Below are positions 1 through 64,000 of a stretch of DNA of 64,000 bases, piece by piece. Position 1 is the stretch's first letter, and the number at the start of each line of letters is the position of its first letter. The stretch is taken from the NCBI RefSeq assembly GCF_028693135.1, contig NZ_JAQUVZ010000009.1, positions 62,001 to 126,000 on the forward strand. The letters are read 5' to 3'. Below the pieces are notes generated by a model, which saw only the letters and a program-made list of their open reading frames with translations, had not been told where the DNA came from and made no database searches. Source of the stretch: Methanosarcina sp. (GTDB taxonomy: Archaea; Halobacteriota; Methanosarcinia; Methanosarcinales; Methanosarcinaceae). The translations under genes were made by a program, and so were the position numbers.

Positions 1-302
1 TTCCCTATGGCTTCGTGGTGTGAGATAACTGTTTTTCCTTCCGACCTGGCTTTTGAAAGCATAGGATAGGCTGGGTCCAGATGCACAGGCGCTATAAGAA
101 GATCGAATTCGGATAAAGGGAGAGGAGCTTTTGAACAGCGTATGCCGTACTTATCCTCAAGCTCCCTAAGCAGCGCCTGGTCCACGGTCCCGTAAACGTC
201 TACTCCGGATACATCATTTCCCAGAGCTGCGAGTTTTTTTGCGATAGGAATGCCGCCGTGGGTCAGATCGAGCACGGCGAGCTTCTTCCGAAAAAGGTCC
301 AT
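1..302 (-). CDS. cfbE: Coenzyme F430 synthetase CfbE (Mur-ligase-like), N-terminal part
   Basis: This is the first 100 codons of a gene running off the left edge. CfbE is the ATP-dependent Mur-ligase-like enzyme that closes the carbocyclic ring in the last step of F430 assembly, the nickel cofactor of methyl-coenzyme M reductase. The reading frame is open from ATG at 302 (RBS-like AGGT upstream) to base 1. Visible signatures are the N-terminal LDLTHGG motif with a Rossmann-like start ([20 protein letters not shown]) and [11 protein letters not shown] further on. It lies 28 bp downstream of cfbA in the same direction, so the two are probably co-transcribed. The catalytic ATP-binding part is outside the window. 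The call rests on the N-terminal motif plus the cfbA neighbour. Confidence 0.85.
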
Positions 303-330
303 AATAAAAACCGGACCTGGATGTTCAAAT

Positions 331-723
331 CTACAGGGATTCCTGGACCCTTTTAAAGACGAGTTCAGCTACCAGGGAGTCGGCTCCGAGGGGTTTTGCG
401 TAGCAAAGAGGAACTGCTTTCCCATCAATTTCCAGGGTTCCGCAGCCGTTTTCATCCAGATTCAGAATTTTTGGGATATCCTTTGTGATATGGACACCTG
501 AAGCCAGGAAAACAGGTACTGCTGAAATCTTTGTTACTCCTGTACCTGAAAAGCCTGCAATTGCTTCTTCCAGAGTTGGCTCACTGTTTTCCATAAAGCC
601 GGCTCTAACAACAACATCAGAGTGATTCTGTGCAATGTAATCTGCGATCTGGCTAACTACTTCTTTATTGTAAGGCAGTTTGCTCCCGTGACCGATGGCC
701 AGGATTCCTATTTTTTCTGTCAT
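331..723 (-). CDS. cfbA: Sirohydrochlorin nickel/cobalt chelatase, short CbiX type
   Basis: A 130-residue small chelatase that inserts Ni2+ (or Co2+) into sirohydrochlorin, the first committed step of F430 synthesis; it works as a homodimer in the cytoplasm. The class II chelatase signature GHGS is at residues 11-14 with the metal-binding His12, and the second conserved histidine is in [10 protein letters not shown] (His78). The length matches the archaeal CbiX-short family (about 120-145 residues). A GAGGT ribosome site lies 8 bp before the ATG. It is followed 28 bp later by cfbE, supporting an F430 operon. A perfect palindrome sits just upstream and may be an operator. Confidence 0.93.
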
Positions 724-738
724 TTTTGAGACCTCATT

Positions 739-754
739 TTAAGTTTAAACTTAA
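739..754. promoter_or_regulatory. 16-bp perfect palindrome upstream of cfbA
   Basis: TTAAGTTTAAACTTAA is self-complementary over all 16 bases and lies 16-31 bp upstream of the cfbA start. Its position, in the leader or around the transcription start, suits a repressor site for the F430 genes. It does not look like a classical NikR site, and no regulator can be named from the sequence. Confidence 0.4.
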
Positions 755-837
755 TAACATTATCAGAATTTGTTTAACACAATTTGGTTAATTTGTAACA
801 TCACAGGGTTTAACATAGTTAGGATTTATGTGATATA

Positions 838-983
838 ATATCTTCGTTTCTAAAAGGAGATATGTATTAAGTAATTTAGCAAGTCGTCTGCAACCGTTCC
901 ACATCATAAAAAACAGGAGAATTCCAAAAATAGTTAAGGCGGCAATTGATAAAAACTGGGGCACTGTTTATATTATAACATAG
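838..983 (+). pseudogene. Possible C-terminal remnant of an unidentified gene
   Basis: An open frame of about 47 codons without a convincing start ends with TAG at 981. It reads like real protein (basic-hydrophobic pattern, e.g. RLQPFHIIKNRRIPKIVKAA then DKNWGTVYIIT). No family is recognised. It may be a leftover of a disrupted gene or chance. The rest of the gap to 1240 has only AT-rich sequence and short dyads around 1160-1195. Confidence 0.2.
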
Positions 984-1240
984 TGTAGGCTCTCGACTTG
1001 ATCTGAGCTAATTGAGTGCCAAAAATTTGAGTGCCAAAAATAAAATTGCGTGCGGTCACCCCACCCTAAAAAGGCTGTCCGACAATTACCCTTAGTAAGA
1101 ACTGAATTTCGTCGGTCTTGTTTTGGTGACAAGAGTAGCTAAATAATCGGTCAAATGGGAGTCTTTTAAGACACGCTCTTTTTTAAGACAAGCTCTTAGA
1201 GGGGTAACTTTTTCTTTCATTTCTCTGTAATAATTTATAT

Positions 1241-1627
1241 TCACAGCTGTGTATTAAAGTGTTCCACCGTAATAACCAGTGCCCCTCTTGCCCAAGAAAA
1301 TTTCGATTTTACCATATCAGCGAGTTTTCCTGATGTTTGAATTTCACCTTTTCCAGAGATGCTACATCCCTGCCCAGGACCATTGGTCCCCTGGACTTTA
1401 CTTGAAGCAGCCAGCAACTCCACCTGGTTATTTTTTTTGAGGTTATTCTCGGTTATATTATAAAATCCGGCAGGAATAACGATTATTCCACTATTTTCAG
1501 TTTTTAGTGCTTTCACATACCCACCCCATGTCGCAACTAGATGAGGACCACTATCTCCACAGGTTACAATGGCAATCCATTCTGTTTTATCTAGAACTTC
1601 CTTGCACTTCCCTTCTATTTGTACTAT
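1241..1627 (-). CDS. Pyridoxamine-5'-phosphate-oxidase-like flavin protein with a non-standard start
   Basis: Small FMN-binding split-barrel protein of the pyridoxamine 5'-phosphate oxidase/flavoredoxin superfamily. The end of the protein has the usual pattern GQGCSISGKGEIQTSG followed by KFSWARGALVITVE. The longest frame with a normal start (GTG at 1516) gives only 91 residues. Homology-like sequence (WIAIVTCGDSGPHLVATWGG) clearly continues upstream in frame to about 1627, giving the usual length of about 128 residues. There is no ATG/GTG/TTG at that point: a strong GGGGG ribosome site is followed 7 bases later by ATA. Either AUA is used as start, or an ATG-to-ATA mutation has silenced the gene. 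Substrate unknown. Confidence 0.65.
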   Translation of the reverse strand: MVQIEGKCKEVLDKTEWIAIVTCGDSGPHLVATWGGYVKALKTENSGIIVIPAGFYNITENNLKKNNQVELLAASSKVQGTNGPGQGCSISGKGEIQTSGKLADMVKSKFSWARGALVITVEHFNTQL

Positions 1628-1650
1628 ATTGTTTCCCCCTGTTAACTATA

Positions 1651-1740
1651 ATGGCTCTTCGTTGTTTTGTGTGGATATCCTCATAAAAACCAACGCAACC
1701 TTGAATTGAAAATCATTTTATCCACAGAGAATGACGAGGA
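1651..1740 (-). repeat. 90-bp dispersed repeat, copy 1 (inverted partner at 10143-10232)
   Basis: Read on the opposite strand, this segment matches 10143-10232 at about 77 of 90 positions by eye. Shared blocks include the TTGAATTGAAAATCA core and GGATATCCTCATAAAAA. It resembles a terminal region of a lost insertion sequence. No intact transposase adjoins it. Confidence 0.6.
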
Positions 1741-2127
1741 GCAACTATAATTAAGTGATTTTGATCCTATATCCTCCTTTTGACAGGTAACTTGTTTTTT
1801 TAGTAACATTTTACTGATAGCGTTTTTGCTGGAAAATACATTATCCCTGATACTAAACATTATTGCAAAAATGGTTCATTATCTATATGTCGTGAGATTT
1901 TGGCCATATGTTAACCAGTTTCAAATACATCACAGATTCATAGAACGTTTGAAAAACGCCATCTACATAATGTCTAAAAATTTAATGTCGACCTGCCGAA
2001 TATAGGCTATATGAGACTTTTTATTATTTTCTGGTCTTCTTATTTTCTTCTCTCACCATGCAAAACAATAAAATTTTAATTCATTGGTCATCGGTTAAGG
2101 AATTTTCTTTCCTGAAGACTATCGATT
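1741..2127. other. AT-rich gap without recognised gene
   Basis: Nothing identifiable apart from AT-rich sequence and frequent stops in all frames. It lies between the dispersed repeat and the transposase remnants, so it is probably decayed mobile DNA. Confidence 0.5.
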
Positions 2128-2586
2128 TTGTACCATAAGTATGCCCCAAAATTTGCCCAATTTACCTCAAATCGATACCTAGCTCCACCTCCTAAACTGA
2201 GATGGTTTTTGAAAACTGTTGAGGAAATGGATGCGATTTATCATGATTCCTCTCTTAACCGAAGACGCATGAATTTTAATTATATTGAGATAAAGTTTAT
2301 ATTTATAGGAAAAGGATACCTCGCAATAGATAAGTCAATGATAAAAATGATAGTTGACGATAAAATAATGATTCCTTTGCCGAACTTTTTGGTTGGAAAT
2401 CGATACTATCCTATATTTTCCATATCATCTCCTACTCATTATGATGATTGTGGCAATAAGTTACATGTGAACTCTCATTACACTCGTTTTATATAATCAA
2501 GTCACGGCACTATAGCTCGCGATGTTACATACTGGTTTTGTCGTGCTTGTAAGAAACATTTTCATGATCAGATTATTAGTGTTCCT
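2128..2586 (+). pseudogene. Remnant of a zinc-ribbon transposase-like protein
   Basis: The frame starts at a TTG, is broken by TAA at 2494-2496, and continues in the same frame through YWFCRACKKHFHDQ. That segment, with a DDCGNKLHVNSHYTRF stretch before the stop, looks like the treble-clef/zinc-ribbon N-terminus of a transposase: a second C-x2-C is present, while the first is partly lost. No DDE core follows. Instead the frame runs directly into an IS256-type fragment. The family cannot be named. Confidence 0.4.
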
Positions 2587-3048
2587 GGGATCAGGGATGA
2601 TGGTTACCGTGAGATTCCTGGAACAAGATTAGCAGATAGTGAAGCCTCTATGTTCTGGGAATATCTATTCGAGGATCTGAAAGAAAGAGGGTTAAAAGGT
2701 GTCAAGTTAATCGTTTCTGATGGTCATAAAGGAATACAGAAAGCAGTCAGAGAGTCATTTATTGGATCAAGCTGGCAGATGTGTCACGTACATCTGACAA
2801 GACAAGTTCTCAAGAAGGTGCCAAAAAAGAAGCAGAAAGAAATGACTGAAAAGATAAAAGAAGCATTAGTAGATAGTCAGAAGTTGAATTACCTGATTAA
2901 GGAACTGGATGGTATGGGGTATAAAAACGCAGCTGATACCCTTGAAAGTTTTCAGTATGATGAGCACCCGCTCGTAACGGGCTTCAAAAAAATGAGAAGG
3001 AAATATATCAGAAGCAGCTTTTTAGGGATAAGCTCGAGGACGAATTGA
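2587..3048 (+). pseudogene. IS256 (mutator) family transposase fragment
   Basis: About 150 residues of the central part of an IS256 transposase. Diagnostic features are GIRDDGYREIPGTRLADSE, the second catalytic Asp region VKLIVSDGHKGIQKAVRE, and the C-x-x-H motif in WQMCHVHLTRQVL. The first catalytic Asp region and the C-terminal Glu region are missing, so it is truncated at both ends and cannot be active. It shares its frame with the zinc-ribbon remnant before it, so the junction near 2587 is a fusion of two unrelated elements. Past about 2995 a different frame reads RDKLEDELIFLKSIIFDP and stops at about 3078. Confidence 0.7.
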
Positions 3049-3146
3049 TTTTTCTTAAATCCATCATATTCGACCCCTAAACAGCGGGAGAAAGTGGATG
3101 GAGACGCAGCAGTATAGAAAGAAACTGAGGATATGGATAAAAAGAA

Positions 3147-3256
3147 GGGTTTTAAAAAAGGTTTTAAAAAGGTTTTAAAAAGGACTTAAAAAGGACTTAA
3201 AAAGGGGTTTTAAACGGACAAAACTTTCATTCATTCATTCATTCATTCATTCATTC
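3147..3256. repeat. Tandem repeats: AAAAAGG(TTTT/ACTT) units, then an ATTC tetranucleotide run
   Basis: Five or more units of about 12 bp of the type AAAAAGGTTTT/AAAAAGGACTT are followed at 3226-3256 by nearly eight ATTC units. They lie just beyond the stop codon of the lipoprotein gene. Slippage-prone and non-coding as far as seen. Confidence 0.8.
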
Positions 3257-3261
3257 CTGCT

Positions 3262-4095
3262 TTAGAACTCAATCAGGCCGTTCGGATAGTATATAATACA
3301 TCCCCCCTGGAAGTATACGCCACCTGGATGTCTGTACCCGTTTGACCCGCTCCAGTCGAAGTTGAGCCAGTACTGCGTCTCCTGCCCCTCTCCAGGCACC
3401 CTTTCCGAATACCAGATAGTTTCGGCAGAGGGGTATCTCTCTGCGACATAATCCAGTATCTCGTAAGCCGTGTCCCTGTCATCCCCGATGTAAAGTTCGG
3501 GATAGGCATGCCCGTAAGACTCGTTGTATGCCGTAACTACCCTTGTATTGAACCCCATATTTTTCAAAAGAGCAGACATAACAATCGAATAATCGTCGCA
3601 GTCCCCTATATATCCGCTGTCGATAGTCTGTGAAGCCCCGAAAAAGAACTCGGCTTTTTTGTCGTACCTGTACTGCCAATTCCTGTTTACGTAATTAAAA
3701 ACATTGCAGGCATCTTCCATATTGTATCCTGAAGTCTTTCCTGTGATATTGAAGACCTCTCCCCCTATCTTTTCCTCTCCTGACCCTATAGCCCTCTGGA
3801 AGTTCAGAGACAGCAGCCTGTATTCTTTTGGATAAACAGCACCTGATCTCTCTTCGAAATACGTGGGCACCTCAGGTATCCCTGGGGAGACAATACTTTC
3901 GGCGCTTTCACCACTTCCGGCAAGATCAACCTCTTCGGCTTCGAACTCTTCCTCCGGCAAAGTACCTCCAGGAAGCAGTTTATTCATCCCATCATCGACA
4001 AGAATCCCCTTAAGGCTGCCAGTATCCATACAGCCGGCTGTCAGGGAGACAAGAAAAATAAGGGATATAAATTTCAAAGCCTTTGCATGAACCAC
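3262..4095 (-). CDS. Transglutaminase-like lipoprotein
   Basis: A 277-residue exported lipoprotein. The N-terminus has a hydrophobic signal and a lipobox ending at Cys22 (LTAGC). An acidic, low-complexity linker covers about residues 40-85. The C-terminal domain is a transglutaminase/papain-like fold with a visible triad: Cys166 in GDCDDYS, His196 in YGHAYPEL and Asp247 in NFDWSG. The family includes proteases, amidases and cross-linking enzymes; the substrate is unknown. It should act outside the membrane. It stands alone on the minus strand. A second secreted protein with a similar triad lies at 10262-11284. Confidence 0.8.
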   Translation of the reverse strand: MVHAKALKFISLIFLVSLTAGCMDTGSLKGILVDDGMNKLLPGGTLPEEEFEAEEVDLAGSGESAESIVSPGIPEVPTYFEERSGAVYPKEYRLLSLNFQRAIGSGEEKIGGEVFNITGKTSGYNMEDACNVFNYVNRNWQYRYDKKAEFFFGASQTIDSGYIGDCDDYSIVMSALLKNMGFNTRVVTAYNESYGHAYPELYIGDDRDTAYEILDYVAERYPSAETIWYSERVPGEGQETQYWLNFDWSGSNGYRHPGGVYFQGGCIIYYPNGLIEF

Positions 4096-4561
4096 AAAAT
4101 CAGCTCCAGATATTCTTTAAGTTCAGAGCAAAGTCTAGTTGACCTACTTGAGTCTTTTCAACTTCTGGTAGCAAAAACTAGCCAATATAGAATAGTAATG
4201 GAAGACAAATTAATATTTACAGGTAACGGTTAACAAGAGAGTTGACGGCTGTATCCCGCCATTAAAATGACGGAGATTCGCCTTCTACGCTCTTAACTTC
4301 GAAATTGACCTCTGGTTTCAATACCAGAGTTTACACGCCCCTCTTTTTTCTCAAAAATAGCCCGCATTTGGGATAATCGAGCCCTTCACAGTATTTTCCT
4401 TTAGGCTGAAATTGAGAACAGGACGAACAATATTTACATTTTACATGAAAGATAATGGATAAGATTCCCATATACAGACTCCCCGGTGTGTATACTATTT
4501 AATCCCCCTATTTATAACCAGATGTGTCTATACATATATAAAATTTTGCATTGTTTCCCCT
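4096..4561 (-). other. Gene-free region with hairpins, possible IS200/IS605 right-end relic
   Basis: Two hairpins are visible: CTCTGGT/ACCAGAG with a 6-base loop at about 4311-4331, and an imperfect CCGCCAT/ATGACGG stem at about 4257-4274 followed (reading minus) by GTCAAC at 4241-4246. The order of hairpin then GGGATA...TCAAC resembles the right ends of IS200/IS605 elements seen elsewhere in this window. No tnpB is present. Confidence 0.3.
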
Positions 4562-4816
4562 TCAAGCCCGGATCGGCCCTATTTCACTCCATGATTCCCT
4601 TGCATTTCCGGAAGAAATTTCGGTTATTTTAAAGTATGGCAGCCCCTTAACTGCCAGCTGGGCCATTGAGTACTCGAGATCTGGAGTAGGTTCCTTAATC
4701 TTGAGAGGGCTGGCTATGGCGTTGAGCAGTTCCGCAAGGTTGGGGCTGTTCGACTTCCAGATCCCATTACTCTGTGTTTCGGCTGTAAAGATTTTCCATT
4801 CTATTTTTACGGACAT
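4562..4816 (-). CDS. Small conserved-looking hypothetical protein (84 aa)
   Basis: An 84-residue soluble protein beginning MSVKIEWKIF. A strong GGGGAG ribosome site lies 7 bases before the ATG, the best evidence that this strand is the coding one; a longer open frame on the plus strand has no such support. No domain is recognised. The N-terminus looks like a beta strand and the middle like two helices. It stands alone, with a long AT-rich upstream region. Confidence 0.55.
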   Translation of the reverse strand: MSVKIEWKIFTAETQSNGIWKSNSPNLAELLNAIASPLKIKEPTPDLEYSMAQLAVKGLPYFKITEISSGNARESWSEIGPIRA

Positions 4817-5392
4817 TAGTATTCTCCCCTTAAAAAATGATTATTCAGTCGAGCCAGATGCTCAAAAAAAATAAATTATAAGTACTCAGTCTTAAGTATT
4901 TAAATAAGTTATTGTATATAACTTTCTATCATCGGTGTAATTCGGCTTTTCCCCTCCTTAAAAGCCTTAGATCGTCCACCGTTACATGACTGATGTTTTA
5001 AAGTTCCTAAACGTGAATATATGTGTGATACTTTCAACATCAAACTTTATAAATTATTAGATAGGTATATAATTATATTTAGACAAATAAGTCAAAATTT
5101 TACATATTGACGAATATCAATTATATAATACGATTTCAAATAAAGATAATAGAAAAAATTTTCCTTGATATGAATAAAAAAAGAAAAGTAGGACAATAGA
5201 AAAGTAGGACAATAGAAAAGTAGGACAATAGAAAAGTAGGACAATATAAATTGAGACAATGGATTTTATTATAATAGTATTTCGAGGAACCCCGGATTCA
5301 GCAAGTTGATTATAACCAATTTATACGCGTGAGACAAAGTGTGGAGGTTTTCGAAATTATCTTAAAAAAATTCCACATGCCGTTTTGCTGCC
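4817..5392. other. AT-rich gene-free region upstream of the small protein
   Basis: About 575 bp of AT-rich DNA containing the likely promoter of the 4562-4816 gene (TA-rich stretch near 4900) and the 16-bp tandem repeat at 5183-5246. No gene is seen. Confidence 0.5.
5183..5246. repeat. Four perfect copies of a 16-bp unit
   Basis: GAAAAGTAGGACAATA occurs four times head to tail without a mismatch (5183, 5199, 5215, 5231). A non-coding, recent expansion. Confidence 0.95.
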
Positions 5393-6205
5393 TCACAGAA
5401 AGCTCAGGAAATCCAGCACAATCTGATTAAATTCAGCAGGTTTTTCCATATTTGGCACGTGGGCGGTATCGGATATGACAACCTTTTTTGCTCCTTTAAT
5501 CTCGTTAGCAAGCAGGTCAGCAGCCCGCAGGATTTCAGGATTATCAAGAGAGCCAGCCATGACTAACGCAGGAACACTGATCTCCCCAAGTCGCCCGGCA
5601 GCCAGCGGATTGAGCGGATTAAGAGGATTGGCATCGGCTATGGCCCATGTTCCATTTTCGACCGGGATCCGGTTCATCTCAGCCGCACGTTGACGGACGT
5701 GAGGGTCGACCTGCTCAGACTGACGGAAAGTGCCATCGACCCAGAGAAAGACCTGCAGTTCACTTACACGTTTCAGGTCTCCCTGTTCGAAAGCCTGCAG
5801 CATCTCCAGAAGCTGAGATGGAGGGTCCCCTCTCATTTCAAAGCCCCCCGGAGTCCCGCTGACAACAATCAGCGACCGCACTATCTCAGGGTGCTCAAGA
5901 GTAAAATCAATGGCTGTTTCTCCCCCCATGGAGCATCCCAATATGTGTGCATGTTCAATACCGAGCTCCTGCAACAAGCGGTACAAATCCTTACGGCGGG
6001 AAACCGGCCCTGTTGCAGGATCGGATTTTCCGAACCCGCGCATATCAAAACGAAGAACCCTGTAATGCTGTGTAAAGACATTCCATTGCCCATCCCACAT
6101 GCGGCTGTCAACAAAACCCGCATGGATGAGCACAAGCACCTCGCCCTTTCCCTCAATTTCATAGTAGAGATTACAGTCTCCGATGTCAGCGTATCCGGCA
6201 GGCAT
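5393..6205 (-). CDS. Alpha/beta hydrolase
   Basis: A 270-residue alpha/beta hydrolase-fold enzyme of unknown substrate, cytoplasmic (no signal). The oxyanion-hole motif is LIHAG near residues 26-30, the nucleophile elbow is GCSMGG with Ser92, the acid is Asp221 in GSLDNPE, and the histidine is His249 in TAHVPNMEKP. Length and motif order match esterase/3-oxoadipate-enol-lactonase-like members. There is no partner gene. A PLNPLNPL stretch (residues 194-201) is a small in-frame duplication. Confidence 0.9.
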   Translation of the reverse strand: MPAGYADIGDCNLYYEIEGKGEVLVLIHAGFVDSRMWDGQWNVFTQHYRVLRFDMRGFGKSDPATGPVSRRKDLYRLLQELGIEHAHILGCSMGGETAIDFTLEHPEIVRSLIVVSGTPGGFEMRGDPPSQLLEMLQAFEQGDLKRVSELQVFLWVDGTFRQSEQVDPHVRQRAAEMNRIPVENGTWAIADANPLNPLNPLAAGRLGEISVPALVMAGSLDNPEILRAADLLANEIKGAKKVVISDTAHVPNMEKPAEFNQIVLDFLSFL

Positions 6206-6298
6206 GTCTCTTGTCCCTCTTCCTGTAATTTCAGCTCGGGTTCTATTTTAGAGGAGATTTAATTATTATTGTTTGAACCCAGGCTCCTTAATTTTAGT

Positions 6299-6442
6299 GG
6301 ATCTACTATTGGATCTTCTATTGGATCTTCTATTGGATCTTCTATTGGATCTTCTATTGGATCTTCTATTGGATCTTCTATTGGATCTTCTATTGGATCT
6401 TCTATTGGATCTTCTATTGGATCTTCTATTGGATCTTCTATT
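6299..6442. repeat. 12-bp minisatellite, 12 copies
   Basis: GGATCTTCTATT is repeated in eleven perfect copies plus one variant first unit (GGATCTACTATT). It lies between the hydrolase start and the permease stop. On the minus strand a frame reads repeated Ile-Glu-Asp-Pro, overlapping the end of the permease gene, but nothing shows it is translated. Confidence 0.95.
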
Positions 6443-6484
6443 ATCGTATCTAAATCCTGTCTTAATCCCGGCATTAATCCGGTC

Positions 6485-8722
6485 TTAATTCTGGTCTTTC
6501 TCCTTTCTGATCCTTGCATATACCTTCCGAACAGATTTATTCAGCAGGTAATTCAGACTTTCTTTTGAGATCGGCTTTGATTTTTTAACTATCATTACCG
6601 GTTTTCGGGAATGCCTTGCAATCCTCTGTGATAGAGTCCCGAGCAAAGAAATCTTAAACCTCTCGCTCGAATCACCAATAATTGTCAGGTCGTAGCCGTT
6701 TGAAACTTCCAGTATGGCGTCCTCTATAGAGTATCTTTCGAGCAGTTTATAGCTTGCAGGTACCGAAGTTATCTTTGCGACCAGCCCTTCAAGTTCGGTG
6801 GAGATTTTTACCTTAGATTCCGGATCTTCATCGGGACTGATAATACTAATTATTCTAATTGATGCCCCGGCATTTACAGCAAGTTTTTTTGCCAGATAAA
6901 GACCGTGTATCGAATTATCTCTTCCATTATATGCTACAAGGATTTTCTTAATGCTGTCAGGCAGATGTCCTTTTAATAGGGCGATCTGGCTTTTTGAGGA
7001 CAGGAGAACATCATTTGTTACATCTCCGAGTGAGTAGTTAAACCCCTTTGATTCGTGCCAGCCCATAATAATTATGTCTGCCTTCTCAATTTCAGCCTGT
7101 TCAATAATTGAATTCGAGATTTCGTGGTCAAAAGCAAAGATAAATTCCCTTTTATTCCCGAATTTTGCAGGATAATGCTCAAAATCTTCCTGGAAACGGC
7201 AGTCCATTTCTATCTTTTTCTCGTGGTAAGCCTCCTGAGCTACCATTAAGGTTGTCTGGCGCGGGACTTCAATTATGTGCAGGCAAATTATCTCACTTCC
7301 CAGGAAATCTGCCAGCTTCAGAAGGTCTCGCTCATGCCCAGGATTGGAAACTGGAACAAGCACCCTGCCAACAGCGCTCGGTTCAATGCTCACTCTTTCG
7401 ACATTGTTTTCCAGCAGGTCAAACAGGTTATATTCTGGCATGGCTTTGCCTTTTCCATAGAACATGTACCAGCCGGCTCCGGTAAATATCATCAATACGA
7501 TAAACAGTAAAGGTAAACCCCCAAGAAGAGGCAGCAACAATACACTCCCGACCACCCCGAATATTTGCGTAAAAGGGAAAAAGGGGTCGCGAAATGTGGG
7601 TTCATATCCGGGTAAAGTCCGTTTTCGGAGGATGATTACTGCCATATTGAGCAGGATAAATATCAATATGTTAAAAGCCCCGCCAAGTCTTGCCAGCTGC
7701 TCTATGTTGAAAAAAAACAGAAGCGCAACCATTACAATTCCGGTGATCAGTATAGCATTGTGAGGAGTCTCATATTTTTTATGGATCGTAACAAACCATT
7801 CTGGCATCAGTGCATCTCTGCTCATTGCAAAAGGAAACCTGGAAGATGACAATATGGCGCCGTTAGCTGTTGAAAGCGTTGCAAGCAGGGCAGCAAAGGC
7901 AATGAAAAATTTTCCAGTATCTCCTGAAATCAGGCCTGCGATATCTGCCAGCGGAGTGACTGTTGTTACTGCCCCTTCAGGACCTGAAAATCCTACAACT
8001 ACTGCTATTATACCGACATAGAAGAGGGTTACTACAACCGCTGAAGCGATAAATGCCCTCGGCAAGTTCTTTGACGGATTTTTGACTTCCTCAGCGACCG
8101 CGGCAGCTTCTGCGAGTCCCAGGTAGGATATGAAAATAATCCCTGTTGTAGTAAATATTGACATTATCCCATGCGGGGCTACCGGGAAAAAACTATCCGG
8201 CTTAACAAAGATAGATACTTTTCCTATGAATAGAACCAGTATTACCAGTAAAACAACAACAGTAATGTTCTGCAGGGAACCACTGCTTTTTGCACCGCGG
8301 TAATTAATTACTAACAGAAGCACTCCTGTAACAGCTGCAACTAGATAGAGAGGCAGAGGGTAAAAGACCTGAGTATACTGTGCAAGCCCTATAAGGGCAA
8401 ACGTACCTTTGAATATCAGTGCCAGCCAGGAACCGAGCCCGATTACTGTACCAAATGCGGCTCCCATTGTCCTGCTGATATAGTAATAGCTGCCGCCTGC
8501 TACAGGCATGCCTGTTGCCAGCTCTGACATGCTGATTGCTGTAGCTATTGAAATGAGTCCGCCCAGCAAAAATGCGATTATTGCTCCTGGACCTGCATTT
8601 GCTACGGCCAACCCCGGAAGAATGAATATTCCGGCTCCGATCATTGTTCCGGTGCCTATTGCAAAAGTAGAGAAAAAACCCAGGCTGCGTCCCAGCCTTT
8701 CCGTTGTTTCAACTGGTGCCAT
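6485..8722 (-). CDS. APC-family amino-acid permease with C-terminal universal-stress domains
   Basis: A 745-residue membrane transporter. Residues about 10-430 form an APC-superfamily permease with about 12 hydrophobic helices. The first holds the family signature GTMIGAGIFILPG, followed by VAGGSYYYISRTMG. Residues about 440-730 are two tandem USP (UspA-like) domains, with phosphate/ATP-loop sequences such as ILVAYNGRDNS and the C-terminal SLLGTLSQRIARHSRKPVMIV. This permease-USP fusion is known in archaea; the USP part probably senses nucleotide or stress state. Substrate unknown. The start lacks a clear ribosome site. The region upstream holds fossil CRISPR repeats. Confidence 0.9.
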   Translation of the reverse strand: MAPVETTERLGRSLGFFSTFAIGTGTMIGAGIFILPGLAVANAGPGAIIAFLLGGLISIATAISMSELATGMPVAGGSYYYISRTMGAAFGTVIGLGSWLALIFKGTFALIGLAQYTQVFYPLPLYLVAAVTGVLLLVINYRGAKSSGSLQNITVVVLLVILVLFIGKVSIFVKPDSFFPVAPHGIMSIFTTTGIIFISYLGLAEAAAVAEEVKNPSKNLPRAFIASAVVVTLFYVGIIAVVVGFSGPEGAVTTVTPLADIAGLISGDTGKFFIAFAALLATLSTANGAILSSSRFPFAMSRDALMPEWFVTIHKKYETPHNAILITGIVMVALLFFFNIEQLARLGGAFNILIFILLNMAVIILRKRTLPGYEPTFRDPFFPFTQIFGVVGSVLLLPLLGGLPLLFIVLMIFTGAGWYMFYGKGKAMPEYNLFDLLENNVERVSIEPSAVGRVLVPVSNPGHERDLLKLADFLGSEIICLHIIEVPRQTTLMVAQEAYHEKKIEMDCRFQEDFEHYPAKFGNKREFIFAFDHEISNSIIEQAEIEKADIIIMGWHESKGFNYSLGDVTNDVLLSSKSQIALLKGHLPDSIKKILVAYNGRDNSIHGLYLAKKLAVNAGASIRIISIISPDEDPESKVKISTELEGLVAKITSVPASYKLLERYSIEDAILEVSNGYDLTIIGDSSERFKISLLGTLSQRIARHSRKPVMIVKKSKPISKESLNYLLNKSVRKVYARIRKEKDQN

Positions 8723-8847
8723 CTATATCCCCGTCTTTCCAGGACTCTAGAACCGACAAATCAGTCCCTGTATAAACCCTTAATTTATAATTATTCAGAT
8801 AATGTTGATCATAGATCTCCGCACTATGCATCCGGGCAGGCAACGAG

Positions 8848-9103
8848 ACTTCAAATCCCTGCTTAATGGATACTGCTTTCGAATAAAAATCTCCGAAAAA
8901 CGTCATATTCCTCCTGCAGTACGGTTTCAAGCTCTGTTTTAGCGGGTTATGTATTACAATTATTTGTAGAAAGAGGTATCCTGTTTCGGGTCAAACAGTT
9001 TCAATTCAGTCTTAATGGTTCTTGCTTTCGAATAGTACATATAATTATCCGTCGGGGATATATTTAAGTAAAAATTCCTGTTTAATGGGCATCGCTTTCG
9101 AAG
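8848..9103 (-). CRISPR. Fossil CRISPR mini-array, four decayed repeats
   Basis: Four segments align by eye with the 37-bp repeat of the active array: 8848-8884 (about 27/37), 8924-8960 (about 24/37), 8998-9033 (about 29/37, 1-bp deletion) and 9068-9103 (about 23/37). Start-to-start distances are 76, 74 and 70 bp, the period of the active array (73). Three of the four share private changes (TTAATGG, CTTTCGAA), so they decayed together or come from an older repeat variant. A fifth copy near 9138 is doubtful. Fossil spacers would be 8885-8923, 8961-8997 and 9034-9067. Confidence 0.7.
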
Positions 9104-9225
9104 CATTATTTTCGAACCGTTATTTTCGAACCGTTATTTTCAAAGCTTATGATTTATCTCCGAAGGCGGGAAGACCCTTCTTCAAAAATCTGAGCCGTCA
9201 GACAAAGATGTTAGGGAGTAGGAGT

Positions 9226-9408
9226 TCATTGGTAGTTCATTGTTTTTACCGTTCTTCCCTTGATGATTCCAGGTACTGTTATGGCTTTCCAGAGTTTTTC
9301 TGCTTCCCTGAATTTTCTTTTGTTACCGGGTGAACCGTAAAAAATCTGGCTACATCCGTTTCCTGTACAAACCGAAAAATAACCAGAGTATTGTTTTACG
9401 AGCTCGTC
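9226..9408 (-). pseudogene. Possible short coding remnant
   Basis: A minus-strand frame of about 60 codons without a start reads plausibly as protein (e.g. YSGYFSVCTGNGCSQIFYGS, then REAEKLWKAITVPGIIKGRT) between in-frame stops. No family is recognised. It may be the tail of a lost gene. The surrounding 9104-9590 stretch shows nothing else. Confidence 0.2.
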
Positions 9409-9590
9409 CTACTTCGTACGTCTTCTAATGCGCACTGTTTGAACCGCTTCTTCTTCAGATGCCCGGAATTTGTCCGTGAATCCCTCAGTCAGATATTATA
9501 AAAAAAAGTTATTTTTGGGAGTGATTGCAAAAGAATCATCCGGACCAAAACTGAATGCTACTAAAAATTTAGAGTAATTAAAGCTCGAAA

Positions 9591-9938
9591 TCAGAGGTTA
9601 TAGTATTCTATGACACACTCTCTAAATAATTCTTTGGATTTTTTAAACCCTTCATGTATTCCATCTAAATGGTCCCGGGAATAATTTGGTTTTTCTTTAA
9701 CTGCAATCGCGTCTATCATAAGATTAAACCTTTCCTGCAGGCTCTGTATTTTTGCAGCTGGACCTTCACCTGAAGCGGGGAAAATAAATTTATCCACATT
9801 TTCCTCAAAAGTATCTTTGGCGATCTCCAAACCTTCATTTATTCCTTCTTTAAAATCTGAATAAGCCCGGTTATCCTTATTTCTCTCGATCAAATCACTA
9901 AATTTTCTAACTGTTTTAGTAATTATTATTTGATCCAA
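9591..9938 (-). CDS. Hypothetical helical protein (115 aa)
   Basis: A 115-residue, charged, mostly helical cytoplasmic protein starting at TTG, chosen because a GGAGGGG ribosome site lies 7 bases upstream. Two similar halves are visible: FKEGINEGLEIAKDTFEEN (residues about 29-47) and LDGIHEGFKKSKELFREC (about 92-109), suggesting an internal duplication of a G-I-(N/H)-E-G helix motif. No known domain. It is flanked on both sides by fossil CRISPR repeats. Confidence 0.6.
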   Translation of the reverse strand: MDQIIITKTVRKFSDLIERNKDNRAYSDFKEGINEGLEIAKDTFEENVDKFIFPASGEGPAAKIQSLQERFNLMIDAIAVKEKPNYSRDHLDGIHEGFKKSKELFRECVIEYYNL

Positions 9939-9991
9939 AGTTTGCCCCTCCGTACAAAAAGATAAAAAGAACGTTTATGCCACAAAAAGAA

Positions 9992-10106
9992 GTCAGGATC
10001 CCTATTTTAGCAGATCTTGCTTATGAATAATGAATTTAGTTATTATTATCACTACTTTATATGTACTTTCGTTTCAGTCCTGGTTTTAGCGAATTTGCTT
10101 GCGGAT
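9992..10106 (-). CRISPR. Two fossil CRISPR repeats
   Basis: 9992-10028 matches the active repeat at about 26/37 and 10071-10106 at about 31/37 with one deletion; starts are 79 bp apart. Both keep the TTTTAG centre and the TTGCTT..G.AT end. The fossil spacer is 10029-10070. Confidence 0.65.
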
Positions 10107-10142
10107 ATAATAATCCAGGATCTTCATCATTCTCTATGGGAA

Positions 10143-10232
10143 TCTTCGTCGTTCTCTATGGATAAGGTGATTTTCAATTCAAGACCGAATTGATTTTTAT
10201 GAGGATATCCATACAAAACAACGAAAAGCCAT
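10143..10232 (+). repeat. 90-bp dispersed repeat, copy 2 (inverted partner at 1651-1740)
   Basis: The reverse complement of this segment matches 1651-1740 at about 86 percent by eye. It lies just beyond the stop of the secreted repeat protein. The function of the repeat is unknown. Confidence 0.6.
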
Positions 10233-10261
10233 AAAAAGAAAAAAAGAAAAGGGAATAAAGA

Positions 10262-11284
10262 TTACCAATAAATTTTATAATCTTTCACAGTTCCCATGCT
10301 ATCAAAGTATGTATTCGAGCAGAATAAAGGAACTCTTATATACTGTTTTCCGGCACTTACTGACACTGTTGTGTCGTAGCATTCCCCGCCTTCCGGAGTG
10401 CCAGTGCAATCAATAAACACAAGCCCCTTATCAGACGTTTGGAACGCATTGCAGGCATGATTGATGCCATTCAACGAAACCCACCCTGCTTTAATCCCTG
10501 CGTTCTCAGCGTTGTTATGGACGGTTTCCGCAAAATCTCCGCAGGCATAAGTTTGGGTATATCGCTTCTGATCGGTGGTGTCTTTTTGGATAAATGAAAC
10601 TAATTGAGCATATGTCGGGTCTTTTGCCTGGTTGCTGTTAATAAGGGCTATTCTCTGCCCGTCAGCTCCGACCCACCAGGTGTTACCTTCATGCGGGTTT
10701 ACTGTTGTTAGTTCAGGAGTTGCAGGTTCGACAGGAGTAACCGGATCTTCTGGGGTTATAGGGTCTTCAGGAGTTGCAGGTTCGACAGGAGTAACCGGAT
10801 CTTCTGGGGTTATAGGGTCTTCGGGAGGTGCAGGTTCGACAGGAGTAATCGGATCTTCTGGAGTTAGAGGGTCTTCAGGAGGTGCAGGTTCGACAGGAGT
10901 AACCGGATCTTCTGGAGTTAGAGGGTCTTCAGGAGGTGCAGGTTCGACAGGAGTAACCGGCTCTTCTGGGATTATAGGGTCTTCAGGAATTGCAGGTTCG
11001 ACAGGAGAAACCGGCTCTTCGGGGATTATAGGGTCTTCAGGAGTTACAGGTTTATCCCATTTTTTAGAATCCCTGTGATTCCTCGATTCTTTAGAAGTTC
11101 TATAATCCTTTGAATGCGATACGCCCTGATCTTCATGATTCAAGTATTTGTCTCGCTGATCAGATACACAGGAATTCGAGGACTGCCCTTTGTCATAATG
11201 ATCCCCGTTTGCATGTGCGGCCACGGCGGGCATTGTTACTACCATCAAAACAAATAGAGTAATAAATATTTTGTATATGTTCAT
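10262..11284 (-). CDS. Secreted Pro/Glu-repeat protein with transglutaminase-like C-terminal domain
   Basis: A 340-residue exported protein. Residues 1-25 form a signal peptide ending near VAAHA. A hydrophilic His/Ser/Asp segment follows. Residues about 83-190 consist of an 18-residue repeat built from PEDPVTPVEPA-type units. The C-terminal ~150 residues form a compact domain with a likely Cys-His-Asp triad: Cys248 in YACGDFAE, His276 in INHACNAF and Asp292 in VFIDCTG. This is transglutaminase/NlpC-like in order, but the exact family is not certain. The repeat is probably an extended cell-surface stalk. It stands alone, with fossil CRISPR repeats on both sides. Confidence 0.75.
   Translation of the reverse strand: MNIYKIFITLFVLMVVTMPAVAAHANGDHYDKGQSSNSCVSDQRDKYLNHEDQGVSHSKDYRTSKESRNHRDSKKWDKPVTPEDPIIPEEPVSPVEPAIPEDPIIPEEPVTPVEPAPPEDPLTPEDPVTPVEPAPPEDPLTPEDPITPVEPAPPEDPITPEDPVTPVEPATPEDPITPEDPVTPVEPATPELTTVNPHEGNTWWVGADGQRIALINSNQAKDPTYAQLVSFIQKDTTDQKRYTQTYACGDFAETVHNNAENAGIKAGWVSLNGINHACNAFQTSDKGLVFIDCTGTPEGGECYDTTVSVSAGKQYIRVPLFCSNTYFDSMGTVKDYKIYW
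10716..11039. repeat. 54-bp coding tandem repeat, six copies
   Basis: Six head-to-tail 54-bp units (starts 10716, 10770, 10824, 10878, 10932, 10986) encode the 18-residue Pro/Glu repeat of the secreted protein. The first two units are almost identical; the outer ones have diverged. The frame is preserved, so copy number can change without breaking the gene. Confidence 0.9.
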
Positions 11285-11621
11285 ATTTAGCTCCTATTTA
11301 ATGAAAAGATGTGGCTCGTCGCTTTTGTGAGAGGGTTAAAAATACTTTTTTAGTTTGGAGATGACCCTGCCAAAAAAAGAAACATCAAGCTTGAATATGA
11401 TTTTCAACAACAAATGTTTTTAAATTTTACATATGTTAGGTCAATATTTAGGAAATGAATGTAAATTACCAATTCGAAACAGCGAATAGCCAAAGGTTTT
11501 CAACTCTTGTTTGGGGAGGATTACTGGCAAATCATATGTATTTTTTATTGGATGTAATAATATATAATACTTTGTGAATATATTATAATATTTATGATAT
11601 ATATTTACATGATTAAAATAA

Positions 11622-11897
11622 TTACTAACACTTCATTTAGTGGATAATGATAGCGAATCATTGATTGAGCAGAAGGTGAAAACTTAGTTTCCAAATATTA
11701 AGTATATATAAATATTTTTACAAATATACGATCGCGATAGATGCCAATTTTGAAATCCAGTAAAAAGGATTATGTGCTTACATTTAAGCGAATAATTCAA
11801 CATCATGAGACGTTTATATGCCTAAAAATAAGGAACTTCGGGTGAAAGAAAGATCTTATGGTTTCAATTCGTGTTTTAGTGGATCTTGCTCACAAAA
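11622..11897 (-). CRISPR. Two fossil CRISPR repeats in an AT-rich gap
   Basis: 11861-11897 matches the active repeat at about 32/37 (its last seven bases have decayed); 11622-11658 matches at about 25/37, mostly in the 3' half (TTTAGTGGAT and GCGAAT kept). They are not in period with each other, so sequence has been lost or gained between them. The rest of the 11285-12000 gap is AT-rich with no gene; a short plus-strand frame at 11818 only reads through the repeat. Confidence 0.65.
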
Positions 11898-12000
11898 TTT
11901 TCTAATACAATCGTTCCAACAACCTGACAGGCATCCGCTTGGCAGAGAATTTTATCAAGTAGTAAAAATAGAATATAATAAATATAATACACAATTTGAG

Positions 12001-13302
12001 TTATTTGAAAAATTTGTTATATATTGTAAAAATAGCGCTCGACAGATGTTCTTTCTTCAGGTGTCCGGCACCGCCGGGTCTGCAAGAATTGACCAGCCAG
12101 TTGTAAAAGAGCTTAGAGAATTCCACACCCACAGTGTCGACGTACTTATAAAATAGATAGCTCAACGGAATTATTAAAAATAATGACAGGAAGCATGAAA
12201 TTAAAGCAGCCGCTCCATATGGCAATGCCGGGTACAGGACGAGGAACACTGCACAGGTGAAACTGCTTATCACCAGGAAATGTATCAGGTACAGAGAATA
12301 GGAGATTTTTCCAAGGAACACCGGCACGGGGGACGAAAAAAAGTTTTGCAGCATTCGACTGTTCAATAAGACAAAGATTGTCATGCCGGAGCCTATAATA
12401 TGATAGGTCACCTCCGGGGTTTTGAAAAGGCCGTTATTGAGAAACCCGTATAAGGAATCGGTTGTTACGGGGCTTAAAGGGTAGGACCCGAGAAACAATC
12501 CCAGGATCAGAATAATGGATAATATTGTTTTATTACCTGTTTTATTACCTGTTTTATTACCTGTTTTATTACCTGTTTTATTACCTGTTTTATTACCTGT
12601 TTTAAGTACCGGCATCTTACTGCTGGACGTGTCGGCGAGCACCATTCCTATTATAAAACCCAGATAGAAAGAGTTGAGGAAAAGCACGGCTGCGGCAAGG
12701 TAAAATATAAAGCGGTTGCGCAGCGATCCGAACAGTAATGCCATTGCGAAAACGAGCATCGACCCAAAAAATTCTATTTTCATCGTCCATAAAACCGGGT
12801 TATAAGCGGTCTTGCCGCCTACAAAAAACGAGCCCCATACCGCCTGCTTAACCGCATTGACGATATCCGGCGTAAAGTTCCAGTAGTCGCGGTAATTACT
12901 GCCTGCGGAAATTACCATAGTTTCGAGATAATAACGGTACAATCCGGCTGATGCCAGTAAGTATGAGAGCATTACTGCTGCAAATACCGGTACAAACAAC
13001 CTTAGATATCGGCGCACTGCGCTGCTTATAATTACGCTGTTTTCCTTCGTTTCAAAGTATTTTTGAGTTAATACGTAGCCGCTCAGGACGAAGAAGATAC
13101 TCACTGAAAAGTTGCCGGCGCCAATTAATCCCAGGGGTGTGCTCGAAAAAAGCAGGTCAAGGTTTCCGAAATGCGAGGGCAACTGACTGCCATAGACCAT
13201 CGCCGGAGCTAATGCGACAAAGAAGTGCATTATCATAACATTAACAGCAGCTATACCGCGCAGCCCATCAAGATAGGTGATCTTCCCGGTCATATTTATC
13301 AC
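12001..13302 (-). CDS. Acyltransferase 3 family membrane protein (OafA/YrhL type)
   Basis: A 433-residue integral membrane acyltransferase that typically O-acetylates sugars of surface polymers. The N-terminus has LDGLRGIAAVNVMIMHFFV with the conserved membrane histidine, followed by FFVLSGYVLTQKYF and about ten hydrophobic helices, the usual layout of the family. A hydrophilic TGNK repeat inserted around residue 235 is encoded by a 12-bp satellite and probably forms a loop. No glycan-synthesis genes adjoin. Fossil CRISPR repeats lie on both sides. Confidence 0.88.
   Translation of the reverse strand: MINMTGKITYLDGLRGIAAVNVMIMHFFVALAPAMVYGSQLPSHFGNLDLLFSSTPLGLIGAGNFSVSIFFVLSGYVLTQKYFETKENSVIISSAVRRYLRLFVPVFAAVMLSYLLASAGLYRYYLETMVISAGSNYRDYWNFTPDIVNAVKQAVWGSFFVGGKTAYNPVLWTMKIEFFGSMLVFAMALLFGSLRNRFIFYLAAAVLFLNSFYLGFIIGMVLADTSSSKMPVLKTGNKTGNKTGNKTGNKTGNKTGNKTILSIILILGLFLGSYPLSPVTTDSLYGFLNNGLFKTPEVTYHIIGSGMTIFVLLNSRMLQNFFSSPVPVFLGKISYSLYLIHFLVISSFTCAVFLVLYPALPYGAAALISCFLSLFLIIPLSYLFYKYVDTVGVEFSKLFYNWLVNSCRPGGAGHLKKEHLSSAIFTIYNKFFK
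12529..12600. repeat. 12-bp coding satellite, six copies, inside the acyltransferase gene
   Basis: TTTATTACCTGT is repeated six times without a mismatch, encoding a run of Thr-Gly-Asn-Lys. The unit length is divisible by three, so slippage changes loop length without a frameshift. Confidence 0.95.
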
Positions 13303-13327
13303 TCCGGCTTCGTTGCCATCGTCTTCG

Positions 13328-13439
13328 TTTTCAATCCCTGTTTCAATGGATCTTGATCTCGAATATAAAAAAGATTTCTATTTGTTCACGCATCGCCCGT
13401 TTGTTTCAACCCGTGTTTTAGTGGACCTTACCCGGGAAT
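13328..13439 (-). CRISPR. Two fossil CRISPR repeats in period
   Basis: 13328-13364 and 13403-13439 each match the active repeat at about 31/37, with starts 75 bp apart, leaving a 38-bp fossil spacer (13365-13402). They fill the gap between the acyltransferase and SRPBCC genes. Confidence 0.8.
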
Positions 13440-13519
13440 CTGCCGTAGAGCGGCACAAATCCCTTTTCCGGACTTTTGCCACTTTTGAAAAAACACACAT
13501 GAAATAAAGGAATACAAAT

Positions 13520-13966
13520 TCAAAGTTTCGTTCTTCGTTCAGCTTCAGCTTTAAGGTATTGAAGCCCGGAGTTGATTGCTTTTTCCAGCGTTTTTTGCAT
13601 ATTGCCACTGAAAATGCGGGTAATGAGCCCTTCCCACGATTCTTCGGTCCTGATGGCAGTACTGCCATTTCGAGGTTCCAGTTTCCATACATGGATAGCA
13701 TATATGCCCAGAGTCTTACCTGTCCACGCCATTATACGGGGCCTTTCGACCTGCCTTATGGTTGAAATGATGGTTCCGGGCCCGCTTTTCCACCGGAACT
13801 TTGACCCGGCTTCAAACTGCCCGGAAAGAGCTGCCCAGCCGACATCCCGATTCCAATCCGGCCATTTATCTATGTCCGCCATGATGTCCCAGATTATTTC
13901 CGGACTGGCAGCGACTTCTATCTCGCCAGATGCAGAAACCGGTGCATTTTTGTTGATCACGGTCAT
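13520..13966 (-). CDS. SRPBCC (polyketide cyclase/dehydrase-like) protein
   Basis: A 148-residue START-like domain protein that should bind a hydrophobic ligand. Family features are the N-terminal strand ASGEIEVAASPEIIWDIMADIDKWPDWN, the central GSKFRWKSGPGTIISTIRQVE and the long C-terminal helix MQKTLEKAINSGLQYLKAEAE. The full domain length is present with no membrane segments. The ligand is unknown, and it has no operon partner. Confidence 0.85.
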   Translation of the reverse strand: MTVINKNAPVSASGEIEVAASPEIIWDIMADIDKWPDWNRDVGWAALSGQFEAGSKFRWKSGPGTIISTIRQVERPRIMAWTGKTLGIYAIHVWKLEPRNGSTAIRTEESWEGLITRIFSGNMQKTLEKAINSGLQYLKAEAERRTKL

Positions 13967-14094
13967 AATCCTGAATCACCCTTTTAGAATTTAGTACCTT
14001 TTATACATAAAGTTCTTCGAAATGGAATTAAATCTCTCTGGAATTAAATCTCTCCCACAATTTTTTCGGTGTAATGGCAGTTCACAGCCTGGCA

Positions 14095-14131
14095 GTTACA
14101 ATCCCTTTTTTAGTGGAACTAGCTCGCGAAT
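14095..14131 (-). CRISPR. Single fossil CRISPR repeat abutting a promoter
   Basis: Matches the active repeat at about 32/37, with the last ten bases (GCTCGCGAAT) intact. It ends four bases before the TATA-like stretch of the cupin gene, so the end of the repeat occupies the place where the BRE element would be. Confidence 0.8.
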
Positions 14132-14135
14132 GATT

Positions 14136-14143
14136 ATATATAT
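14136..14143 (+). promoter_or_regulatory. TATA box of the cupin gene
   Basis: TATATATA lies 22-29 bp upstream of the cupin ATG at 14165. Archaeal transcription begins about 25 bp after the TATA box, so the mRNA would be leaderless or nearly so; no ribosome site is seen before the ATG. Confidence 0.55.
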
Positions 14144-14164
14144 AATTAATATTAATTTAGAAAT

Positions 14165-14563
14165 ATGAAAGGGTTTTCTATTAATATCGAAGAAGCGACT
14201 CTGGAAAATAAGAATTTCCGCAAGGTACTTTACACCTCAAAGCACAGCCAGCTGGTCCTTATGAGCCTCAAGCCCGGGGAAGAAATCGGGATGGAAGTCC
14301 ATGAGGAAAACGACCAGTTTTTCCGTTTTGAAGCAGGCCAGGGGAAGTGCATAATTGACGGCAACGAACATGAACTCGGGGACGGGGTTGCAGTGGTAGT
14401 GCCCGCCGGCGCGCAGCACAATGTCATCAACACTTCAAAAACAGAGGACCTGAAACTCTACACGATCTATTCCCCGGCGCATCACAAGGACGGAATCGTG
14501 CGCGCCACGAAGGAAGAAGCCGAAGCCAATGAAGCGGAATTCGACGGAGTGACCACGGAATAA
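14165..14563 (+). CDS. Cupin-domain protein
   Basis: A 132-residue single-domain cupin, cytoplasmic. Metal-site motif 1 appears as GMEVHEENDQFFRFEAGQG (His and Glu ligands) and motif 2 as VVVPAGAQHNVIN. Size and arrangement match small cupin_2 proteins, which bind a divalent metal and serve as isomerases, dioxygenases or binding proteins. The C-terminus is an acidic helix rich in Glu/Ala. Transcribed alone from a promoter that abuts a fossil CRISPR repeat; a hairpin terminator follows 50 bp after the stop. Confidence 0.88.
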   Translation: MKGFSINIEEATLENKNFRKVLYTSKHSQLVLMSLKPGEEIGMEVHEENDQFFRFEAGQGKCIIDGNEHELGDGVAVVVPAGAQHNVINTSKTEDLKLYTIYSPAHHKDGIVRATKEEAEANEAEFDGVTTE

Positions 14564-14615
14564 GCTGATAAGTTCATAAGAAACGGTAATCGATTAAGCA
14601 TTGACAATGCAAAAT

Positions 14616-14645
14616 AAAAACGCTTTATTTTCAGAAAGCGTTTTT
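14616..14645. terminator. Hairpin terminator between convergent genes
   Basis: AAAAACGCTTT and AAAGCGTTTTT form an 11-bp stem around an 8-base loop, with T runs on either strand. It can end transcription of both the cupin gene (plus) and the converging membrane gene (minus). Confidence 0.7.
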
Positions 14646-14725
14646 ACTTTTGTATCTTTTTTATCTTTTTTGTTCCTTTACGGCATGTAAAAATTAAAAA
14701 CTGTATAAGAATTTTTTTCACCGAT

Positions 14726-15091
14726 TTATTTCTGAATCACTTCTTTACGCCAGCCGACAGCAAGAGGAAGAACAAAAGTCAAAGCGTAATACAGGTAAAC
14801 ATCCAGCTTATAATATCCGTCCGCCGGCTTGAAAGCTTTTAAAAGGAAAAAATAATCAAAAACAATTGCTATCAAAACCCAGACGACCGCCAGAAACGCA
14901 TAATAACGAAATGAATCTGCTTTGATTTTCTTTAATAACACCCAGAGCGTGACGATCGTCCCGACCGGCATAATAATCCAGCCGATTATGGAAGTTGGAA
15001 TAATTGAAAAAAGCATAATTCCTAGAGCATACTCGATAAGCCAGAGAATAAATCCCCAGCCGAGCGCATCTTTATAAAATTGATTTATCAC
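14726..15091 (-). CDS. Small integral membrane protein (four helices)
   Basis: A 121-residue hydrophobic protein with four predicted helices at about residues 10-30, 37-55, 65-83 and 98-115. Polar signatures are YKDALGWGF at the start and GWIIMPVGT in helix 2. Similar proteins are found in both archaea and bacteria and have no known function. It stands alone and converges on the cupin gene. Confidence 0.65.
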   Translation of the reverse strand: MINQFYKDALGWGFILWLIEYALGIMLFSIIPTSIIGWIIMPVGTIVTLWVLLKKIKADSFRYYAFLAVVWVLIAIVFDYFFLLKAFKPADGYYKLDVYLYYALTFVLPLAVGWRKEVIQK

Positions 15092-15333
15092 AAAAATACC
15101 CCTTTAATTTTTATTGTTCGACCCTGTTAATTATATCAATTTTGGTTAAGAATACACGAATGTATCTATATAAAAATAAATTAACAGAACAAAGCATAGA
15201 AGGAGACAAAATTAGCGAAATGCTGAAATTGCAGAAACCAGAAAAATTATAATTTTGAACTGGATTCGGCTTTGCAAAAATCTTCGATGGAGAGATGCCG
15301 GAGCTTCCGACTTTCCAGAAGACGGTGATTGTA

Positions 15334-15370
15334 GTTTCTATCCTTGTTTTAGAGAACCTTGCTCGGGAAT
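15334..15370 (-). CRISPR. Single fossil CRISPR repeat
   Basis: Matches the active repeat at about 32/37, with differences scattered along the unit. No convincing neighbours one period away. It lies about 240 bp upstream of the small membrane gene. Confidence 0.75.
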
Positions 15371-15643
15371 GTATATCGACCGATATTTCCCGGGTATTTC
15401 TGCAACTGGAATTCAAAATGCCCTGTGTGGATATAAACCTGTAGGACCATATATACAAAGATATTACTTTTAATTGTCAAAGTTTATATACTAATCCGAC
15501 ATATACATACATAGAATCCGACGTATGTATACAGGGCAATCTAGTAGTTGAATTAGTTCGTCGGGTTCGTTCGTAAAAAAACATATCCATATGCGGGTGA
15601 TGTTGTGTGTTTCAACCACATGACACCACTCCTCCATCCTTAA

Positions 15644-15828
15644 TATCTAATTCTCATTTTGACGGATGTTTCTCGCAAATATTGAAGTACAGGTTATTGT
15701 GTTGGTTTTTCTGGCAATTTGGCTTCGTCTTTCATAATAGATCTGCTCAAGAATAATTTTTATTGCACTTGTTTGGAAAAAACCACCTGATGTTTCCGTC
15801 CTTTTTTTAGTGGTTCTTGTTCGCGAAT
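15644..15828 (-). CRISPR. Three fossil CRISPR repeats in period, two of them very worn
   Basis: 15792-15828 matches the active repeat at about 32/37. One period before, 15717-15754 keeps AGATC.TGCTC..GAAT, and 15644-15680 keeps GGAT.TT.CTCGC.AAT (about 24/37). Starts are 73 and 75 bp apart; the two weak copies are accepted mainly because of this register. The rest of the 1.3-kb gap 15092-16376 is AT-rich, with a possible short coding remnant at about 15830-15962 (ending KKAINHFC) that I cannot assign. Confidence 0.55.
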
Positions 15829-16240
15829 AATGGCCTTTTGATTAATCAATGTTTTAACTCTGAGTTTCTCTTAAAATTTAGTATTAGGAAATATAAAATA
15901 CATATTCCTGATGATGTTCTTGGTATTACGGCATTAAAAAAAGCCATAAATCATTTCTGCTAAATAAGCAAAAAGCGCACCTAAATCGATAGCAAAAAGC
16001 ATGTCAATATTCACCTCTTATTAGCTGCTCTTTTTCTATGAAGTGTTTTAGGAACTTTGGATATTTAATTGGTTTTGCATGTTAAAATGTTACAATGTGG
16101 GGGTAGACATTACCAAAACTTATACCATGGCTTCTTATTTCCTGGCGTTTCGATGGCATTCTAATTGATGAGCGTTTGAACCTGCAGGAAGTAGTTATTA
16201 TACGTTATTTTAAGATTCTATTTATTCTGGCTGTTCTTAT

Positions 16241-16277
16241 GTTTCCATCTTTGTTTTAGTGGATCTTGATCGCGAAT
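16241..16277 (-). CRISPR. Single well-preserved fossil CRISPR repeat
   Basis: Matches the active repeat at about 34/37; the middle ten bases are intact. It lies between the decayed region and the 3' end of the UbiA gene. Confidence 0.85.
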
Positions 16278-16285
16278 CCACCATT

Positions 16286-16323
16286 GGGGCAGAATCCCCG
16301 AAAGTGCGGGCTAATTCCCGCAC
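16286..16323 (-). terminator. Pair of GC hairpins beyond the UbiA stop
   Basis: GTGCGGG/CCCGCAC (7-bp stem, 6-base loop, 16304-16323) and GGGG/CCCC (6-base loop, 16286-16299) lie 54-90 bp past the stop of the minus-strand UbiA gene. They may form a 3' end structure. There is no T run, so confidence is low. Confidence 0.35.
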
Positions 16324-16376
16324 CTGTCCGTTGCACATGGTGTTAAGAGGCTTAGAATCAAATTGCTACCAGACTT

Positions 16377-17246
16377 TCACCTGACCATTCGAATGAGTAT
16401 GAAAATTAAGAATGCCGCCAATCCACTCAGGTAGATCCAGCGAATATAAATTCGCCGATTTACTATTCTCGAGTCTAGCAATTTACTCGTTGAGTACAGA
16501 ATAACTACATCCATCAGTAAAATGGAAAACAGATAAATCCACTCTAACCAGCCCAACAAAAACGGCAAGCTACTTGCAACAATCACCAGTAAGAAAATCG
16601 CTCCGCTGATTTTCAACGCGTTTTCGCGGCCAAGTACCAGAGCTAAGGAACGGGACCCTGCCTGACGATCGCCTTCGACATCCATACCATCTGCCGCAAT
16701 TTCTTCCCCTAAATTTATAAGCGACACTATGATTGCGAAAAACCAGACTATTATTTCAAATGGTTTACCTACTACTATACCACCAAAAACAAAAGTCATA
16801 CCAACCGAAAAGCTAACCATCAGATTTCCAATCAAACCAGCCTTTTTGAACCGCCAATTGTAAAGAAAACCCACTGCCCAGACTAAAATAACTACTAACA
16901 AAGCCTCCAGGCTTATCAGGTAGCCTATGATAAATCCAAGCATTGTCACTACAATGGAGAGTAAAACAACATCTTGCTCAGTAACAAGCCCTGCCGGGAG
17001 CGGCCTTTCCGGCGCGTTTATTCTGTCACTTTCGATATCAAAATAATCATTCAGGATCAGAGCAGCAGCCGAAATAAAAAAAATGCTTAGAAACCCCAAT
17101 ACAATTTCGGTCATTGTGGGGAGTTCACCTAATGCCAATAATTCCCCTAATATCACGCACACCCCCGCAATAAGTGGCAGCTCAAAACGGAATAAGCGAA
17201 ACAGACCCAGCATTCTTGTTCTAAACATAACAGTATTTCCTCTCAC
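16377..17246 (-). CDS. UbiA-family prenyltransferase, digeranylgeranylglyceryl phosphate synthase-like
   Basis: A 289-residue polytopic membrane enzyme with about eight to nine helices. Both aspartate-rich motifs of the UbiA superfamily are present: NDYFDIESDRINAPERP (residues 66-82) and DGMDVEGDRQAGSRSLA (about 187-202). These bind Mg2+-prenyl diphosphate. The motif wording and size resemble archaeal DGGGP synthase, which adds the second geranylgeranyl chain to the membrane lipid, but a role in another prenylated lipid or quinone is possible. The start at 17246 is the best supported by length; the track of fossil CRISPR repeats continues 43 bp upstream. Confidence 0.8.
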   Translation of the reverse strand: MRGNTVMFRTRMLGLFRLFRFELPLIAGVCVILGELLALGELPTMTEIVLGFLSIFFISAAALILNDYFDIESDRINAPERPLPAGLVTEQDVVLLSIVVTMLGFIIGYLISLEALLVVILVWAVGFLYNWRFKKAGLIGNLMVSFSVGMTFVFGGIVVGKPFEIIVWFFAIIVSLINLGEEIAADGMDVEGDRQAGSRSLALVLGRENALKISGAIFLLVIVASSLPFLLGWLEWIYLFSILLMDVVILYSTSKLLDSRIVNRRIYIRWIYLSGLAAFLIFILIRMVR

Positions 17247-17288
17247 AATTGACTCAATATTTGCAGCCCAGCTATTAAGATACGGAGG

Positions 17289-17325
17289 GTTTCAATCCTT
17301 TTTTTGGTGGATCTTGCTTACAAGC
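17289..17325 (-). CRISPR. Single fossil CRISPR repeat with decayed end
   Basis: Matches the active repeat at about 30/37: the first ten bases and GGATCTTGCT are intact, the last seven mostly lost. The rest of the 17247-17561 gap holds short direct repeats (ATATG(T/C)CAG.TTTTCATACT, TTCATTTGTTA) and no gene. Confidence 0.75.
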
Positions 17326-17561
17326 GAACGGCCTACACTTGATAAAAAAGAGATAAATGTTGGGGACGGTATTTGTGTTGAGGAAGGTCTTTGAGAAGAT
17401 TACGAAATAATCCCTGGCACAATTGGTATATATCACTATTTTCTACTCATTTTTCTATAATGTTGACATCATTTGGAGTGAATACACCAAATATGTCAGA
17501 TTTTCATACTAAATATGCCAGGTTTTCATACTTCATTTGTTACTACTTCATTTGTTAGACT

Positions 17562-18908
17562 TCATTTTTTCATGCTTTTTAACATAATCCCGACTACTGC
17601 CAGAGATACAACCACGATCACGACACTCAGTACGGTATTTTTGTCCTTCTTAGACTCTGTTTCTTCGGGATTTCCCAGTTCGCCCACGGATCTGCTTTCA
17701 GCAGAAATCTGAGTGCTTTCTTCCGGGGTCTTCTGCGAGTCATTGCCGGTAATCGCAAAAGATGCATAGCCAGGAACTTCTGAAGTGAAGTACAGATACT
17801 TATCAGTCTGTCCTGTCAGATTGGCTGGCAGCTGCTCCCAGGTTTGTTCTTTGTACCTGTTAAGCACTATAGAAGCAGGATCGATATGCTCTTCCTGGAC
17901 CCATGCCTTTTCTACCCTGAAACTCAGGACAGGATTTTCTATTTTCTTTGAGGTTGAATATCCGGCGGTTCCTACCCACACATTAAAGGATTTGTAGACC
18001 TCTCCATCAGGCAGGTCTGATACAAGTACGGACTTGCCCTTTAATTGCTCAACAGTGGTTGTGGTCTTGCCTACACTTTCAACCGAATCAAAGTCCACAT
18101 ACACAACACAGGTTGCACCCTTTGCAAATTCAAACCTGACAGCCTCACCGTTTGTAATGAATACCTTTGAAAGCTCCCTTACTTCAACATTATTTGCAGG
18201 CTCAGGAGACACGCTGTCGCCACCTCCACTACTGCTCCTGCTGCTGCTTCCACTGTCATCAGGGGGAGTTACAGGGGACTCCTCAGGAGTTGGGGTTGGG
18301 GTTGGTTCAGGAGTTAGATCTATTGGTTCTGTTGGATCTGTAAGATTAGTCGAATCTGCTGGATCAGTCGAATCTGCTGGATCTGCTGGATCTGCAGTAT
18401 CTTCTGTATCTGCTGGATCAGCTGGATCTGCAGTATCTTCTGTATCTGCTGGATCAGCTGGATCTGCAGTATCTTCTGTATCTGCTGGATCAGCTGGATC
18501 TGCAGTATCTTCGGTATCTGCTGGATCAGCTGGATCTGCAGTATCTTCGGTATCTGCTGGATCTGCTGGATCTGCAGTATCTTCGGTATCTGCTGGATCA
18601 GCTGGATCTGCAGTATCTTCTGTATCTGCTGGATCTACTGGATCTTCTGTATCTGCTGGATCTGCTGGATCAGAAGTTGGCTCAGGGGTAGGTTCAAGAG
18701 CAGGATCCTGGTGCTTCTCCAGAGGCACCAGAGGCTCATCAGCAGAAAAAAGTGCAGCAGACGTACTGCCAGAAATAACCTGAAGTATAAGAGCTACTGT
18801 AAATAAAATGAAGAATATCCTTTTTGCAGTCAGAATAACACCCCTGTGTTTTTTAATTCCGTTATTGCCCACACTATATAAATTAATATTTATTTTCTCC
18901 TGATTCAA
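17562..18908 (-). CDS. PGF-pre-PGF domain surface protein with Asp-Pro-Ala repeats
   Basis: A 448-residue exported and anchored protein. A hydrophobic signal/anchor spans about residues 28-52. Residues about 70-180 are the acidic repeat DPADPADTEDTA, followed by Pro/Thr and Ser/Gly linkers. Residues about 235-400 match the PGF-pre-PGF domain of Methanosarcina envelope proteins (SFRVEKAWVQEEHIDPASI, LNRYKEQTWEQLPANL, YLYFTSEVPGYASFAITG). A C-terminal hydrophobic helix near 425-443 with a basic KSMKK tail is a membrane anchor. The partner is unknown; it is probably an S-layer-associated stalk protein. Fossil CRISPR repeats flank the gene. Confidence 0.85.
   Translation of the reverse strand: MNQEKININLYSVGNNGIKKHRGVILTAKRIFFILFTVALILQVISGSTSAALFSADEPLVPLEKHQDPALEPTPEPTSDPADPADTEDPVDPADTEDTADPADPADTEDTADPADPADTEDTADPADPADTEDTADPADPADTEDTADPADPADTEDTADPADPADTEDTADPADPADSTDPADSTNLTDPTEPIDLTPEPTPTPTPEESPVTPPDDSGSSSRSSSGGGDSVSPEPANNVEVRELSKVFITNGEAVRFEFAKGATCVVYVDFDSVESVGKTTTTVEQLKGKSVLVSDLPDGEVYKSFNVWVGTAGYSTSKKIENPVLSFRVEKAWVQEEHIDPASIVLNRYKEQTWEQLPANLTGQTDKYLYFTSEVPGYASFAITGNDSQKTPEESTQISAESRSVGELGNPEETESKKDKNTVLSVVIVVVSLAVVGIMLKSMKK
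18388..18639. repeat. 36-bp coding tandem repeat, seven copies
   Basis: Units start at 18388 and then every 36 bp to 18604, nearly identical, encoding the 12-residue acidic Asp-Pro-Ala repeat of the surface protein. Degenerate units flank both ends. The period is a multiple of three, so the frame survives copy-number change. Confidence 0.92.
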
Positions 18909-18980
18909 CCCTTAATTAAGTCACTGGAATTTGCACTCTCGGCTGTGTGTCCAGGATAGACTCATTTTTATTGTACCGTT

Positions 18981-19162
18981 TTTTGTCACAGATTGAGAGG
19001 TTTTTTGCTTTCGAATCCGAACTCATATCATGTATGGATGTTTTTAGACCGCTGTTTCAATCCCTGTTTTAGTGGATCTTGCTCGCGAATACCGCTTAGA
19101 TTGACAAAGTTGACGGAAAAATTAAGTTTCAATCTCTGACGAGTTTTCAAACCAGTTGCAAT
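18981..19162 (-). CRISPR. Three fossil CRISPR repeats in period, next to the active array
   Basis: 19054-19090 matches the active repeat at 36/37. 18981-19017 keeps only the 3' end (TTGCT..CGAAT). 19126-19162 keeps only the 5' end (GTTTCAATC). Starts are 73 and 72 bp apart, leaving fossil spacers at 19018-19053 (36 bp) and 19091-19125 (35 bp). This block is separated from the active array by the toxin-antitoxin module. Confidence 0.85.
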
Positions 19163-19195
19163 CAGGATCTTTCGATTTCACGTCGATGATCAACA

Positions 19196-19456
19196 TCAAT
19201 ATACATCGTCATGATGACCATAATATTCCAGAATAACAATTTTTTCCTTTTCATCCACAGAAAAAAGCAATACAAAGTGAGAGTCAATATGCACTCTTTT
19301 CCAGTGATTGAGAGGGGATCTCAAATTTTGGTATCTGTGAGGGTCCTGAACTATCTCATTCACCTTGCTGAATATAATTTCAACCTGTTTTTTGTCTTTT
19401 TTGCCAGCTTTTCAACAGTTTTGTTGAACTTCTGGCCTTACCTATAGCCGATACAT
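19196..19456 (-). pseudogene. RelE-type toxin, inactivated
   Basis: The frame downstream of the antitoxin encodes a RelE/ParE-like mRNA interferase, recognisable from VEKLAKKDKKQVEIIF, then VQDPHRYQNL, LNHWKRVHIDSHFVLLFSVD and a C-terminal YYGHHDDVY. It starts at ATG 19456, but codon 5 is TAG and a frameshift lies near GTTCAACAAAAC about ten codons later, so no full-length toxin can be made. The stop is TGA at 19196. The gap to the antitoxin is 13 bp, the layout of an antitoxin-first TA operon. Loss of the toxin leaves the antitoxin as an orphan. Confidence 0.75.
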
Positions 19457-19469
19457 GTCAGGTCAACAG

Positions 19470-19715
19470 TTAAGCATTTTTTTCAAGCATTTTTTTCCAG
19501 TTCTCAACTGTTCCCACATCTATAAGCTCCTGGTTCATGATTTCCCGGGCCTTTTCAACAAATTCAGGTCTAAGCTCAGGCTCCATAAGTTCTTTTTCAT
19601 ATTCAGCTGCCATACGCATAATAGCAGAACTTTTATCTTTCAAGCCATATTTGGCTTTTATAATATTAAGGATACGATTTGTTTTTTCGTCAATATTGAT
19701 CATTGCCTGGACCAT
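19470..19715 (-). CDS. DUF2683-like antitoxin
   Basis: An 81-residue protein starting MVQAMINIDEKTNRIL, preferred over a longer in-frame start because the TATA and operator-like sequence lies just before this ATG. The N-terminal part looks like a ribbon-helix-helix DNA-binding motif (MINIDEKTNRILNIIKAKYG, then KSSAIMRMAAEYE). The C-terminal ELIDVGTVENWKKML should wrap the toxin. DUF2683 proteins commonly precede RelE genes in Methanosarcina. Here the partner toxin is broken. The module sits between a fossil repeat block and the trailer end of the active CRISPR array. Confidence 0.75.
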   Translation of the reverse strand: MVQAMINIDEKTNRILNIIKAKYGLKDKSSAIMRMAAEYEKELMEPELRPEFVEKAREIMNQELIDVGTVENWKKMLEKNA

Positions 19716-19718
19716 TAT

Positions 19719-19735
19719 GTATACACCATATATAC
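19719..19735 (-). promoter_or_regulatory. Operator/promoter of the antitoxin gene
   Basis: GTATACACCATATATAC has a 5-bp inverted repeat (GTATA/TATAC) around a 7-base centre, immediately upstream of the antitoxin ATG and within the TATA-rich promoter. A ribbon-helix-helix antitoxin would be expected to bind such a site to repress itself. Confidence 0.45.
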
Positions 19736-19802
19736 ATTGAATATATACCATAGATATATATTTAATTATGAACCGGGTCATACCGGCGAAAAAAGCGATC
19801 CT

Positions 19803-22800
19803 GTTTTAATCCTTGTTTTAGTGGATCTTGCTCGCGAATATTTTTGCCCTGAACAAAAGCAGTCAGCCACGTCTGTTTCAATCCTTGTTTTAGTGGATCT
19901 TGCTCGCGAATTCATCATATTATTCCGAGATCTAAGGGGGGGAGTGAGTTTCAATCCTTGTTTTAGTGGATCTTGCTCGCGAATTGCGCCATATACACAT
20001 ATTTACAAGTGTCATAACTGGTTTCAATCCTTGTTTTAGTGGATCTTGCTCGCGAATTTTACAGATCGTACTCATTTATTATTTCCTCTTTAGTTTCAAT
20101 CCTTGTTTTAGTGGATCTTGCTCGCGAATAACTCCCTGAAAGTACGGGGGCTTTGTCACTAGCTGTAGTTTCAATCCTTGTTTTAGTGGATCTTGCTCGC
20201 GAATTTTTGAACTCCTCAAATAGTTTTATATATGTCTACTTATATACATTATAGTTTCAATCCTTGTTTTAGTGGATCTTGCTCGCGAATTTTAGAGAGG
20301 GGATTCGGAAGAGATATGCGGTACATTGTTTCAATCCTTGTTTTAGTGGATCTTGCTCGCGAATAACTAGAGGTAACCCCTGCTATATTTAGCGAATATG
20401 GTTTCAATCCTTGTTTTAGTGGATCTTGCTCGCGAATAAAAAGGAGTTGAAATGAATGGAACTTGAAGATCTGTTTCAATCCTTGTTTTAGTGGATCTTG
20501 CTCGCGAATGGTATAGAATCCATGTCAACGTCACACAAAAATACGTTTCAATCCTTGTTTTAGTGGATCTTGCTCGCGAATTCAGAATCACCCTGCCCTA
20601 ATTCAATATCATAACTCAGTTTCAATCCTTGTTTTAGTGGATCTTGCTCGCGAATTTGCAGCATATTTACGTACAAGAAACCATGATACAGTTTCAATCC
20701 TTGTTTTAGTGGATCTTGCTCGCGAATAATAGATCAGCTGTCCGGACTTGGCTTTTCTGCAACGTTTCAATCCTTGTTTTAGTGGATCTTGCTCGCGAAT
20801 ATTCGCGAGTACAAATTTTAAGTGCTGCCAGAATGTGTTTCAATCCTTGTTTTAGTGGATCTTGCTCGCGAATGGCTTCCGGCTTGTTAGTTCGGAACAA
20901 CCTAATTGTGTTTCAATCCTTGTTTTAGTGGATCTTGCTCGCGAATCGGAATATGAAGATAGGTTACCGATGAGTACGGGGGGTTTCAATCCTTGTTTTA
21001 GTGGATCTTGCTCGCGAATCTGGGAAGTTGTCAACGGTCTTAATGTTGGAAATGATGTTTCAATCCTTGTTTTAGTGGATCTTGCTCGCGAATTCGACCT
21101 GAAAATTAACGGTGTCCGGGTCGAAAGTTTCAATCCTTGTTTTAGTGGATCTTGCTCGCGAATAGGGCAAGCCCGGAAAGGTTAGAAGCCGTATTAAAAT
21201 GTTTCAATCCTTGTTTTAGTGGATCTTGCTCGCGAATTAGGTCATTCCTTCAATTGCGTCAGTGTTCTTTGAAGTTTCAATCCTTGTTTTAGTGGATCTT
21301 GCTCGCGAATAGCATGGGTTATGCCCAAAAGGAACGAACACTGGTACGTTTCAATCCTTGTTTTAGTGGATCTTGCTCGCGAATTTTATTGTAGTAGTAA
21401 TTACGTATGTAAGTAGATAGGTGTTTCAATCCTTGTTTTAGTGGATCTTGCTCGCGAATCCGAAGAGTCCGGCATGTAGCATGATGGTCTGGAAAGTTTC
21501 AATCCTTGTTTTAGTGGATCTTGCTCGCGAATTTTTAGTCCCCCGGTTCTTTTTTGATTGCCCAAAGAGTTTCAATCCTTGTTTTAGTGGATCTTGCTCG
21601 CGAATCCCCCTGTTATAAGATTTATTTAGACTTCCTTTTTAGGTTTCAATCCTTGTTTTAGTGGATCTTGCTCGCGAATCGCGTCTGCCCTGCTACGGAT
21701 AGGATCATCCACTATGTTTCAATCCTTGTTTTAGTGGATCTTGCTCGCGAATGCGACAATGACATTATTGGTGTAGCCTGATGTTCTTGTTTCAATCCTT
21801 GTTTTAGTGGATCTTGCTCGCGAATAAAAAATATTATACCGGCAAGTGCGGTATATGGAAGGTTTCAATCCTTGTTTTAGTGGATCTTGCTCGCGAATGC
21901 TGTTCAGGAGTGTAGTTTTTGAGCCCTTCGGTTTCAATCCTTGTTTTAGTGGATCTTGCTCGCGAATAATACCAAGGTTATTGAAATACTACGCAACTGG
22001 CGAAGTTTCAATCCTTGTTTTAGTGGATCTTGCTCGCGAATATTTGTGGGCATTGTGTGTCTGACTGTCGTCCTAATATAGTTTCAATCCTTGTTTTAGT
22101 GGATCTTGCTCGCGAATTTTTTCAAGTCTTTTTGTTTCTGTAGCAGACATTTAGTTTCAATCCTTGTTTTAGTGGATCTTGCTCGCGAATTGAGGAAAAC
22201 AAAGATAACCCTAAGTACGTTGAAAGTTTCAATCCTTGTTTTAGTGGATCTTGCTCGCGAATCTAAATTACTAATTTCATACCATCCTTCATAATTTTGT
22301 TTCAATCCTTGTTTTAGTGGATCTTGCTCGCGAATAATATCAGTGGGAAAGAATATGAACATTTCCTAAAATGTTTCAATCCTTGTTTTAGTGGATCTTG
22401 CTCGCGAATTCTGATCCTATGTTGGAATTGCTTACTGAAGATGGGGTTTCAATCCTTGTTTTAGTGGATCTTGCTCGCGAATTAACATACCATGTTGCTG
22501 TTGCTTCCTTTGAATAATGTTTCAATCCTTGTTTTAGTGGATCTTGCTCGCGAATATCAATATCTATTACAGTCCATGATATGTCGTCGCGGTTTCAATC
22601 CTTGTTTTAGTGGATCTTGCTCGCGAATATGGGCAGTTTGTACCCAATTCGATGAAGTATGGGAGTTTCAATCCTTGTTTTAGTGGATCTTGCTCGCGAA
22701 TTGTAGTAGAAAACCAACACGCTGAATCCTTCATAAGTTTCAATCCTTGTTTTAGTGGATCTTGCTCGCGAATATCGCCCCAGAAGCTGCGCTGGCAATG

Positions 22801-25037
22801 ACATCATTGAGTTTCAATCCTTGTTTTAGTGGATCTTGCTCGCGAATCTGGTCGTTAAGGCCTGCACCCTCCAGAGTATATTGTTTCAATCCTTGTTTTA
22901 GTGGATCTTGCTCGCGAATCATCCGAGAATAGATGATTTGCTTTGTGACGATTGGGGTTTCAATCCTTGTTTTAGTGGATCTTGCTCGCGAATATGGTCC
23001 TAAAACGCTGAAGTTTCAGTTAGTTCAGTAGTTTCAATCCTTGTTTTAGTGGATCTTGCTCGCGAATCATTCATCTCCAATAGTATATGAGTATATTATC
23101 TGTGGTTTCAATCCTTGTTTTAGTGGATCTTGCTCGCGAATAATGAGAGACATTGAGAGAACATCTGAGAAGTGTAGTTTCAATCCTTGTTTTAGTGGAT
23201 CTTGCTCGCGAATGAAAGCCGGTTTTTGGGCACATTGTATGAAAAATAAGTTTCAATCCTTGTTTTAGTGGATCTTGCTCGCGAATCTGAGTTTTATACA
23301 AATCATACTGCGCTCGATTATTGTTTCAATCCTTGTTTTAGTGGATCTTGCTCGCGAATCGGACCCGTTAAACCAATCATCCCCTTTTTTGTAGTTTCAA
23401 TCCTTGTTTTAGTGGATCTTGCTCGCGAATATTATTCCGAGTCACATGGAAAAATGACTTAGAGGCTAGTTTCAATCCTTGTTTTAGTGGATCTTGCTCG
23501 CGAATGTTAAAAAGACAGTTGTGGAAGAGCCTTCACCAAGTTTCAATCCTTGTTTTAGTGGATCTTGCTCGCGAATCAAACTTTCCCATTTCCTTGGGAA
23601 TCATGTCTACCAGTTTCAATCCTTGTTTTAGTGGATCTTGCTCGCGAATTATGTTTACCTGCCGATTACCCTACCCTAATTTGGTTTCAATCCTTGTTTT
23701 AGTGGATCTTGCTCGCGAATGCCTTTGATGAATACACATCTGGATACATGAACCACATGTTTCAATCCTTGTTTTAGTGGATCTTGCTCGCGAATTAGGA
23801 AAACAGCTCGGAATAGATGCAGAAACGCCTTGTTTCAATCCTTGTTTTAGTGGATCTTGCTCGCGAATAATTTGAAGTTCTATTGAAACCCTCCGACTCC
23901 ACAAGTTTCAATCCTTGTTTTAGTGGATCTTGCTCGCGAATACCCATTGCATACATATAAGTATTACGTATTTGTATAGTTTCAATCCTTGTTTTAGTGG
24001 ATCTTGCTCGCGAATGTATGTATATAGGGCAGATGGTAGGCATCAGGGTTTTGTTTCAATCCTTGTTTTAGTGGATCTTGCTCGCGAATCTATATATATG
24101 AATTTACATATGCGCAACTACTATAGTTTCAATCCTTGTTTTAGTGGATCTTGCTCGCGAATATTGTTACTCAGTGTCGAGTTGGTGTTCTGAACAGCGT
24201 TTCAATCCTTGTTTTAGTGGATCTTGCTCGCGAATCCTAAAAAAACAATCCTACAGTATGAAAACAGGATGTTTCAATCCTTGTTTTAGTGGATCTTGCT
24301 CGCGAATATCGGGCAGAACAGTTTAAAATATATTTTAAGGAGTGTTTCAATCCTTGTTTTAGTGGATCTTGCTCGCGAATGGGAGAAATAGCGGGAGAAT
24401 GAACCGGAATCTGCAGGTTTCAATCCTTGTTTTAGTGGATCTTGCTCGCGAATAACGATGGATTCACAGACGGTTCGGATTTCTTGTTCAGTTTCAATCC
24501 TTGTTTTAGTGGATCTTGCTCGCGAATCGTAATAATGACGTTCATATGAATTTGCGATCATCAGTTTCAATCCTTGTTTTAGTGGATCTTGCTCGCGAAT
24601 TATATAATTGATCCTGAGAAATACAAAGCGTTTTAGTTTCAATCCTTGTTTTAGTGGATCTTGCTCGCGAATCGTCTATCAGCTTTTCGGCTTCCACGGA
24701 TTCACATCGTTTCAATCCTTGTTTTAGTGGATCTTGCTCGCGAATGCGGGGAAAATGAACTGCCATACGGATGGTTATGTGTGTTTCAATCCTTGTTTTA
24801 GTGGATCTTGCTCGCGAATTCAAAACACGATACGCCATACTCAATATTGTTAGAGGTTTCAATCCTTGTTTTAGTGGATCTTGCTCGCGAATTTCGTTGG
24901 TTGGCACTACAATTGATCCCACTCTCCGTTTCAATCCTTGTTTTAGTGGATCTTGCTCGCGAATCCAGATTAAATATTTTCTGATGGAATATATTTTCTA
25001 GTTTCAATCCTTGTTTTAGTGGATCTTGCTCGCGAAT
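19803..25037 (-). CRISPR. Active CRISPR array: 72 repeats, 71 spacers, type I-B
   Basis: The repeat is 37 bp, beginning GTTTCAATCC and ending GCTCGCGAAT as written on the plus strand. On the transcribed minus strand its end is ATTGAAAC, the 8-nt tag that becomes the 5' handle of type I-B crRNAs in Methanosarcina. I count 72 copies, the first at 19803-19839 and the last at 25001-25037. Spacers are 32-39 bp, except 20205-20253 (49 bp). All copies appear identical except the one at 19803, which has one change. That change at the far end and the cas operon plus AT-rich leader beyond 25037 both place the leader at the high-coordinate end. No spacer could be matched to anything in this window by eye. 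Confidence 0.98.
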
Positions 25038-25149
25038 AGGGCAAAAATTTCCGGCGTTTGGCCAGAAAAGGCTTAAAATGAGCCCTTTTTCGGGGCTAAA
25101 ATTCTTGCTGGAAAATTATCAAACCCTTTATAAATACAAGAAAAACATC
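25038..25149 (-). promoter_or_regulatory. CRISPR leader with promoter
   Basis: 112 bp between cas4 and the first repeat. On the minus strand it carries a TATA box TTTATAAA (25127-25134), putting the transcription start near 25100, about 65 bp before the first repeat. An imperfect hairpin (AAAGGGCT...AAGCCTTTT) lies at about 25065-25090. New spacers should be added at the 25037 boundary. Confidence 0.7.
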
Positions 25150-25857
25150 TCATACGCAGATATTCCGGTAACAGCAATCTACGCATTTTCTAGAAGATCT
25201 GGTTGTCTTGGGATATAAGCCTTTTTGAATGATATCGATGATTTCCTCTATTATTTTTTCAGCTTTTTTGAAATCAGAGGCGCTGATCTCCATTTCTTTG
25301 ACAAGGCTGTTACTGCGGGTAAAACAGAGGTATGCGCGGTTTACTTCAATATTGTAATTTTCACGGATCAAAAGTGCCTGCAAGACCAGCTGGAATTTAT
25401 AGGTTTTAAAAATCTTGTCTTTATACTCGGCAAATTTGTATTCAAGAGGAGCAGCGGTTCCGTCTTCAAGAAACAGCACCTCGTCAACTATTCCTTTTAT
25501 ATGATGCTGTTTTGAAGCAATAAAAACTTCACTTTCCTTCCTTGTGCAGTTCAGTTTTTTCCTTACATAATCCCTGTTTGTAAGTTTCCTTGTTTCATGG
25601 ACTTCACGACCTTTGATAACCTTGAATCTTTTTTCTTCATACTGGGGGATATCAAGGCAGTACATATAGTAAATGAAGCGGGAGCAGAACAGGTATTCAA
25701 GAACATCTGAAATTCTTATTATTGTTCCGGAATCATTATCAGAATAAGGTTCAACGGCTGTACAGTCCTCATCTTCGGGATCGATTTCAACGTCTGTATC
25801 TTTTTCAACGCCTGTTTCAGCCTTTTCCTCATTCACCGAAAACTCAGAACTCGTCAT
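25150..25857 (-). CDS. cas4: CRISPR-associated exonuclease Cas4
   Basis: A 235-residue RecB-like nuclease that trims prespacers and selects PAMs during adaptation with Cas1-Cas2. The four iron-sulfur cysteines are visible: Cys58 in LFCSR and Cys225, Cys228 and Cys234 in the C-terminal CVDCCYRNIC. Nuclease residues are His87 in GREVHE, Asp125 in KGIVDEV and Glu139-x-Lys141 in LEYKF. The first 42 residues are a very acidic extension absent from the core domain. It is the last gene of the cas operon, 15 bp after cas2 and directly before the leader. Confidence 0.93.
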   Translation of the reverse strand: MTSSEFSVNEEKAETGVEKDTDVEIDPEDEDCTAVEPYSDNDSGTIIRISDVLEYLFCSRFIYYMYCLDIPQYEEKRFKVIKGREVHETRKLTNRDYVRKKLNCTRKESEVFIASKQHHIKGIVDEVLFLEDGTAAPLEYKFAEYKDKIFKTYKFQLVLQALLIRENYNIEVNRAYLCFTRSNSLVKEMEISASDFKKAEKIIEEIIDIIQKGLYPKTTRSSRKCVDCCYRNICV

Positions 25858-25872
25858 ATGAACCTCAAAAAC

Positions 25873-26290
<418 letters not shown>

Positions 26291-27262
26291 TTATTTCCCG
26301 ATAAGGCTGTTTGCAATCCTGTGGCAGTCGAACTGGATTGTGTTTCCAATTTTGATATTCCTGCCGCGGTAAGTAATATCTTTATCAAAGGTTTCATTGA
26401 CCGCCTGGATAAGGACGGATTTTCCTTCCTTATTGAGAGTCATGCCGTTTGGGATCTCATCAAAAAAACTCTCTGACACCTGTTTTTTTGAGAAAAGGTT
26501 GAAAACAGTCCTGTCAATATAGATGCGGTACATCTCAATTAGGTCAAACACAAAAGACTTTTTATTATAGTCATCAGTATGGTTAAAGCCGACATAAGGG
26601 TCAAGCCCGGCTATAATGCACGCCTTTTCAACCCTGGAATACAAAACTCCATATCCGTAATTCAAAAGGCAGTTGAATTCATCCTTTGCAGGGCTCCGGC
26701 TTCTGCCTGAAAACGTCCATTTATCTGGGAGAAGAAAACTCAAAGCTCCGAAATAATTGCGCGATGCCATTCCCTCAAGGCCCATGATTTTTCCCCGCAT
26801 TTCATCAAGTTTCCCCTCAAGGGCTTCAAGCTGGGCTTTCATATCTTCCATCCCAGAAATGTAATCATCAAGTTCGTCCTTCTGATCAGGCCGATTCTTT
26901 TTGAGGTCTTTCAAAAAAAGGATCTGGCCATCGACCTTCTGCTCAATCCAGCTTTTTGCAAGCCTGAACCCTTCCGGCTCTTCCGAAATTTCAAGCTGCC
27001 TTCTTCTGATGTATGTTGTGCTCCCGAGTTTTGAGTGCCAGACCCTGCCGTAAGGGTCTCCGAAATGGTCCAGAAAAACGATGTCGATATTGTTTTCCAC
27101 AGCAAATTTGATCGCATCTGTAGTTATGGTTGCAGATGTTGTAATCAGAATGCTGTCCACTTTTTTTTCTGAGACTTCGAAGACCTTATCATCAACTTTT
27201 ACAAGAAAACAGTTGTTCTGCTTTTTTAGAAATGAGCCGTGGGTGTTGATTACAAGCTGCAT
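26291..27262 (-). CDS. cas1: CRISPR integrase Cas1
   Basis: A 323-residue spacer integrase. The three metal-site positions are visible: Glu163 in GLEGMASRNYFG, His228 in VGFNHTDDY and the acidic pair Asp240/Glu243 in FDLIEMYR. The N-terminal beta domain (residues 1-85) is followed by a long charged coiled-coil-like segment at about 105-160. Length and motifs match the type I-B subgroup. The start overlaps the cas6 end by 13 bp, indicating co-translation. Confidence 0.96.
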   Translation of the reverse strand: MQLVINTHGSFLKKQNNCFLVKVDDKVFEVSEKKVDSILITTSATITTDAIKFAVENNIDIVFLDHFGDPYGRVWHSKLGSTTYIRRRQLEISEEPEGFRLAKSWIEQKVDGQILFLKDLKKNRPDQKDELDDYISGMEDMKAQLEALEGKLDEMRGKIMGLEGMASRNYFGALSFLLPDKWTFSGRSRSPAKDEFNCLLNYGYGVLYSRVEKACIIAGLDPYVGFNHTDDYNKKSFVFDLIEMYRIYIDRTVFNLFSKKQVSESFFDEIPNGMTLNKEGKSVLIQAVNETFDKDITYRGRNIKIGNTIQFDCHRIANSLIGK

Positions 27263-27918
27263 CGTTTCACCGTGCCAAAACCGCGAGATACGGATTTTCC
27301 AAGGCCGAAATAGTCCGGAATGAGGAAATTTACCATAAATTCCCCCTTGAAAGTGGCAATTTCTACCCCTTTCATTCTACCAGTACCAGGACGCAAATTT
27401 GTCTCGCATTTGATTTGTCCCGGAACAGTGTAGCCAAGGGACTTGGACATGGATAGAATGTTTCCTACCAGAGTTTTTCGGAGGAGTTCTTTTTGTTCGG
27501 TAAGATCCATCTTTTTGTATCTATCAGTGAAATTTTCCTGGTTGAGGGCAAACCAGGGAGTTTCGAAACTGTAGGTGTGGAATTTGTCGGAAAGGCCGAA
27601 CTCCTGTTCTTTAAAGGATACTTTTTTTTCCAGAATTTCATACGTGGATTCATCTAGCTTGATTTTGTCATATTTAGTGTAAATTTCCTGAAGGACTTCT
27701 ACACCCTCGTTTATTCCGAAAACTAAAGGAATGCCATTCAAAATTTTATATTGGACTAAAGGATACATGTAAATTACTTTATCGCAGTTATGCTGATGCA
27801 AAAGTACATATTCATTAAACCGAGTCGCGAAAAACCCTCGAAGTTTTGAGGCATTTGGTCCTACTTTTCGGTCAGGGACAAGAGTTAAAGTTAGCGTTTT
27901 GACTTTCATGTTAATCAC
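27250..27918 (-). CDS. cas6: crRNA-processing endoribonuclease Cas6
   Basis: A 222-residue RAMP-fold nuclease that cuts the array transcript within each repeat, leaving the 8-nt handle. The diagnostic Gly-rich loop GLGKSVSRGFGTVKR is at the C-terminus (about 206-219), and residues about 150-200 hold the second RRM-like half. The start used is GTG 27918, overlapping the cas3 stop by 8 bp; ATG at 27909, right after that stop, is an alternative (MKVKTLTLTLVP). A catalytic histidine cannot be assigned with certainty (candidates in LLHQHNCD). Its place between cas3 and cas1 differs from the common I-B order, where cas6 is first. Confidence 0.92.
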   Translation of the reverse strand: MINMKVKTLTLTLVPDRKVGPNASKLRGFFATRFNEYVLLHQHNCDKVIYMYPLVQYKILNGIPLVFGINEGVEVLQEIYTKYDKIKLDESTYEILEKKVSFKEQEFGLSDKFHTYSFETPWFALNQENFTDRYKKMDLTEQKELLRKTLVGNILSMSKSLGYTVPGQIKCETNLRPGTGRMKGVEIATFKGEFMVNFLIPDYFGLGKSVSRGFGTVKRCSL

Positions 27919-30346
27919 ACATCATGCTGGACTTTAATTCAAAGACAAAACCGGTGTCAGGATCATAATAATGTTTTATTTGTTCAAAAGGAATGTATCC
28001 AATATTGAGGTCCTCTGGCTCTTCACAGGAAAAGTCTTTTTTAGGTATGGAAATTATATATTCACTGAATTTTTTTCTGATCGCCAGAAATCTCTCTTTT
28101 CTCTCCAGAGGATTTTTAAGAGATTTTATTAAGATGTACTCTTTCCAGATTTCAACCGCCTCAACGTCAAGTTCAACAAACACATCTATTTTTTCATAGC
28201 CTGCTTTATCGTCTATTAGCCTGAAATCTGAAGTAAGAGTTTTGAATTTAAGCTCGTTTATGCATGATAGTAGCTCCTTTGATTCATCTTCACTTGAAGT
28301 ATCTTTAACTTTCCTGAAGTAGTTGTTATTTAATAAAAGCAAGTCTGCCTCATAAATTTCAGACGGGGATTCTTTCAATACCTCTTTTGTTTTGTCGATA
28401 AGAAAACTTGAATATATATATCGATGAAACTCTTTCCTTTCATCTTTCAGGACAACAATATTTACTTCTCCCCGATAACTTTTTGAAGAATTTCTGTTAC
28501 ATCGTCCTGACACCTGATTTATTGAATCAATAGTCGCAAAATCTCTGTAGACAATATCTACGTCTATATCCACTCCGGCTTCTATAAGCTGAGTACTAAC
28601 GATAATTTTTCTTTTTTCCGACTTTTCTTTAATTTCTTTAATTTTATTAAGTCTCACTTTTGGGACAATGTTGGTAGAAAGATAATAATAACTGCTATTT
28701 TCAAGTTCCAGGTCATTTAAATGCTTAAATATATCTAGAGAAGACTTAATTGTATTCAATACAAATAAGAAATCCTTTTCGGGATTCTCTTTAACTTTTG
28801 ATTCAATTATTTCCTTAAAATCATTAAGATTCATTGGATTCAGGTTTATTTCCAGCTTAACTCGATCAAATTCCCTGAAATACTTATCTTTATTATTAAC
28901 CAGCTCGAGAATTTCCTTTTTTTCAGGATCGAAAATAAGCGGTTGAGTTGCTGTCACAAAAATGAAATACGTATTAAAATATTCACCAAAACCCGAAATA
29001 AGCTGTTTTAACAGTAACCAGTACTTATGAGGAATTGACTGGACTTCATCAAGTATTACAATCGAATTTGCAATGGTGTGGAATTTCCTGAGTGAGCGAT
29101 TTTTATTAGATACAATTGTATGGAAAAACTGGACAAAAGTGGTAACGATTATTTCAGAGTTCCATCCCTCAATTAAAAATAGACTCTTAAGCCCTTCAAA
29201 TTCTTCGTCTTCTTGCGTTTTGTAAAAAATATCTGCAAGATGATGATGTTTAAGCAACACGTCTTCAGTAGGATTAGCCCTTTCAACTGTTTTAAAAACG
29301 TCTTCAAAAACATCATAGTTCTGATCTATTATGCTCAGAAAAGGTAGCGAATAAATAATTTTTGCCTTGATTCTTTTTTCCTCTCTTAATCTTGCTTTCA
29401 ATTTTAATGCAAATGAAAGCGATGTGAGAGTTTTCCCTGAACCTGTAGGAACGCTTATTGAATATATTTTGTTATCAAGGTCAAGCTTCTCAATACTTTC
29501 TGTGACTTCCTTGTAGATCTCATTACGTACCTTATTGATTGTATTTTCATTACTCTGGAAGCCCTTCTCTACCTTATACTTATCCACAAGTTCAGATGAA
29601 ATATCGATTTCACTGAAAACATCAATAGAAGAAGCATCAATCTTATCAGAGTTAATGAGAATTGAATAAAGAGTTAATGTAATTAAATAATAGCCTGTAA
29701 ATTGCTCTTCCTTGAGCAATTTTACGAATTTTCTTCGATTTTTTAAAATCTCGCCAGCAATGGAACGATATTCATTACAAAAAGTGTCGATGTCAAAAGA
29801 AATATCATAACCATCTAGTAACTGCTCATAGACTGTTTTCAACTCGCTTATTTCGAGCGATTTTATTTGAAGATCGATAACTTCAAGGGTATCTTCATTT
29901 ACCAATTCTCGAATTTCATCTTCAGCATTTTTTAAGTTCCCATGATGCCGTTTTACAATAAGATATCCTATGGTGGGAATTAATCTCAGACTGTTGTCAT
30001 TATTTAATGAGTTTACATATTTTTCTAATATATAGTAGGTAAAAATAGCTGAAATAAGGCCATGATGATATTCTTTTTTATTTTTTAAGCCCCTTTGTAT
30101 GGCAGGATCTGTCTCAAAAAGATACCTTTGAAAGTACTTTGTACCCTTCCCAAAATCATGACAGATCCCTATAAGAAATGCTATTTTAGAAAAGGTATTT
30201 TCATCGATCCCAAACTTTTCTAGAGATAAGATTTTCTCCCTACTGGTCAAGATAGATTTGTTTCCTACATTGGATAAGTGTCTAAATAGTATTTTATCGG
30301 GATGGGAATGAAGATGGAAATCACATGAAGACAATTCCTTCTCCAT
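27911..30346 (-). CDS. cas3: CRISPR helicase-nuclease Cas3 (HD + helicase)
   Basis: About 811 residues. An N-terminal HD nuclease (HD in IGICHDFGKG near residues 63-64, HHG near 96, RHHGN near 135) is fused to a superfamily 2 helicase: Walker A VPTGSGKT around 300-307, the Walker B/DExH-like LDEVQ around 432-436, and the motif V/VI region QLIEAGVDIDVDIVYRD then QVSGRCNRN. Cas3 is recruited by Cascade to degrade the displaced target strand. ATG at 30346 is preferred over the upstream TTG because a GGAGG site lies 7 bases before it. The cas5 gene overlaps the start by about 26 bp. Confidence 0.96.
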   Translation of the reverse strand: MEKELSSCDFHLHSHPDKILFRHLSNVGNKSILTSREKILSLEKFGIDENTFSKIAFLIGICHDFGKGTKYFQRYLFETDPAIQRGLKNKKEYHHGLISAIFTYYILEKYVNSLNNDNSLRLIPTIGYLIVKRHHGNLKNAEDEIRELVNEDTLEVIDLQIKSLEISELKTVYEQLLDGYDISFDIDTFCNEYRSIAGEILKNRRKFVKLLKEEQFTGYYLITLTLYSILINSDKIDASSIDVFSEIDISSELVDKYKVEKGFQSNENTINKVRNEIYKEVTESIEKLDLDNKIYSISVPTGSGKTLTSLSFALKLKARLREEKRIKAKIIYSLPFLSIIDQNYDVFEDVFKTVERANPTEDVLLKHHHLADIFYKTQEDEEFEGLKSLFLIEGWNSEIIVTTFVQFFHTIVSNKNRSLRKFHTIANSIVILDEVQSIPHKYWLLLKQLISGFGEYFNTYFIFVTATQPLIFDPEKKEILELVNNKDKYFREFDRVKLEINLNPMNLNDFKEIIESKVKENPEKDFLFVLNTIKSSLDIFKHLNDLELENSSYYYLSTNIVPKVRLNKIKEIKEKSEKRKIIVSTQLIEAGVDIDVDIVYRDFATIDSINQVSGRCNRNSSKSYRGEVNIVVLKDERKEFHRYIYSSFLIDKTKEVLKESPSEIYEADLLLLNNNYFRKVKDTSSEDESKELLSCINELKFKTLTSDFRLIDDKAGYEKIDVFVELDVEAVEIWKEYILIKSLKNPLERKERFLAIRKKFSEYIISIPKKDFSCEEPEDLNIGYIPFEQIKHYYDPDTGFVFELKSSMMCD

Positions 30347-31022
30347 TCTCAAGCCTCCAGAGATTATTTACATTCGCAACAATACTTTTTCCATTTTTTT
30401 CAAACAAAACTTTGCCGTATTCTGTAACTTCTCTATTGGGAAGCATTTCTATCGGAATAGTCTCTGAGAAATACTCTTTTCCTTCTTCGAAATGGATTTT
30501 TAGGAGCTTTTTTTCGGGGATTACAGAATAGATTTCCCTCTCAGAATCTGAAATTTCACTGACAGCCTCCATTTCCCCTATGAATTCATAATTGGCAATG
30601 TGTTCACTTAGACCAAGGCACAGAGTATACACCGACTTGTGTTCTTTTAACATAGAATAAAGTTTGTTATATACTTCTTCCGAGGAATGAGAAAAATAAA
30701 TCCTGTATTTTACATCTTTTAATACCTCGAATCTGATCTGGGTTCTGGTCTTTATTCTGCTCATCATAGGAGCAATTTTGGTGTCGATCAAATTCTCTGC
30801 AATTCTGGTCTTTTTGATAGGACAGCATATTTTTACTGCAATATTTGCATCTTCTTTAGAGAAATAATTCAGGTATTCATCTTTTCCAAGCCCTTCTATT
30901 GCACCAATCATTCCAGCAATGGCTGTTCGAGGAGGAATGGAATACGTAAGGGGAGAAGTTGTAGTATAGTGTTTTCGGAAATGCCCAAATTCTCCCCATA
31001 CATCGAAAACTAATACTTTCAT
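30321..31022 (-). CDS. cas5: Cascade subunit Cas5 (I-B)
   Basis: A 233-residue RAMP protein that binds the crRNA 5' handle in Cascade. The N-terminus is typical of Cas5: FDVWGEFGHFRKHYTTTSPL, then SIPPRTAIAGMIGAI. Length matches Cas5h/Cas5b. The gene is 9 bp after cas7 and overlaps cas3, consistent with one transcript encoding Cascade. Confidence 0.93.
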   Translation of the reverse strand: MKVLVFDVWGEFGHFRKHYTTTSPLTYSIPPRTAIAGMIGAIEGLGKDEYLNYFSKEDANIAVKICCPIKKTRIAENLIDTKIAPMMSRIKTRTQIRFEVLKDVKYRIYFSHSSEEVYNKLYSMLKEHKSVYTLCLGLSEHIANYEFIGEMEAVSEISDSEREIYSVIPEKKLLKIHFEEGKEYFSETIPIEMLPNREVTEYGKVLFEKNGKSIVANVNNLWRLENGEGIVFM

Positions 31023-31031
31023 GTTCTTAAC

Positions 31032-32042
31032 TCACATTGATAATTGTTCAGTGCCGATCCCTGCTTCATTAAGACACTTCTCGAAGTCCGTCTCTTCTCC
31101 GCCATATATGAATACAAGAGACCCGTCCAGACATAACTGGATATTTTCGATCTTGTCTTTGTTTTTAGCCAGTATTTCAACCAGCCTCTGAACATCAATC
31201 TTCACCTGTGAGATGTCCCTAATTTCTTCATCAATCAGATCAGATTTTAGAGTGAAAAGGTTGTTCAGGTCTCCAATGTGATAATTTCCCTCTTTGTAGT
31301 TTACTTTCAACAAGAGACGGGGAACCTGTCCTACTTTTGACCTGGAAATCAGATTCTTAGTTCCATTCCACATTCCATCAAGAAGCAGATCTACATCTTC
31401 CTCAGAAAGTTTTGTATCCTTTGCCGCATTTTCATTAATAATTCCATAAAAACTTATCAAAGAATAGGGCAAGAAATCTTCTTCTCGGAAGGTTTTCTGG
31501 CTGGCTCCTTCCTTGGATGCAAATGCTCCAGTTCCCCTAAAATGTTTCATGAACACTTTGTGCATTGATCTTCCAATCTTAAATTGTACAGGACCGGTAT
31601 GGGTTATTGAACCCGTTTTCTCTTTTTCTTTTTCTTTTTCTTTTTCTTTCTCTTTTTTGTTTTGGACTTTAAGTTCAAGAGGCACAGTGCAACCAAAAAG
31701 ACGAACGTCGATACATTTATTTAAAATATTTTCATCGATGTTCTTTTTCCCTGTTTCAAAAGCATCGAGAGGCTCTTTAGTCGTTAAAAAATCTCTAGCT
31801 CTCAGTTTTGCATCTTGGATGTCTCCCTTCTCGTCTGAAATTTCTCTCACAAAAATTTCTTCATTTCTAAACTTATTGAGATAATCCCTAATGGTTCTCT
31901 TGAGTCTAACATCCGTTACGAGGTTTATCCCTGTCTCTTCATCAATCCTTGGTTTGTTTTCATCAAGTGGGTCTCCATTTGGATTCCCATCTTTCAGATC
32001 ATACAAAAATACAATTTCAGATCTTCTGTTTACGTCAGTCAT
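31032..32042 (-). CDS. cas7: Cascade backbone subunit Cas7 (Csh2 type)
   Basis: A 336-residue RAMP protein forming the helical backbone on the crRNA spacer. The Csh2/Cst2-like start EIVFLYDLKDGNPNGDP...DEETG and LVTDVRLKRTIRDYL are clear, as is the later GPVQFKIGRSMHKV. A run of alternating Lys-Glu (about residues 137-148), encoded by a 6-bp satellite, lies between the LFGCTVPLELKVQNK strand and the GSITHTGPVQF strand, probably in a surface loop. Its start overlaps the cas8b stop by four bases (ATGA). Confidence 0.95.
   Translation of the reverse strand: MTDVNRRSEIVFLYDLKDGNPNGDPLDENKPRIDEETGINLVTDVRLKRTIRDYLNKFRNEEIFVREISDEKGDIQDAKLRARDFLTTKEPLDAFETGKKNIDENILNKCIDVRLFGCTVPLELKVQNKKEKEKEKEKEKEKTGSITHTGPVQFKIGRSMHKVFMKHFRGTGAFASKEGASQKTFREEDFLPYSLISFYGIINENAAKDTKLSEEDVDLLLDGMWNGTKNLISRSKVGQVPRLLLKVNYKEGNYHIGDLNNLFTLKSDLIDEEIRDISQVKIDVQRLVEILAKNKDKIENIQLCLDGSLVFIYGGEETDFEKCLNEAGIGTEQLSM
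31618..31660. repeat. 6-bp satellite inside cas7
   Basis: TTTTTC is repeated about six times, encoding a Lys-Glu run in Cas7. The unit preserves frame, so loop length can vary between strains. Confidence 0.9.
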
Positions 32043-33904
32043 TTTTTTACCTCCATCTCAGATTTAGGTGACTTTAAAAGGTTTGACATATTCATACCTA
32101 AAACAAAATAAAAACTGATTTCATCGTTTGGCATTTTCCAATTAGTGCCTGATTGAATCATGTATTTAGATATCAGATTTTCGAGTTCTTTATAATAATT
32201 TGAATCATACTCTTCTAGTTTATTTATGATTTCAGGGAAGATCCTTTTCACATGACGCTCATCAAGATTCAGGCCTCGAAGTTTAGTTCTGAAAGGAGTG
32301 CTTCCACGCTGGTATTTTTGAATATTTAGTAGATACTGGACCAGTGTCCCTTCTAAAAAAATAGCCTTCTTTGCATCGGTATTGAAAAAATTATAAAATT
32401 CCGAAAAGATAACATTTGTCCGTTCCTCGTAACCACTGTTTTCCTTTGGTGCTATATCACTTAATAAAACCGATAAATTCTTAGAATTCACACATTTACC
32501 TCCATTATAATTTCCAAGCAAATGCAGCTGACTTAAGAAATCTAACATTTGAAACCCTTGAAATAGTGAATACCTAATGGGATTTTCCTTCCTGAAATCT
32601 TTTCTAATATGCTGCATTATATACTTTAATAAAAAATTGTAATCAATTGATGTTCCCGTAAATATCCCATTTATTACTTCTAAAAAATATTTGTTCGTGT
32701 TCGGGTCATCTGGAGTATTCGGGAAAAAACACCTTACATTACCTAATGTAAATTGAATTGATTTTGTTTCAGTATCATTAGAGAAATAGTTACTGAATAT
32801 TTGCCTCTTGTCAACGATTTCTTTGGATTTGAAAAGTTCTCTTAGCCTTGAAGGAAGTACATCCTCTATATACAAAAGAATGCGATACGCAGAATTGGAT
32901 TTTTCATAAAATTGAATATTAAAATTAAGATAATCGTCCTTTTCACTTAGAATGTTAAGGATATCTATTTCATTAGCCTGCAAGAAATTTTGATATCCCT
33001 CGTTAAAAGCAAATTTTTTCTCATTGAAATTCTCAAAAACGTCAAAAATATCTTCGTTTGCATTCTTAGTAAGTAACTTGGGGATAAGGAGAAAATTGAA
33101 TCCATAAAAACCAAAAGACATGTATTTCTCAATGTATTCTTTTCCTGCTGTGATTTTCAAGGCGCATTCAAGGCAAACAGGATTGTTTCTCCATGCCTTA
33201 CTCTGGTCAAAACCCCCGCTAACAAACCCTCGTTTATCTACGGTATAAAATTCATAAGGTGTAACGAAACCATAAACTTCTTTATGTGTTTTGCAAACAG
33301 AACATACTTTATCATCCTCTTTAGAGACAATATCATATTTGCTGTAAAATTTAGAAGCCCCATTATTTTTAAGGATTTTTCGAAATACCTCAAAATCTCC
33401 GACATATCTGATGAAGCCATTTTCTTCAAGAACTAAGGTTAATATCGAATTTTCCTTTGCATCTATTGAGTTTACTTTAGGTTCAAGCTCCGAAAGTATT
33501 ATCTCTTCATTTTCTTTTATACACTTTCCAAGAAGCTCCAAAAATTGTACTTCTTCACCATCCAATATGGGCTTTGCTTCTTTCAAAGGCTTTGAGAACC
33601 AACCTATGATCTTGTTAGAAAAAGTTTTTTTGATTTCTGTGACTCTTGCAGTAGGAGTGATGTCTGGACCATTAGATGACCCTCTCTTGTAGAGATATTT
33701 TGCAATTTTCTCTTTTGAATACTCCTGATGCTCAATTCCTTTAAACTCAAAATGATCTTGGCTGGACGCAAACTTGATGCAGAATACATGCTTATAAGTT
33801 TCATTGCTTGCAGGATTCTCAACTAAGATTGATACGAAATCGTTTAGATCTTTATTTTCTTTTTCGAGTGTATACTCACCAATTTCTTTTATCGCTTCGA
33901 TCAC
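32039..33904 (-). CDS. cas8b: Cascade large subunit Cas8b (Csh1 type)
   Basis: A 621-residue large subunit expected to recognise the PAM and recruit Cas3. A zinc-finger-like four-cysteine site is visible: Cys201/Cys204 (VCSVCK) and Cys244/Cys247 (PVCLECA), typical of the Csh1/TM1802 family. The C-terminal third is helical and replaces a separate small subunit in some I-B systems. It starts at GTG 33904, with a GAGGGTG site 8 bases upstream. First gene of the cas operon, facing csa3 across a 223-bp shared promoter region. Confidence 0.92.
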   Translation of the reverse strand: MIEAIKEIGEYTLEKENKDLNDFVSILVENPASNETYKHVFCIKFASSQDHFEFKGIEHQEYSKEKIAKYLYKRGSSNGPDITPTARVTEIKKTFSNKIIGWFSKPLKEAKPILDGEEVQFLELLGKCIKENEEIILSELEPKVNSIDAKENSILTLVLEENGFIRYVGDFEVFRKILKNNGASKFYSKYDIVSKEDDKVCSVCKTHKEVYGFVTPYEFYTVDKRGFVSGGFDQSKAWRNNPVCLECALKITAGKEYIEKYMSFGFYGFNFLLIPKLLTKNANEDIFDVFENFNEKKFAFNEGYQNFLQANEIDILNILSEKDDYLNFNIQFYEKSNSAYRILLYIEDVLPSRLRELFKSKEIVDKRQIFSNYFSNDTETKSIQFTLGNVRCFFPNTPDDPNTNKYFLEVINGIFTGTSIDYNFLLKYIMQHIRKDFRKENPIRYSLFQGFQMLDFLSQLHLLGNYNGGKCVNSKNLSVLLSDIAPKENSGYEERTNVIFSEFYNFFNTDAKKAIFLEGTLVQYLLNIQKYQRGSTPFRTKLRGLNLDERHVKRIFPEIINKLEEYDSNYYKELENLISKYMIQSGTNWKMPNDEISFYFVLGMNMSNLLKSPKSEMEVKK

Positions 33905-34127
33905 AGAAATTACACCCTCATAAAATAATCTAATAGATAATGAAATTAATTCATTAAATCAGTTTCTTTTTTCAAATTCAACCCTGAACTTGTACACCCT
34001 AAACATTCATTAGTTATATTGTATATATACGTTTCTAAATTTAATTATATTAATCAACATATTATGTAAACTAACCTATACCTCACATCGGAAAACATAT
34101 AACCGAACCAAACAATACAATCATTTA
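33905..34127. promoter_or_regulatory. Divergent promoter region cas operon / csa3
   Basis: AT-rich 223 bp. For csa3 (plus), ACATATAA at 34095-34102 lies 26-33 bp before the ATG and no ribosome site exists, so the mRNA should be leaderless or nearly so. For the cas operon (minus), a TA-rich stretch lies at about 33925-33945 with the GAGGGTG ribosome site. A Csa3 protein would be expected to bind here. Confidence 0.5.
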
Positions 34128-34730
34128 ATGCCAAAACTCACACTTATCTCCACAATCTACGCTCTTGAACCTGTAATTATCTGTGTGACCCGGCTTTCCC
34201 CTTCGAAAATTATACTGCTGTCAGAGGAAGGGGCGGGTGATAAGAAGTTGCAATCCGAGGAAATGATTGAGAAGACCTTTAAAAACGCGCTTGAAGTTGA
34301 GAAAAAATATACCTCTCTTTATGATACCGTCCGCGTAGCAAAAGATGTTGCCGAGCTGATTGAAAAGGAACACGATAGAGGCAACCAGGTCATTGTCAAT
34401 GTTTCGGGTGGGCGGAAGCCGCAGGCTTTTGGAGCGCTTTTCGGGGCATATGCCAGGAACGATATGGTACAGAGAATTGTATATGTGACCGAGGAAGACA
34501 GTATGATGATTGATTTTCCGGTGCTGAGCTTCAACCTCTCGGAAACAAAGAAACTGATACTTGAAGAGATCCAGAAAGGGGTTTCTGCTGTCACTCAGAT
34601 TGCGGCAACTGCCGGGATTTCTAAGGGTATGACTTACAACCACTTAAGGGAGCTAAAATCAATGGGGTATATTGCAGACGGGGACAATGGGTACATAATA
34701 ACTGATGCAGGAAAAATTGCCTCTATTTAA
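34128..34730 (+). CDS. csa3: Csa3-type CRISPR locus regulator (CARF + winged helix)
   Basis: A 200-residue regulator. Residues 1-135 form a CARF-like Rossmann domain: the strand-loop MPKLTLISTIYALEPVI at the start and the ligand-loop region QVIVNVSGGRKPQAFGALFGAYA. Residues about 140-200 form a winged helix (VTQIAATAGISKGMTYNHLRELKSMGYI). Csa3 proteins control cas and array transcription in archaea and may respond to a cyclic oligonucleotide. It is divergent from the cas operon, the expected place for such a regulator. No type III effector genes are in the window to make such a ligand. Confidence 0.88.
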   Translation: MPKLTLISTIYALEPVIICVTRLSPSKIILLSEEGAGDKKLQSEEMIEKTFKNALEVEKKYTSLYDTVRVAKDVAELIEKEHDRGNQVIVNVSGGRKPQAFGALFGAYARNDMVQRIVYVTEEDSMMIDFPVLSFNLSETKKLILEEIQKGVSAVTQIAATAGISKGMTYNHLRELKSMGYIADGDNGYIITDAGKIASI

Positions 34731-35336
34731 CCGCCTGGACAAAATACAGGAAATCAAAACCTTGAGGGGTTTGAGAAAACAAAGCTATTTTCATCTATCT
34801 TCTCTTTCCCCTCATTTAAGAGTTTTATATTTCCACATTATCACATTTAATCACACCCAATAAAAATAAAGAGTCACATACTCATTACATCATCGAGGGA
34901 AGCATAGAAAAGATAGATACGAAATAAACTTTCTCATCAGAACTTCAGAAATATTAAGTCCTTCTCATTACTGAGCAAATAGAACAAAATACTTGTGAAG
35001 ACATTTAATTAATTGGCAGACAGACAAAGATTGAATCAATGGATCCGCCCGCAAACCAGACTGCTGGCAAAATATATGGGAACAAAAAAACAAGAGAATA
35101 TGGGGAGAAAGGAGTTAAAAGATGCAGTATGGGGGTACTGCATCGGAAAAACTCCCTGCTCCCTTAAATTTTTTTAACCTGCGATCTGCCCTTCTCTTAG
35201 TCGCCCTTCTCTCAGTCGCCCTTCTCTCAGTCTGCCCTTCTCTCAGTCTACCCTTCTTTTCCTGTTTCCCCACTTTTGATATTTCCACAGCTTGACTTCC
35301 ATAGCTTATTTTTTCCGCAGATTATTTTTCTGCAGC
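34731..35336. other. Gene-free region between csa3 and the AlkD-like gene
   Basis: AT-rich 600 bp without gene. Its only structure is the 15-16-bp tandem repeat at 35188-35249. Confidence 0.5.
35188..35249. repeat. 15-16-bp tandem repeat, four copies
   Basis: GCCCTTCTCTCAGTC-type units start at 35188, 35203, 35218 and 35234, followed by a decayed fifth. Non-coding; it lies beyond the stop of the AlkD-like gene. Confidence 0.9.
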
Positions 35337-36056
35337 TTATTTTTCCATAGCCTTAGCCCGGAGATCTTCAGGGAATTTTTCGATTGCGTACCTGAGGGAG
35401 GTCCTGGGCATTTCTTTTTTGTTTTTCATGACGTAATCGAAGACTTCTTGCAGGTGGGATTTGCTGGCTTCTTTCAGCATCCAGCCGTAGCCTTTCCGGA
35501 CGAGGTCGTCTTTATCTGTGAGGAGAAGGTCTGAGATTTCGAAGATATCTGGCAGGAAAAGGCCTTTTCTTGCAGGCAGGATGAGGGTTACGGCTGACGC
35601 CCGCCTGAGCCAGCGGTTGTCCGATTGGGTCCAGAGCTTGAGGTTTTCAATGTAAGAGGGGAATTTTTCGATAAAAGAGCCAACCGCGTGGTTGCAGAGA
35701 GTGTCGCACTTCGCCCAGTTGTTTACGTAGTTTTCGACCCAGTGCTCAAAAACGAAGAAATCGGCTTCGGTGTATTCGGCTCTTACATCGTATGCCCATT
35801 CGAAGGCGATATAGGCTTCCTCGCAGTAGTCCGACTGCAGGAGGTCTTCACACAGGAGAAATATATTTATTTTGTCCGCCTGTCCTGCCTGCTTCAGCTC
35901 CTTAAAATAGTCCTTTGCAATTTTACCAGCAGTAGAAGACTTTACCCCGTAGCACTTCACCGCTTCTTTAAAAAAACGGGAACTACTGTTTTTTGTTTTT
36001 TCGTCCACGTTTTCGATTAAGTCCTTTCTGACCCTGGATACAACATCGGTTTGCAC
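35337..36056 (-). CDS. AlkD-like DNA alkylation repair protein (HEAT repeats)
   Basis: A 239-residue all-helical HEAT-like protein of the DNA alkylation repair (AlkC/AlkD) superfamily, which removes or binds alkylated bases. Helical repeats recur every ~35-40 residues. Family features are VENYVNNWAKCDTLCNHAVG (centre), LKLWTQSDNRWLRRASAVTLILPARKG and LVRKGYGWMLKEASK near the C-terminus. Length is normal. It stands alone. Whether it has glycosylase activity cannot be told without the catalytic Asp assignment (candidate in KCDTLC). Confidence 0.85.
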   Translation of the reverse strand: MQTDVVSRVRKDLIENVDEKTKNSSSRFFKEAVKCYGVKSSTAGKIAKDYFKELKQAGQADKINIFLLCEDLLQSDYCEEAYIAFEWAYDVRAEYTEADFFVFEHWVENYVNNWAKCDTLCNHAVGSFIEKFPSYIENLKLWTQSDNRWLRRASAVTLILPARKGLFLPDIFEISDLLLTDKDDLVRKGYGWMLKEASKSHLQEVFDYVMKNKKEMPRTSLRYAIEKFPEDLRAKAMEK

Positions 36057-36140
36057 AGTTTTTTATTTAATCAAAGGTGTTACTTATATCTTGTTTTTCA
36101 GGTGCGAAATTTCATTTCTGAAAATGGTCAGGTATGAGAA

Positions 36141-36232
36141 GGGTACGCAAATCCGGAGGAGAAAAGTATGCTGATCCGGAGGAGAAAGGTACGCAAATCC
36201 GGAGGAGAAAGGTAAGCTGACCGGACGAGAAA
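36141..36232. repeat. Two copies of a 45-47-bp repeat, each with an internal half repeat
   Basis: GGTACGCAAATCCGGAGGAG is followed by a GCTGA(T)CCGGA half unit; the pair occurs at 36141-36187 and again at 36188-36232. It lies upstream of the acetyltransferase gene. Short frames through it have no support. Confidence 0.8.
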
Positions 36233-36285
36233 TGTTGAAATGAGGTCCGGAAAGAAAAATCTGAAAGGCATTAAAAACATTTTTC

Positions 36286-36804
36286 ATGAGGGAAGCTCAA
36301 TTTCCCATCATGCCTCGAGTAAAGATTCGCCCTCAAGAACTTTCCGATGCCGAGCGCCTATTTGAAATTCTCACACATACGGACTTTGAGTTTATAGAAA
36401 TCCCAATCAAAACCCTTGAAGATGAAAAACAATTCCTGAAGCTGAACGGGGTAAAAAGGATAAACAATTTTGAACACAACTATTCAATTCTTTATGACGA
36501 AAAACTTGTAGGGATCTGCGGGATCGGGATCGACCAGCACAGGCCATGGATGGGGGAAATCGGGTATCTTGTTGATAACGCATACCAGAGGCAGGGTATT
36601 GCAACCGAAGCTGTAAAGCAGCTTGAGAAAATTGGTTTTGGCGCACTGAAACTACAGAGAATTGTTATCCTGATGGATACTCGAAACTTCGAAAGTGAAC
36701 AGGTTGCCCGGAAGTGCGGATACGAAAAAGAAGGAGTCGCAAAAAAGATCCACAGAATAAGGAAAGAGTATTATGACTGCTTCGTATATGCCAAAACCAG
36801 GTGA
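36286..36804 (+). CDS. GNAT-family N-acetyltransferase (RimJ/RimL-like)
   Basis: A 172-residue acetyl-CoA-dependent acetyltransferase. The GNAT acetyl-CoA loop is DNAYQRQGIATEAVKQLEKIGF, motif A strand MGEIGYLVD precedes it, and motif B appears as RIVILMDTRNFESEQVARKCGYEKEG. These are typical of RimJ/RimL proteins that acetylate ribosomal proteins or small amines. An internal ATG eight codons in (MPRVKIRPQ) is an alternative start nearer the usual N-terminus. No operon partner. Confidence 0.88.
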   Translation: MREAQFPIMPRVKIRPQELSDAERLFEILTHTDFEFIEIPIKTLEDEKQFLKLNGVKRINNFEHNYSILYDEKLVGICGIGIDQHRPWMGEIGYLVDNAYQRQGIATEAVKQLEKIGFGALKLQRIVILMDTRNFESEQVARKCGYEKEGVAKKIHRIRKEYYDCFVYAKTR

Positions 36805-36914
36805 ACAGCAAGTAAGTAGCAGATAAGCAACAGATAAACAGCAGGTAAGTAGCAGATAAGCAACAGGACAGCCGGGGAGCAGTAAAAATAGAGCTCAGAT
36901 CAACCAGTGGAAAA

Positions 36915-37131
36915 AAATCAAAGTTGCGCTGGCGCACCCCGCCGCAAGCAACGGGGTATGTTCGCGCCACCGCTCCAAATTCCGTTAAAGAAGACAATAA
37001 CCCTAAAAACTTTAGTTTGAGCAGGAGTTAACAACCAAAAAATTGAATTGATAAATCATATTATTATTAACGGTTACCGGGGAAGTTTTCCATCCCCGCA
37101 GCAAGCTAGCGGGGTATTCGACTGAAAATAA
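36915..37131. mobile_element. 217-bp palindrome-ended element, copy 1
   Basis: Nearly identical to 46637-46853 over all 217 bp (about ten differences by eye), in the same orientation. One hairpin lies near each end: CCCCG.CGCAAGCAACGGGGT near the left and CCCCGCAGCAAGCTAGCGGGGT near the right. No gene inside; apparent frames are short. It behaves like a miniature element moved by a single-strand (IS200/IS605-type) transposase in trans. Confidence 0.75.
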
Positions 37132-37173
37132 AAATGGAGGAAAAGAATCCTGAGTTCGGGGGGCTGTAAAAAC

Positions 37174-37533
37174 TCAGACCAGCCCCACAGTTTCTATAAG
37201 GCTGACTCCGTACCAGACTACCATAAGGTTGTTTATCGTTACCAGGATGCCTACGGATTCTATTATGTGTTTTGTGAGATTCCAGCGCCCCGTTGAAGTT
37301 TTGATTATCGGAGCTACGTAAAAGAGCAGCATAATGAATGCAACTTTTATAAGCAGAAGATGATAAATCCCGTAATTTTCCAGGATCATTGCAGGAACAG
37401 GGTTATATTCTGCGCCAAACGGCAAGGCGTAAAAGGTAGAAGCCCAATCCCCGATCACATAGAAAAGGATAATAAACCGGATATCGTACAGGAAAGACCA
37501 GAACGAACTCCGAATAGAGTTAACTTCCAACAA
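37174..37533 (-). CDS. Small integral membrane protein, DUF5658-like
   Basis: A 119-residue protein with three predicted helices (about 18-36, 55-75 and 92-112). The motif GDWASTFYALPFGAEYNPVPA resembles the GD..(T/S)T......GG.E.NP pattern of DUF5658 proteins. Function unknown. It stands alone. Confidence 0.6.
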   Translation of the reverse strand: MLEVNSIRSSFWSFLYDIRFIILFYVIGDWASTFYALPFGAEYNPVPAMILENYGIYHLLLIKVAFIMLLFYVAPIIKTSTGRWNLTKHIIESVGILVTINNLMVVWYGVSLIETVGLV

Positions 37534-38215
37534 AAAACCCCCTCGATTACTTCTCTGTTTTTCGGATACAGCGAATTTAATTTATAAGATTATATAAACG
37601 TAAGAAACTAAGATAGAGGTTTACAAATATTAGGAAGAGGAAGGTAAAGGGTTTTAATAATATTTAAGGTGTTTATGAGCTGTCGAATATGAAACAAAGG
37701 TCTAAACAAACTTAAATTAGCGAACAAACAGATAAATAATTATTAAACAGAAATTTTTAAGAATTAAAATGAAAAAAGAAAATTTAAAGGCTCCTGAAGT
37801 CAGTTAGGAGTAAATTTTGGAAATTATATCTAACCGATGTCCGATGCTTTTAAGATAGGACGCGAAGGAATTTTTCTAGCCATGTTTTCCTGCCAGTTAA
37901 GGGATATGCTGCAAGTATGGAAAGGTATAAAAAGGAGAGTTTTTTCTAAGAAGAAAACTCCTACAAAAAGAAAACTCTTACAAAAAGAAAACTCCTGCAA
38001 AAAGAAAACTCCTACATAAAGAAAACTCCTGCAAAAAGAAAACTCCTACATAAAGAAAACTCCTGCAAAAGATGATTCCAGCAAAAAGTGGTCCAGCAAA
38101 AAATGGTCCAGCAAAAAGCGATCAGCAAAAAGTGGTCCAGCAAAATCCTGAATTGAGCGCCCTGCTGGAGATAACGGCTGAAATACTGGCTGAAAATCTG
38201 CTTTCAAACTAAAAG
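37534..38215. other. Gene-free region with tandem repeats before the ABC ATPase
   Basis: AT-rich sequence, then seven 17-bp units at 37951-38069 and four or five irregular CAGCAAAAAGTGGTC units at about 38076-38145. A short frame (37837-38019) only reads into the repeats. Confidence 0.6.
37951..38069. repeat. 17-bp tandem repeat, seven copies
   Basis: AAGAAAACTCCTRCAWA units run head to tail from 37951 with two alternating versions (GCAAA and ACATA endings), suggesting later duplication of a double unit. Confidence 0.9.
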
Positions 38216-39043
38216 ATGATACTAATGGATGAACAATTACAAAACCCGGAGATAGAGAACTTCCCCCCCTTGCTGGAAATGAAAAATGTTACAGTGGTCA
38301 GAGGTGGGAAAAAGATCCTTGACTCCGTATCCCTTTCCATCAAGCCCGGAGAACATGTTGCAATTATAGGGCCCAATGGCTCTGGCAAGTCTTCCCTGAT
38401 AAAGACATTAACAAAAGAATATCACCCACTGGCAAGAGCCGACGGGCTCGTCCTGAAAATCATGGGTAAAGAGACCTGGCACGTTTTTGAGCTCAGGAAG
38501 CTTCTCGGGATAGTTTCCGGGGAACTCCAGCAGACGTGCTGCCGCCAGATCCGGGTTCTTGATGTTGTACTCTCAGGGTTTTTCAGCAGCATAGGCATAT
38601 ATTACAACCACAAAGTGACCCCTGAAATGGAAGCCAGGGCAGAGGAAGTTCTGGAGTTCCTTGAGATATCCCACCTCACAGACCGGCTGATGTGCGAACT
38701 TTCCACAGGGGAAGCAAGAAGAGTTCTGATAGGGAGAGCTCTTGTTCACGACCCGCAGGCGCTCTTCCTGGATGAACCTGCAAACAGCCTTGACTTAAAA
38801 GCCCTGCACAGTTTCCGCGAAAGCGTCCGGAAAATTGCCCTTTCAGGCAAAAGTGTGATCCTTGTTACTCACAACCTGCAGGATGTCATTCCCGAAATCA
38901 GCCGTGTGGTCCTCATAAAGGAAGGGAAAATCTTCAGGGACGGGAAAAAGGAGGAGGTCCTGACAGATGCAAACCTCTCGGAGCTTTTTTCCCTTTCCGT
39001 AAAAGTCCTGGAAAGAGAAGGTTACTACCAGGCCTGGAGCTGA
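38216..39043 (+). CDS. ABC transporter ATP-binding protein (ModF/iron-type)
   Basis: A 275-residue single ATPase domain. Walker A is GPNGSGKSS (residues about 53-61), the signature is LSTGEARRVLIGRAL, Walker B is ALFLDEPANSLD and the H-loop is LVTHNLQD. The signature sequence and the long EYHPLARADG segment resemble the ModF-like/YlmA group, soluble ABC ATPases without an adjacent permease, as here. Two possible starts (38216, 38225). Followed by two DUF1638 genes on the same strand. Confidence 0.88.
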   Translation: MILMDEQLQNPEIENFPPLLEMKNVTVVRGGKKILDSVSLSIKPGEHVAIIGPNGSGKSSLIKTLTKEYHPLARADGLVLKIMGKETWHVFELRKLLGIVSGELQQTCCRQIRVLDVVLSGFFSSIGIYYNHKVTPEMEARAEEVLEFLEISHLTDRLMCELSTGEARRVLIGRALVHDPQALFLDEPANSLDLKALHSFRESVRKIALSGKSVILVTHNLQDVIPEISRVVLIKEGKIFRDGKKEEVLTDANLSELFSLSVKVLEREGYYQAWS

Positions 39044-39258
39044 AGAAAAGCCCATTCCGGCTCCAATCCTGAAAATCCGCCCAATGCCTATTCCGGTTCC
39101 AGCCCTGAAAATCCGCCTTTTTCAGAGCTTACCGGGACAGAGGAAAATGAATCAATATTTAAAAACCTCGCAGTATTTAAAAACCCTCGTTTTCTACTAA
39201 GAGTTATTAGCTCTCCCGATAAGGATATTCTTTAATAGTCCCGGGCAAAGTCTATATC

Positions 39259-40098
39259 ATGACAGTGATGGGAATAATCGGCTGCAGGGTATTCGAGGAC
39301 GAAATTGTCCATGTGCTTTCAAATGACCCTGAAGTGGAAAGGATTTACCTCGTAAAAGATGACGAAAACATCGGCCTCCTGCACAAACTTGAAGTTAAGG
39401 GGCTTAAGCCGGTGGTCCTGCCTGTTCACGAGATCAGGGCTTGCCTGGAACAAAGTGATGAATTCAGCGTTATTGTCCAGCTTCAGGAGATAGGACTCCA
39501 TATGAACTCTTCCAGGCTCAAAAGTAAAACATATACAAACCTGAACCTGATATCCCGGTTTGCAGACGGAATCCTCCTTTTCTACGGGCTCTGCGGGCAT
39601 GCGTTTTCCCGGATGCAGAAAGATTTTGCACATACCGGATGCTCTCTACAGCTGCTGCAGGACAGAAGTGCAGGCGGACCGGCACAGCCCCTTGCAGACT
39701 GCATTGCAGCAGCCCTTGGAGGCAGCTCCCGCTACCGGGAAATTTTGAAAAACCACAGTGATACTTTTTTCTTAACTCCCATGTGGGCCGCAAACTGGAA
39801 AAACGCTTTCGGAGTGAATGAGAAATCGCCTGGGGGTTTTGAATTCACCCCTGAAAACCTGAGAGAACTCGGGTATCGGAAAGTTGCAAGGGTCGACACA
39901 GGGCTTTCCTATGAACCTGATTTTGAGAAAAAAATAGAAGAATTTGCGCTTGACTTCGGGTTCGAGATTATAGAACTTAAAGGTAGCACTGAAATAGCGC
40001 AAAAATCGTACAGTCTAATGCAAAGTATGCTGCTCAGGCCTCACTTACAGCCTGAAAACATTTTGTTCAAAAAGAACTTTCAGGGTTTTAGTACTTAA
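39259..40098 (+). CDS. DUF1638 protein, paralogue A
   Basis: A 279-residue cytoplasmic protein of the DUF1638 family. Conserved features: GIIGCRVFEDEIVHVLSNDPE at the N-terminus, DGILLFYGLCGHAF in the middle and FFLTPMWAANW, then KVARVDTGL. The cysteines in IGCR and GLCG are family-wide and could bind metal or corrinoid; in Methanosarcina, DUF1638 genes are often seen near corrinoid-methyltransferase genes, though none lies here. It is about 45 percent identical by eye to the second copy at 40426, so the pair is a duplication. Confidence 0.82.
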   Translation: MTVMGIIGCRVFEDEIVHVLSNDPEVERIYLVKDDENIGLLHKLEVKGLKPVVLPVHEIRACLEQSDEFSVIVQLQEIGLHMNSSRLKSKTYTNLNLISRFADGILLFYGLCGHAFSRMQKDFAHTGCSLQLLQDRSAGGPAQPLADCIAAALGGSSRYREILKNHSDTFFLTPMWAANWKNAFGVNEKSPGGFEFTPENLRELGYRKVARVDTGLSYEPDFEKKIEEFALDFGFEIIELKGSTEIAQKSYSLMQSMLLRPHLQPENILFKKNFQGFST

Positions 40099-40425
40099 GG
40101 ATTGACTCAAAAATGATCAACTTTTTTTGAAATTTTTAAACTTTTTTGAAGGCATTACGTCAAGTCATTGGAATATACCAGAAAATTAATTAGTACATTT
40201 TAGTAACGCTTATGTATATAAGGGTACACGTAAAATAATAAATGAAGATTTTTAAAGATGAAAATATAAATTTATAGAAAGCCTGTACTATGTGATTTTT
40301 TTAAGAATATGATTTTTAAGACATTTTTCTGGAAATTACACGAAATCCCTCAGAGAACGCACTATCAGCTTTCAAAATGAGAAAACCCCGAGTTGCCAGG
40401 AATTAAACATGCCAGAGGAGTCTAC
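40099..40425. promoter_or_regulatory. Spacer with promoter of the second DUF1638 gene
   Basis: 327 bp. A TATA-like TATGTATATAAGGG lies at about 40209-40222, giving a leader of roughly 180 bases; GAGGAG lies 6 bases before the ATG at 40426. The second copy is therefore likely transcribed on its own. Confidence 0.45.
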
Positions 40426-41232
40426 ATGCCAGTAATAACCATAATAGGGTGCAGGATGTTCGAAGACGAGATAATGCATCTTCTTGAAAACGACCCTGAA
40501 ATTGGAAAAGTGCTCGTAGTGGAAAACGAAGACTGCGACGGCATCATGAAAAAGATGACAGAAGCAGGAATTGCACACACTGCTCTCCCCCTTGAAGATG
40601 TTCCCGATAAATCGGCAGGAAAAGATAAAGGTTTAACCCTAATCGTATACATGCTTGAATTTTCCCTGCATGCAATCCCTGAAAACCTTAAAAAAACCGT
40701 TTATTCAAAAGTAGAACTTATGGCACCCCGCTCGGATGGAATCCTGCTTTTTTACGGGCTTTGCGGGAACGTGCTCGGGCAAATTGAAGAAGACTTCAAA
40801 AACCTGGACTGCAAAGTCTGTATCCTGAAAGAAGAAAACGGAGAAATCGTGGATGACTGTATCAGTGCCGTGCTCGGGGGCAGAGGTAACTACCAGAAAG
40901 CCCTGAAAAACGGCAGAAACGGAGCGACCTTTTTCCTGACCCCCATGTGGGCTGTAAACTGGAGGGAAATGCTCCGGGCTGCAGGCCTGAGCCAGGACCC
41001 GAATAATATAGAGATGTCGAAGTTTGTCTTTGACTATGCGGGTTACAAAAAAGTTGCAAGGATAAATTCAGGCCTTGCCTACGAAAAAGAATTTGATGCC
41101 TATGTAAAGGAATTCGCTACACTCTTTGAGTTTGAGGTCACAGACCTCGAAGGGACTCTGCAGCTTGTAGAGAATTGTTACGCAAAAACAAAAGCTTCAG
41201 TGTTCGATGCCTGCCCTCACACCCAGGCTTAA
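40426..41232 (+). CDS. DUF1638 protein, paralogue B
   Basis: A 268-residue paralogue of the preceding gene, starting MPVITIIGCRMFEDEIMHLL. ATG 40426 is chosen because of the GAGGAG site and alignment with paralogue A; a longer in-frame TTG start at 40393 adds an unconserved extension. The same conserved blocks recur: DGILLFYGLCGNVL, DCISAVLGGRGNY, FFLTPMWAVNW and KVARINSGLAYE. Function unknown; the IGCR and GLCG cysteines are kept. Confidence 0.82.
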   Translation: MPVITIIGCRMFEDEIMHLLENDPEIGKVLVVENEDCDGIMKKMTEAGIAHTALPLEDVPDKSAGKDKGLTLIVYMLEFSLHAIPENLKKTVYSKVELMAPRSDGILLFYGLCGNVLGQIEEDFKNLDCKVCILKEENGEIVDDCISAVLGGRGNYQKALKNGRNGATFFLTPMWAVNWREMLRAAGLSQDPNNIEMSKFVFDYAGYKKVARINSGLAYEKEFDAYVKEFATLFEFEVTDLEGTLQLVENCYAKTKASVFDACPHTQA

Positions 41233-41292
41233 AACCCGGATCTGAAAACTTTTTTCCCCGGCCCATATTTTTTCCGCCCTTATCTGGGCTTA

Positions 41293-41362
41293 TCCTGTTC
41301 AATCCTTATCCAGTTCAATCCTTATCCTGTTCAATCCTTATCCTGTTCAATCCTTATCCTGT
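41293..41362. repeat. 16-bp tandem repeat, four copies and a partial one
   Basis: TCCTGTTCAATCCTTA units at 41293, 41309 (one change), 41325 and 41341, then a partial unit. It lies between DUF1638 B and the glycogen synthase gene. Confidence 0.92.
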
Positions 41363-41488
41363 TTTATAGTTCCCTTCCTTCTCGCCCTTATCAGTTTCCT
41401 TTATCAATTGATAGGTATTAATATTCACAGGCGAATTAAAAATAAACACCGAATCTAAAGGCAAAAAACCTGAGGGGGAATTCAGGAA

Positions 41489-43288
41489 TTGGGAAACCAT
41501 TTCATAATAATTGCCGGAGAAGAGGCAGGACCTGTATCAAATAAAATGGGCGGGATCTGGAACGTCATTAATGAAGAGGCACATACCCTTGCGGCTCTTT
41601 TTGACTCCGGAAAACTCAAGGCAAAAGAAGACGCAGAAATCCTTGTTGCAGGGCCATATTTCGGGCACAGAGGCGCGGACTGGAACCGGGGCTTGAACAG
41701 GATTACGGATATGAACGGGCTTGCCCCACTCAGCTCTGACGGAGAGCTGGAGAAGAGTTTGAAAGCCCTTGAAAACGAAGGCATTAAAGTGTTCACAGGA
41801 GAGGAAATGGTAGGGAAAACCCGGATAGGTTACCTGCAATTTCAGACCTCGGACTTCGGGAAAATACGCTCGACACATCTGGGAAAAGAGATGAACCTCG
41901 AAAGCCGGATCAAAGCCGAAGCCTATGAACTCCTGGGGCTTGACTCCCTTAGATATGAAAGCATGCCAAATGGCGCGGAATATACCCATTACCTTTCTCT
42001 TTCACATTCGATTTCCGAGCTTATCCGGCTTCTTGTAAGTTCGGCTCCTAAAACTGCCGACACCTGGGCAGAAGAAACAGGCTCGGGTAAAGATCTGATT
42101 CCCTGTCCCGGGGTATCCCTGCACTGCCATGAGTTCGGAACATTTTATGCACCTGCGAGACTTAAGAAACTGGGGGTCCCGATAAATACTGTCGCAACCC
42201 TGCATGCTACCCTTCCCGGCAGGGCTGCCGGATATAACTCAATTCAAAAAAGAAGAAATAATGACAGCACATGGCCTCCGGGTGTGCCTGAAAACCTTGC
42301 TTCCCTCGAAGCCCTTGCCCTGTATGCAGACACGGTTACGGCAGTAGGGGAATCCACGCGGCAGGAAGCCAGACTTTTTTATGGGATTTCCGGGATTGTA
42401 ATCCGAAACGGGATAACCATCGAATCCGAAAAAATAGACTGGAACCGGAAAGAACGCTGCCTTACACAGATCCGGAATTTCCTTTCCGAAAACCTGTACA
42501 GGTATTACGGAGGGGAAAAGATCGAGCCTGAAAAGATCATTCCCATTTTCACAATCTCCCGCATAGAGGTCGAAAACAAAGGATACCCTGACCTTCTCGA
42601 TTCCCTTGTAGCTCTCGAGCATGTAATAAGGAACAGCATCCTGGAAGGGCATATGGAAGAGGGGATAAAGGTAGTCTGCTTCCTTGTAGCTGCCGAAGGC
42701 CCAAAAACTAACCTTCCGGAAGGGTTTCCGGTAAACCTGCCAAAAGATGTGCTTGTAGGAAACGAGCTGAGGCTTCAGCAGATGATAGAGGAGAAAGGGC
42801 TTGATTTTCCGAAAATGGTAAGGGGAAAGCGTTCAGTTGCAGCGGTCCTCTATCCCCAGATAATCTCAACAGAGGACGGAGGGCTGGAAATGGGAGCAAG
42901 AGACTTTATGGCTGGCTGCTGTGCCGGAGTGTTTCCTTCCCGCTATGACCCGTTCCTCCTCACAGGGCTTGAAGCCGGAAGAGAGGGGACCCCAAGTGTG
43001 GTAAGCCGGGTCTGCGGTTTCAGTGATGCCATAAAAACTATCGAATCCCTGGTAGAAGGCCTGGGAGGAGTAATAGTTGTAGACAACATAGACCTTTCTT
43101 ACTATGAGACAGTCCTTGACTACGCCCTGGCAGTCAGTTACTTCACCCGAAATTTCGTAGACGACCGGGTAAAATACAAACTTCTCTGCAGGGAAGCTTT
43201 TCTCCTTGCAAAGGACATGGACTGGGAAAAACCCACAGAACAGTATTATGAACTGATAAGCGGAGCACGCTTCTGTGCGCAGGAATGA
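41489..43288 (+). CDS. Glycogen synthase, GT3-like
   Basis: A 599-residue glycosyltransferase. The N-terminal loop NKMGGIWNVINEEA corresponds to the nucleotide-sugar-binding KVGGIYTV motif of eukaryotic-type glycogen synthases (GT3). Other family landmarks are SLHCHEFGTF, TLHATLPGRAAGY, ITIESEKIDW and the C-terminal acidic motif FPSRYDPFLLTGLEAGREGTP. It should extend alpha-1,4-glucan from UDP- or ADP-glucose. It starts at TTG after a GAGGGGG site. The gene is 55 bp upstream of a GalT-like gene, and a GT4 enzyme follows, forming a storage-sugar cluster. Confidence 0.88.
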   Translation: MGNHFIIIAGEEAGPVSNKMGGIWNVINEEAHTLAALFDSGKLKAKEDAEILVAGPYFGHRGADWNRGLNRITDMNGLAPLSSDGELEKSLKALENEGIKVFTGEEMVGKTRIGYLQFQTSDFGKIRSTHLGKEMNLESRIKAEAYELLGLDSLRYESMPNGAEYTHYLSLSHSISELIRLLVSSAPKTADTWAEETGSGKDLIPCPGVSLHCHEFGTFYAPARLKKLGVPINTVATLHATLPGRAAGYNSIQKRRNNDSTWPPGVPENLASLEALALYADTVTAVGESTRQEARLFYGISGIVIRNGITIESEKIDWNRKERCLTQIRNFLSENLYRYYGGEKIEPEKIIPIFTISRIEVENKGYPDLLDSLVALEHVIRNSILEGHMEEGIKVVCFLVAAEGPKTNLPEGFPVNLPKDVLVGNELRLQQMIEEKGLDFPKMVRGKRSVAAVLYPQIISTEDGGLEMGARDFMAGCCAGVFPSRYDPFLLTGLEAGREGTPSVVSRVCGFSDAIKTIESLVEGLGGVIVVDNIDLSYYETVLDYALAVSYFTRNFVDDRVKYKLLCREAFLLAKDMDWEKPTEQYYELISGARFCAQE

Positions 43289-43343
43289 GGTCTCCGGAAA
43301 AGAGTGAAAACGGAAATAAGGAATGAGTTGAGGTTTTCCGAAA

Positions 43344-44372
43344 ATGTCCGAAATCAGAAAGCATTATTTTCTCCCCGAATACTGCATAATTGCTGAAGAG
43401 AGAGCAAAAAGACCTTCGGATTTTGCAGGACCGCCCGAAGGCTCCGAAAAAAACCCTTCTGAAAGCTGCGTGTTCTGCGGGGCAAATGAAGAAAAAACGC
43501 CTCCTGCAACTGCGGTATATAAGAATGGGGAGGTCTTTGCCGATACCGGGGAAAAAAGAGTAAGCAACTGGGATTTTCGCTGTTTTCCAAACCTCTATCC
43601 TGCACTTTCTCCTCCACTTTCTCCTGCACATTCTCCTGCACATTCTCCTGCGTCACCTCCCCCCGGATTTCCCGGAAAAGGTCTTGAAGTTTTCCCGGGG
43701 TCCGGTTTCCATGAGATAATAGTGGAGTCCCCTGTGCACGGGAAAAAACTGAAGGACTTCTCCGACACTGAAATATCCGGGCTTATGAGGGTCTATAAAG
43801 ATAGAGTTTGCCATTACGCAGCCCATGAAAAAATCCGTTATGTCTCCCTGTTCAAAAACTCTGGAAAATCCGCAGGCGCTTCCCTGGACCATACACACAG
43901 CCAGCTCATCGCCCTGCCGGTTTGCCCTCCGGGCCTGGAAAGGGAACTGAAGGCTATTAGAGAAAGAAAAAAGTGCCCTTACTGCACTCTCCTTGAAACA
44001 GAAAAAACCTCACCACGTTTAATCCATGAAAATAGCAAATTTGTGGCTTTTGCCCCTTACTATTCAATAGGACCCTTTGAAGTCTGGATCCTTCCAAAAG
44101 AGCATATAAGTTTTCTGGGGGATTTTAGTCCGGAGCTCCTTTTTGCCTTCGGGGAGATTTTGAGAGAGGTTCTCAGGAGTTACGCAAAAGTACTCGGAAA
44201 CATGCCCTATAACCATATGTTCTATCAGCTTTTTGAAACTCCGGAGTACCACCTGAACCTCAGGCTGCTGCCCCGGATCTCCACTACTGCCGGGTTCGAG
44301 CTGAATACCGGAATTTACATCAATACGGTTTCTCCGGAAAAGGCAGCCTCATACCTGAGGGGGGATGAATGA
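43344..44372 (+). CDS. galT: Galactose-1-phosphate uridylyltransferase-like protein
   Basis: A 342-residue HIT-superfamily nucleotidyltransferase. The catalytic His-x-His-x-Gln site is DHTHSQLIALP, with zinc cysteines in SCVFCG and KCPYC, and the second domain contains IGPFEVWILPKEH. These features suit GalT or a related hexose-1-phosphate nucleotidyltransferase. Next to glycogen synthase it probably supplies or recycles nucleotide sugars. A Ser-Pro-Ala-His repeat (about residues 88-109, from a 12-bp satellite at about 43607-43648) is inserted between the two zinc/HIT halves and is unusual. Confidence 0.82.
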   Translation: MSEIRKHYFLPEYCIIAEERAKRPSDFAGPPEGSEKNPSESCVFCGANEEKTPPATAVYKNGEVFADTGEKRVSNWDFRCFPNLYPALSPPLSPAHSPAHSPASPPPGFPGKGLEVFPGSGFHEIIVESPVHGKKLKDFSDTEISGLMRVYKDRVCHYAAHEKIRYVSLFKNSGKSAGASLDHTHSQLIALPVCPPGLERELKAIRERKKCPYCTLLETEKTSPRLIHENSKFVAFAPYYSIGPFEVWILPKEHISFLGDFSPELLFAFGEILREVLRSYAKVLGNMPYNHMFYQLFETPEYHLNLRLLPRISTTAGFELNTGIYINTVSPEKAASYLRGDE

Positions 44373-44399
44373 GTTACTCATGATAAATTAGGGAGAGAA

Positions 44400-44505
44400 G
44401 TGAACTACCCCTGAGCTAAAGACTCAGAGACTTCCTGTGTCATCCTCCAGACCATTGTCCACAAGTCAAGCAGGCTCTACCCCGTGCCCGGTGAAAATAT
44501 GTACT
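44400..44505 (-). mobile_element. Orphan IS200/IS605 right end, omega-RNA-like
   Basis: On the minus strand the segment reads GGGGTAGAGCCTG, then ACTTGTGGAC, then CACAGGAAGTCTCTGAG, hairpin, CTCAGGGGTAGTTCAC. This is the layout of the tnpB 3' end and right end that is transcribed as guide (omega) RNA, ending at a TTCAC-type cleavage site. A related sequence lies at 46866-46953. No intact tnpB is adjacent; a short frame upstream on the minus strand may be its tail. Confidence 0.5.
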
Positions 44506-45162
44506 TGACCTTCCTTTCGGATTCCAGTTTTTGCTGGCACAGTCTCTAGCCCTTAGAGAATGAGTATGAGAGTGAAGTTTGCCCTGTTAACCAACTTGCC
44601 AAAGCATTGTGGTGAGAGCAAAATACCTCGATCCCGTGCCTGGTTATCGCTTTGGGATTTCAGCACAGGGTTTCAGCACAGGGTAATAGACTTCAAAATC
44701 GAAATAAGTTTGCAGAAGCAATAACAAGAGAACTTTGGAAAGTTGATGCTTATATCCCACGAAGCTGAAAACTTCGGGTTTTACGCTTCTTCCTATAAAC
44801 AAATGAATCAAACAAATGAATCAAAAAACTGGAGTGAAAGTTTCCAGTGTAAAACATATGGAAAAAAACGGAGATATATTTATGTACAATTAAAAAGGAA
44901 TAAAGTGAGATAAGTATAGAGATATATGTGTAATGCGAAAATTGGTCTGTAGACCAGGTATTATAGACAATTTCTGCTCAGAACGGGTATGTGAAGGGTT
45001 AGGGAAATACTTTCAGAGAAATTACAGCAGGAGAAGCGAAACCTGAGTTTACCAATCTGGAAAAGATATATTAACCAGGTAAACTGAAGGGTTTGAACAG
45101 CACTGGCTGGGGGAGCCTGTAACTTTTAGGATCCATGATGTCCTTCACTTTGACAAAAAGGA
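44506..45162. other. Decayed gene-free region before the GT4 gene
   Basis: About 650 bp without supported genes. It contains another right-end-like hairpin at 44742-44793, a 14-bp direct repeat (TTTCAGCACAGGG at about 44657-44683) and AT-rich promoter-like sequence near 44870-44900. Confidence 0.4.
44742..44793 (-). mobile_element. IS200/IS605 right-end-like hairpin
   Basis: On the minus strand GAAGCGTAAAA precedes a CCCGAAG...CTTCGTGGG hairpin and ATATAAGCATCAAC. The same order of hairpin, GGGATA and TCAAC occurs at 4241-4275. A single-strand transposon end without its gene is inferred. Confidence 0.35.
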
Positions 45163-46338
45163 ATGAGTGAGTCTATGAAAAAGATTCGAATAGGAATGTT
45201 TAGCTGGGAAAGTTTGTATTCTATACGTGTAGGTGGGATTTCCCCACACGTATCCGAACTCTCTGAGGCTCTTGCAGCTAAGGGTCATGAGGTTCATCTT
45301 TTTACCCGAGGCCCTGAAAACAATGATGAAATGATCAGGGGAGTCCACTACCACAGAATTGCATGCGACCGGAGTGGAGGAATAGTGGAGCAGATGAACC
45401 GGATGTGCGATGCTATGTATTGCCGGTTTCTGGACGTACAGGAGGAAGCAGGAGAGTTTGATGTCCTCCACGGGCACGACTGGCATCCTGTAAACGTCCT
45501 CTGCAGAATTAAAGCCCAATTTGGACTGCCTTTTGTCCTGACCTTCCACAGTACGGAATGGGGGCGCAACGGAAACCTTCACGGAGACTGGTGGGAAGCA
45601 AAAGAGATTGCTCACAGGGAATGGCTTGGAGGGTATGAAGCTTCCGACGTCATTACGACATCTACGATTTTGAGAAAAGAAATCAAGCACATATACGCAA
45701 TTCCCGATTATAAGCTCTGGGAGATCCCCAATGGGATAAATGTGGGAAAAATTAAAAGGGAACTTGATCCTGGAAATATAAAAAGAAACTACGGAATCCA
45801 TCCCTGCCTTCCTGTAGTGCTCTTCACCGGAAGGATGTCCTACCAGAAAGGGCCTGATCTGCTCGTCGAAGCTGCAGCAAAAGTCCTGAAGAAGCGGGAT
45901 GCCCAGTTTGTGCTCATAGGAGAAGGAGATATGCGGGTTCAATGTGAAAACCAGGCTCAGAGGCTTGGCATTGGAGACTCCTGTAATTTCCTTGGTTACG
46001 CCCCTGATAACACTGTCATAGACTGGTTCAACGCCTGTGACCTTGTCTGTGTCCCGAGCCGGAACGAACCCTTCGGGATAGTTGTGCTTGAGGCCTGGGA
46101 TGCGAAAAAGCCTGTGGTTGCAAGCGATGCAGTTGCTCTTGTTGAGAACTTCAGAACAGGAATCATTGCTCATAAAGAGCCCTCTTCCATTGCCTGGGGC
46201 CTCAACTATGTACTTGAGGGGCTGGGCCGCAACAAGATGGGAGAGAAGGGGTACGAACTCCTGAAAAAGAAATACAACTGGGAAACAATAGCTGAAAAAA
46301 CCCTTGAAGTATATGAAAAAGTAATCGAAAAAGCCTGA
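45163..46338 (+). CDS. Glycosyltransferase family 4
   Basis: A 391-residue GT-B fold enzyme. The N-terminal GGISPHVSELSEALAAKGHEVHLFTRG loop and DVLHGHDWHP motif belong to the acceptor domain. The C-terminal donor domain has LFTGRMSYQKGPDLLVEA and the E-x7-E motif in PSRNEPFGIVVLEAW. It resembles archaeal GT4 glycogen/starch-synthase-like enzymes (LHGHDWH is shared with GlgA-like proteins). With the GT3 synthase and GalT-like gene it probably builds a storage or surface glucan. An in-frame ATG at 45175 is an alternative start. Confidence 0.88.
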   Translation: MSESMKKIRIGMFSWESLYSIRVGGISPHVSELSEALAAKGHEVHLFTRGPENNDEMIRGVHYHRIACDRSGGIVEQMNRMCDAMYCRFLDVQEEAGEFDVLHGHDWHPVNVLCRIKAQFGLPFVLTFHSTEWGRNGNLHGDWWEAKEIAHREWLGGYEASDVITTSTILRKEIKHIYAIPDYKLWEIPNGINVGKIKRELDPGNIKRNYGIHPCLPVVLFTGRMSYQKGPDLLVEAAAKVLKKRDAQFVLIGEGDMRVQCENQAQRLGIGDSCNFLGYAPDNTVIDWFNACDLVCVPSRNEPFGIVVLEAWDAKKPVVASDAVALVENFRTGIIAHKEPSSIAWGLNYVLEGLGRNKMGEKGYELLKKKYNWETIAEKTLEVYEKVIEKA

Positions 46339-46484
46339 ATGTTTAAAAAATATGAGTACTTAAAAAATATAAGTACTTAGAAAAGTTTGAAGAGGAAGAT
46401 GTTATAGTATCCTCTTCAAATTCAAGGGAGAATTACCCAACCAGTAAAAAAATATACAATAATTTTATTACATTACATGTAATA

Positions 46485-46530
46485 GCCAGAAAGCCCCAAG
46501 GCTTTAGCGTGGGAATGAATGGCGTAAACT
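46485..46530 (+). mobile_element. IS200/IS605 right-end-like hairpin
   Basis: GAAAGCCCCAAGGCTTTAGC followed by GTGGGAATGAATGGCG resembles the right end of IS1341-type tnpB elements. No tnpB precedes it; the upstream gene is the GT4 enzyme. Confidence 0.4.
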
Positions 46531-46636
46531 TATCTCATTTTCGCTATCTTCTAACCTTGAAACACTATTCTTTCCTATACGATGTACTGAATTCCTAAGC
46601 GATAACCAAGCCAAGGAAACCAGAAATGTTTGTATT

Positions 46637-46853
46637 AAATCAAAGTTGCGCTGGCGCACCCCGCCGCAAGCAACGGGGTATGTTCGCGCCCCCGCTCCAA
46701 ATTCCGTAAAAGAAAACAATAACCCTAAACATTTTAGTTTGAGCAGGAGTTAACAACCAAAAAATGAAATTGATAAATCATATTATTATTAACGGTTACC
46801 GGGGAAGTTTTCCATCCCCGCAGCAAGCTAGCGGGGTATTCAATAGAAAATAA
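46637..46853. mobile_element. 217-bp palindrome-ended element, copy 2
   Basis: Second copy of the element at 36915-37131, same orientation, with the same two GC hairpins and the TTAACAACCAAAAAATTGAA-like centre. The few differences are scattered, so the spread was fairly recent. It sits directly before an omega-RNA-like right end. Confidence 0.75.
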
Positions 46854-46865
46854 TTTTTCACCTCT

Positions 46866-46953
46866 GGGACAGAGGGTAGAGCCTGTGGACTTGTGAACGG
46901 TAGTTCGAGGTATGAAGCAGGAAGCTTCACAGCTTTAGCGTGAGGTAGTTCAC
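46866..46953 (+). mobile_element. Orphan IS200/IS605 right end, omega-RNA-like
   Basis: Plus strand: GAGGGTAGAGCCTGTGGACT, TGTGAACGGTAGTTCGAGGT, then GAAGCAGGAAGCTTCAC, hairpin, GCGTGAGGTAGTTCAC. This pattern is the known 3' end of tnpB genes that yields guide RNA. It is homologous to 44400-44505 on the other strand. No tnpB coding sequence lies upstream; the 217-bp element is there instead. Confidence 0.55.
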
Positions 46954-47084
46954 AATAATGTCATCACATATTTACAAATTGGAAAATATCTTTTAAGTAT
47001 GTTTTCCAGACCTGGCTAAATTTTTAAATTTTCAGCAAAATATGTGAAACTTACTTTTTCCTATAAGATTTGAAGAGGAAGATG

Positions 47085-47699
47085 TTATGCATCTTCCCCG
47101 TCGTCTTCATCAAATTCTTTATAACTGTCACTTCCTACCATTGCTGCCGAGATTGAGTCAATCCCGTCAAGCCATTCTGCAACAATGCCATCTGGAAGCT
47201 CAGCCATAACCTCTTCAGGCAGACTTTGTCCTTTGAGCACGATTGCACCGCACTGTGCAGTGTAATCAAGAGCAAGTTCAAGGTCATCCAGGGCTTCGGC
47301 TTCAATAGCTATTATTATAAGTTCTTCGATATTTGATCCTTCCTCATAGTCACCCATAAAATAGCATTCAAAGGCGACAAGAGCTCCCATCAGGGAGGTC
47401 TGTACCGAATCGATCATAAGGTCGATATCTTCAGAAATGGGTTCGACCTCGGAAAGTACGATCTCCTTGATCTCCTCAAGAATCTTTAAAGCTGTTTCTT
47501 TGGAGAGCAGAGCTTTTTCAAAGCGAGCGGTTACTTTCAGGCAGGAAAGGATCACATCATCAACCATATTGACAAATACAGCGCTTTCCTTTCCGGCTTC
47601 TTCTGATTCTTTTATTTGAAACCCGCTTTCCCTTGCCCGTCCGAGCCAGTTTTCCCAGCGCTTTTGGGTATAAAATTCATAGGGGGGGACCTGGTTCAT
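47085..47699 (-). CDS. DUF2150 family protein
   Basis: A soluble, acidic, all-helical protein of about 204 residues, with FYTQKRWENWLGRARESGF at the N-terminus and an Asp/Glu-rich tail. The sequence agrees with the archaeal DUF2150 family (about 190-210 residues), whose function is unknown. ATG 47699 is preferred over GTG 47723 because the TATA box at about 47726-47735 would place the mRNA start near 47704. It is followed by an unrelated mobile-DNA region. Confidence 0.7.
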   Translation of the reverse strand: MNQVPPYEFYTQKRWENWLGRARESGFQIKESEEAGKESAVFVNMVDDVILSCLKVTARFEKALLSKETALKILEEIKEIVLSEVEPISEDIDLMIDSVQTSLMGALVAFECYFMGDYEEGSNIEELIIIAIEAEALDDLELALDYTAQCGAIVLKGQSLPEEVMAELPDGIVAEWLDGIDSISAAMVGSDSYKEFDEDDGEDA

Positions 47700-47725
47700 T
47701 GCATGTTCAGGCACATATAACACCG

Positions 47726-47735
47726 CTTATATACA
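47726..47735 (-). promoter_or_regulatory. TATA box of the DUF2150 gene
   Basis: TGTATATAAG on the minus strand, centred about 32 bp upstream of ATG 47699, predicts a leader of only a few bases. There is no ribosome site before the ATG, consistent with a near-leaderless mRNA. Confidence 0.5.
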
Positions 47736-47789
47736 TTTTTTATTAATTAATAATCAATCTTACTATTACTAAAAGATGTTTGTTTATGT

Positions 47790-48239
47790 TTACCAGGCAA
47801 GTTTCACTTTCTTTAAAGAATTGCCGGCTTCACATTTTGAGTCAAGGCTTTCAAGGACCCCTACAATTTTGCATTTGTCCCCTTTTAAAAGCCCTTCCGG
47901 GTGGCAGACCTCATACACCCCGCACTCTTTCTTCCCACATTTGATGGGCTCATACATAATTTTTGCCCCTTCAACTGCTTTTCTAGATTCCATGGTTGTC
48001 AGGATAGGAGCCCTGCTGACGTCCACAGCGAGTACCCCGCTGTCGTGCAGGAAACATTCGTGCAGGTCCTTACTTTTTATTCTTTCAACTCTATACCTGC
48101 GTCCGGGTTCAAGGTTAAGGCAGGTATTCTTCAGCCGGCATTTCTTGCATTCAGGCATTTCACCTTTGAATATGAATTCCAGCCCTTCCTTTGCCAGCCG
48201 TGATCCGATAAGTGTTATTTTGGTATCGCTTTCTGTCAT
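47790..48239 (-). CDS. UPF0179 family protein
   Basis: A 149-residue archaeal protein of the UPF0179 family with seven cysteines. Four form C-x2-C-x5-C-like groups (PECKKCRLKNTCLNLEPG) and three more appear in KCGKKECGVYEVCHPEG, suggesting an iron-sulfur cluster or zinc site. Function unknown. It is 66 bp upstream of, and in the same direction as, the DUF2150 gene. Confidence 0.85.
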   Translation of the reverse strand: MTESDTKITLIGSRLAKEGLEFIFKGEMPECKKCRLKNTCLNLEPGRRYRVERIKSKDLHECFLHDSGVLAVDVSRAPILTTMESRKAVEGAKIMYEPIKCGKKECGVYEVCHPEGLLKGDKCKIVGVLESLDSKCEAGNSLKKVKLAW

Positions 48240-48390
48240 AATAGTTCTTCCATTTAAATTTATTCTGGCATTTGTTGATTTATCGGGATTCCTGGAGCTT
48301 ACCCCGAAACATTTTGAATTGAGTATTGAGATTAAACCTGAAATCAGGCATTTAAATCAGAGTATGAATAAATTAAATTCATGGTAAGAT

Positions 48391-48822
48391 AAGCAGGATA
48401 CCCGTGTCTTTAGACATGGGAGGAATGCGTCAACATCCCCGTACCTGCTTTCATCCCTCATTTAAATAGTAATAAGTTGGGTGGGAGCTAAAAAGAAGCT
48501 CCCCTCTACTTTCGTAGAGTAATGCGTATCCCGATTGTGGACTCCAACTTCGTGAAGTTGGAGTGTTACAGCGTAGATGGAACCAGTCAATCAAGGAATC
48601 CGACCTCCTCTCGATCTGATATGGAAAGGTTTAACGATGCAAGCACCGCCCACAACCCTTTAGGGCTTTTAACCGGCATCCTTAGAGCCTTAAACTGAGG
48701 CGACATTCAAGGGTAACTATTTCTTTCCTATCGTTTACCGATTTTGTTAACTCCAATCGGTGATCTGGTCAACTTAGACACTATTACATGCCTGCCAATT
48801 TATTGGCGGGTAGTTGACTATT
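48391..48822 (+). mobile_element. Cluster of right-end-like hairpins in a 700-bp gene-free region
   Basis: Hairpins with single-strand transposon tails: CCCGTGTCTTTAGACATGGG then GGAATGCGTCAAC (48401-48434); an AGCTAAAAAGAAGCT and CTCTACTTTCGTAGAG pair (about 48487-48522); CTCCAACTTCGTGAAGTTGGAG (48541-48562); and GCCTGCCAATTTATTGGCGG then GTAGTTGAC (about 48791-48819). The TCAAC/TTGAC ends resemble IS200/IS605 right ends. The gap 48240-48945 has no supported gene. A structured RNA is an alternative. Confidence 0.4.
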
Positions 48823-48945
48823 ATTACATCTGAACCCCGGCCTTAAAAGGCTCGGATATTTCATGGTGTTTATTTTTATGATATAGTTGCATGATATATC
48901 AAACAGTCGCTGATTTTTTATTTAGGCATGAGTTAGAACAACTTT

Positions 48946-50016
48946 TCAACTTATGACCTTTGTGATTCTTGCAACTTTCTCGGCTGCCGAGAGAGTAAGA
49001 CCGTTTCCAAGAATTGTGTAGCGGTCCGGGCGGATACTGTGTGCATGTAACAGGGCTTCGACTATATATTTATCTTCCATGCCCAGTTCTTCTGCATTCG
49101 TAGGAGCCCCGATCTTTTTTAAGGCGTCCCTGATTTCCTGCCAGTCTCCTCCGTGAAGGTACATCATCATGATTGTACCAACTCCACACTGTTCTCCGTG
49201 CAGTGCAGGCTTTGGGGCAATCCTGTCAAGGGCATGGCTGAACATATGTTCCGATCCCGAAGCCGGCCTTGAAGAACCTGCAATGCTCATTGCAACTCCA
49301 TTTGAGACCAGGGCTTTTACAACAAGCCTGGCAGACGTCTCATGCTCTGGCTTTATCGAATCGGCAGATTCTATAACCACCCTTGCTGCCATGCGGGAGA
49401 GAGCTGCAGCGTATTCTCCGAAGTACTCGTTTCGGAGTCTGCTTGCAAGCTCCCAGTCCATTACTGCCGTGTAATTGGAAATGATGTCCCCACAGCCAGC
49501 TGCAAGAAATCGGAAGGGAGCCGCAGAGATAATTTCTGTGTCCGCGACTACGGCAATAGGGGCCTGAGCCTGTACGGAAGAGCTTTTTCCATTATCAATT
49601 ATCGATGCGCGAGAAGACGCAATGCCGTCATGAGAAGCTGCCGTCGGCACACTGATAAAAGGAAGTTCAAGCCGTGTAGAAGCAAGTTTTGCAAGGTCAA
49701 TAGACCTACCGCTTCCTACTCCAAGAAGAAAAGTCGCCTCTGTCTCGAGGGCTTTTTGCATAATTTTCTCGACTTCCTCCATGGTCGCCCTGCAGGTAAG
49801 AACCGTTTCTGCACTGCTCCCCGCGTTTTCCAGGAGTTTGCTCACTCTTTTACCCGCAACATCCCAGGTAGTATTCCCGGTCACTATCAGCGCATTTCCT
49901 TTCAGTTTAAGGTCCCTGCAGACATCTCCAATTTCCTCAAGTACACCATGCCCGATCAGCACATCCCTCGGAAGCTGCATCCATTTTGCGCTGTTTTTAT
50001 TAATTGTCAATTTCAT
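48946..50016 (-). CDS. egsA: sn-Glycerol-1-phosphate dehydrogenase
   Basis: A 356-residue NAD(P)-dependent enzyme that reduces dihydroxyacetone phosphate to sn-glycerol-1-phosphate, the backbone of archaeal lipids. The nucleotide loop is GVGSGRSID (residues 99-107). Zinc ligands are Asp177 in [10 protein letters not shown], His257 in GSEHMFSH and His273 in [25 protein letters not shown] is the usual substrate region. Length is normal for EgsA. Monocistronic, with a long AT-rich upstream region. Confidence 0.96.
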
Positions 50017-50819
50017 ACCCGCATAAATTTTTGGTTGTAATATAGATTGTGATATAGATTGTGATATAGATATAGTGTAAGATAAAGTGTAAGATTATAG
50101 TGTAATAACTGATTTCTTAAACACGGCGGTGTTAGCCAGCCGGAATTGAAGCTTACTTACTAAAGATTAACATCTCAATTGTCACTGCAGATATCTCTAA
50201 TCATCCGGATATTTAACACCAGCAGATAACTACACAGGTATCTGATATCAACAGATGATAATAACTACAGAAAACATCGACAACTTATCAAATACAGATC
50301 AAATATAGTGTACATAATTTAATAGGAGAACTTAATTCATTAACTTAATTCTCAGATAATATTAAGAACACAATGCTCTTAACCAATTAATTCCACATCC
50401 TACGTCCCTTATTTACCATTTCATCCGGGCTTATGTAAGGAATTTAGGCGCCTGAATGTAATTAAACAGGGATATTTCACCAGTAAATTACTTAAATCAA
50501 GTCTTTCTCTGTTGATAAGTCTATTAACTAGTACCTTTAACAGATAAAATTAAATAGCTAAATTATATAAATGTGGAGATATAATAATCGCTGAATACAA
50601 CACTGGTATAAAATGTTTGCTTTTCCTGAAACAAAACTTCGAGAAGGCAAAGAAATATCTGCAATTAGACCGAACACCGTTCACCAGTGAGGTTAACTAC
50701 ACTTATAATTCAGAAATAAGTTTGTTTCATAAATATGAGCCAGTACACAAATTCAGCTATGTACAGTAAGTATTCTATGTACAGTAAGTATTAATTGTAT
50801 TAGGTTATTGCCATTTTGA
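50017..50819. other. Gene-free AT-rich divergent promoter region
   Basis: 800 bp between divergent egsA and the DUF63 gene. It includes short repeats TATAGATTGTGA (about 50040-50066), a TATA-like AATTATATAAATG near 50562-50574 and a perfect 18-bp tandem duplication (CTATGTACAGTAAGTATT) at 50757-50792, just before the DUF63 start. No gene recognised. Confidence 0.6.
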
Positions 50820-51689
50820 ATGAGTGATAAGATGAGTTTTTTAACGGATAACATATCACAATTTATCAATACCTATTATCTGAACCCCATCAGGGGCGAT
50901 GAAGGGTATAACCTTGTAAACACCATTACCTGGGCAGTGGTACTGGGAATTTGTATTTTTGGGGTTTTCAGGCTCCTTAAAAAGCTTGACGTAAAGATAA
51001 CCCCCAGGTTCATCCTCTCAATCCTGCCATTCGTACTTGCAGGTTCTTCTCTGCGCGTGATTGAAGATTCTCCGGCTGGCATCTTTCACCCTCCTTTCTC
51101 CTATATGCTTATAACCCCGAATATTTATTTTCTGGTTTTCGGAATAACCGTAGTCTGTCTCTGGCTCTCAATCCGACTGCAGAAGGCAGGGCTTGTAAAA
51201 GATTATCACCCCATTTTTGCAGGCTTCGGGCTGGCATGGTTTTTAATAAATCTTGGCACTCTGCTACATTTTGAGGACATTGTAGTCGCTTACGTTCCGG
51301 TCTTTGTGATTGGAGCGGGGACAGGGTTAACCTTTGCCTTTTACCTGGTTGCACGCCGCTTAAAATCCACGATTTTTACCGACCCTCTAAACCTTTCAAT
51401 CCTGCTTGCCCATCTGCTGGATGCTTCTTCGACATACATAGGGATAGATAAACTGGGATACTTTGAAAAACACGTGCTTCCTTCTTATCTCATTAAACTT
51501 ACGGGTACTGCATTGGTTATGTATCCATTGAAACTAATTATCTTCGTAGGGGTTCTTTATGCACTTGATACCCAGTTTGAGAAAGATGAAGAATCAAACA
51601 ACCTGAAAATGCTTATTAAAATGGTTATTTTGATCCTCGGGCTTTCTCCGGCAACCCGGAACACAATCCGAATGATGCTGGGAATCTAA
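50820..51689 (+). CDS. DUF63 family membrane protein
   Basis: A 289-residue polytopic protein with about seven helices. Archaeal DUF63 features are present: the amphipathic start with YYLNPI, RFILSILPFVLAGSSLRVIED, and LLAHLLDASSTYIGID. Function unknown; the family is widespread in Euryarchaeota. A SpoIIM-like membrane gene follows 70 bp downstream on the same strand. Confidence 0.85.
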   Translation: MSDKMSFLTDNISQFINTYYLNPIRGDEGYNLVNTITWAVVLGICIFGVFRLLKKLDVKITPRFILSILPFVLAGSSLRVIEDSPAGIFHPPFSYMLITPNIYFLVFGITVVCLWLSIRLQKAGLVKDYHPIFAGFGLAWFLINLGTLLHFEDIVVAYVPVFVIGAGTGLTFAFYLVARRLKSTIFTDPLNLSILLAHLLDASSTYIGIDKLGYFEKHVLPSYLIKLTGTALVMYPLKLIIFVGVLYALDTQFEKDEESNNLKMLIKMVILILGLSPATRNTIRMMLGI

Positions 51690-51759
51690 AAGAAATGGGA
51701 CACAGGTGCCTGCAGCAGATAGCGGGATTCAGTAGATTAAGTCTATATGGGGGATAAAC

Positions 51760-52503
51760 ATGGAAAGAGAGACAGACTATTATTTGCAGGAGAGAAACAG
51801 AGAAGTAAGAGCAAAAACTCCTGAAGGGACTGGGGAGGAAAAAATATATGCTACCGCAGAAAATTCCTTTTTAGCCGTCCCCGGAGAAACAAAATCCCGG
51901 TCAGGAGGAAGAAGTGCCTCAAAGGTATCTGAGTTTACCAGCTACCTGCGTTTTATCTGGCCATATGTCCTTTTCATGACCGTTGTATTTTTTGGGGCTC
52001 TATTTGCAGGTTATGCTTCCTCGGCTAATTTTCCGAATATGGCTGATACGCTCATGGAAAGTTTCAGTTCCCGTTTCGCACCCCTCATGGCGATGTCCCC
52101 GATATTTATTATGCTTGGAATCTTTCTTAACAATGCCTTTGTAAGCCTGCTCTTTCTTGTACTCGGGCTTGTCTTTGGTGTCCTTCCAGTAATGTTTATC
52201 GCCTTCAACGGATATATTGTAGGAGTTATCTCGCACCTCGTAGCCCAGGAAAAAGGCCTGCTTTTTATTTTCCTTGCTCTTCTCCCGCACGGGATAGTGG
52301 AACTACCCATGGTCTTCCTGTCAGCTGGAATAGGGCTAAGGCTCGGACACCAGGTTTTCTCTGCCCTTATAGGCAAGCCTACCGAGATAAAAAAAGAATT
52401 TAAAGAAGGGTTAAGATTTTATTTTTACTGGATCGTACCTCTTCTTTTTCTGGCAGCAGTGGTTGAGGCCTTCATAACACCTCTGATCCTGAGTTTCTTT
52501 TAA
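51760..52503 (+). CDS. SpoIIM-like (stage II sporulation M family) membrane protein
   Basis: A 247-residue protein: a hydrophilic N-terminus of about 65 residues, then five to six helices. The family core is FIMLGIFLNNAFVSLLFLVLG, VLPVMFIAFNGYIVGVISHL and LLPHGIVELPMVFLSAGIGL. The PHGIxE motif is diagnostic. Archaeal members have no sporulation role; a membrane-remodelling or transport role is inferred. Adjacent to DUF63, probably one transcript. Confidence 0.88.
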   Translation: MERETDYYLQERNREVRAKTPEGTGEEKIYATAENSFLAVPGETKSRSGGRSASKVSEFTSYLRFIWPYVLFMTVVFFGALFAGYASSANFPNMADTLMESFSSRFAPLMAMSPIFIMLGIFLNNAFVSLLFLVLGLVFGVLPVMFIAFNGYIVGVISHLVAQEKGLLFIFLALLPHGIVELPMVFLSAGIGLRLGHQVFSALIGKPTEIKKEFKEGLRFYFYWIVPLLFLAAVVEAFITPLILSFF

Positions 52504-52809
52504 AAATAGGATAAACGTGGAAATTACGGTAAGAGGACAATAACAGATACTACAGCTTACCCTTCATTATATAAATGATTACTTCTATTAGAAAGGGTTT
52601 TAATAGGTAAAGCCGTTAATGGGGAAAAATCCAATCAGAGCTTTTATTTCATAAAACCCGGCAAGCTACCTTCGGGACCTGGACTTCAGGTATCTCATCT
52701 TGAATATCAGGTTAAGAATCATATATCAGGGAAAGAACCACACAGGATTATACCTGATCACCACCTCACAGAATTATCAATACCTCGAAAAAGCTGAGGG
52801 ACATTATAT
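52504..52809 (+). promoter_or_regulatory. Upstream region of purP
   Basis: 306 bp. A TATA-like TTATATAAAT lies at 52567-52576, which would give an untranslated leader of about 210 bases. Nothing else recognised. Confidence 0.35.
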
Positions 52810-53973
52810 ATGATTGACAGGAAAGAAATTAAGGAAATCGTTGAAAACTATTATTCGCATGCTGATAAGATTAAAGTAGGGACAATTGCCTCTCACTCCG
52901 GACTCGACATCTGCGACGGAGCAGTTGAAGAAGATTTCAGGACCCTTGCAGTCTGCCAGGCAGGAAGGGAGAAAACTTACACCGAATACTTCAAAGCCCA
53001 GAGGGACCCTTACGGGAAAATAAGGAGAGGAATTGTCGATGAGACAGTTGTGTTTAAGAAGTATAACGAAATTCTCCTGCCCCAGAATCAGCAGAAACTG
53101 GTTGACGAGAACGTGCTTTTTATCCCTAACCGCTCTTTTACTTCCTACTGCAGCATAGATGAAATCGAAGAAAATTTCAGAGTGCCTATGGTAGGGAGCA
53201 GGAACCTTCTCAGGAGTGAGGAGCGGAGCGAACAGCAGAGCTACTACTGGATCCTCGAAAAAGCGGGGCTGCCGTTCCCGGAAAAAATAGAGTCTCCCGA
53301 GGACATTGACGAGCTTGTAATGGTCAAGCTCCCCCATGCGGTAAAGACCCTCGAAAGGGGATTTTTTACGGCTTCAAGCTACGGGGAATACCTGGAAAAA
53401 TCCGAAGCCCTTATAAAACAGGGAGTGATTACGCGTGAAGCTCTTGAGATTGCCAGGATCGAGCGTTATATTATAGGGCCCGTGTTCAACCTTGATATGT
53501 TCTACTCTCCAATCGAGCCAAAAATGAGCAAACTTGAGCTCCTTGGCGTTGACTGGCGATTTGAGACCAGCCTTGACGGGCATGTAAGGCTTCCTGCCCC
53601 TCAGCAGATGGCTCTTGCCCAGCACCAGCTCACTCCGGAATACACCGTCTGCGGACACAACTCGGCAACTCTTCGCGAGTCCCTCCTTGAAAAAGTATTC
53701 GAAATGGGAGAAAAGTATGTAAAAGCAACTCAGGAGCATTACGCACCTGGAGTTATAGGGCCCTTCTGCCTCCAGACCTGCGTGGACAAGGACCTGAATT
53801 TCTATATTTATGATGTGGCTCCTAGAGTAGGCGGCGGGACCAATGTGCATATGTCAGTAGGACATTCCTACGGCAACTCACTCTGGAGAAGGCCAATGAG
53901 TACGGGCAGAAGACTTGCCTTTGAGATCAGGCGCGCTCTGGAGCTCGAGAAACTTGATATGATCGTCACATAA
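52810..53973 (+). CDS. purP: PurP-type formate-dependent AICAR formyl ligase
   Basis: A 387-residue ATP-grasp enzyme that makes FAICAR from AICAR, formate and ATP, the archaeal route in purine synthesis. Family stretches include TIASHSGLDICDGAVEEDF, VPMVGSRNLLRSEE, MVKLPHAVKTLERGFFTA, and the ATP-grasp Mg2+ site region DLNFYIYDVAPRVGGGTN. Length is normal. Some archaea carry two PurP paralogues and this could be either, so substrate identity is an inference. Monocistronic. Confidence 0.85.
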   Translation: MIDRKEIKEIVENYYSHADKIKVGTIASHSGLDICDGAVEEDFRTLAVCQAGREKTYTEYFKAQRDPYGKIRRGIVDETVVFKKYNEILLPQNQQKLVDENVLFIPNRSFTSYCSIDEIEENFRVPMVGSRNLLRSEERSEQQSYYWILEKAGLPFPEKIESPEDIDELVMVKLPHAVKTLERGFFTASSYGEYLEKSEALIKQGVITREALEIARIERYIIGPVFNLDMFYSPIEPKMSKLELLGVDWRFETSLDGHVRLPAPQQMALAQHQLTPEYTVCGHNSATLRESLLEKVFEMGEKYVKATQEHYAPGVIGPFCLQTCVDKDLNFYIYDVAPRVGGGTNVHMSVGHSYGNSLWRRPMSTGRRLAFEIRRALELEKLDMIVT

Positions 53974-54357
53974 ATTTATTAAGGCTTTCCGGCATTAGTA
54001 GATATGAGTTTTGCAGGATACCGTAAACTTTAAAAGTATCATGAATCTGCTAGATTCAAACCGTAACTAAAAATTTAAGGACAGAACTTGCCTGGGTTTC
54101 CAGCCTGGAAATTTAGAATTTACCTGGGAGAAGGGGTTCGGGCTCATGGATAAGCCCGTTCCAGTAAAATCCCGCTCCAATTTACAGATTACATAAAACC
54201 AAGGATCACATAGTGAAAATTAAAGATCGGATTAGGTTTAGAGTTGAAGTCTGCAGCCCCGAGGGAAAAAAGCAGTTAAAATCCCTGAAGGTACAGATTT
54301 CGGATAAATACCTGCCTTAGATCAGATTATCTTCACTTTACTGGAGGAAACTACAAC
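53974..54357. other. Upstream region of the aIF2-gamma cluster
   Basis: 384 bp without gene. A small dyad (CCTGGGTTTCCAGCCTGG-like) lies near 54091-54110. A GGAGG-like site precedes the TTG start of aIF2-gamma. No clear TATA box. Confidence 0.4.
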
Positions 54358-55584
54358 TTGAGTCAGCCCTGTGTTAATATCGGCATGGTAGGACATGTCG
54401 ACCATGGAAAAACCACACTTGTTAAAGCTTTATCCGGCGTGTGGACGGATACGCATAGTGAAGAAGTAAAAAGAGGGATTTCGATAAGATTGGGGTATGC
54501 GGATTCCCCATTCATGAAATGCCCGAAATGCCCTGCACCTCAGGGTTATACTGTGGAAAAGACCTGTCCCAACTGTGGAGAAAAAACGGAAGAACACCGG
54601 ACAGTGTCCTTTGTAGACGCACCTGGGCACGAAACCCTTATGGCAACCATGCTTTCAGGAGCTGCAATCATGGACGGAGCAGTACTCGTAATTGCCGCAA
54701 ACGAAGACTGCCCTCAGCCCCAGACAAAAGAACACCTTATGGCTCTGGACATAATAGGGATTGAAAACATTGTTATCGTGCAGAACAAGATTGACCTTGT
54801 ATCAAGGGAGCGCCTTGTCGAGCACTACCATCAGATAAAGGAATTTGTCAAAGGTACGGTCGCAGAAAATGCACCTGTAATCCCGATCTCAGCCCAGCAG
54901 AACATCAACATCGATATCCTGATCGATGCCCTGGAAACCCAGATCCCGACTCCTCTACATAAAGCAGGCAAGCCTGCAAGCATGCTGATCGCCCGGTCTT
55001 TTGACATTAACAGGCCCGGAGCCTCAATTGATGAAATCCACGGAGGAGTTATCGGAGGCACCCTTACAGAAGGCGTACTTCACCCCGGAGACGAGCTCGA
55101 GATAAGGCCAGGAATCAAAATCACAACCGAAGGAAGCACTAAATGGGTTCCTATCCTGACGACGGTCTCATCCATTTATGCAGGCGCAACAAAGGTAGAG
55201 GAAGCAACTCCCGGAGGTCTTCTGGCTGTCGGAACCTACCTTGACCCTACCCTGACAAAAGGCGACTCTTTAACCGGACAGATTGCAGGCGCACCAGGCA
55301 CTCTTCCTGATACCAGGCACCAGTTTGTCATGGAACTACACCTGCTCGAGAGGGTTGTGGGAGTCACCAAGGAAGAAAAAATCAATGAAATCAAGACCAG
55401 TGAACCCCTTATGCTCAATATAGGAACCGCAACGACTGTAGGTGTGGTAACAAGTGCCCGGAAAAATGAAGCCCAGGTGGCACTCAAACGCCCGATAAGT
55501 GCAGCAGTTGGGGCTATGGTTGCTATCAGCAGGAGAATCGATTCCCGCTGGAGGCTCATTGGAGTAGGGGTAATAAAAAGTTGA
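54358..55584 (+). CDS. eif2g: Translation initiation factor aIF2, gamma subunit
   Basis: A 408-residue translational GTPase that carries initiator Met-tRNA to the small subunit. G1 is GHVDHGKTT, the switch region [12 protein letters not shown]3 DAPGH, G4 NKID. A zinc knuckle with CPKC and CPNC is inserted in the G domain, as typical of archaeal/eukaryotic gamma. Domains II and III follow to the expected length. It starts at TTG with an upstream GGAGG. First gene of an information-processing cluster, overlapping the PIN gene by four bases. Confidence 0.97.
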
Positions 55585-55946
55585 AAATCATAATCGATAC
55601 TAACGGGTTCATGATCCCTGTCCAGTTCGGTGTGGATATTTTCGAAGAACTGAAAAGGCTGGGTTTTAATGAGTTCTATGTGCCTGAAGCTGTTGAATTT
55701 GAAATCGAAAAACTCATAAAGCGGGAAAAAGGTTCAAACAGAACAGCTGCAAAGGTTGCCAGGTCCATGATGGACAGGTGCGAGCGAATAGCCGGTACGG
55801 GGCCTGCTGATGACGTGATTCTCAGGCTCGCGAGAGAGATGGAAGCGGCTGTTCTGACAAACGATATAGGGTTGAAGCGCAGGCTTGCCGAATACAGGGT
55901 CCAGGCCGTGTCTCTGCGCCAGAAAAACAGACTTGACGTTGTCTGA
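55581..55946 (+). CDS. PIN-domain ribonuclease-like protein
   Basis: A 121-residue single PIN domain. Acidic metal-site residues: Asp6 in IIIDTNGFM, Glu in VEFEIEKL, Asp in [11 protein letters not shown] and the final Asp in [12 protein letters not shown]. Its start (TTG) overlaps the aIF2-gamma stop by four bases, so it is translationally coupled. This close relative of Fcf1/VapC-type PIN proteins sits next to aIF2-gamma in many euryarchaea, suggesting a housekeeping RNA-processing role rather than a toxin. Confidence 0.85.
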
Positions 55947-56007
55947 AAACCCCACCGGACATTTCCGGGCAGCAGTTCCATTGATTAGGTTTACGGGTGA
56001 TTAGCAG

Positions 56008-56592
56008 ATGTATAAATTAATGAAACTCGTTGATACTGTTCGTATCCCTCCCACCCTTCTTGGGGAAGAAGTGATGCCTACCATTAAAAACGCGTTACGG
56101 GAAAAACTTGAGGGACAGGTTGACAAAAAGCTTGGCTCCCTTGTCACGGTTTACAATATCGACGAGGTCGGAGAAGGGCATATCCTTGTCGGAGACGGGG
56201 CTGTATACTATGATGTTACATTCGAAGCAGTAATGTTTCTCCCCGAACTCCAGGAGATTATCGAAGGTGAGGTCGTGGAAGCAGTCGGCTTTGGAGTTTT
56301 CATAGGAATGGGCCCAATGGACGGGCTGCTCCACGTAAGCCAGATTACTGACGACTTTATTTCATACGATGCCAAAAATGCAAGGCTTGTCACTAAAACC
56401 GGAGGCAAGGCAATTGCTGAAGGGGATCATGTAAGAGCTAGAATTGTTGCAGTCAGCATCAATGAAAGGGAACCAAAAGAAAGCAAGATAGGGCTTACCA
56501 TGCGCCAGACTGCTCTTGGAAAACTGCAGTGGCTCGAAGAAGCCCGCAGAAAGAAGCAGCCTTCGGAAGTAGCAGGTCAAGAGACCACCTGA
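56008..56592 (+). CDS. rpo7: RNA polymerase subunit Rpo7 (RpoE')
   Basis: A 194-residue stalk subunit. The N-terminal RNP-like domain begins MYKLMKLVDTVRIPP and contains LGSLVTVYNIDEVGEGHILVGDGAVYYDV. The C-terminal S1 RNA-binding domain covers about residues 80-170 (VVEAVGFGVFIGMGPMDGLLHVSQI). It forms the stalk with Rpo4 and helps open-complex formation and termination. 62 bp after the PIN gene and 29 bp before spt4. Confidence 0.96.
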   Translation: MYKLMKLVDTVRIPPTLLGEEVMPTIKNALREKLEGQVDKKLGSLVTVYNIDEVGEGHILVGDGAVYYDVTFEAVMFLPELQEIIEGEVVEAVGFGVFIGMGPMDGLLHVSQITDDFISYDAKNARLVTKTGGKAIAEGDHVRARIVAVSINEREPKESKIGLTMRQTALGKLQWLEEARRKKQPSEVAGQETT

Positions 56593-56620
56593 ATAAAGAA
56601 GGCAAAAGAGAGGATTTGCA

Positions 56621-56806
56621 ATGCCAGAAAAAGCCTGTCGACACTGCCTGAGGGTCCTAGAAGGGCAAAATTGTCCTGTTTGCGGAACTTCAGACCTTGC
56701 AGAAGAATGGAGTGGACTTGTGATAATTCTTGACACAGAACGCTCCGAAATCGCAAAAAAACTCGGGGTTGACATCCCGGATAGATTTGCCTTGAAGGTG
56801 CGCTGA
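56621..56806 (+). CDS. spt4: Transcription elongation factor Spt4 (RpoE'')
   Basis: A 61-residue zinc protein with CRHC and CPVC zinc cysteines and the C-terminal half SGLVIILDTERSEIAKKLGV, typical of archaeal Spt4, the partner of Spt5 in processive elongation. The usual rpo7-spt4 gene order is kept. The following gene begins one base after the stop. Confidence 0.95.
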   Translation: MPEKACRHCLRVLEGQNCPVCGTSDLAEEWSGLVIILDTERSEIAKKLGVDIPDRFALKVR

Positions 56807-56807
56807 G

Positions 56808-57395
56808 TTGAGTATTCATATCGAACTTCCGAGAGAACTTCGCCCTCTTATGAAAAGACCACTTGGCACATTATACCGAGGAAAGGGCAGGGATACCATA
56901 GAAAAGTTTGTAGGGAAGCTTGCAAGCCCCACAAAACTTATATCCGTAGGGGATGTTACTACATTCCACCTGCTCGAAGCCGGGATTATTCCGGACATCT
57001 GTATTGTGGACGACCGTACCAAAAGGAAACCGGTATCCAGAGATGTGTCGGCCCGGAACAGGGATAAGGTCTATGAAGAAGTTTCGGTTGACAACCCTGC
57101 GGGGATTATCACCGATGAGCTGATAAAAACCCTTTGCGAAGCGTTTGCCTCAGAAAAACTTCTCCGCATTTTTGTAAAAGGAGAAGAGGACCTGGCAACC
57201 CTTCCGGTAATCCTTATGGCTCCACTGGGGTCTGTGGTCCTTTACGGGCAACCTGATGAGGGTGTGGTCTTTGTAGAGGTCACTGAGGAAAAGAAGGAAG
57301 AAATAAGGGCTCTTTTTGAAAAGCTCATCAGCAAAAATCAGAATAATGAATTGGATAAGATACGGAGAATTCTAGATGGACATAAATATCCTTAA
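56808..57395 (+). CDS. dpcK: GTP-dependent dephospho-CoA kinase (DUF359)
   Basis: A 195-residue enzyme for the last step of archaeal CoA synthesis, phosphorylating dephospho-CoA with GTP. DUF359 features: [55 protein letters not shown] and [14 protein letters not shown]. It starts at TTG directly after spt4 and overlaps the S24e start by 20 bp. This cluster position is conserved in euryarchaea. Confidence 0.93.
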
Positions 57396-57681
57396 AGATA
57401 AAAAAAATGCACTTTTAAACAGAAGGGAACTGGATTTCATTGTGAAATATGAAGGTTCAACTCCTTCCAGAAGTGATGTACGGAACAAGCTTGCTGCAAT
57501 GTTAAATGCTCCCCTTGAACTGCTGGTCATCCAGAGGATCAAGACCGAGTACGGAATGCAGGAAAGCAAGGGTTATGCCAAGATCTACGAAGATGCAAGC
57601 CGCATGAAAGAAGTAGAACTTGAATACGTCCTGAAGAGAAACCCTGCCCCCGGAGCAGAAACTGAGGAAGAAGAGGCGTAA
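57376..57681 (+). CDS. rps24e: Small-subunit ribosomal protein S24e
   Basis: A 101-residue ribosomal protein beginning [19 protein letters not shown], with the family signature [20 protein letters not shown] and an acidic tail. It overlaps dpcK and precedes S27Ae by 21 bp, the usual archaeal arrangement. Confidence 0.96.
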
Positions 57682-57702
57682 GCCTTACTGAGGTGTATAA
57701 AC

Positions 57703-57852
57703 ATGGCAGTAAAAGATTACTACAAAGTCCAGGGCGACTCCGTAACCAGACTTAGACAGTTCTGTCCCAGATGCGGACCCGGTGTATTTCTTGCCGAACA
57801 CAAAACCCGCCTCGCCTGCGGAAAGTGCGGCTATACCGAATTCAAGAAATAA
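57703..57852 (+). CDS. rps27ae: Small-subunit ribosomal protein S27Ae
   Basis: A 49-residue zinc-ribbon ribosomal protein that starts [17 protein letters not shown]. The four zinc cysteines form CPRCG and CGKCG pairs separated by 16 residues, and the end is YTEFKK. A GAGGTG ribosome site lies 10 bases upstream. Last gene of the cluster; a hairpin follows 37 bp after the stop. Confidence 0.96.
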
Positions 57853-58382
57853 CCCGCAAGGGAAATCATAACTTATTTTTCAACCGGACCGCAGGAGTTT
57901 TTCCTGCGGCTCCTTTCACTCAAGTCCTCTTCTGGAGGAAAATCTCTCAAACTTTTTCTTGCAGATTATACCAAATTCGGTTCACTTTTTTCACATAATT
58001 TGCTGCAGGTCTACTTTCGATAGTTATATCTTTTTAGACCCTAATTATTTATCCTAATTAATAGTCTAGTAATGAGTAAAAAGATTTAACTGGAAAAGAT
58101 AAGCAAGCTTCTTTTTAAAATTAACAATTTTTAGTTTATAATTTTAGAAAAATGTCAATTAAAAGAGATAATCAGTGAGTTTTACAACCAGTATACATCT
58201 TTTTTGCATAAACTCTTTTTTGAATAAGCTCTTTTTTGCAATCGATGCGCAGTAACTTAACCTGAAGTTAAAGTCAGACCATAAATTTAGTAAATCAGTA
58301 ACTATTTTCTGTAGTCGTATATATAGCCTGGCGCATATACAATTCTACACAAATATTTTAAGAAGACAACTCCTGGGGTAAT
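57853..58382. other. Gene-free region after S27Ae
   Basis: 530 bp without gene. It starts with a CCGCAGG/CCTGCGG hairpin (57889-57909), possibly a 3' end signal for the cluster. AT-rich sequence follows; a direct repeat CTCTTTTTTG occurs at about 58216-58240. Confidence 0.5.
57889..57909 (+). terminator. Hairpin after the S27Ae gene
   Basis: A 7-bp GC stem CCGCAGG/CCTGCGG encloses a loop of mostly T. No T tail follows, but T-rich stretches lie on both sides, so it may end the cluster transcript. Confidence 0.4.
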
Positions 58383-61300
58383 ATGCACTCTCTTTATGCC
58401 AGAGCCTGGTACAGTAAAGCCCTTGCTCTTTTGAACCTGAAAAATCCGATCGAGTCAGAGAAAAATTTTGAAAAGGCTCTTGAAGCTTTCGATGCCTTGC
58501 TTGAGATAAACCCTGAGGATACGGTCGCCTGGCAATATAAAGGAAAAATACTGCGGTACATGGACCGACCTGAGGAATCTCTGGAGGCTTTTGAAAGGGT
58601 TCTTGCTTTTGACCCGGACAATGTCCCTGCCCATTATTTTAAGGGCCTGACACTCGGGTACCTGAACTTTCCTGAACAGGCTCTGGAGGCTTTCGAAGAG
58701 GTGTTTGAAAGAGATGCAAAACATGCAGGAGCTCTTTACTATAGCGGGCTTGCCTTAAACCGACTGGGGAAGCACATCGAAGCAGTTTCAGCCCTTTCAG
58801 GGGCTCTAGAAATAAATCCTGAAAACCCTGGAGCCTGGTACTACAGGGGAACATCCCTCTACACTCTGGGAAAGAATGTGGAAGCTCTTGAAGCTTTTGA
58901 AAAAGCACTGGAGCTGGAACCCTCACATGCAGGGGCATGGGAAGGCAAGGCAAAAGCATACCTTTCCCTCGGAAGAAAAAGGGAAGCTTTGAGAACATGT
59001 GAAAAGGCTCTGGAACTTGAGCCCGCTTCTGCAGAGGCATGGGAAACCGGGGGGAAAATTCTGGAAAGCATTGGGAAAAGAGAAGAAGCACTTGAAGCTT
59101 TTGAAAGAAGCCTTACTCTTGAACCCATGAATGTAAAAAACAGGATCGAAAAAGGCAGGCTGCTCGGAAGCCTGGGAAAGTATGAGGAAGCACTTCAGGC
59201 ATTTGAAAGTGTACTTCAGATGGACAGTTCTCTTACTGAAGCAAAAATCAACAGGGGAAAAGCCCTGCTGGCTCTTGGAAATTACCAGCAGGCTCTTGAT
59301 TCTTTCAGTAAAACCCTTAAAGAAGACCCCAGGAATTCAGAAGGCTGGGGGGAGATGGGCAGGTGTTTCCTTGCCCTCGGGAAATATTACGAAGCAATGC
59401 AGGCTTACGAAAAAGCTCTCTCCTTCGGGCCAGAAAATAGCTGCACCCTGAGCGGTATTGGGGAGGTCTACTATGAGCTTGGGGACTGGCCTCGAGCTCT
59501 TGAGGCTTTTGAACAGGCTCTAAGGCTTGATATAGAGAACGCCTTTGCCTGGAACGGGAAGGGAAATGTACTCTGCAAACTCGGGAAGTACAGGGAAGCC
59601 CTCGACGCTTATGAAAATCTCCTTACACTTGATTATGAGAGCCTGCCTGCCCGCTACAACCGTGGAGTTGCCCTCTCCAGGCTTAAAACCAGGCAAAAGG
59701 ATACAGAAGAGCCTCTTGAAAACCAGCTCCAGACAGCTTTTAAAAAATACCTTGACCTGTCCGAGAAGTTTCCTGAAGATAAAATCGGGGCTGAGGGCTG
59801 GAAATACAGGGGGCTTGCTTTTGCCGAAATTGGAGAGTATAAAGAAGCACTTAAAGCTTTTGACAGGGCAGCAAAATACGGATCAGAGGACATATCTCCC
59901 CTTGTCTACAAAGGAATTGCCCTCATCTGCCTTGAGAAATATGAAGAAACTCTGGAGGCTTTTGAGCAGGCAGAAGAGATTTTTTACACAACCATAGGCG
60001 CAGAAAAAGCCGGATGGTCAGGTGAAGAAAAAAAAGTGGAGATGTCCTGGATTCAAGCCCCTGCCGGAAAAAAATCCATGCTGGGAATACTCAGGACCGC
60101 CAAAGGTTTTGCTCTTGACGCTCTTGGAAAATACGAAGATGCCCTGAAAGCTTTTGAGAGTGCCAGAAAGCTTTCGGGAAACGGAAAAATTTCCTGTTCC
60201 GGGAAAGGAATTGTTTTTTCACACTGCGGAGAATGGAAAAAAGCCCTTGAAGCGTTTGATGCAGCCTTTGTCTTCGATCCCAAAGATACCCTGGCTTCGG
60301 CAATGAAAGCCTTTGCCCTGATAAGGCTTCAGGAGTTTGAGAGGGCTGTCGAGGTCCTTGAGAAGTCCACAGTAGAGTATACAGATCCTGATCTTCCCTC
60401 CTGCCTGCTGGGTTTTGCCTGTTCTAAGCAGGGAGATTTCGAAAAAGCCCAGAAGGCTTACAGGAAAGCAACTGAAGCAAACCCGAAGAACATTTATGCC
60501 AGGAACGGGCTTGCAGAGATTTACTTCAGGCTCGGGAACAGCAAGGGTGCATTAAAAGAGCTTGAAGCTTCAATTGCAGAAGCTCCGAAGAATGCGTTTT
60601 CAAGGAACCTGAAAGGCAGGGTAGAGCTTGAAGAACAGGCATGTGAAGCTGCTCTTGAATCCTTCAGGCAAGCTCTTGCCCTGGATACGGAAGACCAGCG
60701 ACACCTGCTCTGGGATGCATACGCCAGGTATATGTATGCAGAAACTTCTTTTGAAGAAAATAGTGCACGTTTCAGGTACATGCTCCTTGCGGCTGTCGGA
60801 AAAATTGAAAAGGCAGCCATTTGCCAGGAACCCGAAGACAATGAACTGAAAGCTTATGCCCTGTACTTCCTGGGACTTTTTTACTGCAAGATCCGTTACT
60901 TTCGAAAAGCTTCGGAAAGGCTCGAAGAATGCCTGAAGCTTGAAAATTCCGGGAAGGTTAAACAGCCTGCCACCCTGCTCCTTAAAAACATCCGTGCAGG
61001 CCATCCAGGATCTGCCTGGTGGGATTGGTGGCTTGCTCCGGGGAAACAAAGTTTTATTAAAAAAGCAGGGTTCGGGTTAATTTTCCTTTTGATCTTCAGC
61101 TTGCTGCTGTCCCATCCTGCAGCCTCGACTCTCCCCCTCATATCCTGGCCGGCATCCATTATAAGCCAGACTTTTTACCCGGCTGGGGAAAACAATGCAT
61201 TATGGGCGCTTTATGGAAAGGAATATGTAATCTCGATTCTGATTTTGTCCGCTCTCCTGCTCCTTCCGGTGTTCAGATTTGGCAGGCAGGAAAAGGAAGA

Positions 61301-61445
61301 ACTTGAACTTGAAACACTTACTCCGCCGCCTCCGGAATTTGACATCCCGACATCCACTCTGGAAGAGTTTACGGAGAAGCTTGAAAAAAGCCTGTTCTCC
61401 CCGGAACCCATGCGAGAAAGTATGGAAAAGCTCGGGAAGTTTTGA
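58383..61445 (+). CDS. Giant TPR-repeat protein with C-terminal membrane helices
   Basis: A 1020-residue protein. Residues about 5-860 consist of some 20 tetratricopeptide repeats, most ending in ...ALEAFEKALELDP-type helices; examples are AWYYRGTSLYTLGKNVEALE and AWNGKGNVLCKLGKYREALD. A less regular stretch (about 430-580) breaks the array. Two hydrophobic helices lie at about 895-920 and 943-962 (GFGLIFLLIFSLLL and VISILILSALLLLPVF), followed by a ~55-residue cytoplasmic-like tail. It is probably a membrane-tethered scaffold facing the cytoplasm, as there is no signal peptide. Partners unknown. Confidence 0.85.
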   Translation: MHSLYARAWYSKALALLNLKNPIESEKNFEKALEAFDALLEINPEDTVAWQYKGKILRYMDRPEESLEAFERVLAFDPDNVPAHYFKGLTLGYLNFPEQALEAFEEVFERDAKHAGALYYSGLALNRLGKHIEAVSALSGALEINPENPGAWYYRGTSLYTLGKNVEALEAFEKALELEPSHAGAWEGKAKAYLSLGRKREALRTCEKALELEPASAEAWETGGKILESIGKREEALEAFERSLTLEPMNVKNRIEKGRLLGSLGKYEEALQAFESVLQMDSSLTEAKINRGKALLALGNYQQALDSFSKTLKEDPRNSEGWGEMGRCFLALGKYYEAMQAYEKALSFGPENSCTLSGIGEVYYELGDWPRALEAFEQALRLDIENAFAWNGKGNVLCKLGKYREALDAYENLLTLDYESLPARYNRGVALSRLKTRQKDTEEPLENQLQTAFKKYLDLSEKFPEDKIGAEGWKYRGLAFAEIGEYKEALKAFDRAAKYGSEDISPLVYKGIALICLEKYEETLEAFEQAEEIFYTTIGAEKAGWSGEEKKVEMSWIQAPAGKKSMLGILRTAKGFALDALGKYEDALKAFESARKLSGNGKISCSGKGIVFSHCGEWKKALEAFDAAFVFDPKDTLASAMKAFALIRLQEFERAVEVLEKSTVEYTDPDLPSCLLGFACSKQGDFEKAQKAYRKATEANPKNIYARNGLAEIYFRLGNSKGALKELEASIAEAPKNAFSRNLKGRVELEEQACEAALESFRQALALDTEDQRHLLWDAYARYMYAETSFEENSARFRYMLLAAVGKIEKAAICQEPEDNELKAYALYFLGLFYCKIRYFRKASERLEECLKLENSGKVKQPATLLLKNIRAGHPGSAWWDWWLAPGKQSFIKKAGFGLIFLLIFSLLLSHPAASTLPLISWPASIISQTFYPAGENNALWALYGKEYVISILILSALLLLPVFRFGRQEKEELELETLTPPPPEFDIPTSTLEEFTEKLEKSLFSPEPMRESMEKLGKF

Positions 61446-61602
61446 AGCTCGGGAAGCTTTAAAGTCTGGGAAGTTTTAAAACCTGGGAAATTTAAAAGCC
61501 CCGGAAGAAAAACTGGAAAAGCAAATGTATATAACCCTCTCCGATATTATCGAAGGCAGTGATAGCAAGCAGAGGAGACGCATTGGAAGGAGAGTGGAAG
61601 CC

Positions 61603-63246
61603 GTGAAAAACACATTCATCCTTGGAATTGAGGGCACTGCCTGGAACCTGAGTGCCGCAATCGTGACCGAGACCGAGATCATTGCCGAGGTTACAGAAAC
61701 TTATAAACCCGAAAAAGGCGGAATCCACCCCAGGGAAGCCGCCCAGCACCATGCAAAGTATGCAGCAAGTGTTGTCAAAAAACTCCTTGCAGAAGCAAAA
61801 GAAAAAGGGGTAGAGTCTTCGGATATTGACGGAATAGCTTTTTCTCAGGGCCCCGGACTCGGACCCTGTCTGAGAACTGTTGCAACCGCAGCCAGGATAC
61901 TTTCCCTGTCCCTGGGTATTCCTCTTATAGGAGTCAACCACTGCATTGCTCATATAGAAATAGGAATCTGGAGAACCCCTGCAAAGGACCCTGTAGTTCT
62001 TTATGTAAGCGGGGCAAATTCCCAGGTAATCTCGTATATGGAAGGGCGGTACAGAGTCTTTGGAGAAACCCTCGATATTGGCCTGGGAAACGCCCTTGAT
62101 AAGTTTGCGCGGGGAGCGGGCCTGCCTCACCCCGGAGGGCCTAAAATTGAGGCATGCGCAAAAGACGCGAAGCAATATATCCACCTCCCGTATGTGATTA
62201 AAGGAATGGACCTCTCATTTTCCGGGCTTTCCACTGCTGCAAGCGAAGCCCTTAAAAAAGCCTCTCTTGAAGATGTCTGCTATTCCTATCAGGAAACAGC
62301 TTTTGCAATGGTTGTGGAGGTTGCAGAACGAGCCCTTGCTCACACAGGAAAAAAGGAAGTGCTGCTTGCAGGCGGAGTGGGAGCAAATACCAGGCTTCGC
62401 GAGATGTTAACCACGATGTGTGAAGCCAGGGGTGCAAAGTTCTATGTGCCCGAAAAACGCTTCATGGGCGACAACGGGACAATGATCGCATATACCGGGC
62501 TTCTGATGTATAAGTCAGGAAATACCCTCTCGATTGAAGCTTCGCGTGTGAACCCGAGTTTCAGGACCGATGATGTGAATGTGACCTGGATAAAGGAAGA
62601 GGATATGAAAAAGGTCCCTGAAATATCTCCTGAGATATTCCTCAGGACCCCACCCGGAGAAATGCTGGACAATGGAGCTGAAGCTGTTATTTACCTTGAG
62701 GAGGGGCCTGAAGGAAAGAAGGTGCTTGTTAAGGAAAGGGTCCCTAAGGTTTACAGGCACAGAGAGATAGATGAGAGGATAAGGAAAGAAAGAAACCGGG
62801 CTGAAGCCCGCCTGATGTCTGAAGCCAGGCGTACAGGAGTGCCGACGCCAATCATCTACGATGTTGAGGAATTCAAGCTCAAGATGCAGTTCATCGAAGG
62901 AGTTCCCATAAAGTATCTTATAACCCCAGAGGTTTCGGAAAAGGTCGGAGAGCTTGTAGGCAAGCTGCACAGTTCAGGTATAGTACACGGAGACCTTACC
63001 ACCTCAAACCTCCTGCTTGCAGGCGAGAGGCTTTACCTCATTGACTTCGGACTTGCTTATTTTGACAAAAGCCTGGAATCCAGAGGCGTGGACGTTCATG
63101 TGCTTTTCCAGACTTTTGAAAGTACGCACCGCGGTCACGAAACCCTTGTTAAAGCTTTCAAAAAAGGGTATGGAAGTACTTTTATAGATTCAGAGGATGT
63201 ACTCAGGCGAGTTGAAGAGATTAAAAAGAGGGCTCGCTATGCATAA
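61603..63246 (+). CDS. Bifunctional Kae1-Bud32 fusion (tRNA t6A synthesis, KEOPS)
   Basis: 547 residues. The N-terminal Kae1 domain transfers threonylcarbamoyl to A37 of tRNAs: FILGIEGTAWNLSAAIV, HPREAAQHHAKYA, metal histidines in VNHCIAHIEIG and the metal Asp in MGDNGTM. The C-terminal Bud32 domain (about 335-547) is a small kinase/ATPase with KVLVKERVPKVYRHREID, catalytic VHGDLTTSNLLL and metal-binding LIDFGLAY. GTG 61603 is chosen, giving MKNTFILGIEGT, the normal N-terminus; an upstream ATG at 61525 adds 26 unconserved residues. The end overlaps the next gene by 8 bp. Confidence 0.96.
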   Translation: MKNTFILGIEGTAWNLSAAIVTETEIIAEVTETYKPEKGGIHPREAAQHHAKYAASVVKKLLAEAKEKGVESSDIDGIAFSQGPGLGPCLRTVATAARILSLSLGIPLIGVNHCIAHIEIGIWRTPAKDPVVLYVSGANSQVISYMEGRYRVFGETLDIGLGNALDKFARGAGLPHPGGPKIEACAKDAKQYIHLPYVIKGMDLSFSGLSTAASEALKKASLEDVCYSYQETAFAMVVEVAERALAHTGKKEVLLAGGVGANTRLREMLTTMCEARGAKFYVPEKRFMGDNGTMIAYTGLLMYKSGNTLSIEASRVNPSFRTDDVNVTWIKEEDMKKVPEISPEIFLRTPPGEMLDNGAEAVIYLEEGPEGKKVLVKERVPKVYRHREIDERIRKERNRAEARLMSEARRTGVPTPIIYDVEEFKLKMQFIEGVPIKYLITPEVSEKVGELVGKLHSSGIVHGDLTTSNLLLAGERLYLIDFGLAYFDKSLESRGVDVHVLFQTFESTHRGHETLVKAFKKGYGSTFIDSEDVLRRVEEIKKRARYA

Positions 63247-63793
63247 GATCGTCTTTGTTACAGGAAATAAGGGCAAGTTTGCCGAAGTCAGGGATATCCT
63301 CAAAACTTTCGGAATCGAAGTAATCCAGAACAAAAATGGTTATCCGGAACTCCAGGAAGATGAACTTGAACCGATCGCTGCTTACGGGGCACAGTATGTT
63401 GCAAACAAACTGAACATGCCTGTGATGGTAGATGACTCCGGGATCTTCATAAATGCTTTAAACGGTTTTCCAGGTCCCTACTCCCGTTTTGTGGAAGACA
63501 AACTGGGAAACCTGAAAGTGCTCAAAATGATGGAAGGAGAAGAGGACAGGACCGCATATTTTAAAACCGTAATAGGATATTGCGAACCCGGAAAAGAGCC
63601 CCTGGTTTTCCCTGGAATAGTGGAAGGGAAGATCGCATACGAAGAGCGGGGCACAGGCGGTTTTGGGTATGATCCTATCTTCGAATACCGGGGCATGACC
63701 TTCGGGGAACTCGGGGACGAAGAGAAAAATAAGGTTTCCCACCGGCGCAGGGCTATCGATAAGTTCCTGGAATGGTTTTCCAGCAGGGCTTAA
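63239..63793 (+). CDS. XTP/dITP pyrophosphatase (RdgB/HAM1 family)
   Basis: A 184-residue house-cleaning enzyme that hydrolyses XTP and dITP. Motifs: FVTGNKGKFAEVRDIL at the start, DDSGIFINALNGFPGPYSRF, and TGGFGYDPIFEYRG then KNKVSHRRRAI. ATG 63239 gives the canonical N-terminus MHKIVFVTGNKGK and overlaps the Kae1-Bud32 stop, so the two are co-translated. The length is normal. Confidence 0.95.
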   Translation: MHKIVFVTGNKGKFAEVRDILKTFGIEVIQNKNGYPELQEDELEPIAAYGAQYVANKLNMPVMVDDSGIFINALNGFPGPYSRFVEDKLGNLKVLKMMEGEEDRTAYFKTVIGYCEPGKEPLVFPGIVEGKIAYEERGTGGFGYDPIFEYRGMTFGELGDEEKNKVSHRRRAIDKFLEWFSSRA

Positions 63794-63840
63794 AAACCCT
63801 GCATCCTCAGAAAAATTGCCTGAAAAGGGCTACACACTCA

Positions 63841-63893
63841 AACTAACTTAACCTCACGTGAACTAACTTAACCTCAACAAAACTAACTTAACT
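63841..63893. repeat. 20-bp tandem repeat, nearly three copies
   Basis: AACTAACTTAACCTCA plus four variable bases, at 63841, 63861 and 63881 (truncated). It lies between the convergent pyrophosphatase gene and the gene at the right edge. Confidence 0.9.
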
Positions 63894-63914
63894 CTTTCTC
63901 TTTTTCCACTTATT

Positions 63915-64000
63915 TTATTCTTCCAGTTTGTGCTTGAGCATATCAAGAGCCACACTGAGCTGATTTAAACCCAGTTTAAGGGCAACGGTAATGACCTTGT
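63915..64000 (-). CDS. C-terminal end of an unidentified minus-strand gene
   Basis: The last 27 codons of a gene running in from the right edge: an amphipathic tail VALKLGLNQLSVALDMLKHK ending in LEE and TAA at 63915-63917. Too little to assign a family; the heptad-like leucines suggest a helix. It converges on the pyrophosphatase gene. Confidence 0.5.
   Translation of the reverse strand, partial: KVITVALKLGLNQLSVALDMLKHKLEE

What the first reader, a model, noticed from the sequence alone, without database searches (positions are those of the whole stretch)
8848..19162. Fossil CRISPR repeats dispersed through ten kilobases of ordinary genes
About 20 segments resembling the 37-bp active repeat lie outside the array, in almost every intergenic gap between the permease (ends upstream at 8722) and the array (19803). 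All have the same orientation as the active array. Approximate match by eye: 8848 (27/37), 8924 (24), 8998 (29), 9068 (23), 9992 (26), 10071 (31), 11622 (25), 11861 (32), 13328 (31), 13403 (31), 14095 (32), 15334 (32), 15644 (24), 15717 (weak), 15792 (32), 16241 (34), 17289 (30), 18981 (weak), 19054 (36), 19126 (weak). Where two or more lie together their starts are 70-79 bp apart, the array period. The simplest reading is that the array once reached about 8.8 kb and was opened by repeated gene-sized insertions, possibly by recombination using repeats, while old repeats decayed. That would make the trailer side of a CRISPR array a landing zone for cargo genes.
Basis: partly seen in the sequence, partly recalled or inferred. 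Interest (0 to 1): 0.88.

Follow-up and report, generated by a model that had tools for sequence, protein, structure and literature searches.

The report
Genes archived in a decaying CRISPR tail
In Methanosarcina archaea the old end of a CRISPR immune-memory array has filled up with ordinary genes over a long time, and the decaying CRISPR repeats left between them seem to be points where those genes are swapped in and out, rather like cassettes.

Summary
At 22/37 or more identities, 16 repeat-like sites lie in 8.7-19.8 kb, all on the array's strand; none lies on the other strand or in the remaining 47.6 kb.

The fossils lie on the trailer side of a live I-B array (72 repeats). In 18 loci from 30 genus genomes, 163 fossils scoring 15 or more lie on the array's strand, 0 on the other. 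Orthologous spacers between fossils show that real repeat-spacer units existed before these species split. 189 intervening ORFs (mechanically called) form 99 families, 79 in one genome only. Of 20 loci outside Methanosarcina none shows such a field; four have an array split by one or two other stretches.

Homology breakpoints fall inside fossils four times more often than expected, and two gene modules are shared from repeat to repeat in unrelated surroundings. Best reading: a gene-filled, decaying CRISPR trailer whose leftover repeats act as recombination points, so that genes behave like cassettes. Shown: anatomy and joints. Inferred: the machinery and how genes first enter.

The parts
19803..25037 (+). 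live CRISPR array, 72 repeats of 37 bp (repeat as written on +; leftward transcription is inferred)
25038..25149 (-). leader side of the array; the first 100 or so bases are the same as beside the second array of the genome (C22)
   Evidence: sequence; cas4 follows
25150..33904 (-). type I-B cas genes; cas4, cas1, cas3, cas5b, cas7, cas8b recognised among the proteins scanned
34128..34730 (+). Csa3-type CARF regulator beside cas8b, as MM_0565 in M. mazei
   Evidence: PMC7465815, passages
8848..9104 (+). oldest fossil units: repeats at 8848, 8924, 8998 and a weak one at 9068, with spacers orthologous to those of relatives
9591..9938 (-). gene C (115 aa, no Pfam family); relatives of it in the loci of 15 of 19 other genomes
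9992..10106 (+). fossil repeats 9992 and 10071; left flank of 10071 shared with G008, G010, G011
10262..11284 (-). gene D (340 aa); not found in the relatives' fetched loci; partial relatives elsewhere in genomes
11622..11897 (+). fossil repeats 11622 and 11861; in G008 the right flank of 11861 and the left flank of 10071 meet at one single repeat
12001..13302 (-). acyltransferase (Acyl_transf_3) gene; in the loci of 8 of 19 other genomes
13328..13439 (+). fossil repeats 13328 and 13403 with the spacer orthologous to G020
13520..13966 (-). gene F (Polyketide_cyc2, 148 aa); matched in no other Methanosarcina, patchy in other genera of the class
14095..14131 (+). fossil repeat about one spacer length before the cupin start; same position in several relatives
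14165..14563 (+). cupin gene (132 aa); in the loci of 15 of 19 other genomes; close relatives in Patescibacteria MAGs
14726..15091 (-). ORF H (121 aa, no Pfam family)
15334..15828 (+). fossil repeats 15334, 15644, 15792
16241..17324 (+). repeat-bounded UbiA module: repeat 16241, UbiA-family gene (16377-17246, - strand), repeat 17289; 90% identical to G012 from repeat to repeat with different outer flanks
17562..18908 (-). gene J (448 aa, repeat-rich, no Pfam hit)
19054..19090 (+). youngest fossil repeat, 36/37
19470..19781 (-). gene K (DUF2683, 103 aa) beside the array end

Best explanation
The stretch is the old (leader-distal, trailer) part of a type I-B CRISPR array that has been filling with single genes and small gene modules since before the species that share the locus diverged, while its repeats decay without visible selection. 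Shown: side and orientation, strand bias, orthologous repeat-spacer units, patchy cargo, and homology breaks concentrated inside repeats. Inferred: because genes come to lie between directly repeated 37-bp sequences, homologous recombination between repeats can excise a gene together with one repeat, delete it, or bring a repeat-bearing module into another repeat. Genes in the trailer then behave like cassettes, always in the same orientation, and the array offers many target sites. How a gene first enters (most likely illegitimate insertion into unselected spacer DNA) is not shown.
For: Strand and side: 163 sense vs 0 antisense fossils scoring >=15 in 18 loci; at >=11, 226 vs 6 in the zones, 8 vs 2 on the leader side (117 kb, 8 loci) and 6 vs 4 left of the zones (99 kb). 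Real old units: orthologous spacers between fossils. Decay rather than kept function: among six close genomes fossils are less conserved than the spacers beside them (0.86/0.90, 0.74/0.77, 0.73/0.81). Gene-sized intervals: 3 of 642 in 10 live arrays, 114 of 182 in trailer zones. Patchy cargo: 79 of 99 ORF families in one genome; F matched in no other Methanosarcina, at least 20 of which are listed without a match. Exchange at repeats: 119 of 1,354 homology ends lie inside fossils, against a mean of 27 and a maximum of 51 in 500 shifts. G008 has S1-repeat-S2 where the window has S1-repeat-D-repeat-S2. A G008 repeat is half fossil, half live consensus, and no cupin gene was found in that genome at E<=1e-45. 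The methyltransferase module of G001 and G029 is shared from the first base of the left repeat to the last base of the right one (88%, 1,321 bp) with different outer flanks; the UbiA module of window and G012 behaves likewise to within 9 bp. Behind one shared unit G003 has spacer X, G005 another spacer and a Doc-type pair before spacer X, G029 a third spacer and the methyltransferase module. Strand of shared families: 443 same, 0 different (plain inheritance would give this too).
Against: 1,235 of 1,354 homology ends lie outside fossils. Repeat score rises towards the array in 15 of 17 tested loci, but with p<0.01 in only 4. Sharing of a family does not fall with nearness to the array (rho -0.09, p 0.22). 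Two fossils >=15 stand on the leader side (G010 17.4, G004 15.4). The recent duplicate pair in G007 (99% over 787 bp) begins 15-20 bp outside the left repeat and ends 19-30 bp before the next repeat. The Doc and acetyltransferase-like modules of G005 meet the repeat edge on one side only. Most empty sites do not tell insertion from deletion. Permease and cupin are neighbours without repeats in one outgroup genome. No repeat-bearing virus contig or plasmid was found.
Confidence: 0.68

Rival explanations
1. Neutral dump: genes inserted at random into unselected array DNA, repeats decayed, and ordinary repeat-to-repeat deletion trimmed the rest. The repeats have no special part in gene movement.
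For: Explains strand bias, decay, patchy cargo and single-repeat deletion scars. Recombination between direct repeats of CRISPR loci has been inferred before (PMC4390879, passages and section 4.5 seen).
Against: Does not by itself explain modules shared repeat to repeat between different contexts (G001/G029, window/G012) or different content behind one shared unit in G003, G005 and G029.
Confidence: 0.22
2. Genes first: the gene row is ancestral and CRISPR repeats were scattered into its gaps afterwards.
For: Gene order is well conserved among the loci (208 concordant, 7 discordant pairs). Permease and cupin are neighbours in one outgroup genome without repeats.
Against: Units 70-79 bp apart with orthologous spacers and one orientation only. 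In 15 of 16 outgroup genomes with both matches permease and cupin are not seen together: 6 on one contig at least 50 kb apart, 9 on different contigs (which is weak evidence); in 4 of the 16 the only permease match is a 54-56% relative. F is matched in no other Methanosarcina.
Confidence: 0.04
3. Giant spacers: Cas1-Cas2 integrates gene-sized DNA at the leader and the pieces drift to the trailer with age.
For: Genes sit between repeats, as integrated spacers do; two gene-sized intervals lie inside the G008 array.
Against: Only 3 of 642 live-array intervals are gene-sized (the array was taken to start at the first four intact repeats in a row, which favours a low count). The methyltransferase module in G029 stands between old flanks shared with G005, which lacks it there, so it came to (or left) an old position.
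Confidence: 0.03
4. Functional fossils: the degenerate repeats are kept as regulatory elements or mini-crRNAs of the adjacent genes.
For: A fossil stands about one spacer length before the cupin start in several species.
Against: Fossils are less conserved than the spacers beside them, and before cupin it is the spacer with a TATA-like stretch that is kept while the repeat fades in distant species.
Confidence: 0.03

Closest known systems
Degenerate leader-distal (3') ends of CRISPR arrays
   Same: Repeat mutations, insertions and deletions accumulate away from the leader (PMC4869251, passages seen).
   Different: Described there for array ends; here decayed repeats run through 11 kb (window) to about 29 kb (G007) of protein genes, in many species of one genus.
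[quoted passage not shown]
   Same: Foreign DNA between two repeats (PMC4390879, section 4.5 read).
   Different: That section says very few irregularities are seen in CRISPR loci; here gene-sized intervals are the rule in the trailer (114 of 182).
Recombination between direct repeats in CRISPR loci
   Same: Same inferred operation, there for Sulfolobus (PMC4390879, passages).
   Different: Here it appears to remove, replace or join genes, not only spacers.
Integron gene-cassette arrays
   Same: Works like: rows of single accessory genes and toxin-antitoxin pairs in a common repeat frame, with exchange at the repeat (integron features recalled, from no call).
   Different: No integron integrase among the 40 proteins given to Pfam, attC not tested for, genes on both strands; not filed as a member.

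Membership tests
Decayed CRISPR array (trailer) | Repeat copies in one orientation, same strand as the live array | tested here: met
   163 of 163 at score >=15; 226 of 232 at >=11
Decayed CRISPR array (trailer) | Units at array spacing with spacers inherited as units | tested here: met
Decayed CRISPR array (trailer) | Leader-distal side | tested here: met
   leader right of the array and shared with the second array; fossils left
Decayed CRISPR array (trailer) | Repeat divergence grows with distance from the live array | tested here: inconclusive
   window rho 0.68, p 3e-3; positive in 15 of 17 loci, p<0.01 in 4
Integron | Tyrosine integrase IntI beside the row | tested here: inconclusive
   none among 40 proteins given to Pfam, a part of all ORFs
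Integron | attC sites as recombination points | not tested
   the shared element is the CRISPR repeat; no attC model was run
Integron | Cassettes mostly in one reading direction (recalled) | tested here: not met
   genes on both strands, e.g. cupin + among - strand genes in the window, and mixed strands in G007 and G001
Cas1-Cas2 giant spacers | Gene-sized pieces enter at the leader end | tested here: not met
   3 of 642 live-array intervals; the two in G008 lie 39 and 46 repeats from the last repeat, the one in G012 lies 4 repeats from the contig end, leader not reached
Transposon-built island | Transposase or IS ends around the cargo | tested here: inconclusive
   transposase domains in the G007 and G001 zones, a transposase-like ORF by eye in G012, none among the window zone proteins scanned; terminal repeats not searched

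The most novel reading that the evidence does not exclude
CRISPR repeats double as the recombination sites of a gene-cassette platform: a gene flanked by two repeats leaves as a circle carrying one repeat and re-enters, in the same orientation, at any of the many repeats of an array, also in another species. The immune memory of Methanosarcina thus recycles into an archive of accessory genes and a route for gene exchange.
Probability: 0.35. Interest if true: 0.92.

Novelty: new variant of a known kind. Interest (0 to 1): 0.8.

Why it matters
It gives the forgotten end of a CRISPR array an afterlife: non-coding repeat DNA made by the immune system becomes a place where genes settle and, it seems, an exchange platform whose repeats set orientation and boundaries. 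It offers a layered record of gene gain across a genus and a concrete candidate route for gene spread in archaea, where integrons are, from memory, little known. It also warns that the flank of an array is not always ordinary chromosome. It makes testable how arrays shed old spacers and what happens to that DNA.

Tried and rejected
First flank comparison with 60-bp flanks was discarded, because the flank reaches into the next repeat; it was repeated with 34 bp. There the null (99% at score 11, 99.9% at 25) probably contains true left-right overlaps, and the threshold of 16 lets some chance pairs in. A cruder local scan (score 12) gave 20 antisense hits over the 20 relatives' loci; the end-to-end scan gave 9 over 21 sequences at score 11 and is the one used for counts. 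Function of fossils by conservation: rejected. Sharing of gene families as a clock along the row: no trend. Vehicles: one viral-contig scan with a 33-letter repeat pattern found 0; the plasmid search found one 24-base partial match in Runella, judged chance. Ten literature searches of the open library showed no paper describing genes dispersed among fossil CRISPR repeats; only the listed titles and abstract starts were seen (8 of 8, 15 of 25, 0 of 0, 12 of 14, 14 of 14, 12 of 32, 20 of 437, 5 of 5, 3 of 3, 10 of 245), and most subscription papers are not held. One further review (PMC8616872) gave nothing on a term search. Considered and dropped: chance resemblance, assembly artefact (same picture in several closed genomes), giant spacers, genes-first.

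Rows left out. Of 30 genus genomes 18 loci (own included) entered the counts. G002 and G024 were looked at only. G006, G015, G016, G017, G019, G021, G023, G025, G026 and G028 were not examined for the field. G022 has 3 sense fossils, one of them >=15, and no clustered ORF, so 17 genomes enter. Zones start at the permease where it is present and otherwise at another landmark (G001, G029, G012, G013, G014); where no live array lies in the fetched stretch, the zone runs to its end. ORFs are mechanical (80 aa or more, longest first), so some are not genes and some real genes are missed: cupin of G011, G001 and G029 is found by tblastn but not in the clusters. The control loci reach only 20 kb to each side of one cas1. 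Several outputs were cut.

Full report
WHAT WAS CHECKED. The live array at 19803-25037 has 72 copies of a 37-bp repeat. Counting identities to that repeat without gaps, the 11 kb to its left hold 16 positions at 22/37 or better, all on the array's strand; the other strand of that stretch and both strands of the other 47.6 kb hold none. With indels allowed the zone gives 17 sense and 0 antisense hits. Twelve stretches of the same genome, 212 kb, with no model hit inside them, give 5 weak hits on both strands, none reaching 13. A sequence model of 16 repeats, two of them live, run over the whole genome finds this zone, this array, a second array region and a handful of scattered copies; it scored only the best 150 of 3,521 candidates.

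SIDE AND SYSTEM. To the right of the array lie the leader and type I-B cas genes (cas4, cas1, cas3, cas5b, cas7, cas8b recognised) and a Csa3-type regulator. The same leader sequence stands at the right end of the second array on C22. The zone is therefore on the trailer side. The CARF regulator beside cas8b is as in M. mazei (PMC7465815, passages seen).

RELATIVES. The genus holds 30 genomes, one per species. I fetched the matching locus where the DNA search showed one. In the 20 loci of 19 other genomes, relatives of C are found in 15 genomes, cupin in 15, the acyltransferase in 8, UbiA in 7 (in G011 only short pieces beside a fossil). The order permease - C - acyltransferase - cupin - UbiA - array is largely kept: single-copy shared ORF families are in concordant order in 208 of 215 comparisons and on the same strand in 443 of 443. 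Fossil repeats stand in the row in all 18 loci counted (only 3 in G022): 226 sense and 6 antisense at score 11 or more, 163 and 0 at 15 or more. Stretches of the same loci on the leader side (117 kb, 8 loci; 8 and 2, two of them above 15) and left of the zone (99 kb; 6 and 4) are near background. In G007 the field is 29 kb long before the live array. In G001 (its contig length is that of M. acetivorans C2A as I recall it) fossils of 15 or more span 26 kb, 35 kb with two weaker ones, and no array lies in the fetched stretch.

REAL UNITS, REAL DECAY. Upstream of the permease three to four fossils 70-79 bp apart align between the window and five close relatives together with their spacers, partly with five more distant ones, and are disrupted in G009. 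Beside the acyltransferase the window and G020 share repeat-spacer-repeat with an orthologous spacer. Among six close genomes the fossils are less conserved than their spacers (0.86 vs 0.90, 0.74 vs 0.77, 0.73 vs 0.81). Before cupin the spacer, with a TATA-like stretch, is kept and the repeat fades. Neutral decay is the simplest reading. In the window the score rises towards the array (rho 0.68, p 3e-3); 15 of 17 loci have a positive sign, 4 with p below 0.01.

THE GENES. 189 mechanically called ORFs of 80 aa or more in 17 genomes form 99 families, 79 in one genome only (some such ORFs will not be genes). Ten window proteins (the permease and nine zone ORFs) and 30 ORFs of G007 and G001 were given to Pfam. 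Matches include an acyltransferase, GNAT acetyltransferases, methyltransferases, an RNB-domain protein with a dsRNA-binding motif, GrpB, a family 46 glycosyl hydrolase, a Fic/Doc protein with an antitoxin-like partner, regulators, transposase domains and a group II intron protein; 15 of the 40 had none. Gene F matched 13 of 199 genomes of the class, the window's own being the only Methanosarcina; at least 20 others are listed without a match. Cupin has relatives of 79-88% identity in Patescibacteria MAGs. Outside the genus, 16 genomes have both permease and cupin matches: in one they are neighbours (G080), in six they are on one contig but at least 50 kb apart, in nine on different contigs; in four of the 16 the only permease match is a 54-56% relative.

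NOT AT THE LEADER, NOT EVERYWHERE. In ten live arrays 3 of 642 repeat intervals exceed 150 bp; in trailer zones 114 of 182 do. In 20 loci outside Methanosarcina (40 kb around one cas1 each, six of them in the same family) the same kind of scan found no field of dispersed decayed repeats. Four have an array split by one or two other stretches (G299 1.5 and 8.6 kb, G035 2.2 kb, G213 8.5 kb, G095 0.3 kb); G091 and G050 hold relic arrays; the others have at most a few stray copies. The milder split-array form is thus not rare, while the gene-filled fossil field was seen only in Methanosarcina, as far as 20 loci tell.

EXCHANGE AT REPEATS. Of 1,354 homology ends between loci, 119 fall inside fossils; 500 random shifts gave 27 on average and 51 at most. 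With 34-bp flanks, 50 fossil pairs share both flanks, 33 only the left and 52 only the right (the threshold admits some chance). Single cases are plain. In G008 the flanks S1 and S2 meet at one repeat; in the window the same S1 and S2 are separated by repeat - gene D - repeat. G008's repeat beside the acyltransferase carries the private left half of the fossil in G010 and G011 and the right half of the live repeat, and the live array follows directly; no cupin was found in G008 at the cut-off used. Recombination between fossil and live repeat, deleting the genes between, is the natural reading. A methyltransferase module in G001 and G029 is 88% identical over 1,321 bp from the first base of one repeat to the last base of the next, with unrelated sequence outside. 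The UbiA module of the window and of G012 is 90% identical, also repeat to repeat (ends within 9 bp), and is the only shared stretch of 250 bp or more outside arrays between the window's first 20.4 kb and that 18-kb contig. Behind one shared unit G003 continues with spacer X, G005 with another spacer, a Doc-type pair and then spacer X, G029 with a third spacer and the methyltransferase module. The Doc-type module of G005 and G004 is 95% identical, the other shared stretches of that pair up to 89%.

MECHANISM. Shown: a decayed array with genes in it, older than the split of the species that share its units, and recombination joints at repeats. Inferred: homologous recombination between direct repeats excises, deletes and re-inserts gene modules; the array's many identical repeats are its targets; fixed orientation follows from directional repeats (it also follows from plain inheritance). 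Not shown: how a gene first enters, what carries modules between cells (searches found nothing), and whether any of this is active today.

AGAINST. Most homology ends are not at repeats. The G007 duplicate pair (99%) is offset from repeat edges by 15-30 bp. Gene sharing does not decline towards the array. Most empty sites fit deletion as well as insertion. One genome per species hides recent events. Split arrays occur elsewhere too.

LITERATURE. A review of Sulfolobales (section 4.5 read, other passages seen) says that very few irregularities are seen in CRISPR loci, names an 899-bp fragment between two repeats in S. solfataricus, and infers recombination between repeats. CRISPRDetect (passages seen) describes decay at the 3' end. 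Ten searches of the open library listed no report of a gene-filled fossil field; long result lists were seen only in part, and subscription papers were not seen.

VERDICT. I file it as a new variant of a known kind (trailer decay with insertion), with an integron-like cassette reading that the evidence does not exclude.

Noticed in passing
L139 (G000:C22:1-20000), 5087-7677, 7932, 8003, 10681, 11079: Second array with the same leader; degenerate repeats also lie beyond its leader, as if it stood inside an older fossil field. A second repeat type (same first 23 bases) forms an array at 1068-1916, next to a cas1 (C22:2508).
   Followed up: partly
L141 (G000:C58:250000-262000), about 5840-5955, - strand: Pair of old repeats about 72 bp apart, one resembling each repeat type, with no array seen in that stretch; single stray copies also on C69, C68 and C26.
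   Followed up: partly
window 14165-14563: The 132-aa cupin protein is 79-88% identical to proteins in many Patescibacteria MAGs, a striking cross-domain spread for a small gene (binning errors not excluded).
   Followed up: partly
L041 (G008), oriented 7070-14573: One array alternates blocks of two repeat types (26 repeats, then a run of the other type, then 7 and 39), with two gene-sized intervals inside.
   Followed up: partly
window 12530-12605: Short tandem repeat inside the acyltransferase gene; alignments to relatives break there.
   Followed up: no
window 19162-19781: DUF2683 gene beside the array end, with a short possibly broken frame before it; could be a toxin-antitoxin remnant (by eye only).
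   Followed up: no
L043/L156 (G007), oriented 29726-30519 and 32899-33686: Two Doc-type modules 99% identical, 3 kb apart, close to the live array: a recent duplication within the field.
   Followed up: partly
L222/L223 (G035), joined coordinates 5722-18684: In another genus of the family one repeat type forms three blocks split by 0.1 and 2.2 kb; a possible early stage of the same process.
   Followed up: no

Follow-up and report, generated by a model that had tools for sequence, protein, structure and literature searches.

A degenerate CRISPR array beside an amino-acid permease gene across Methanosarcina, and the possible reuse of one repeat-spacer junction as the permease promoter

CRISPR arrays are usually read as short-lived memories. 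Four decayed repeat units upstream of a permease gene in a Methanosarcina genome (G000) raise the question of whether they are the remains of such an array, how old they are, and why they are still there. They lie at positions 8848-9103 of a 64,000-nt stretch of contig NZ_JAQUVZ010000009.1, referred to here as the window. A first-pass annotation, made from the letters alone, had described them as a fossil mini-array, and its units are where it placed them (8848, 8924, 8998 and 9068), with spacings of 76, 74 and 70 bp. The permease and the parts of the block are as follows.

6485-8722, minus strand: APC-type amino-acid permease with a C-terminal universal-stress-protein domain (Pfam AA_permease_2, 7e-45; Usp, 1e-20), the conserved neighbor of the fossil
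8848-8884, minus strand: R1, fossil repeat (25/37), its S1-facing half constrained
8885-8923, minus strand: S1, fossil spacer of 39 bp, strongly conserved within the G000 clade
8924-8960, minus strand: R2, fossil repeat (27/37), drifting
8961-8997, minus strand: S2, fossil spacer of 37 bp, near neutral
8998-9033, minus strand: R3, fossil repeat with one deletion; its other-clade orthologue in G003 matches at 30/37
9034-9067, minus strand: S3, fossil spacer of 34 bp, first 20 nt ultra-conserved, remainder drifting
9068-9103, minus strand: R4, fossil repeat, drifting; orthologues in G021, G008, G007 and G009

Compared without gaps to the closest living repeat of the genus, R1 to R4 match at 25, 27, 25 and 20 of 37 positions, in keeping with the type I-B repeat family. 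The third and fourth units are each 36 bp long with one deletion apiece, and their best ungapped registers start at 8997 and 9067. R4 is clearer in orthologues, for example in G021 (GTTTCAATTCACATTTAATGGGCACTGCTTTCGAAT). With only the repeats of the genus's intact arrays as reference, the four-unit chain scores 97/148, while the best chain at comparable spacing among 94,228 other window positions reaches 81 on the plus strand and 75 on the minus strand (background mean 56.8, sd 4.3). This was the statistical scan on which the annotation had staked its proposal, and it excludes chance for the four-unit chain. The intervening segments, announced as candidate spacers of 34-39 bp, measure 39, 37 and 34 bp and fit the regular spacing of the intact array in the window (range 32-49 bp, median 36). 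Since the repeats are far from identical, at only 54-73% identity, the block is a relic and not a functional array. That it is a fossil CRISPR array we regard as almost certain.

The block is not isolated, which the description of it as a mini-array had missed. It is the permease-side end of an 11-kb trail of solo repeats on one strand that reaches the trailer end of an intact, cas-linked array on the same strand:

9992-10107, minus strand: two fossil repeats (9992 and 10071) and one fossil spacer; the pair has orthologues in G011 and G010
10071-11897, minus strand: repeat-bounded gene cassette with an ORF at 10262-11284, flanked by fossil repeats 10071 and 11861; absent in G008
13328-13439, minus strand: fossil repeats 13328 and 13403
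14095-19090, minus strand: solo fossil repeats 14095, 15334, 15644, 15792, 16241, 17289 and 19054, among ordinary genes
19803-25037, minus strand: intact type I-B CRISPR array of 72 repeats (Rfam CRISPR-DR7, minus strand), its low-coordinate end being the trailer (old) end
25150-33904, minus strand: type I-B cas operon with cas4, cas1, cas6, cas3, cas5, cas7 and cas8b (PADLOC)

The intact array is built from the repeat GTTTCAATCCTTGTTTTAGTGGATCTTGCTCGCGAAT, present in 71 exact copies among its 72 repeats. A scan of the window outside this array found 16 repeat matches of at least 22/37, all on the plus strand between 8848 and 19090 and none elsewhere. Besides the members given above, the trail contains a repeat at 11622; those at 11861, 16241, 17289 and 19054 pass the Rfam gathering score. 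Genes between the trail repeats are ordinary ones, including an acyltransferase, a polyketide-cyclase-like gene, a cupin and a UbiA prenyltransferase. In 17 genomes that have the permease locus, forward matches of at least 24/37 along the trails number 136, compared with 3 on the opposite strand and, in controls with the reversed repeat, 0 and 3.

Several other sequences in and around the trails were recorded. A match to CRISPR-DR60 (Rfam, 30.4 bits, below the gathering score) lies on the plus strand at 19126-19162, 36 bp past repeat 19054. At 9591-9938 there is a 115-aa ORF without a Pfam match, and many relatives carry related DNA two or three times in their CRISPR trails. Outside the window, G000 has a second array region with about 35 intact repeats (G000:C22:5087-7677) and a run at G000:C22:1068-1901 that matches only the first 23-28 nt of the repeat and is possibly of a different repeat type. 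The G008 trail has, at 4608-5751 from the permease and inside the array span, about 17 regularly spaced repeats that match the living consensus at only 27/37; they are perhaps another version of the repeat, or part of an array in a different register. A dispersed element of about 77 bp (gatttatctccgaaggcggg...ttcattg) at 9152-9228 is one of 8 copies on both strands of its own genome, with further copies in G008, G010, G011, G015 and G023. The window also holds a HEARO RNA (48599-48818, minus strand, 98 bits) and a fragment of a Mutator-family transposase (2650-3048).

The decay of the trail and its breakpoints indicate how it may have formed. Likeness to living repeats increases with distance from the permease: the mean Spearman coefficient over 12 genomes is 0.40, a value as high in 0 of 1000 permutations, and fossils nearer than 450 bp to the permease average 26.8 of 37 versus 29.9 for those farther away. 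Not every single genome shows the gradient; it is absent or reversed in G010 and G028. In a comparison of six genomes, 27 of 77 indel breakpoints fall within 50 bp of a fossil repeat, against 5.0 +/- 2.1 expected. Both patterns are as expected for an old array end broken up by insertions and by recombination between repeats. Two junctions illustrate the latter. In G000 a gene stands between repeats 10071 and 11861, and in G008 there is one hybrid repeat whose left flank is that of the first and whose right flank is that of the second. Likewise, the segment 13403-14095 with the cyclase gene is missing in G010 and G011, where the cupin-side repeat directly adjoins the acyltransferase side. Judged from these alignments, both junctions look like the product that recombination between imperfect repeats would leave. 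Fossil spacers can also be common to species: 13365-13402 matches one in G021, and another is held in common by G010 and G011.

These observations suggest that the type I-B array now occupying 19803-25037 has its oldest part, the trailer-side end, in this block. Incoming units would join at the leader end, which by the presumed polarity lies near 25038 beside cas4 and cas1, so that the first-stored units would have stayed beside the permease. Gene insertions, followed by repeat-repeat recombination, would then have split the old units from the working array, and the units cut off would have decayed into a trail of solo repeats that is better kept nearer the living array. The four permease-side units may have been retained because the permease relies on part of their sequence.

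The age of the block was approached through its orthologues. Permease orthologues in Methanosarcina are 76-93% identical. About 15 Methanosarcina genomes have an orthologue of the block upstream of this permease, and the block sits at the same place in most examined relatives of the genus that retain the permease; this genus-wide extent, too, had escaped the first-pass annotation. The upstream DNA (8723-9113) is 82% identical in G021 and 77-79% in G007, G008, G010 and G011, and is still recognizable in G009, G025 and the clade of G003, G004, G005, G019, G028 and G030. In the permease tree this clade is separate from the G000 clade, and at 4-fold sites it is only about 50-56% identical to G000. 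The early-branching MAG L101, which groups with KYL-1 outside both clades, carries only one repeat (31/37) and, after it, an S3-like element; KYL-1 retains a truncated R1, and the Methanomethylovorans permease orthologue has no repeat upstream. The genome L105 was left out of the dating because its branch in the permease tree was distorted, probably by a frame problem. Orthology in both clades, the L101 repeat, the KYL-1 R1 and the lack of a repeat in Methanomethylovorans together place the block, R1 and R3 included, before the split of the two main permease clades sampled, as far as sequence comparison can date it. By the same comparison, the array probably stood beside the permease before L101 and KYL-1 branched off. 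In G009 and G030, short tandem duplications derived from R2 have enlarged the R2-S2 stretch independently in the two species.

Changes per site in the block were compared with those at permease 4-fold sites on the same tree (2.15 changes/site). The first 20 nt of S3 have changed at 0.40 per site (p=8e-8), S1 at 1.14 (p=3.5e-5) and R1 at 1.22 (p=2e-4). Within the G000 clade, S1 shows 0.38 changes/site versus 1.15 at 4-fold sites (p=1e-6), and the constraint on R1 and S1 is specific to this clade. R2, R4 and the second half of S3 are no slower than 4-fold sites, S2 is marginally slower (p=0.04), and R3 as a whole gives p=0.015. On these rates most of the block drifts neutrally, with R1/S1 and a 25-mer at the R3/S3 junction under purifying selection:

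9026-9050, minus strand: 25-mer GGATAATTATATGTACTATTCGAAA, in which the last 8 nt of R3 are followed by the first 17 nt of S3; a proposed permease core promoter

On the permease strand, the pattern GGATANNTATATGTACTATTYGAAA represents S3 joined to the last 8 nt of R3. The 25-mer occurs without mismatch, as one copy per genome, in all 13 genomes that have both the permease and the junction. Where the permease is lost or damaged, it is altered: G006, in which the block is recognizable and no permease lies within the surrounding 10 kb, has 2 mismatches; G029, with only 33 permease residues left, has 3; and in G014, with a broken permease, the 25-mer is gone. G025, G023/KYL-1 and UBA9310 (L105) have the permease without the 25-mer, and their upstream DNA is rearranged. 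The 25-mer contains a TATA-like TTATATGTA, conserved 304-425 bp upstream of the permease. The first-pass annotation could not have seen that purifying selection acts on parts of this fossil, or that the presence of one part follows that of the permease.

The R3/S3 junction, with the TATA-like GGATAATTATATGTAC and the repeat-derived TATTCGAAA, may act as the core promoter of the permease, and R1/S1 would then lie in the permease 5' leader. From its conservation and its co-occurrence with the gene, we think it somewhat probable that the 25-mer has become this promoter. The fuller proposition, that a repeat-spacer junction older than the clade split was captured as core promoter and leader, and that host regulation thereby preserves very old array units, we hold to be evenly balanced. 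A simpler reading takes the block to be a fossil only, and attributes its conservation to slow drift together with an ordinary promoter located there by coincidence. It would suit the neutral-looking evolution of R2, R4 and the second half of S3, and very nearly that of S2. We consider it rather unlikely, since the 25-mer, invariant in both clades, includes the last 8 nt of R3, and R1 and S1 are constrained as well. At the other extreme, the block could be a chance pattern or a set of non-CRISPR regulatory repeats of the permease. It does sit in a conserved regulatory region, but scans of strand and period and the trail to the living array refute this idea, and we give it practically no weight.

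For the constraint on R1/S1 three explanations were put to the test, namely a small ORF, an RNA structure and a CreA-like guide; all three are weak. A small ORF read on the minus strand from near 8906 (MTFFGDFYSKA...) has a GGAGG-ATG start in 6 of 7 genomes of the clade, but it is absent in G010 and in the other clade, and its length and C-terminus vary, the DNA being conserved and not the codons. It was rejected as a conserved protein, and as the cause of the conservation it is improbable. A conserved leader RNA structure was rejected as well: of 47 pairs over 4 sequences, none had a compensatory change. R2/R1 with S1 might instead be the source of a crRNA-like RNA guiding Cascade to a promoter of the host, in the manner of CreTA. 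Constraint does extend over S1, over the half of R1 that faces S1 and over R2 on its handle side, and degenerate ectopic repeats are typical of CreA (PMC9458426). However, within the window the first 9 nt of S1 (crRNA sense) have no second occurrence and no seed match to an adjacent promoter beside a PAM was found, and genome matches are at control level, with 2 other sites for the 11-nt seed against 3 for a reversed-pattern control. The hairpin-forming half of R2 is degraded, and the block lies 16 kb from the cas operon; a guide of this kind is thus very improbable. As a separate candidate, S3 as an old CRISPR leader was rejected by eye, as the present leader after 25037 is unlike S3 and R4 lies beyond S3. 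Taken as a whole, the explanation by a trailer-end fossil with reuse at the permease promoter seems to us highly probable.

Two further proposals of the first-pass annotation concern the origin of repeats and spacers. It had seen private motifs common to three units as a hint of an older repeat variant, and TTAATGG and CTTTCGAA are indeed present in R1, R3 and R4. Each motif has counterparts in intact arrays: among the matches listed, G012 has TTTCGAAT and CTTTCGAA in its intact array, and G004, G006 and G007 have AATGG in theirs, together with CTCTCGAAT or CTCACGAAT, but no intact array among them combines both. R3 orthologues of the other clade have AGTGG or AGTGA, so that AATGG in R3 is not clearly ancestral and a single older variant is not demonstrated. 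That the spacers are records of ancient infections follows from the way arrays grow, but no protospacer was found. The fossil spacers had no match in phage and plasmid collections by distant blastn, and no exact 19-21-mer match in IMG/VR. Spacers of the intact array gave only chance-level matches in the phage set, so the result for the fossil spacers says little.

Ordinary CRISPR arrays are known for degenerate terminal repeats and conserved trailer-end spacers. As in ordinary trailer ends, the old units here decay and are common to related genomes. Unlike those, they are scattered between ordinary genes along 11 kb, have orthologues in species whose 4-fold sites are about 50% identical, and are in part under selection. 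CreTA of haloarchaea is a precedent for degenerate repeats outside an array that retain a function, in its CreA component (PMC9458426), whereas the part retained here resembles promoter DNA and not a guide RNA, and no seed target was found for S1. The type I-B locus of M. mazei, on the minus strand and with the CARF protein MM_0565, resembles the present one in subtype, in strand and in a CARF-type regulator beside the cas genes; trailer-side relics are not described in the available part of that account (PMC7465815). A literature search covering papers outside subscription journals turned up no description of a trail of this kind. Since old units survive at orthologous positions, the age of an array, its turnover and its losses by repeat-repeat recombination become measurable by comparing species. 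If the promoter reading is true, a former immune spacer is now host regulatory DNA, and if the capture reading is true, the block is the bottom of a layered CRISPR record common to many species. The block is a real, genus-wide CRISPR fossil that extends the known decay of trailer ends; what it adds to the known systems is orthology across species, a stratified trail and, likely, a repeat-spacer junction reused as a promoter.
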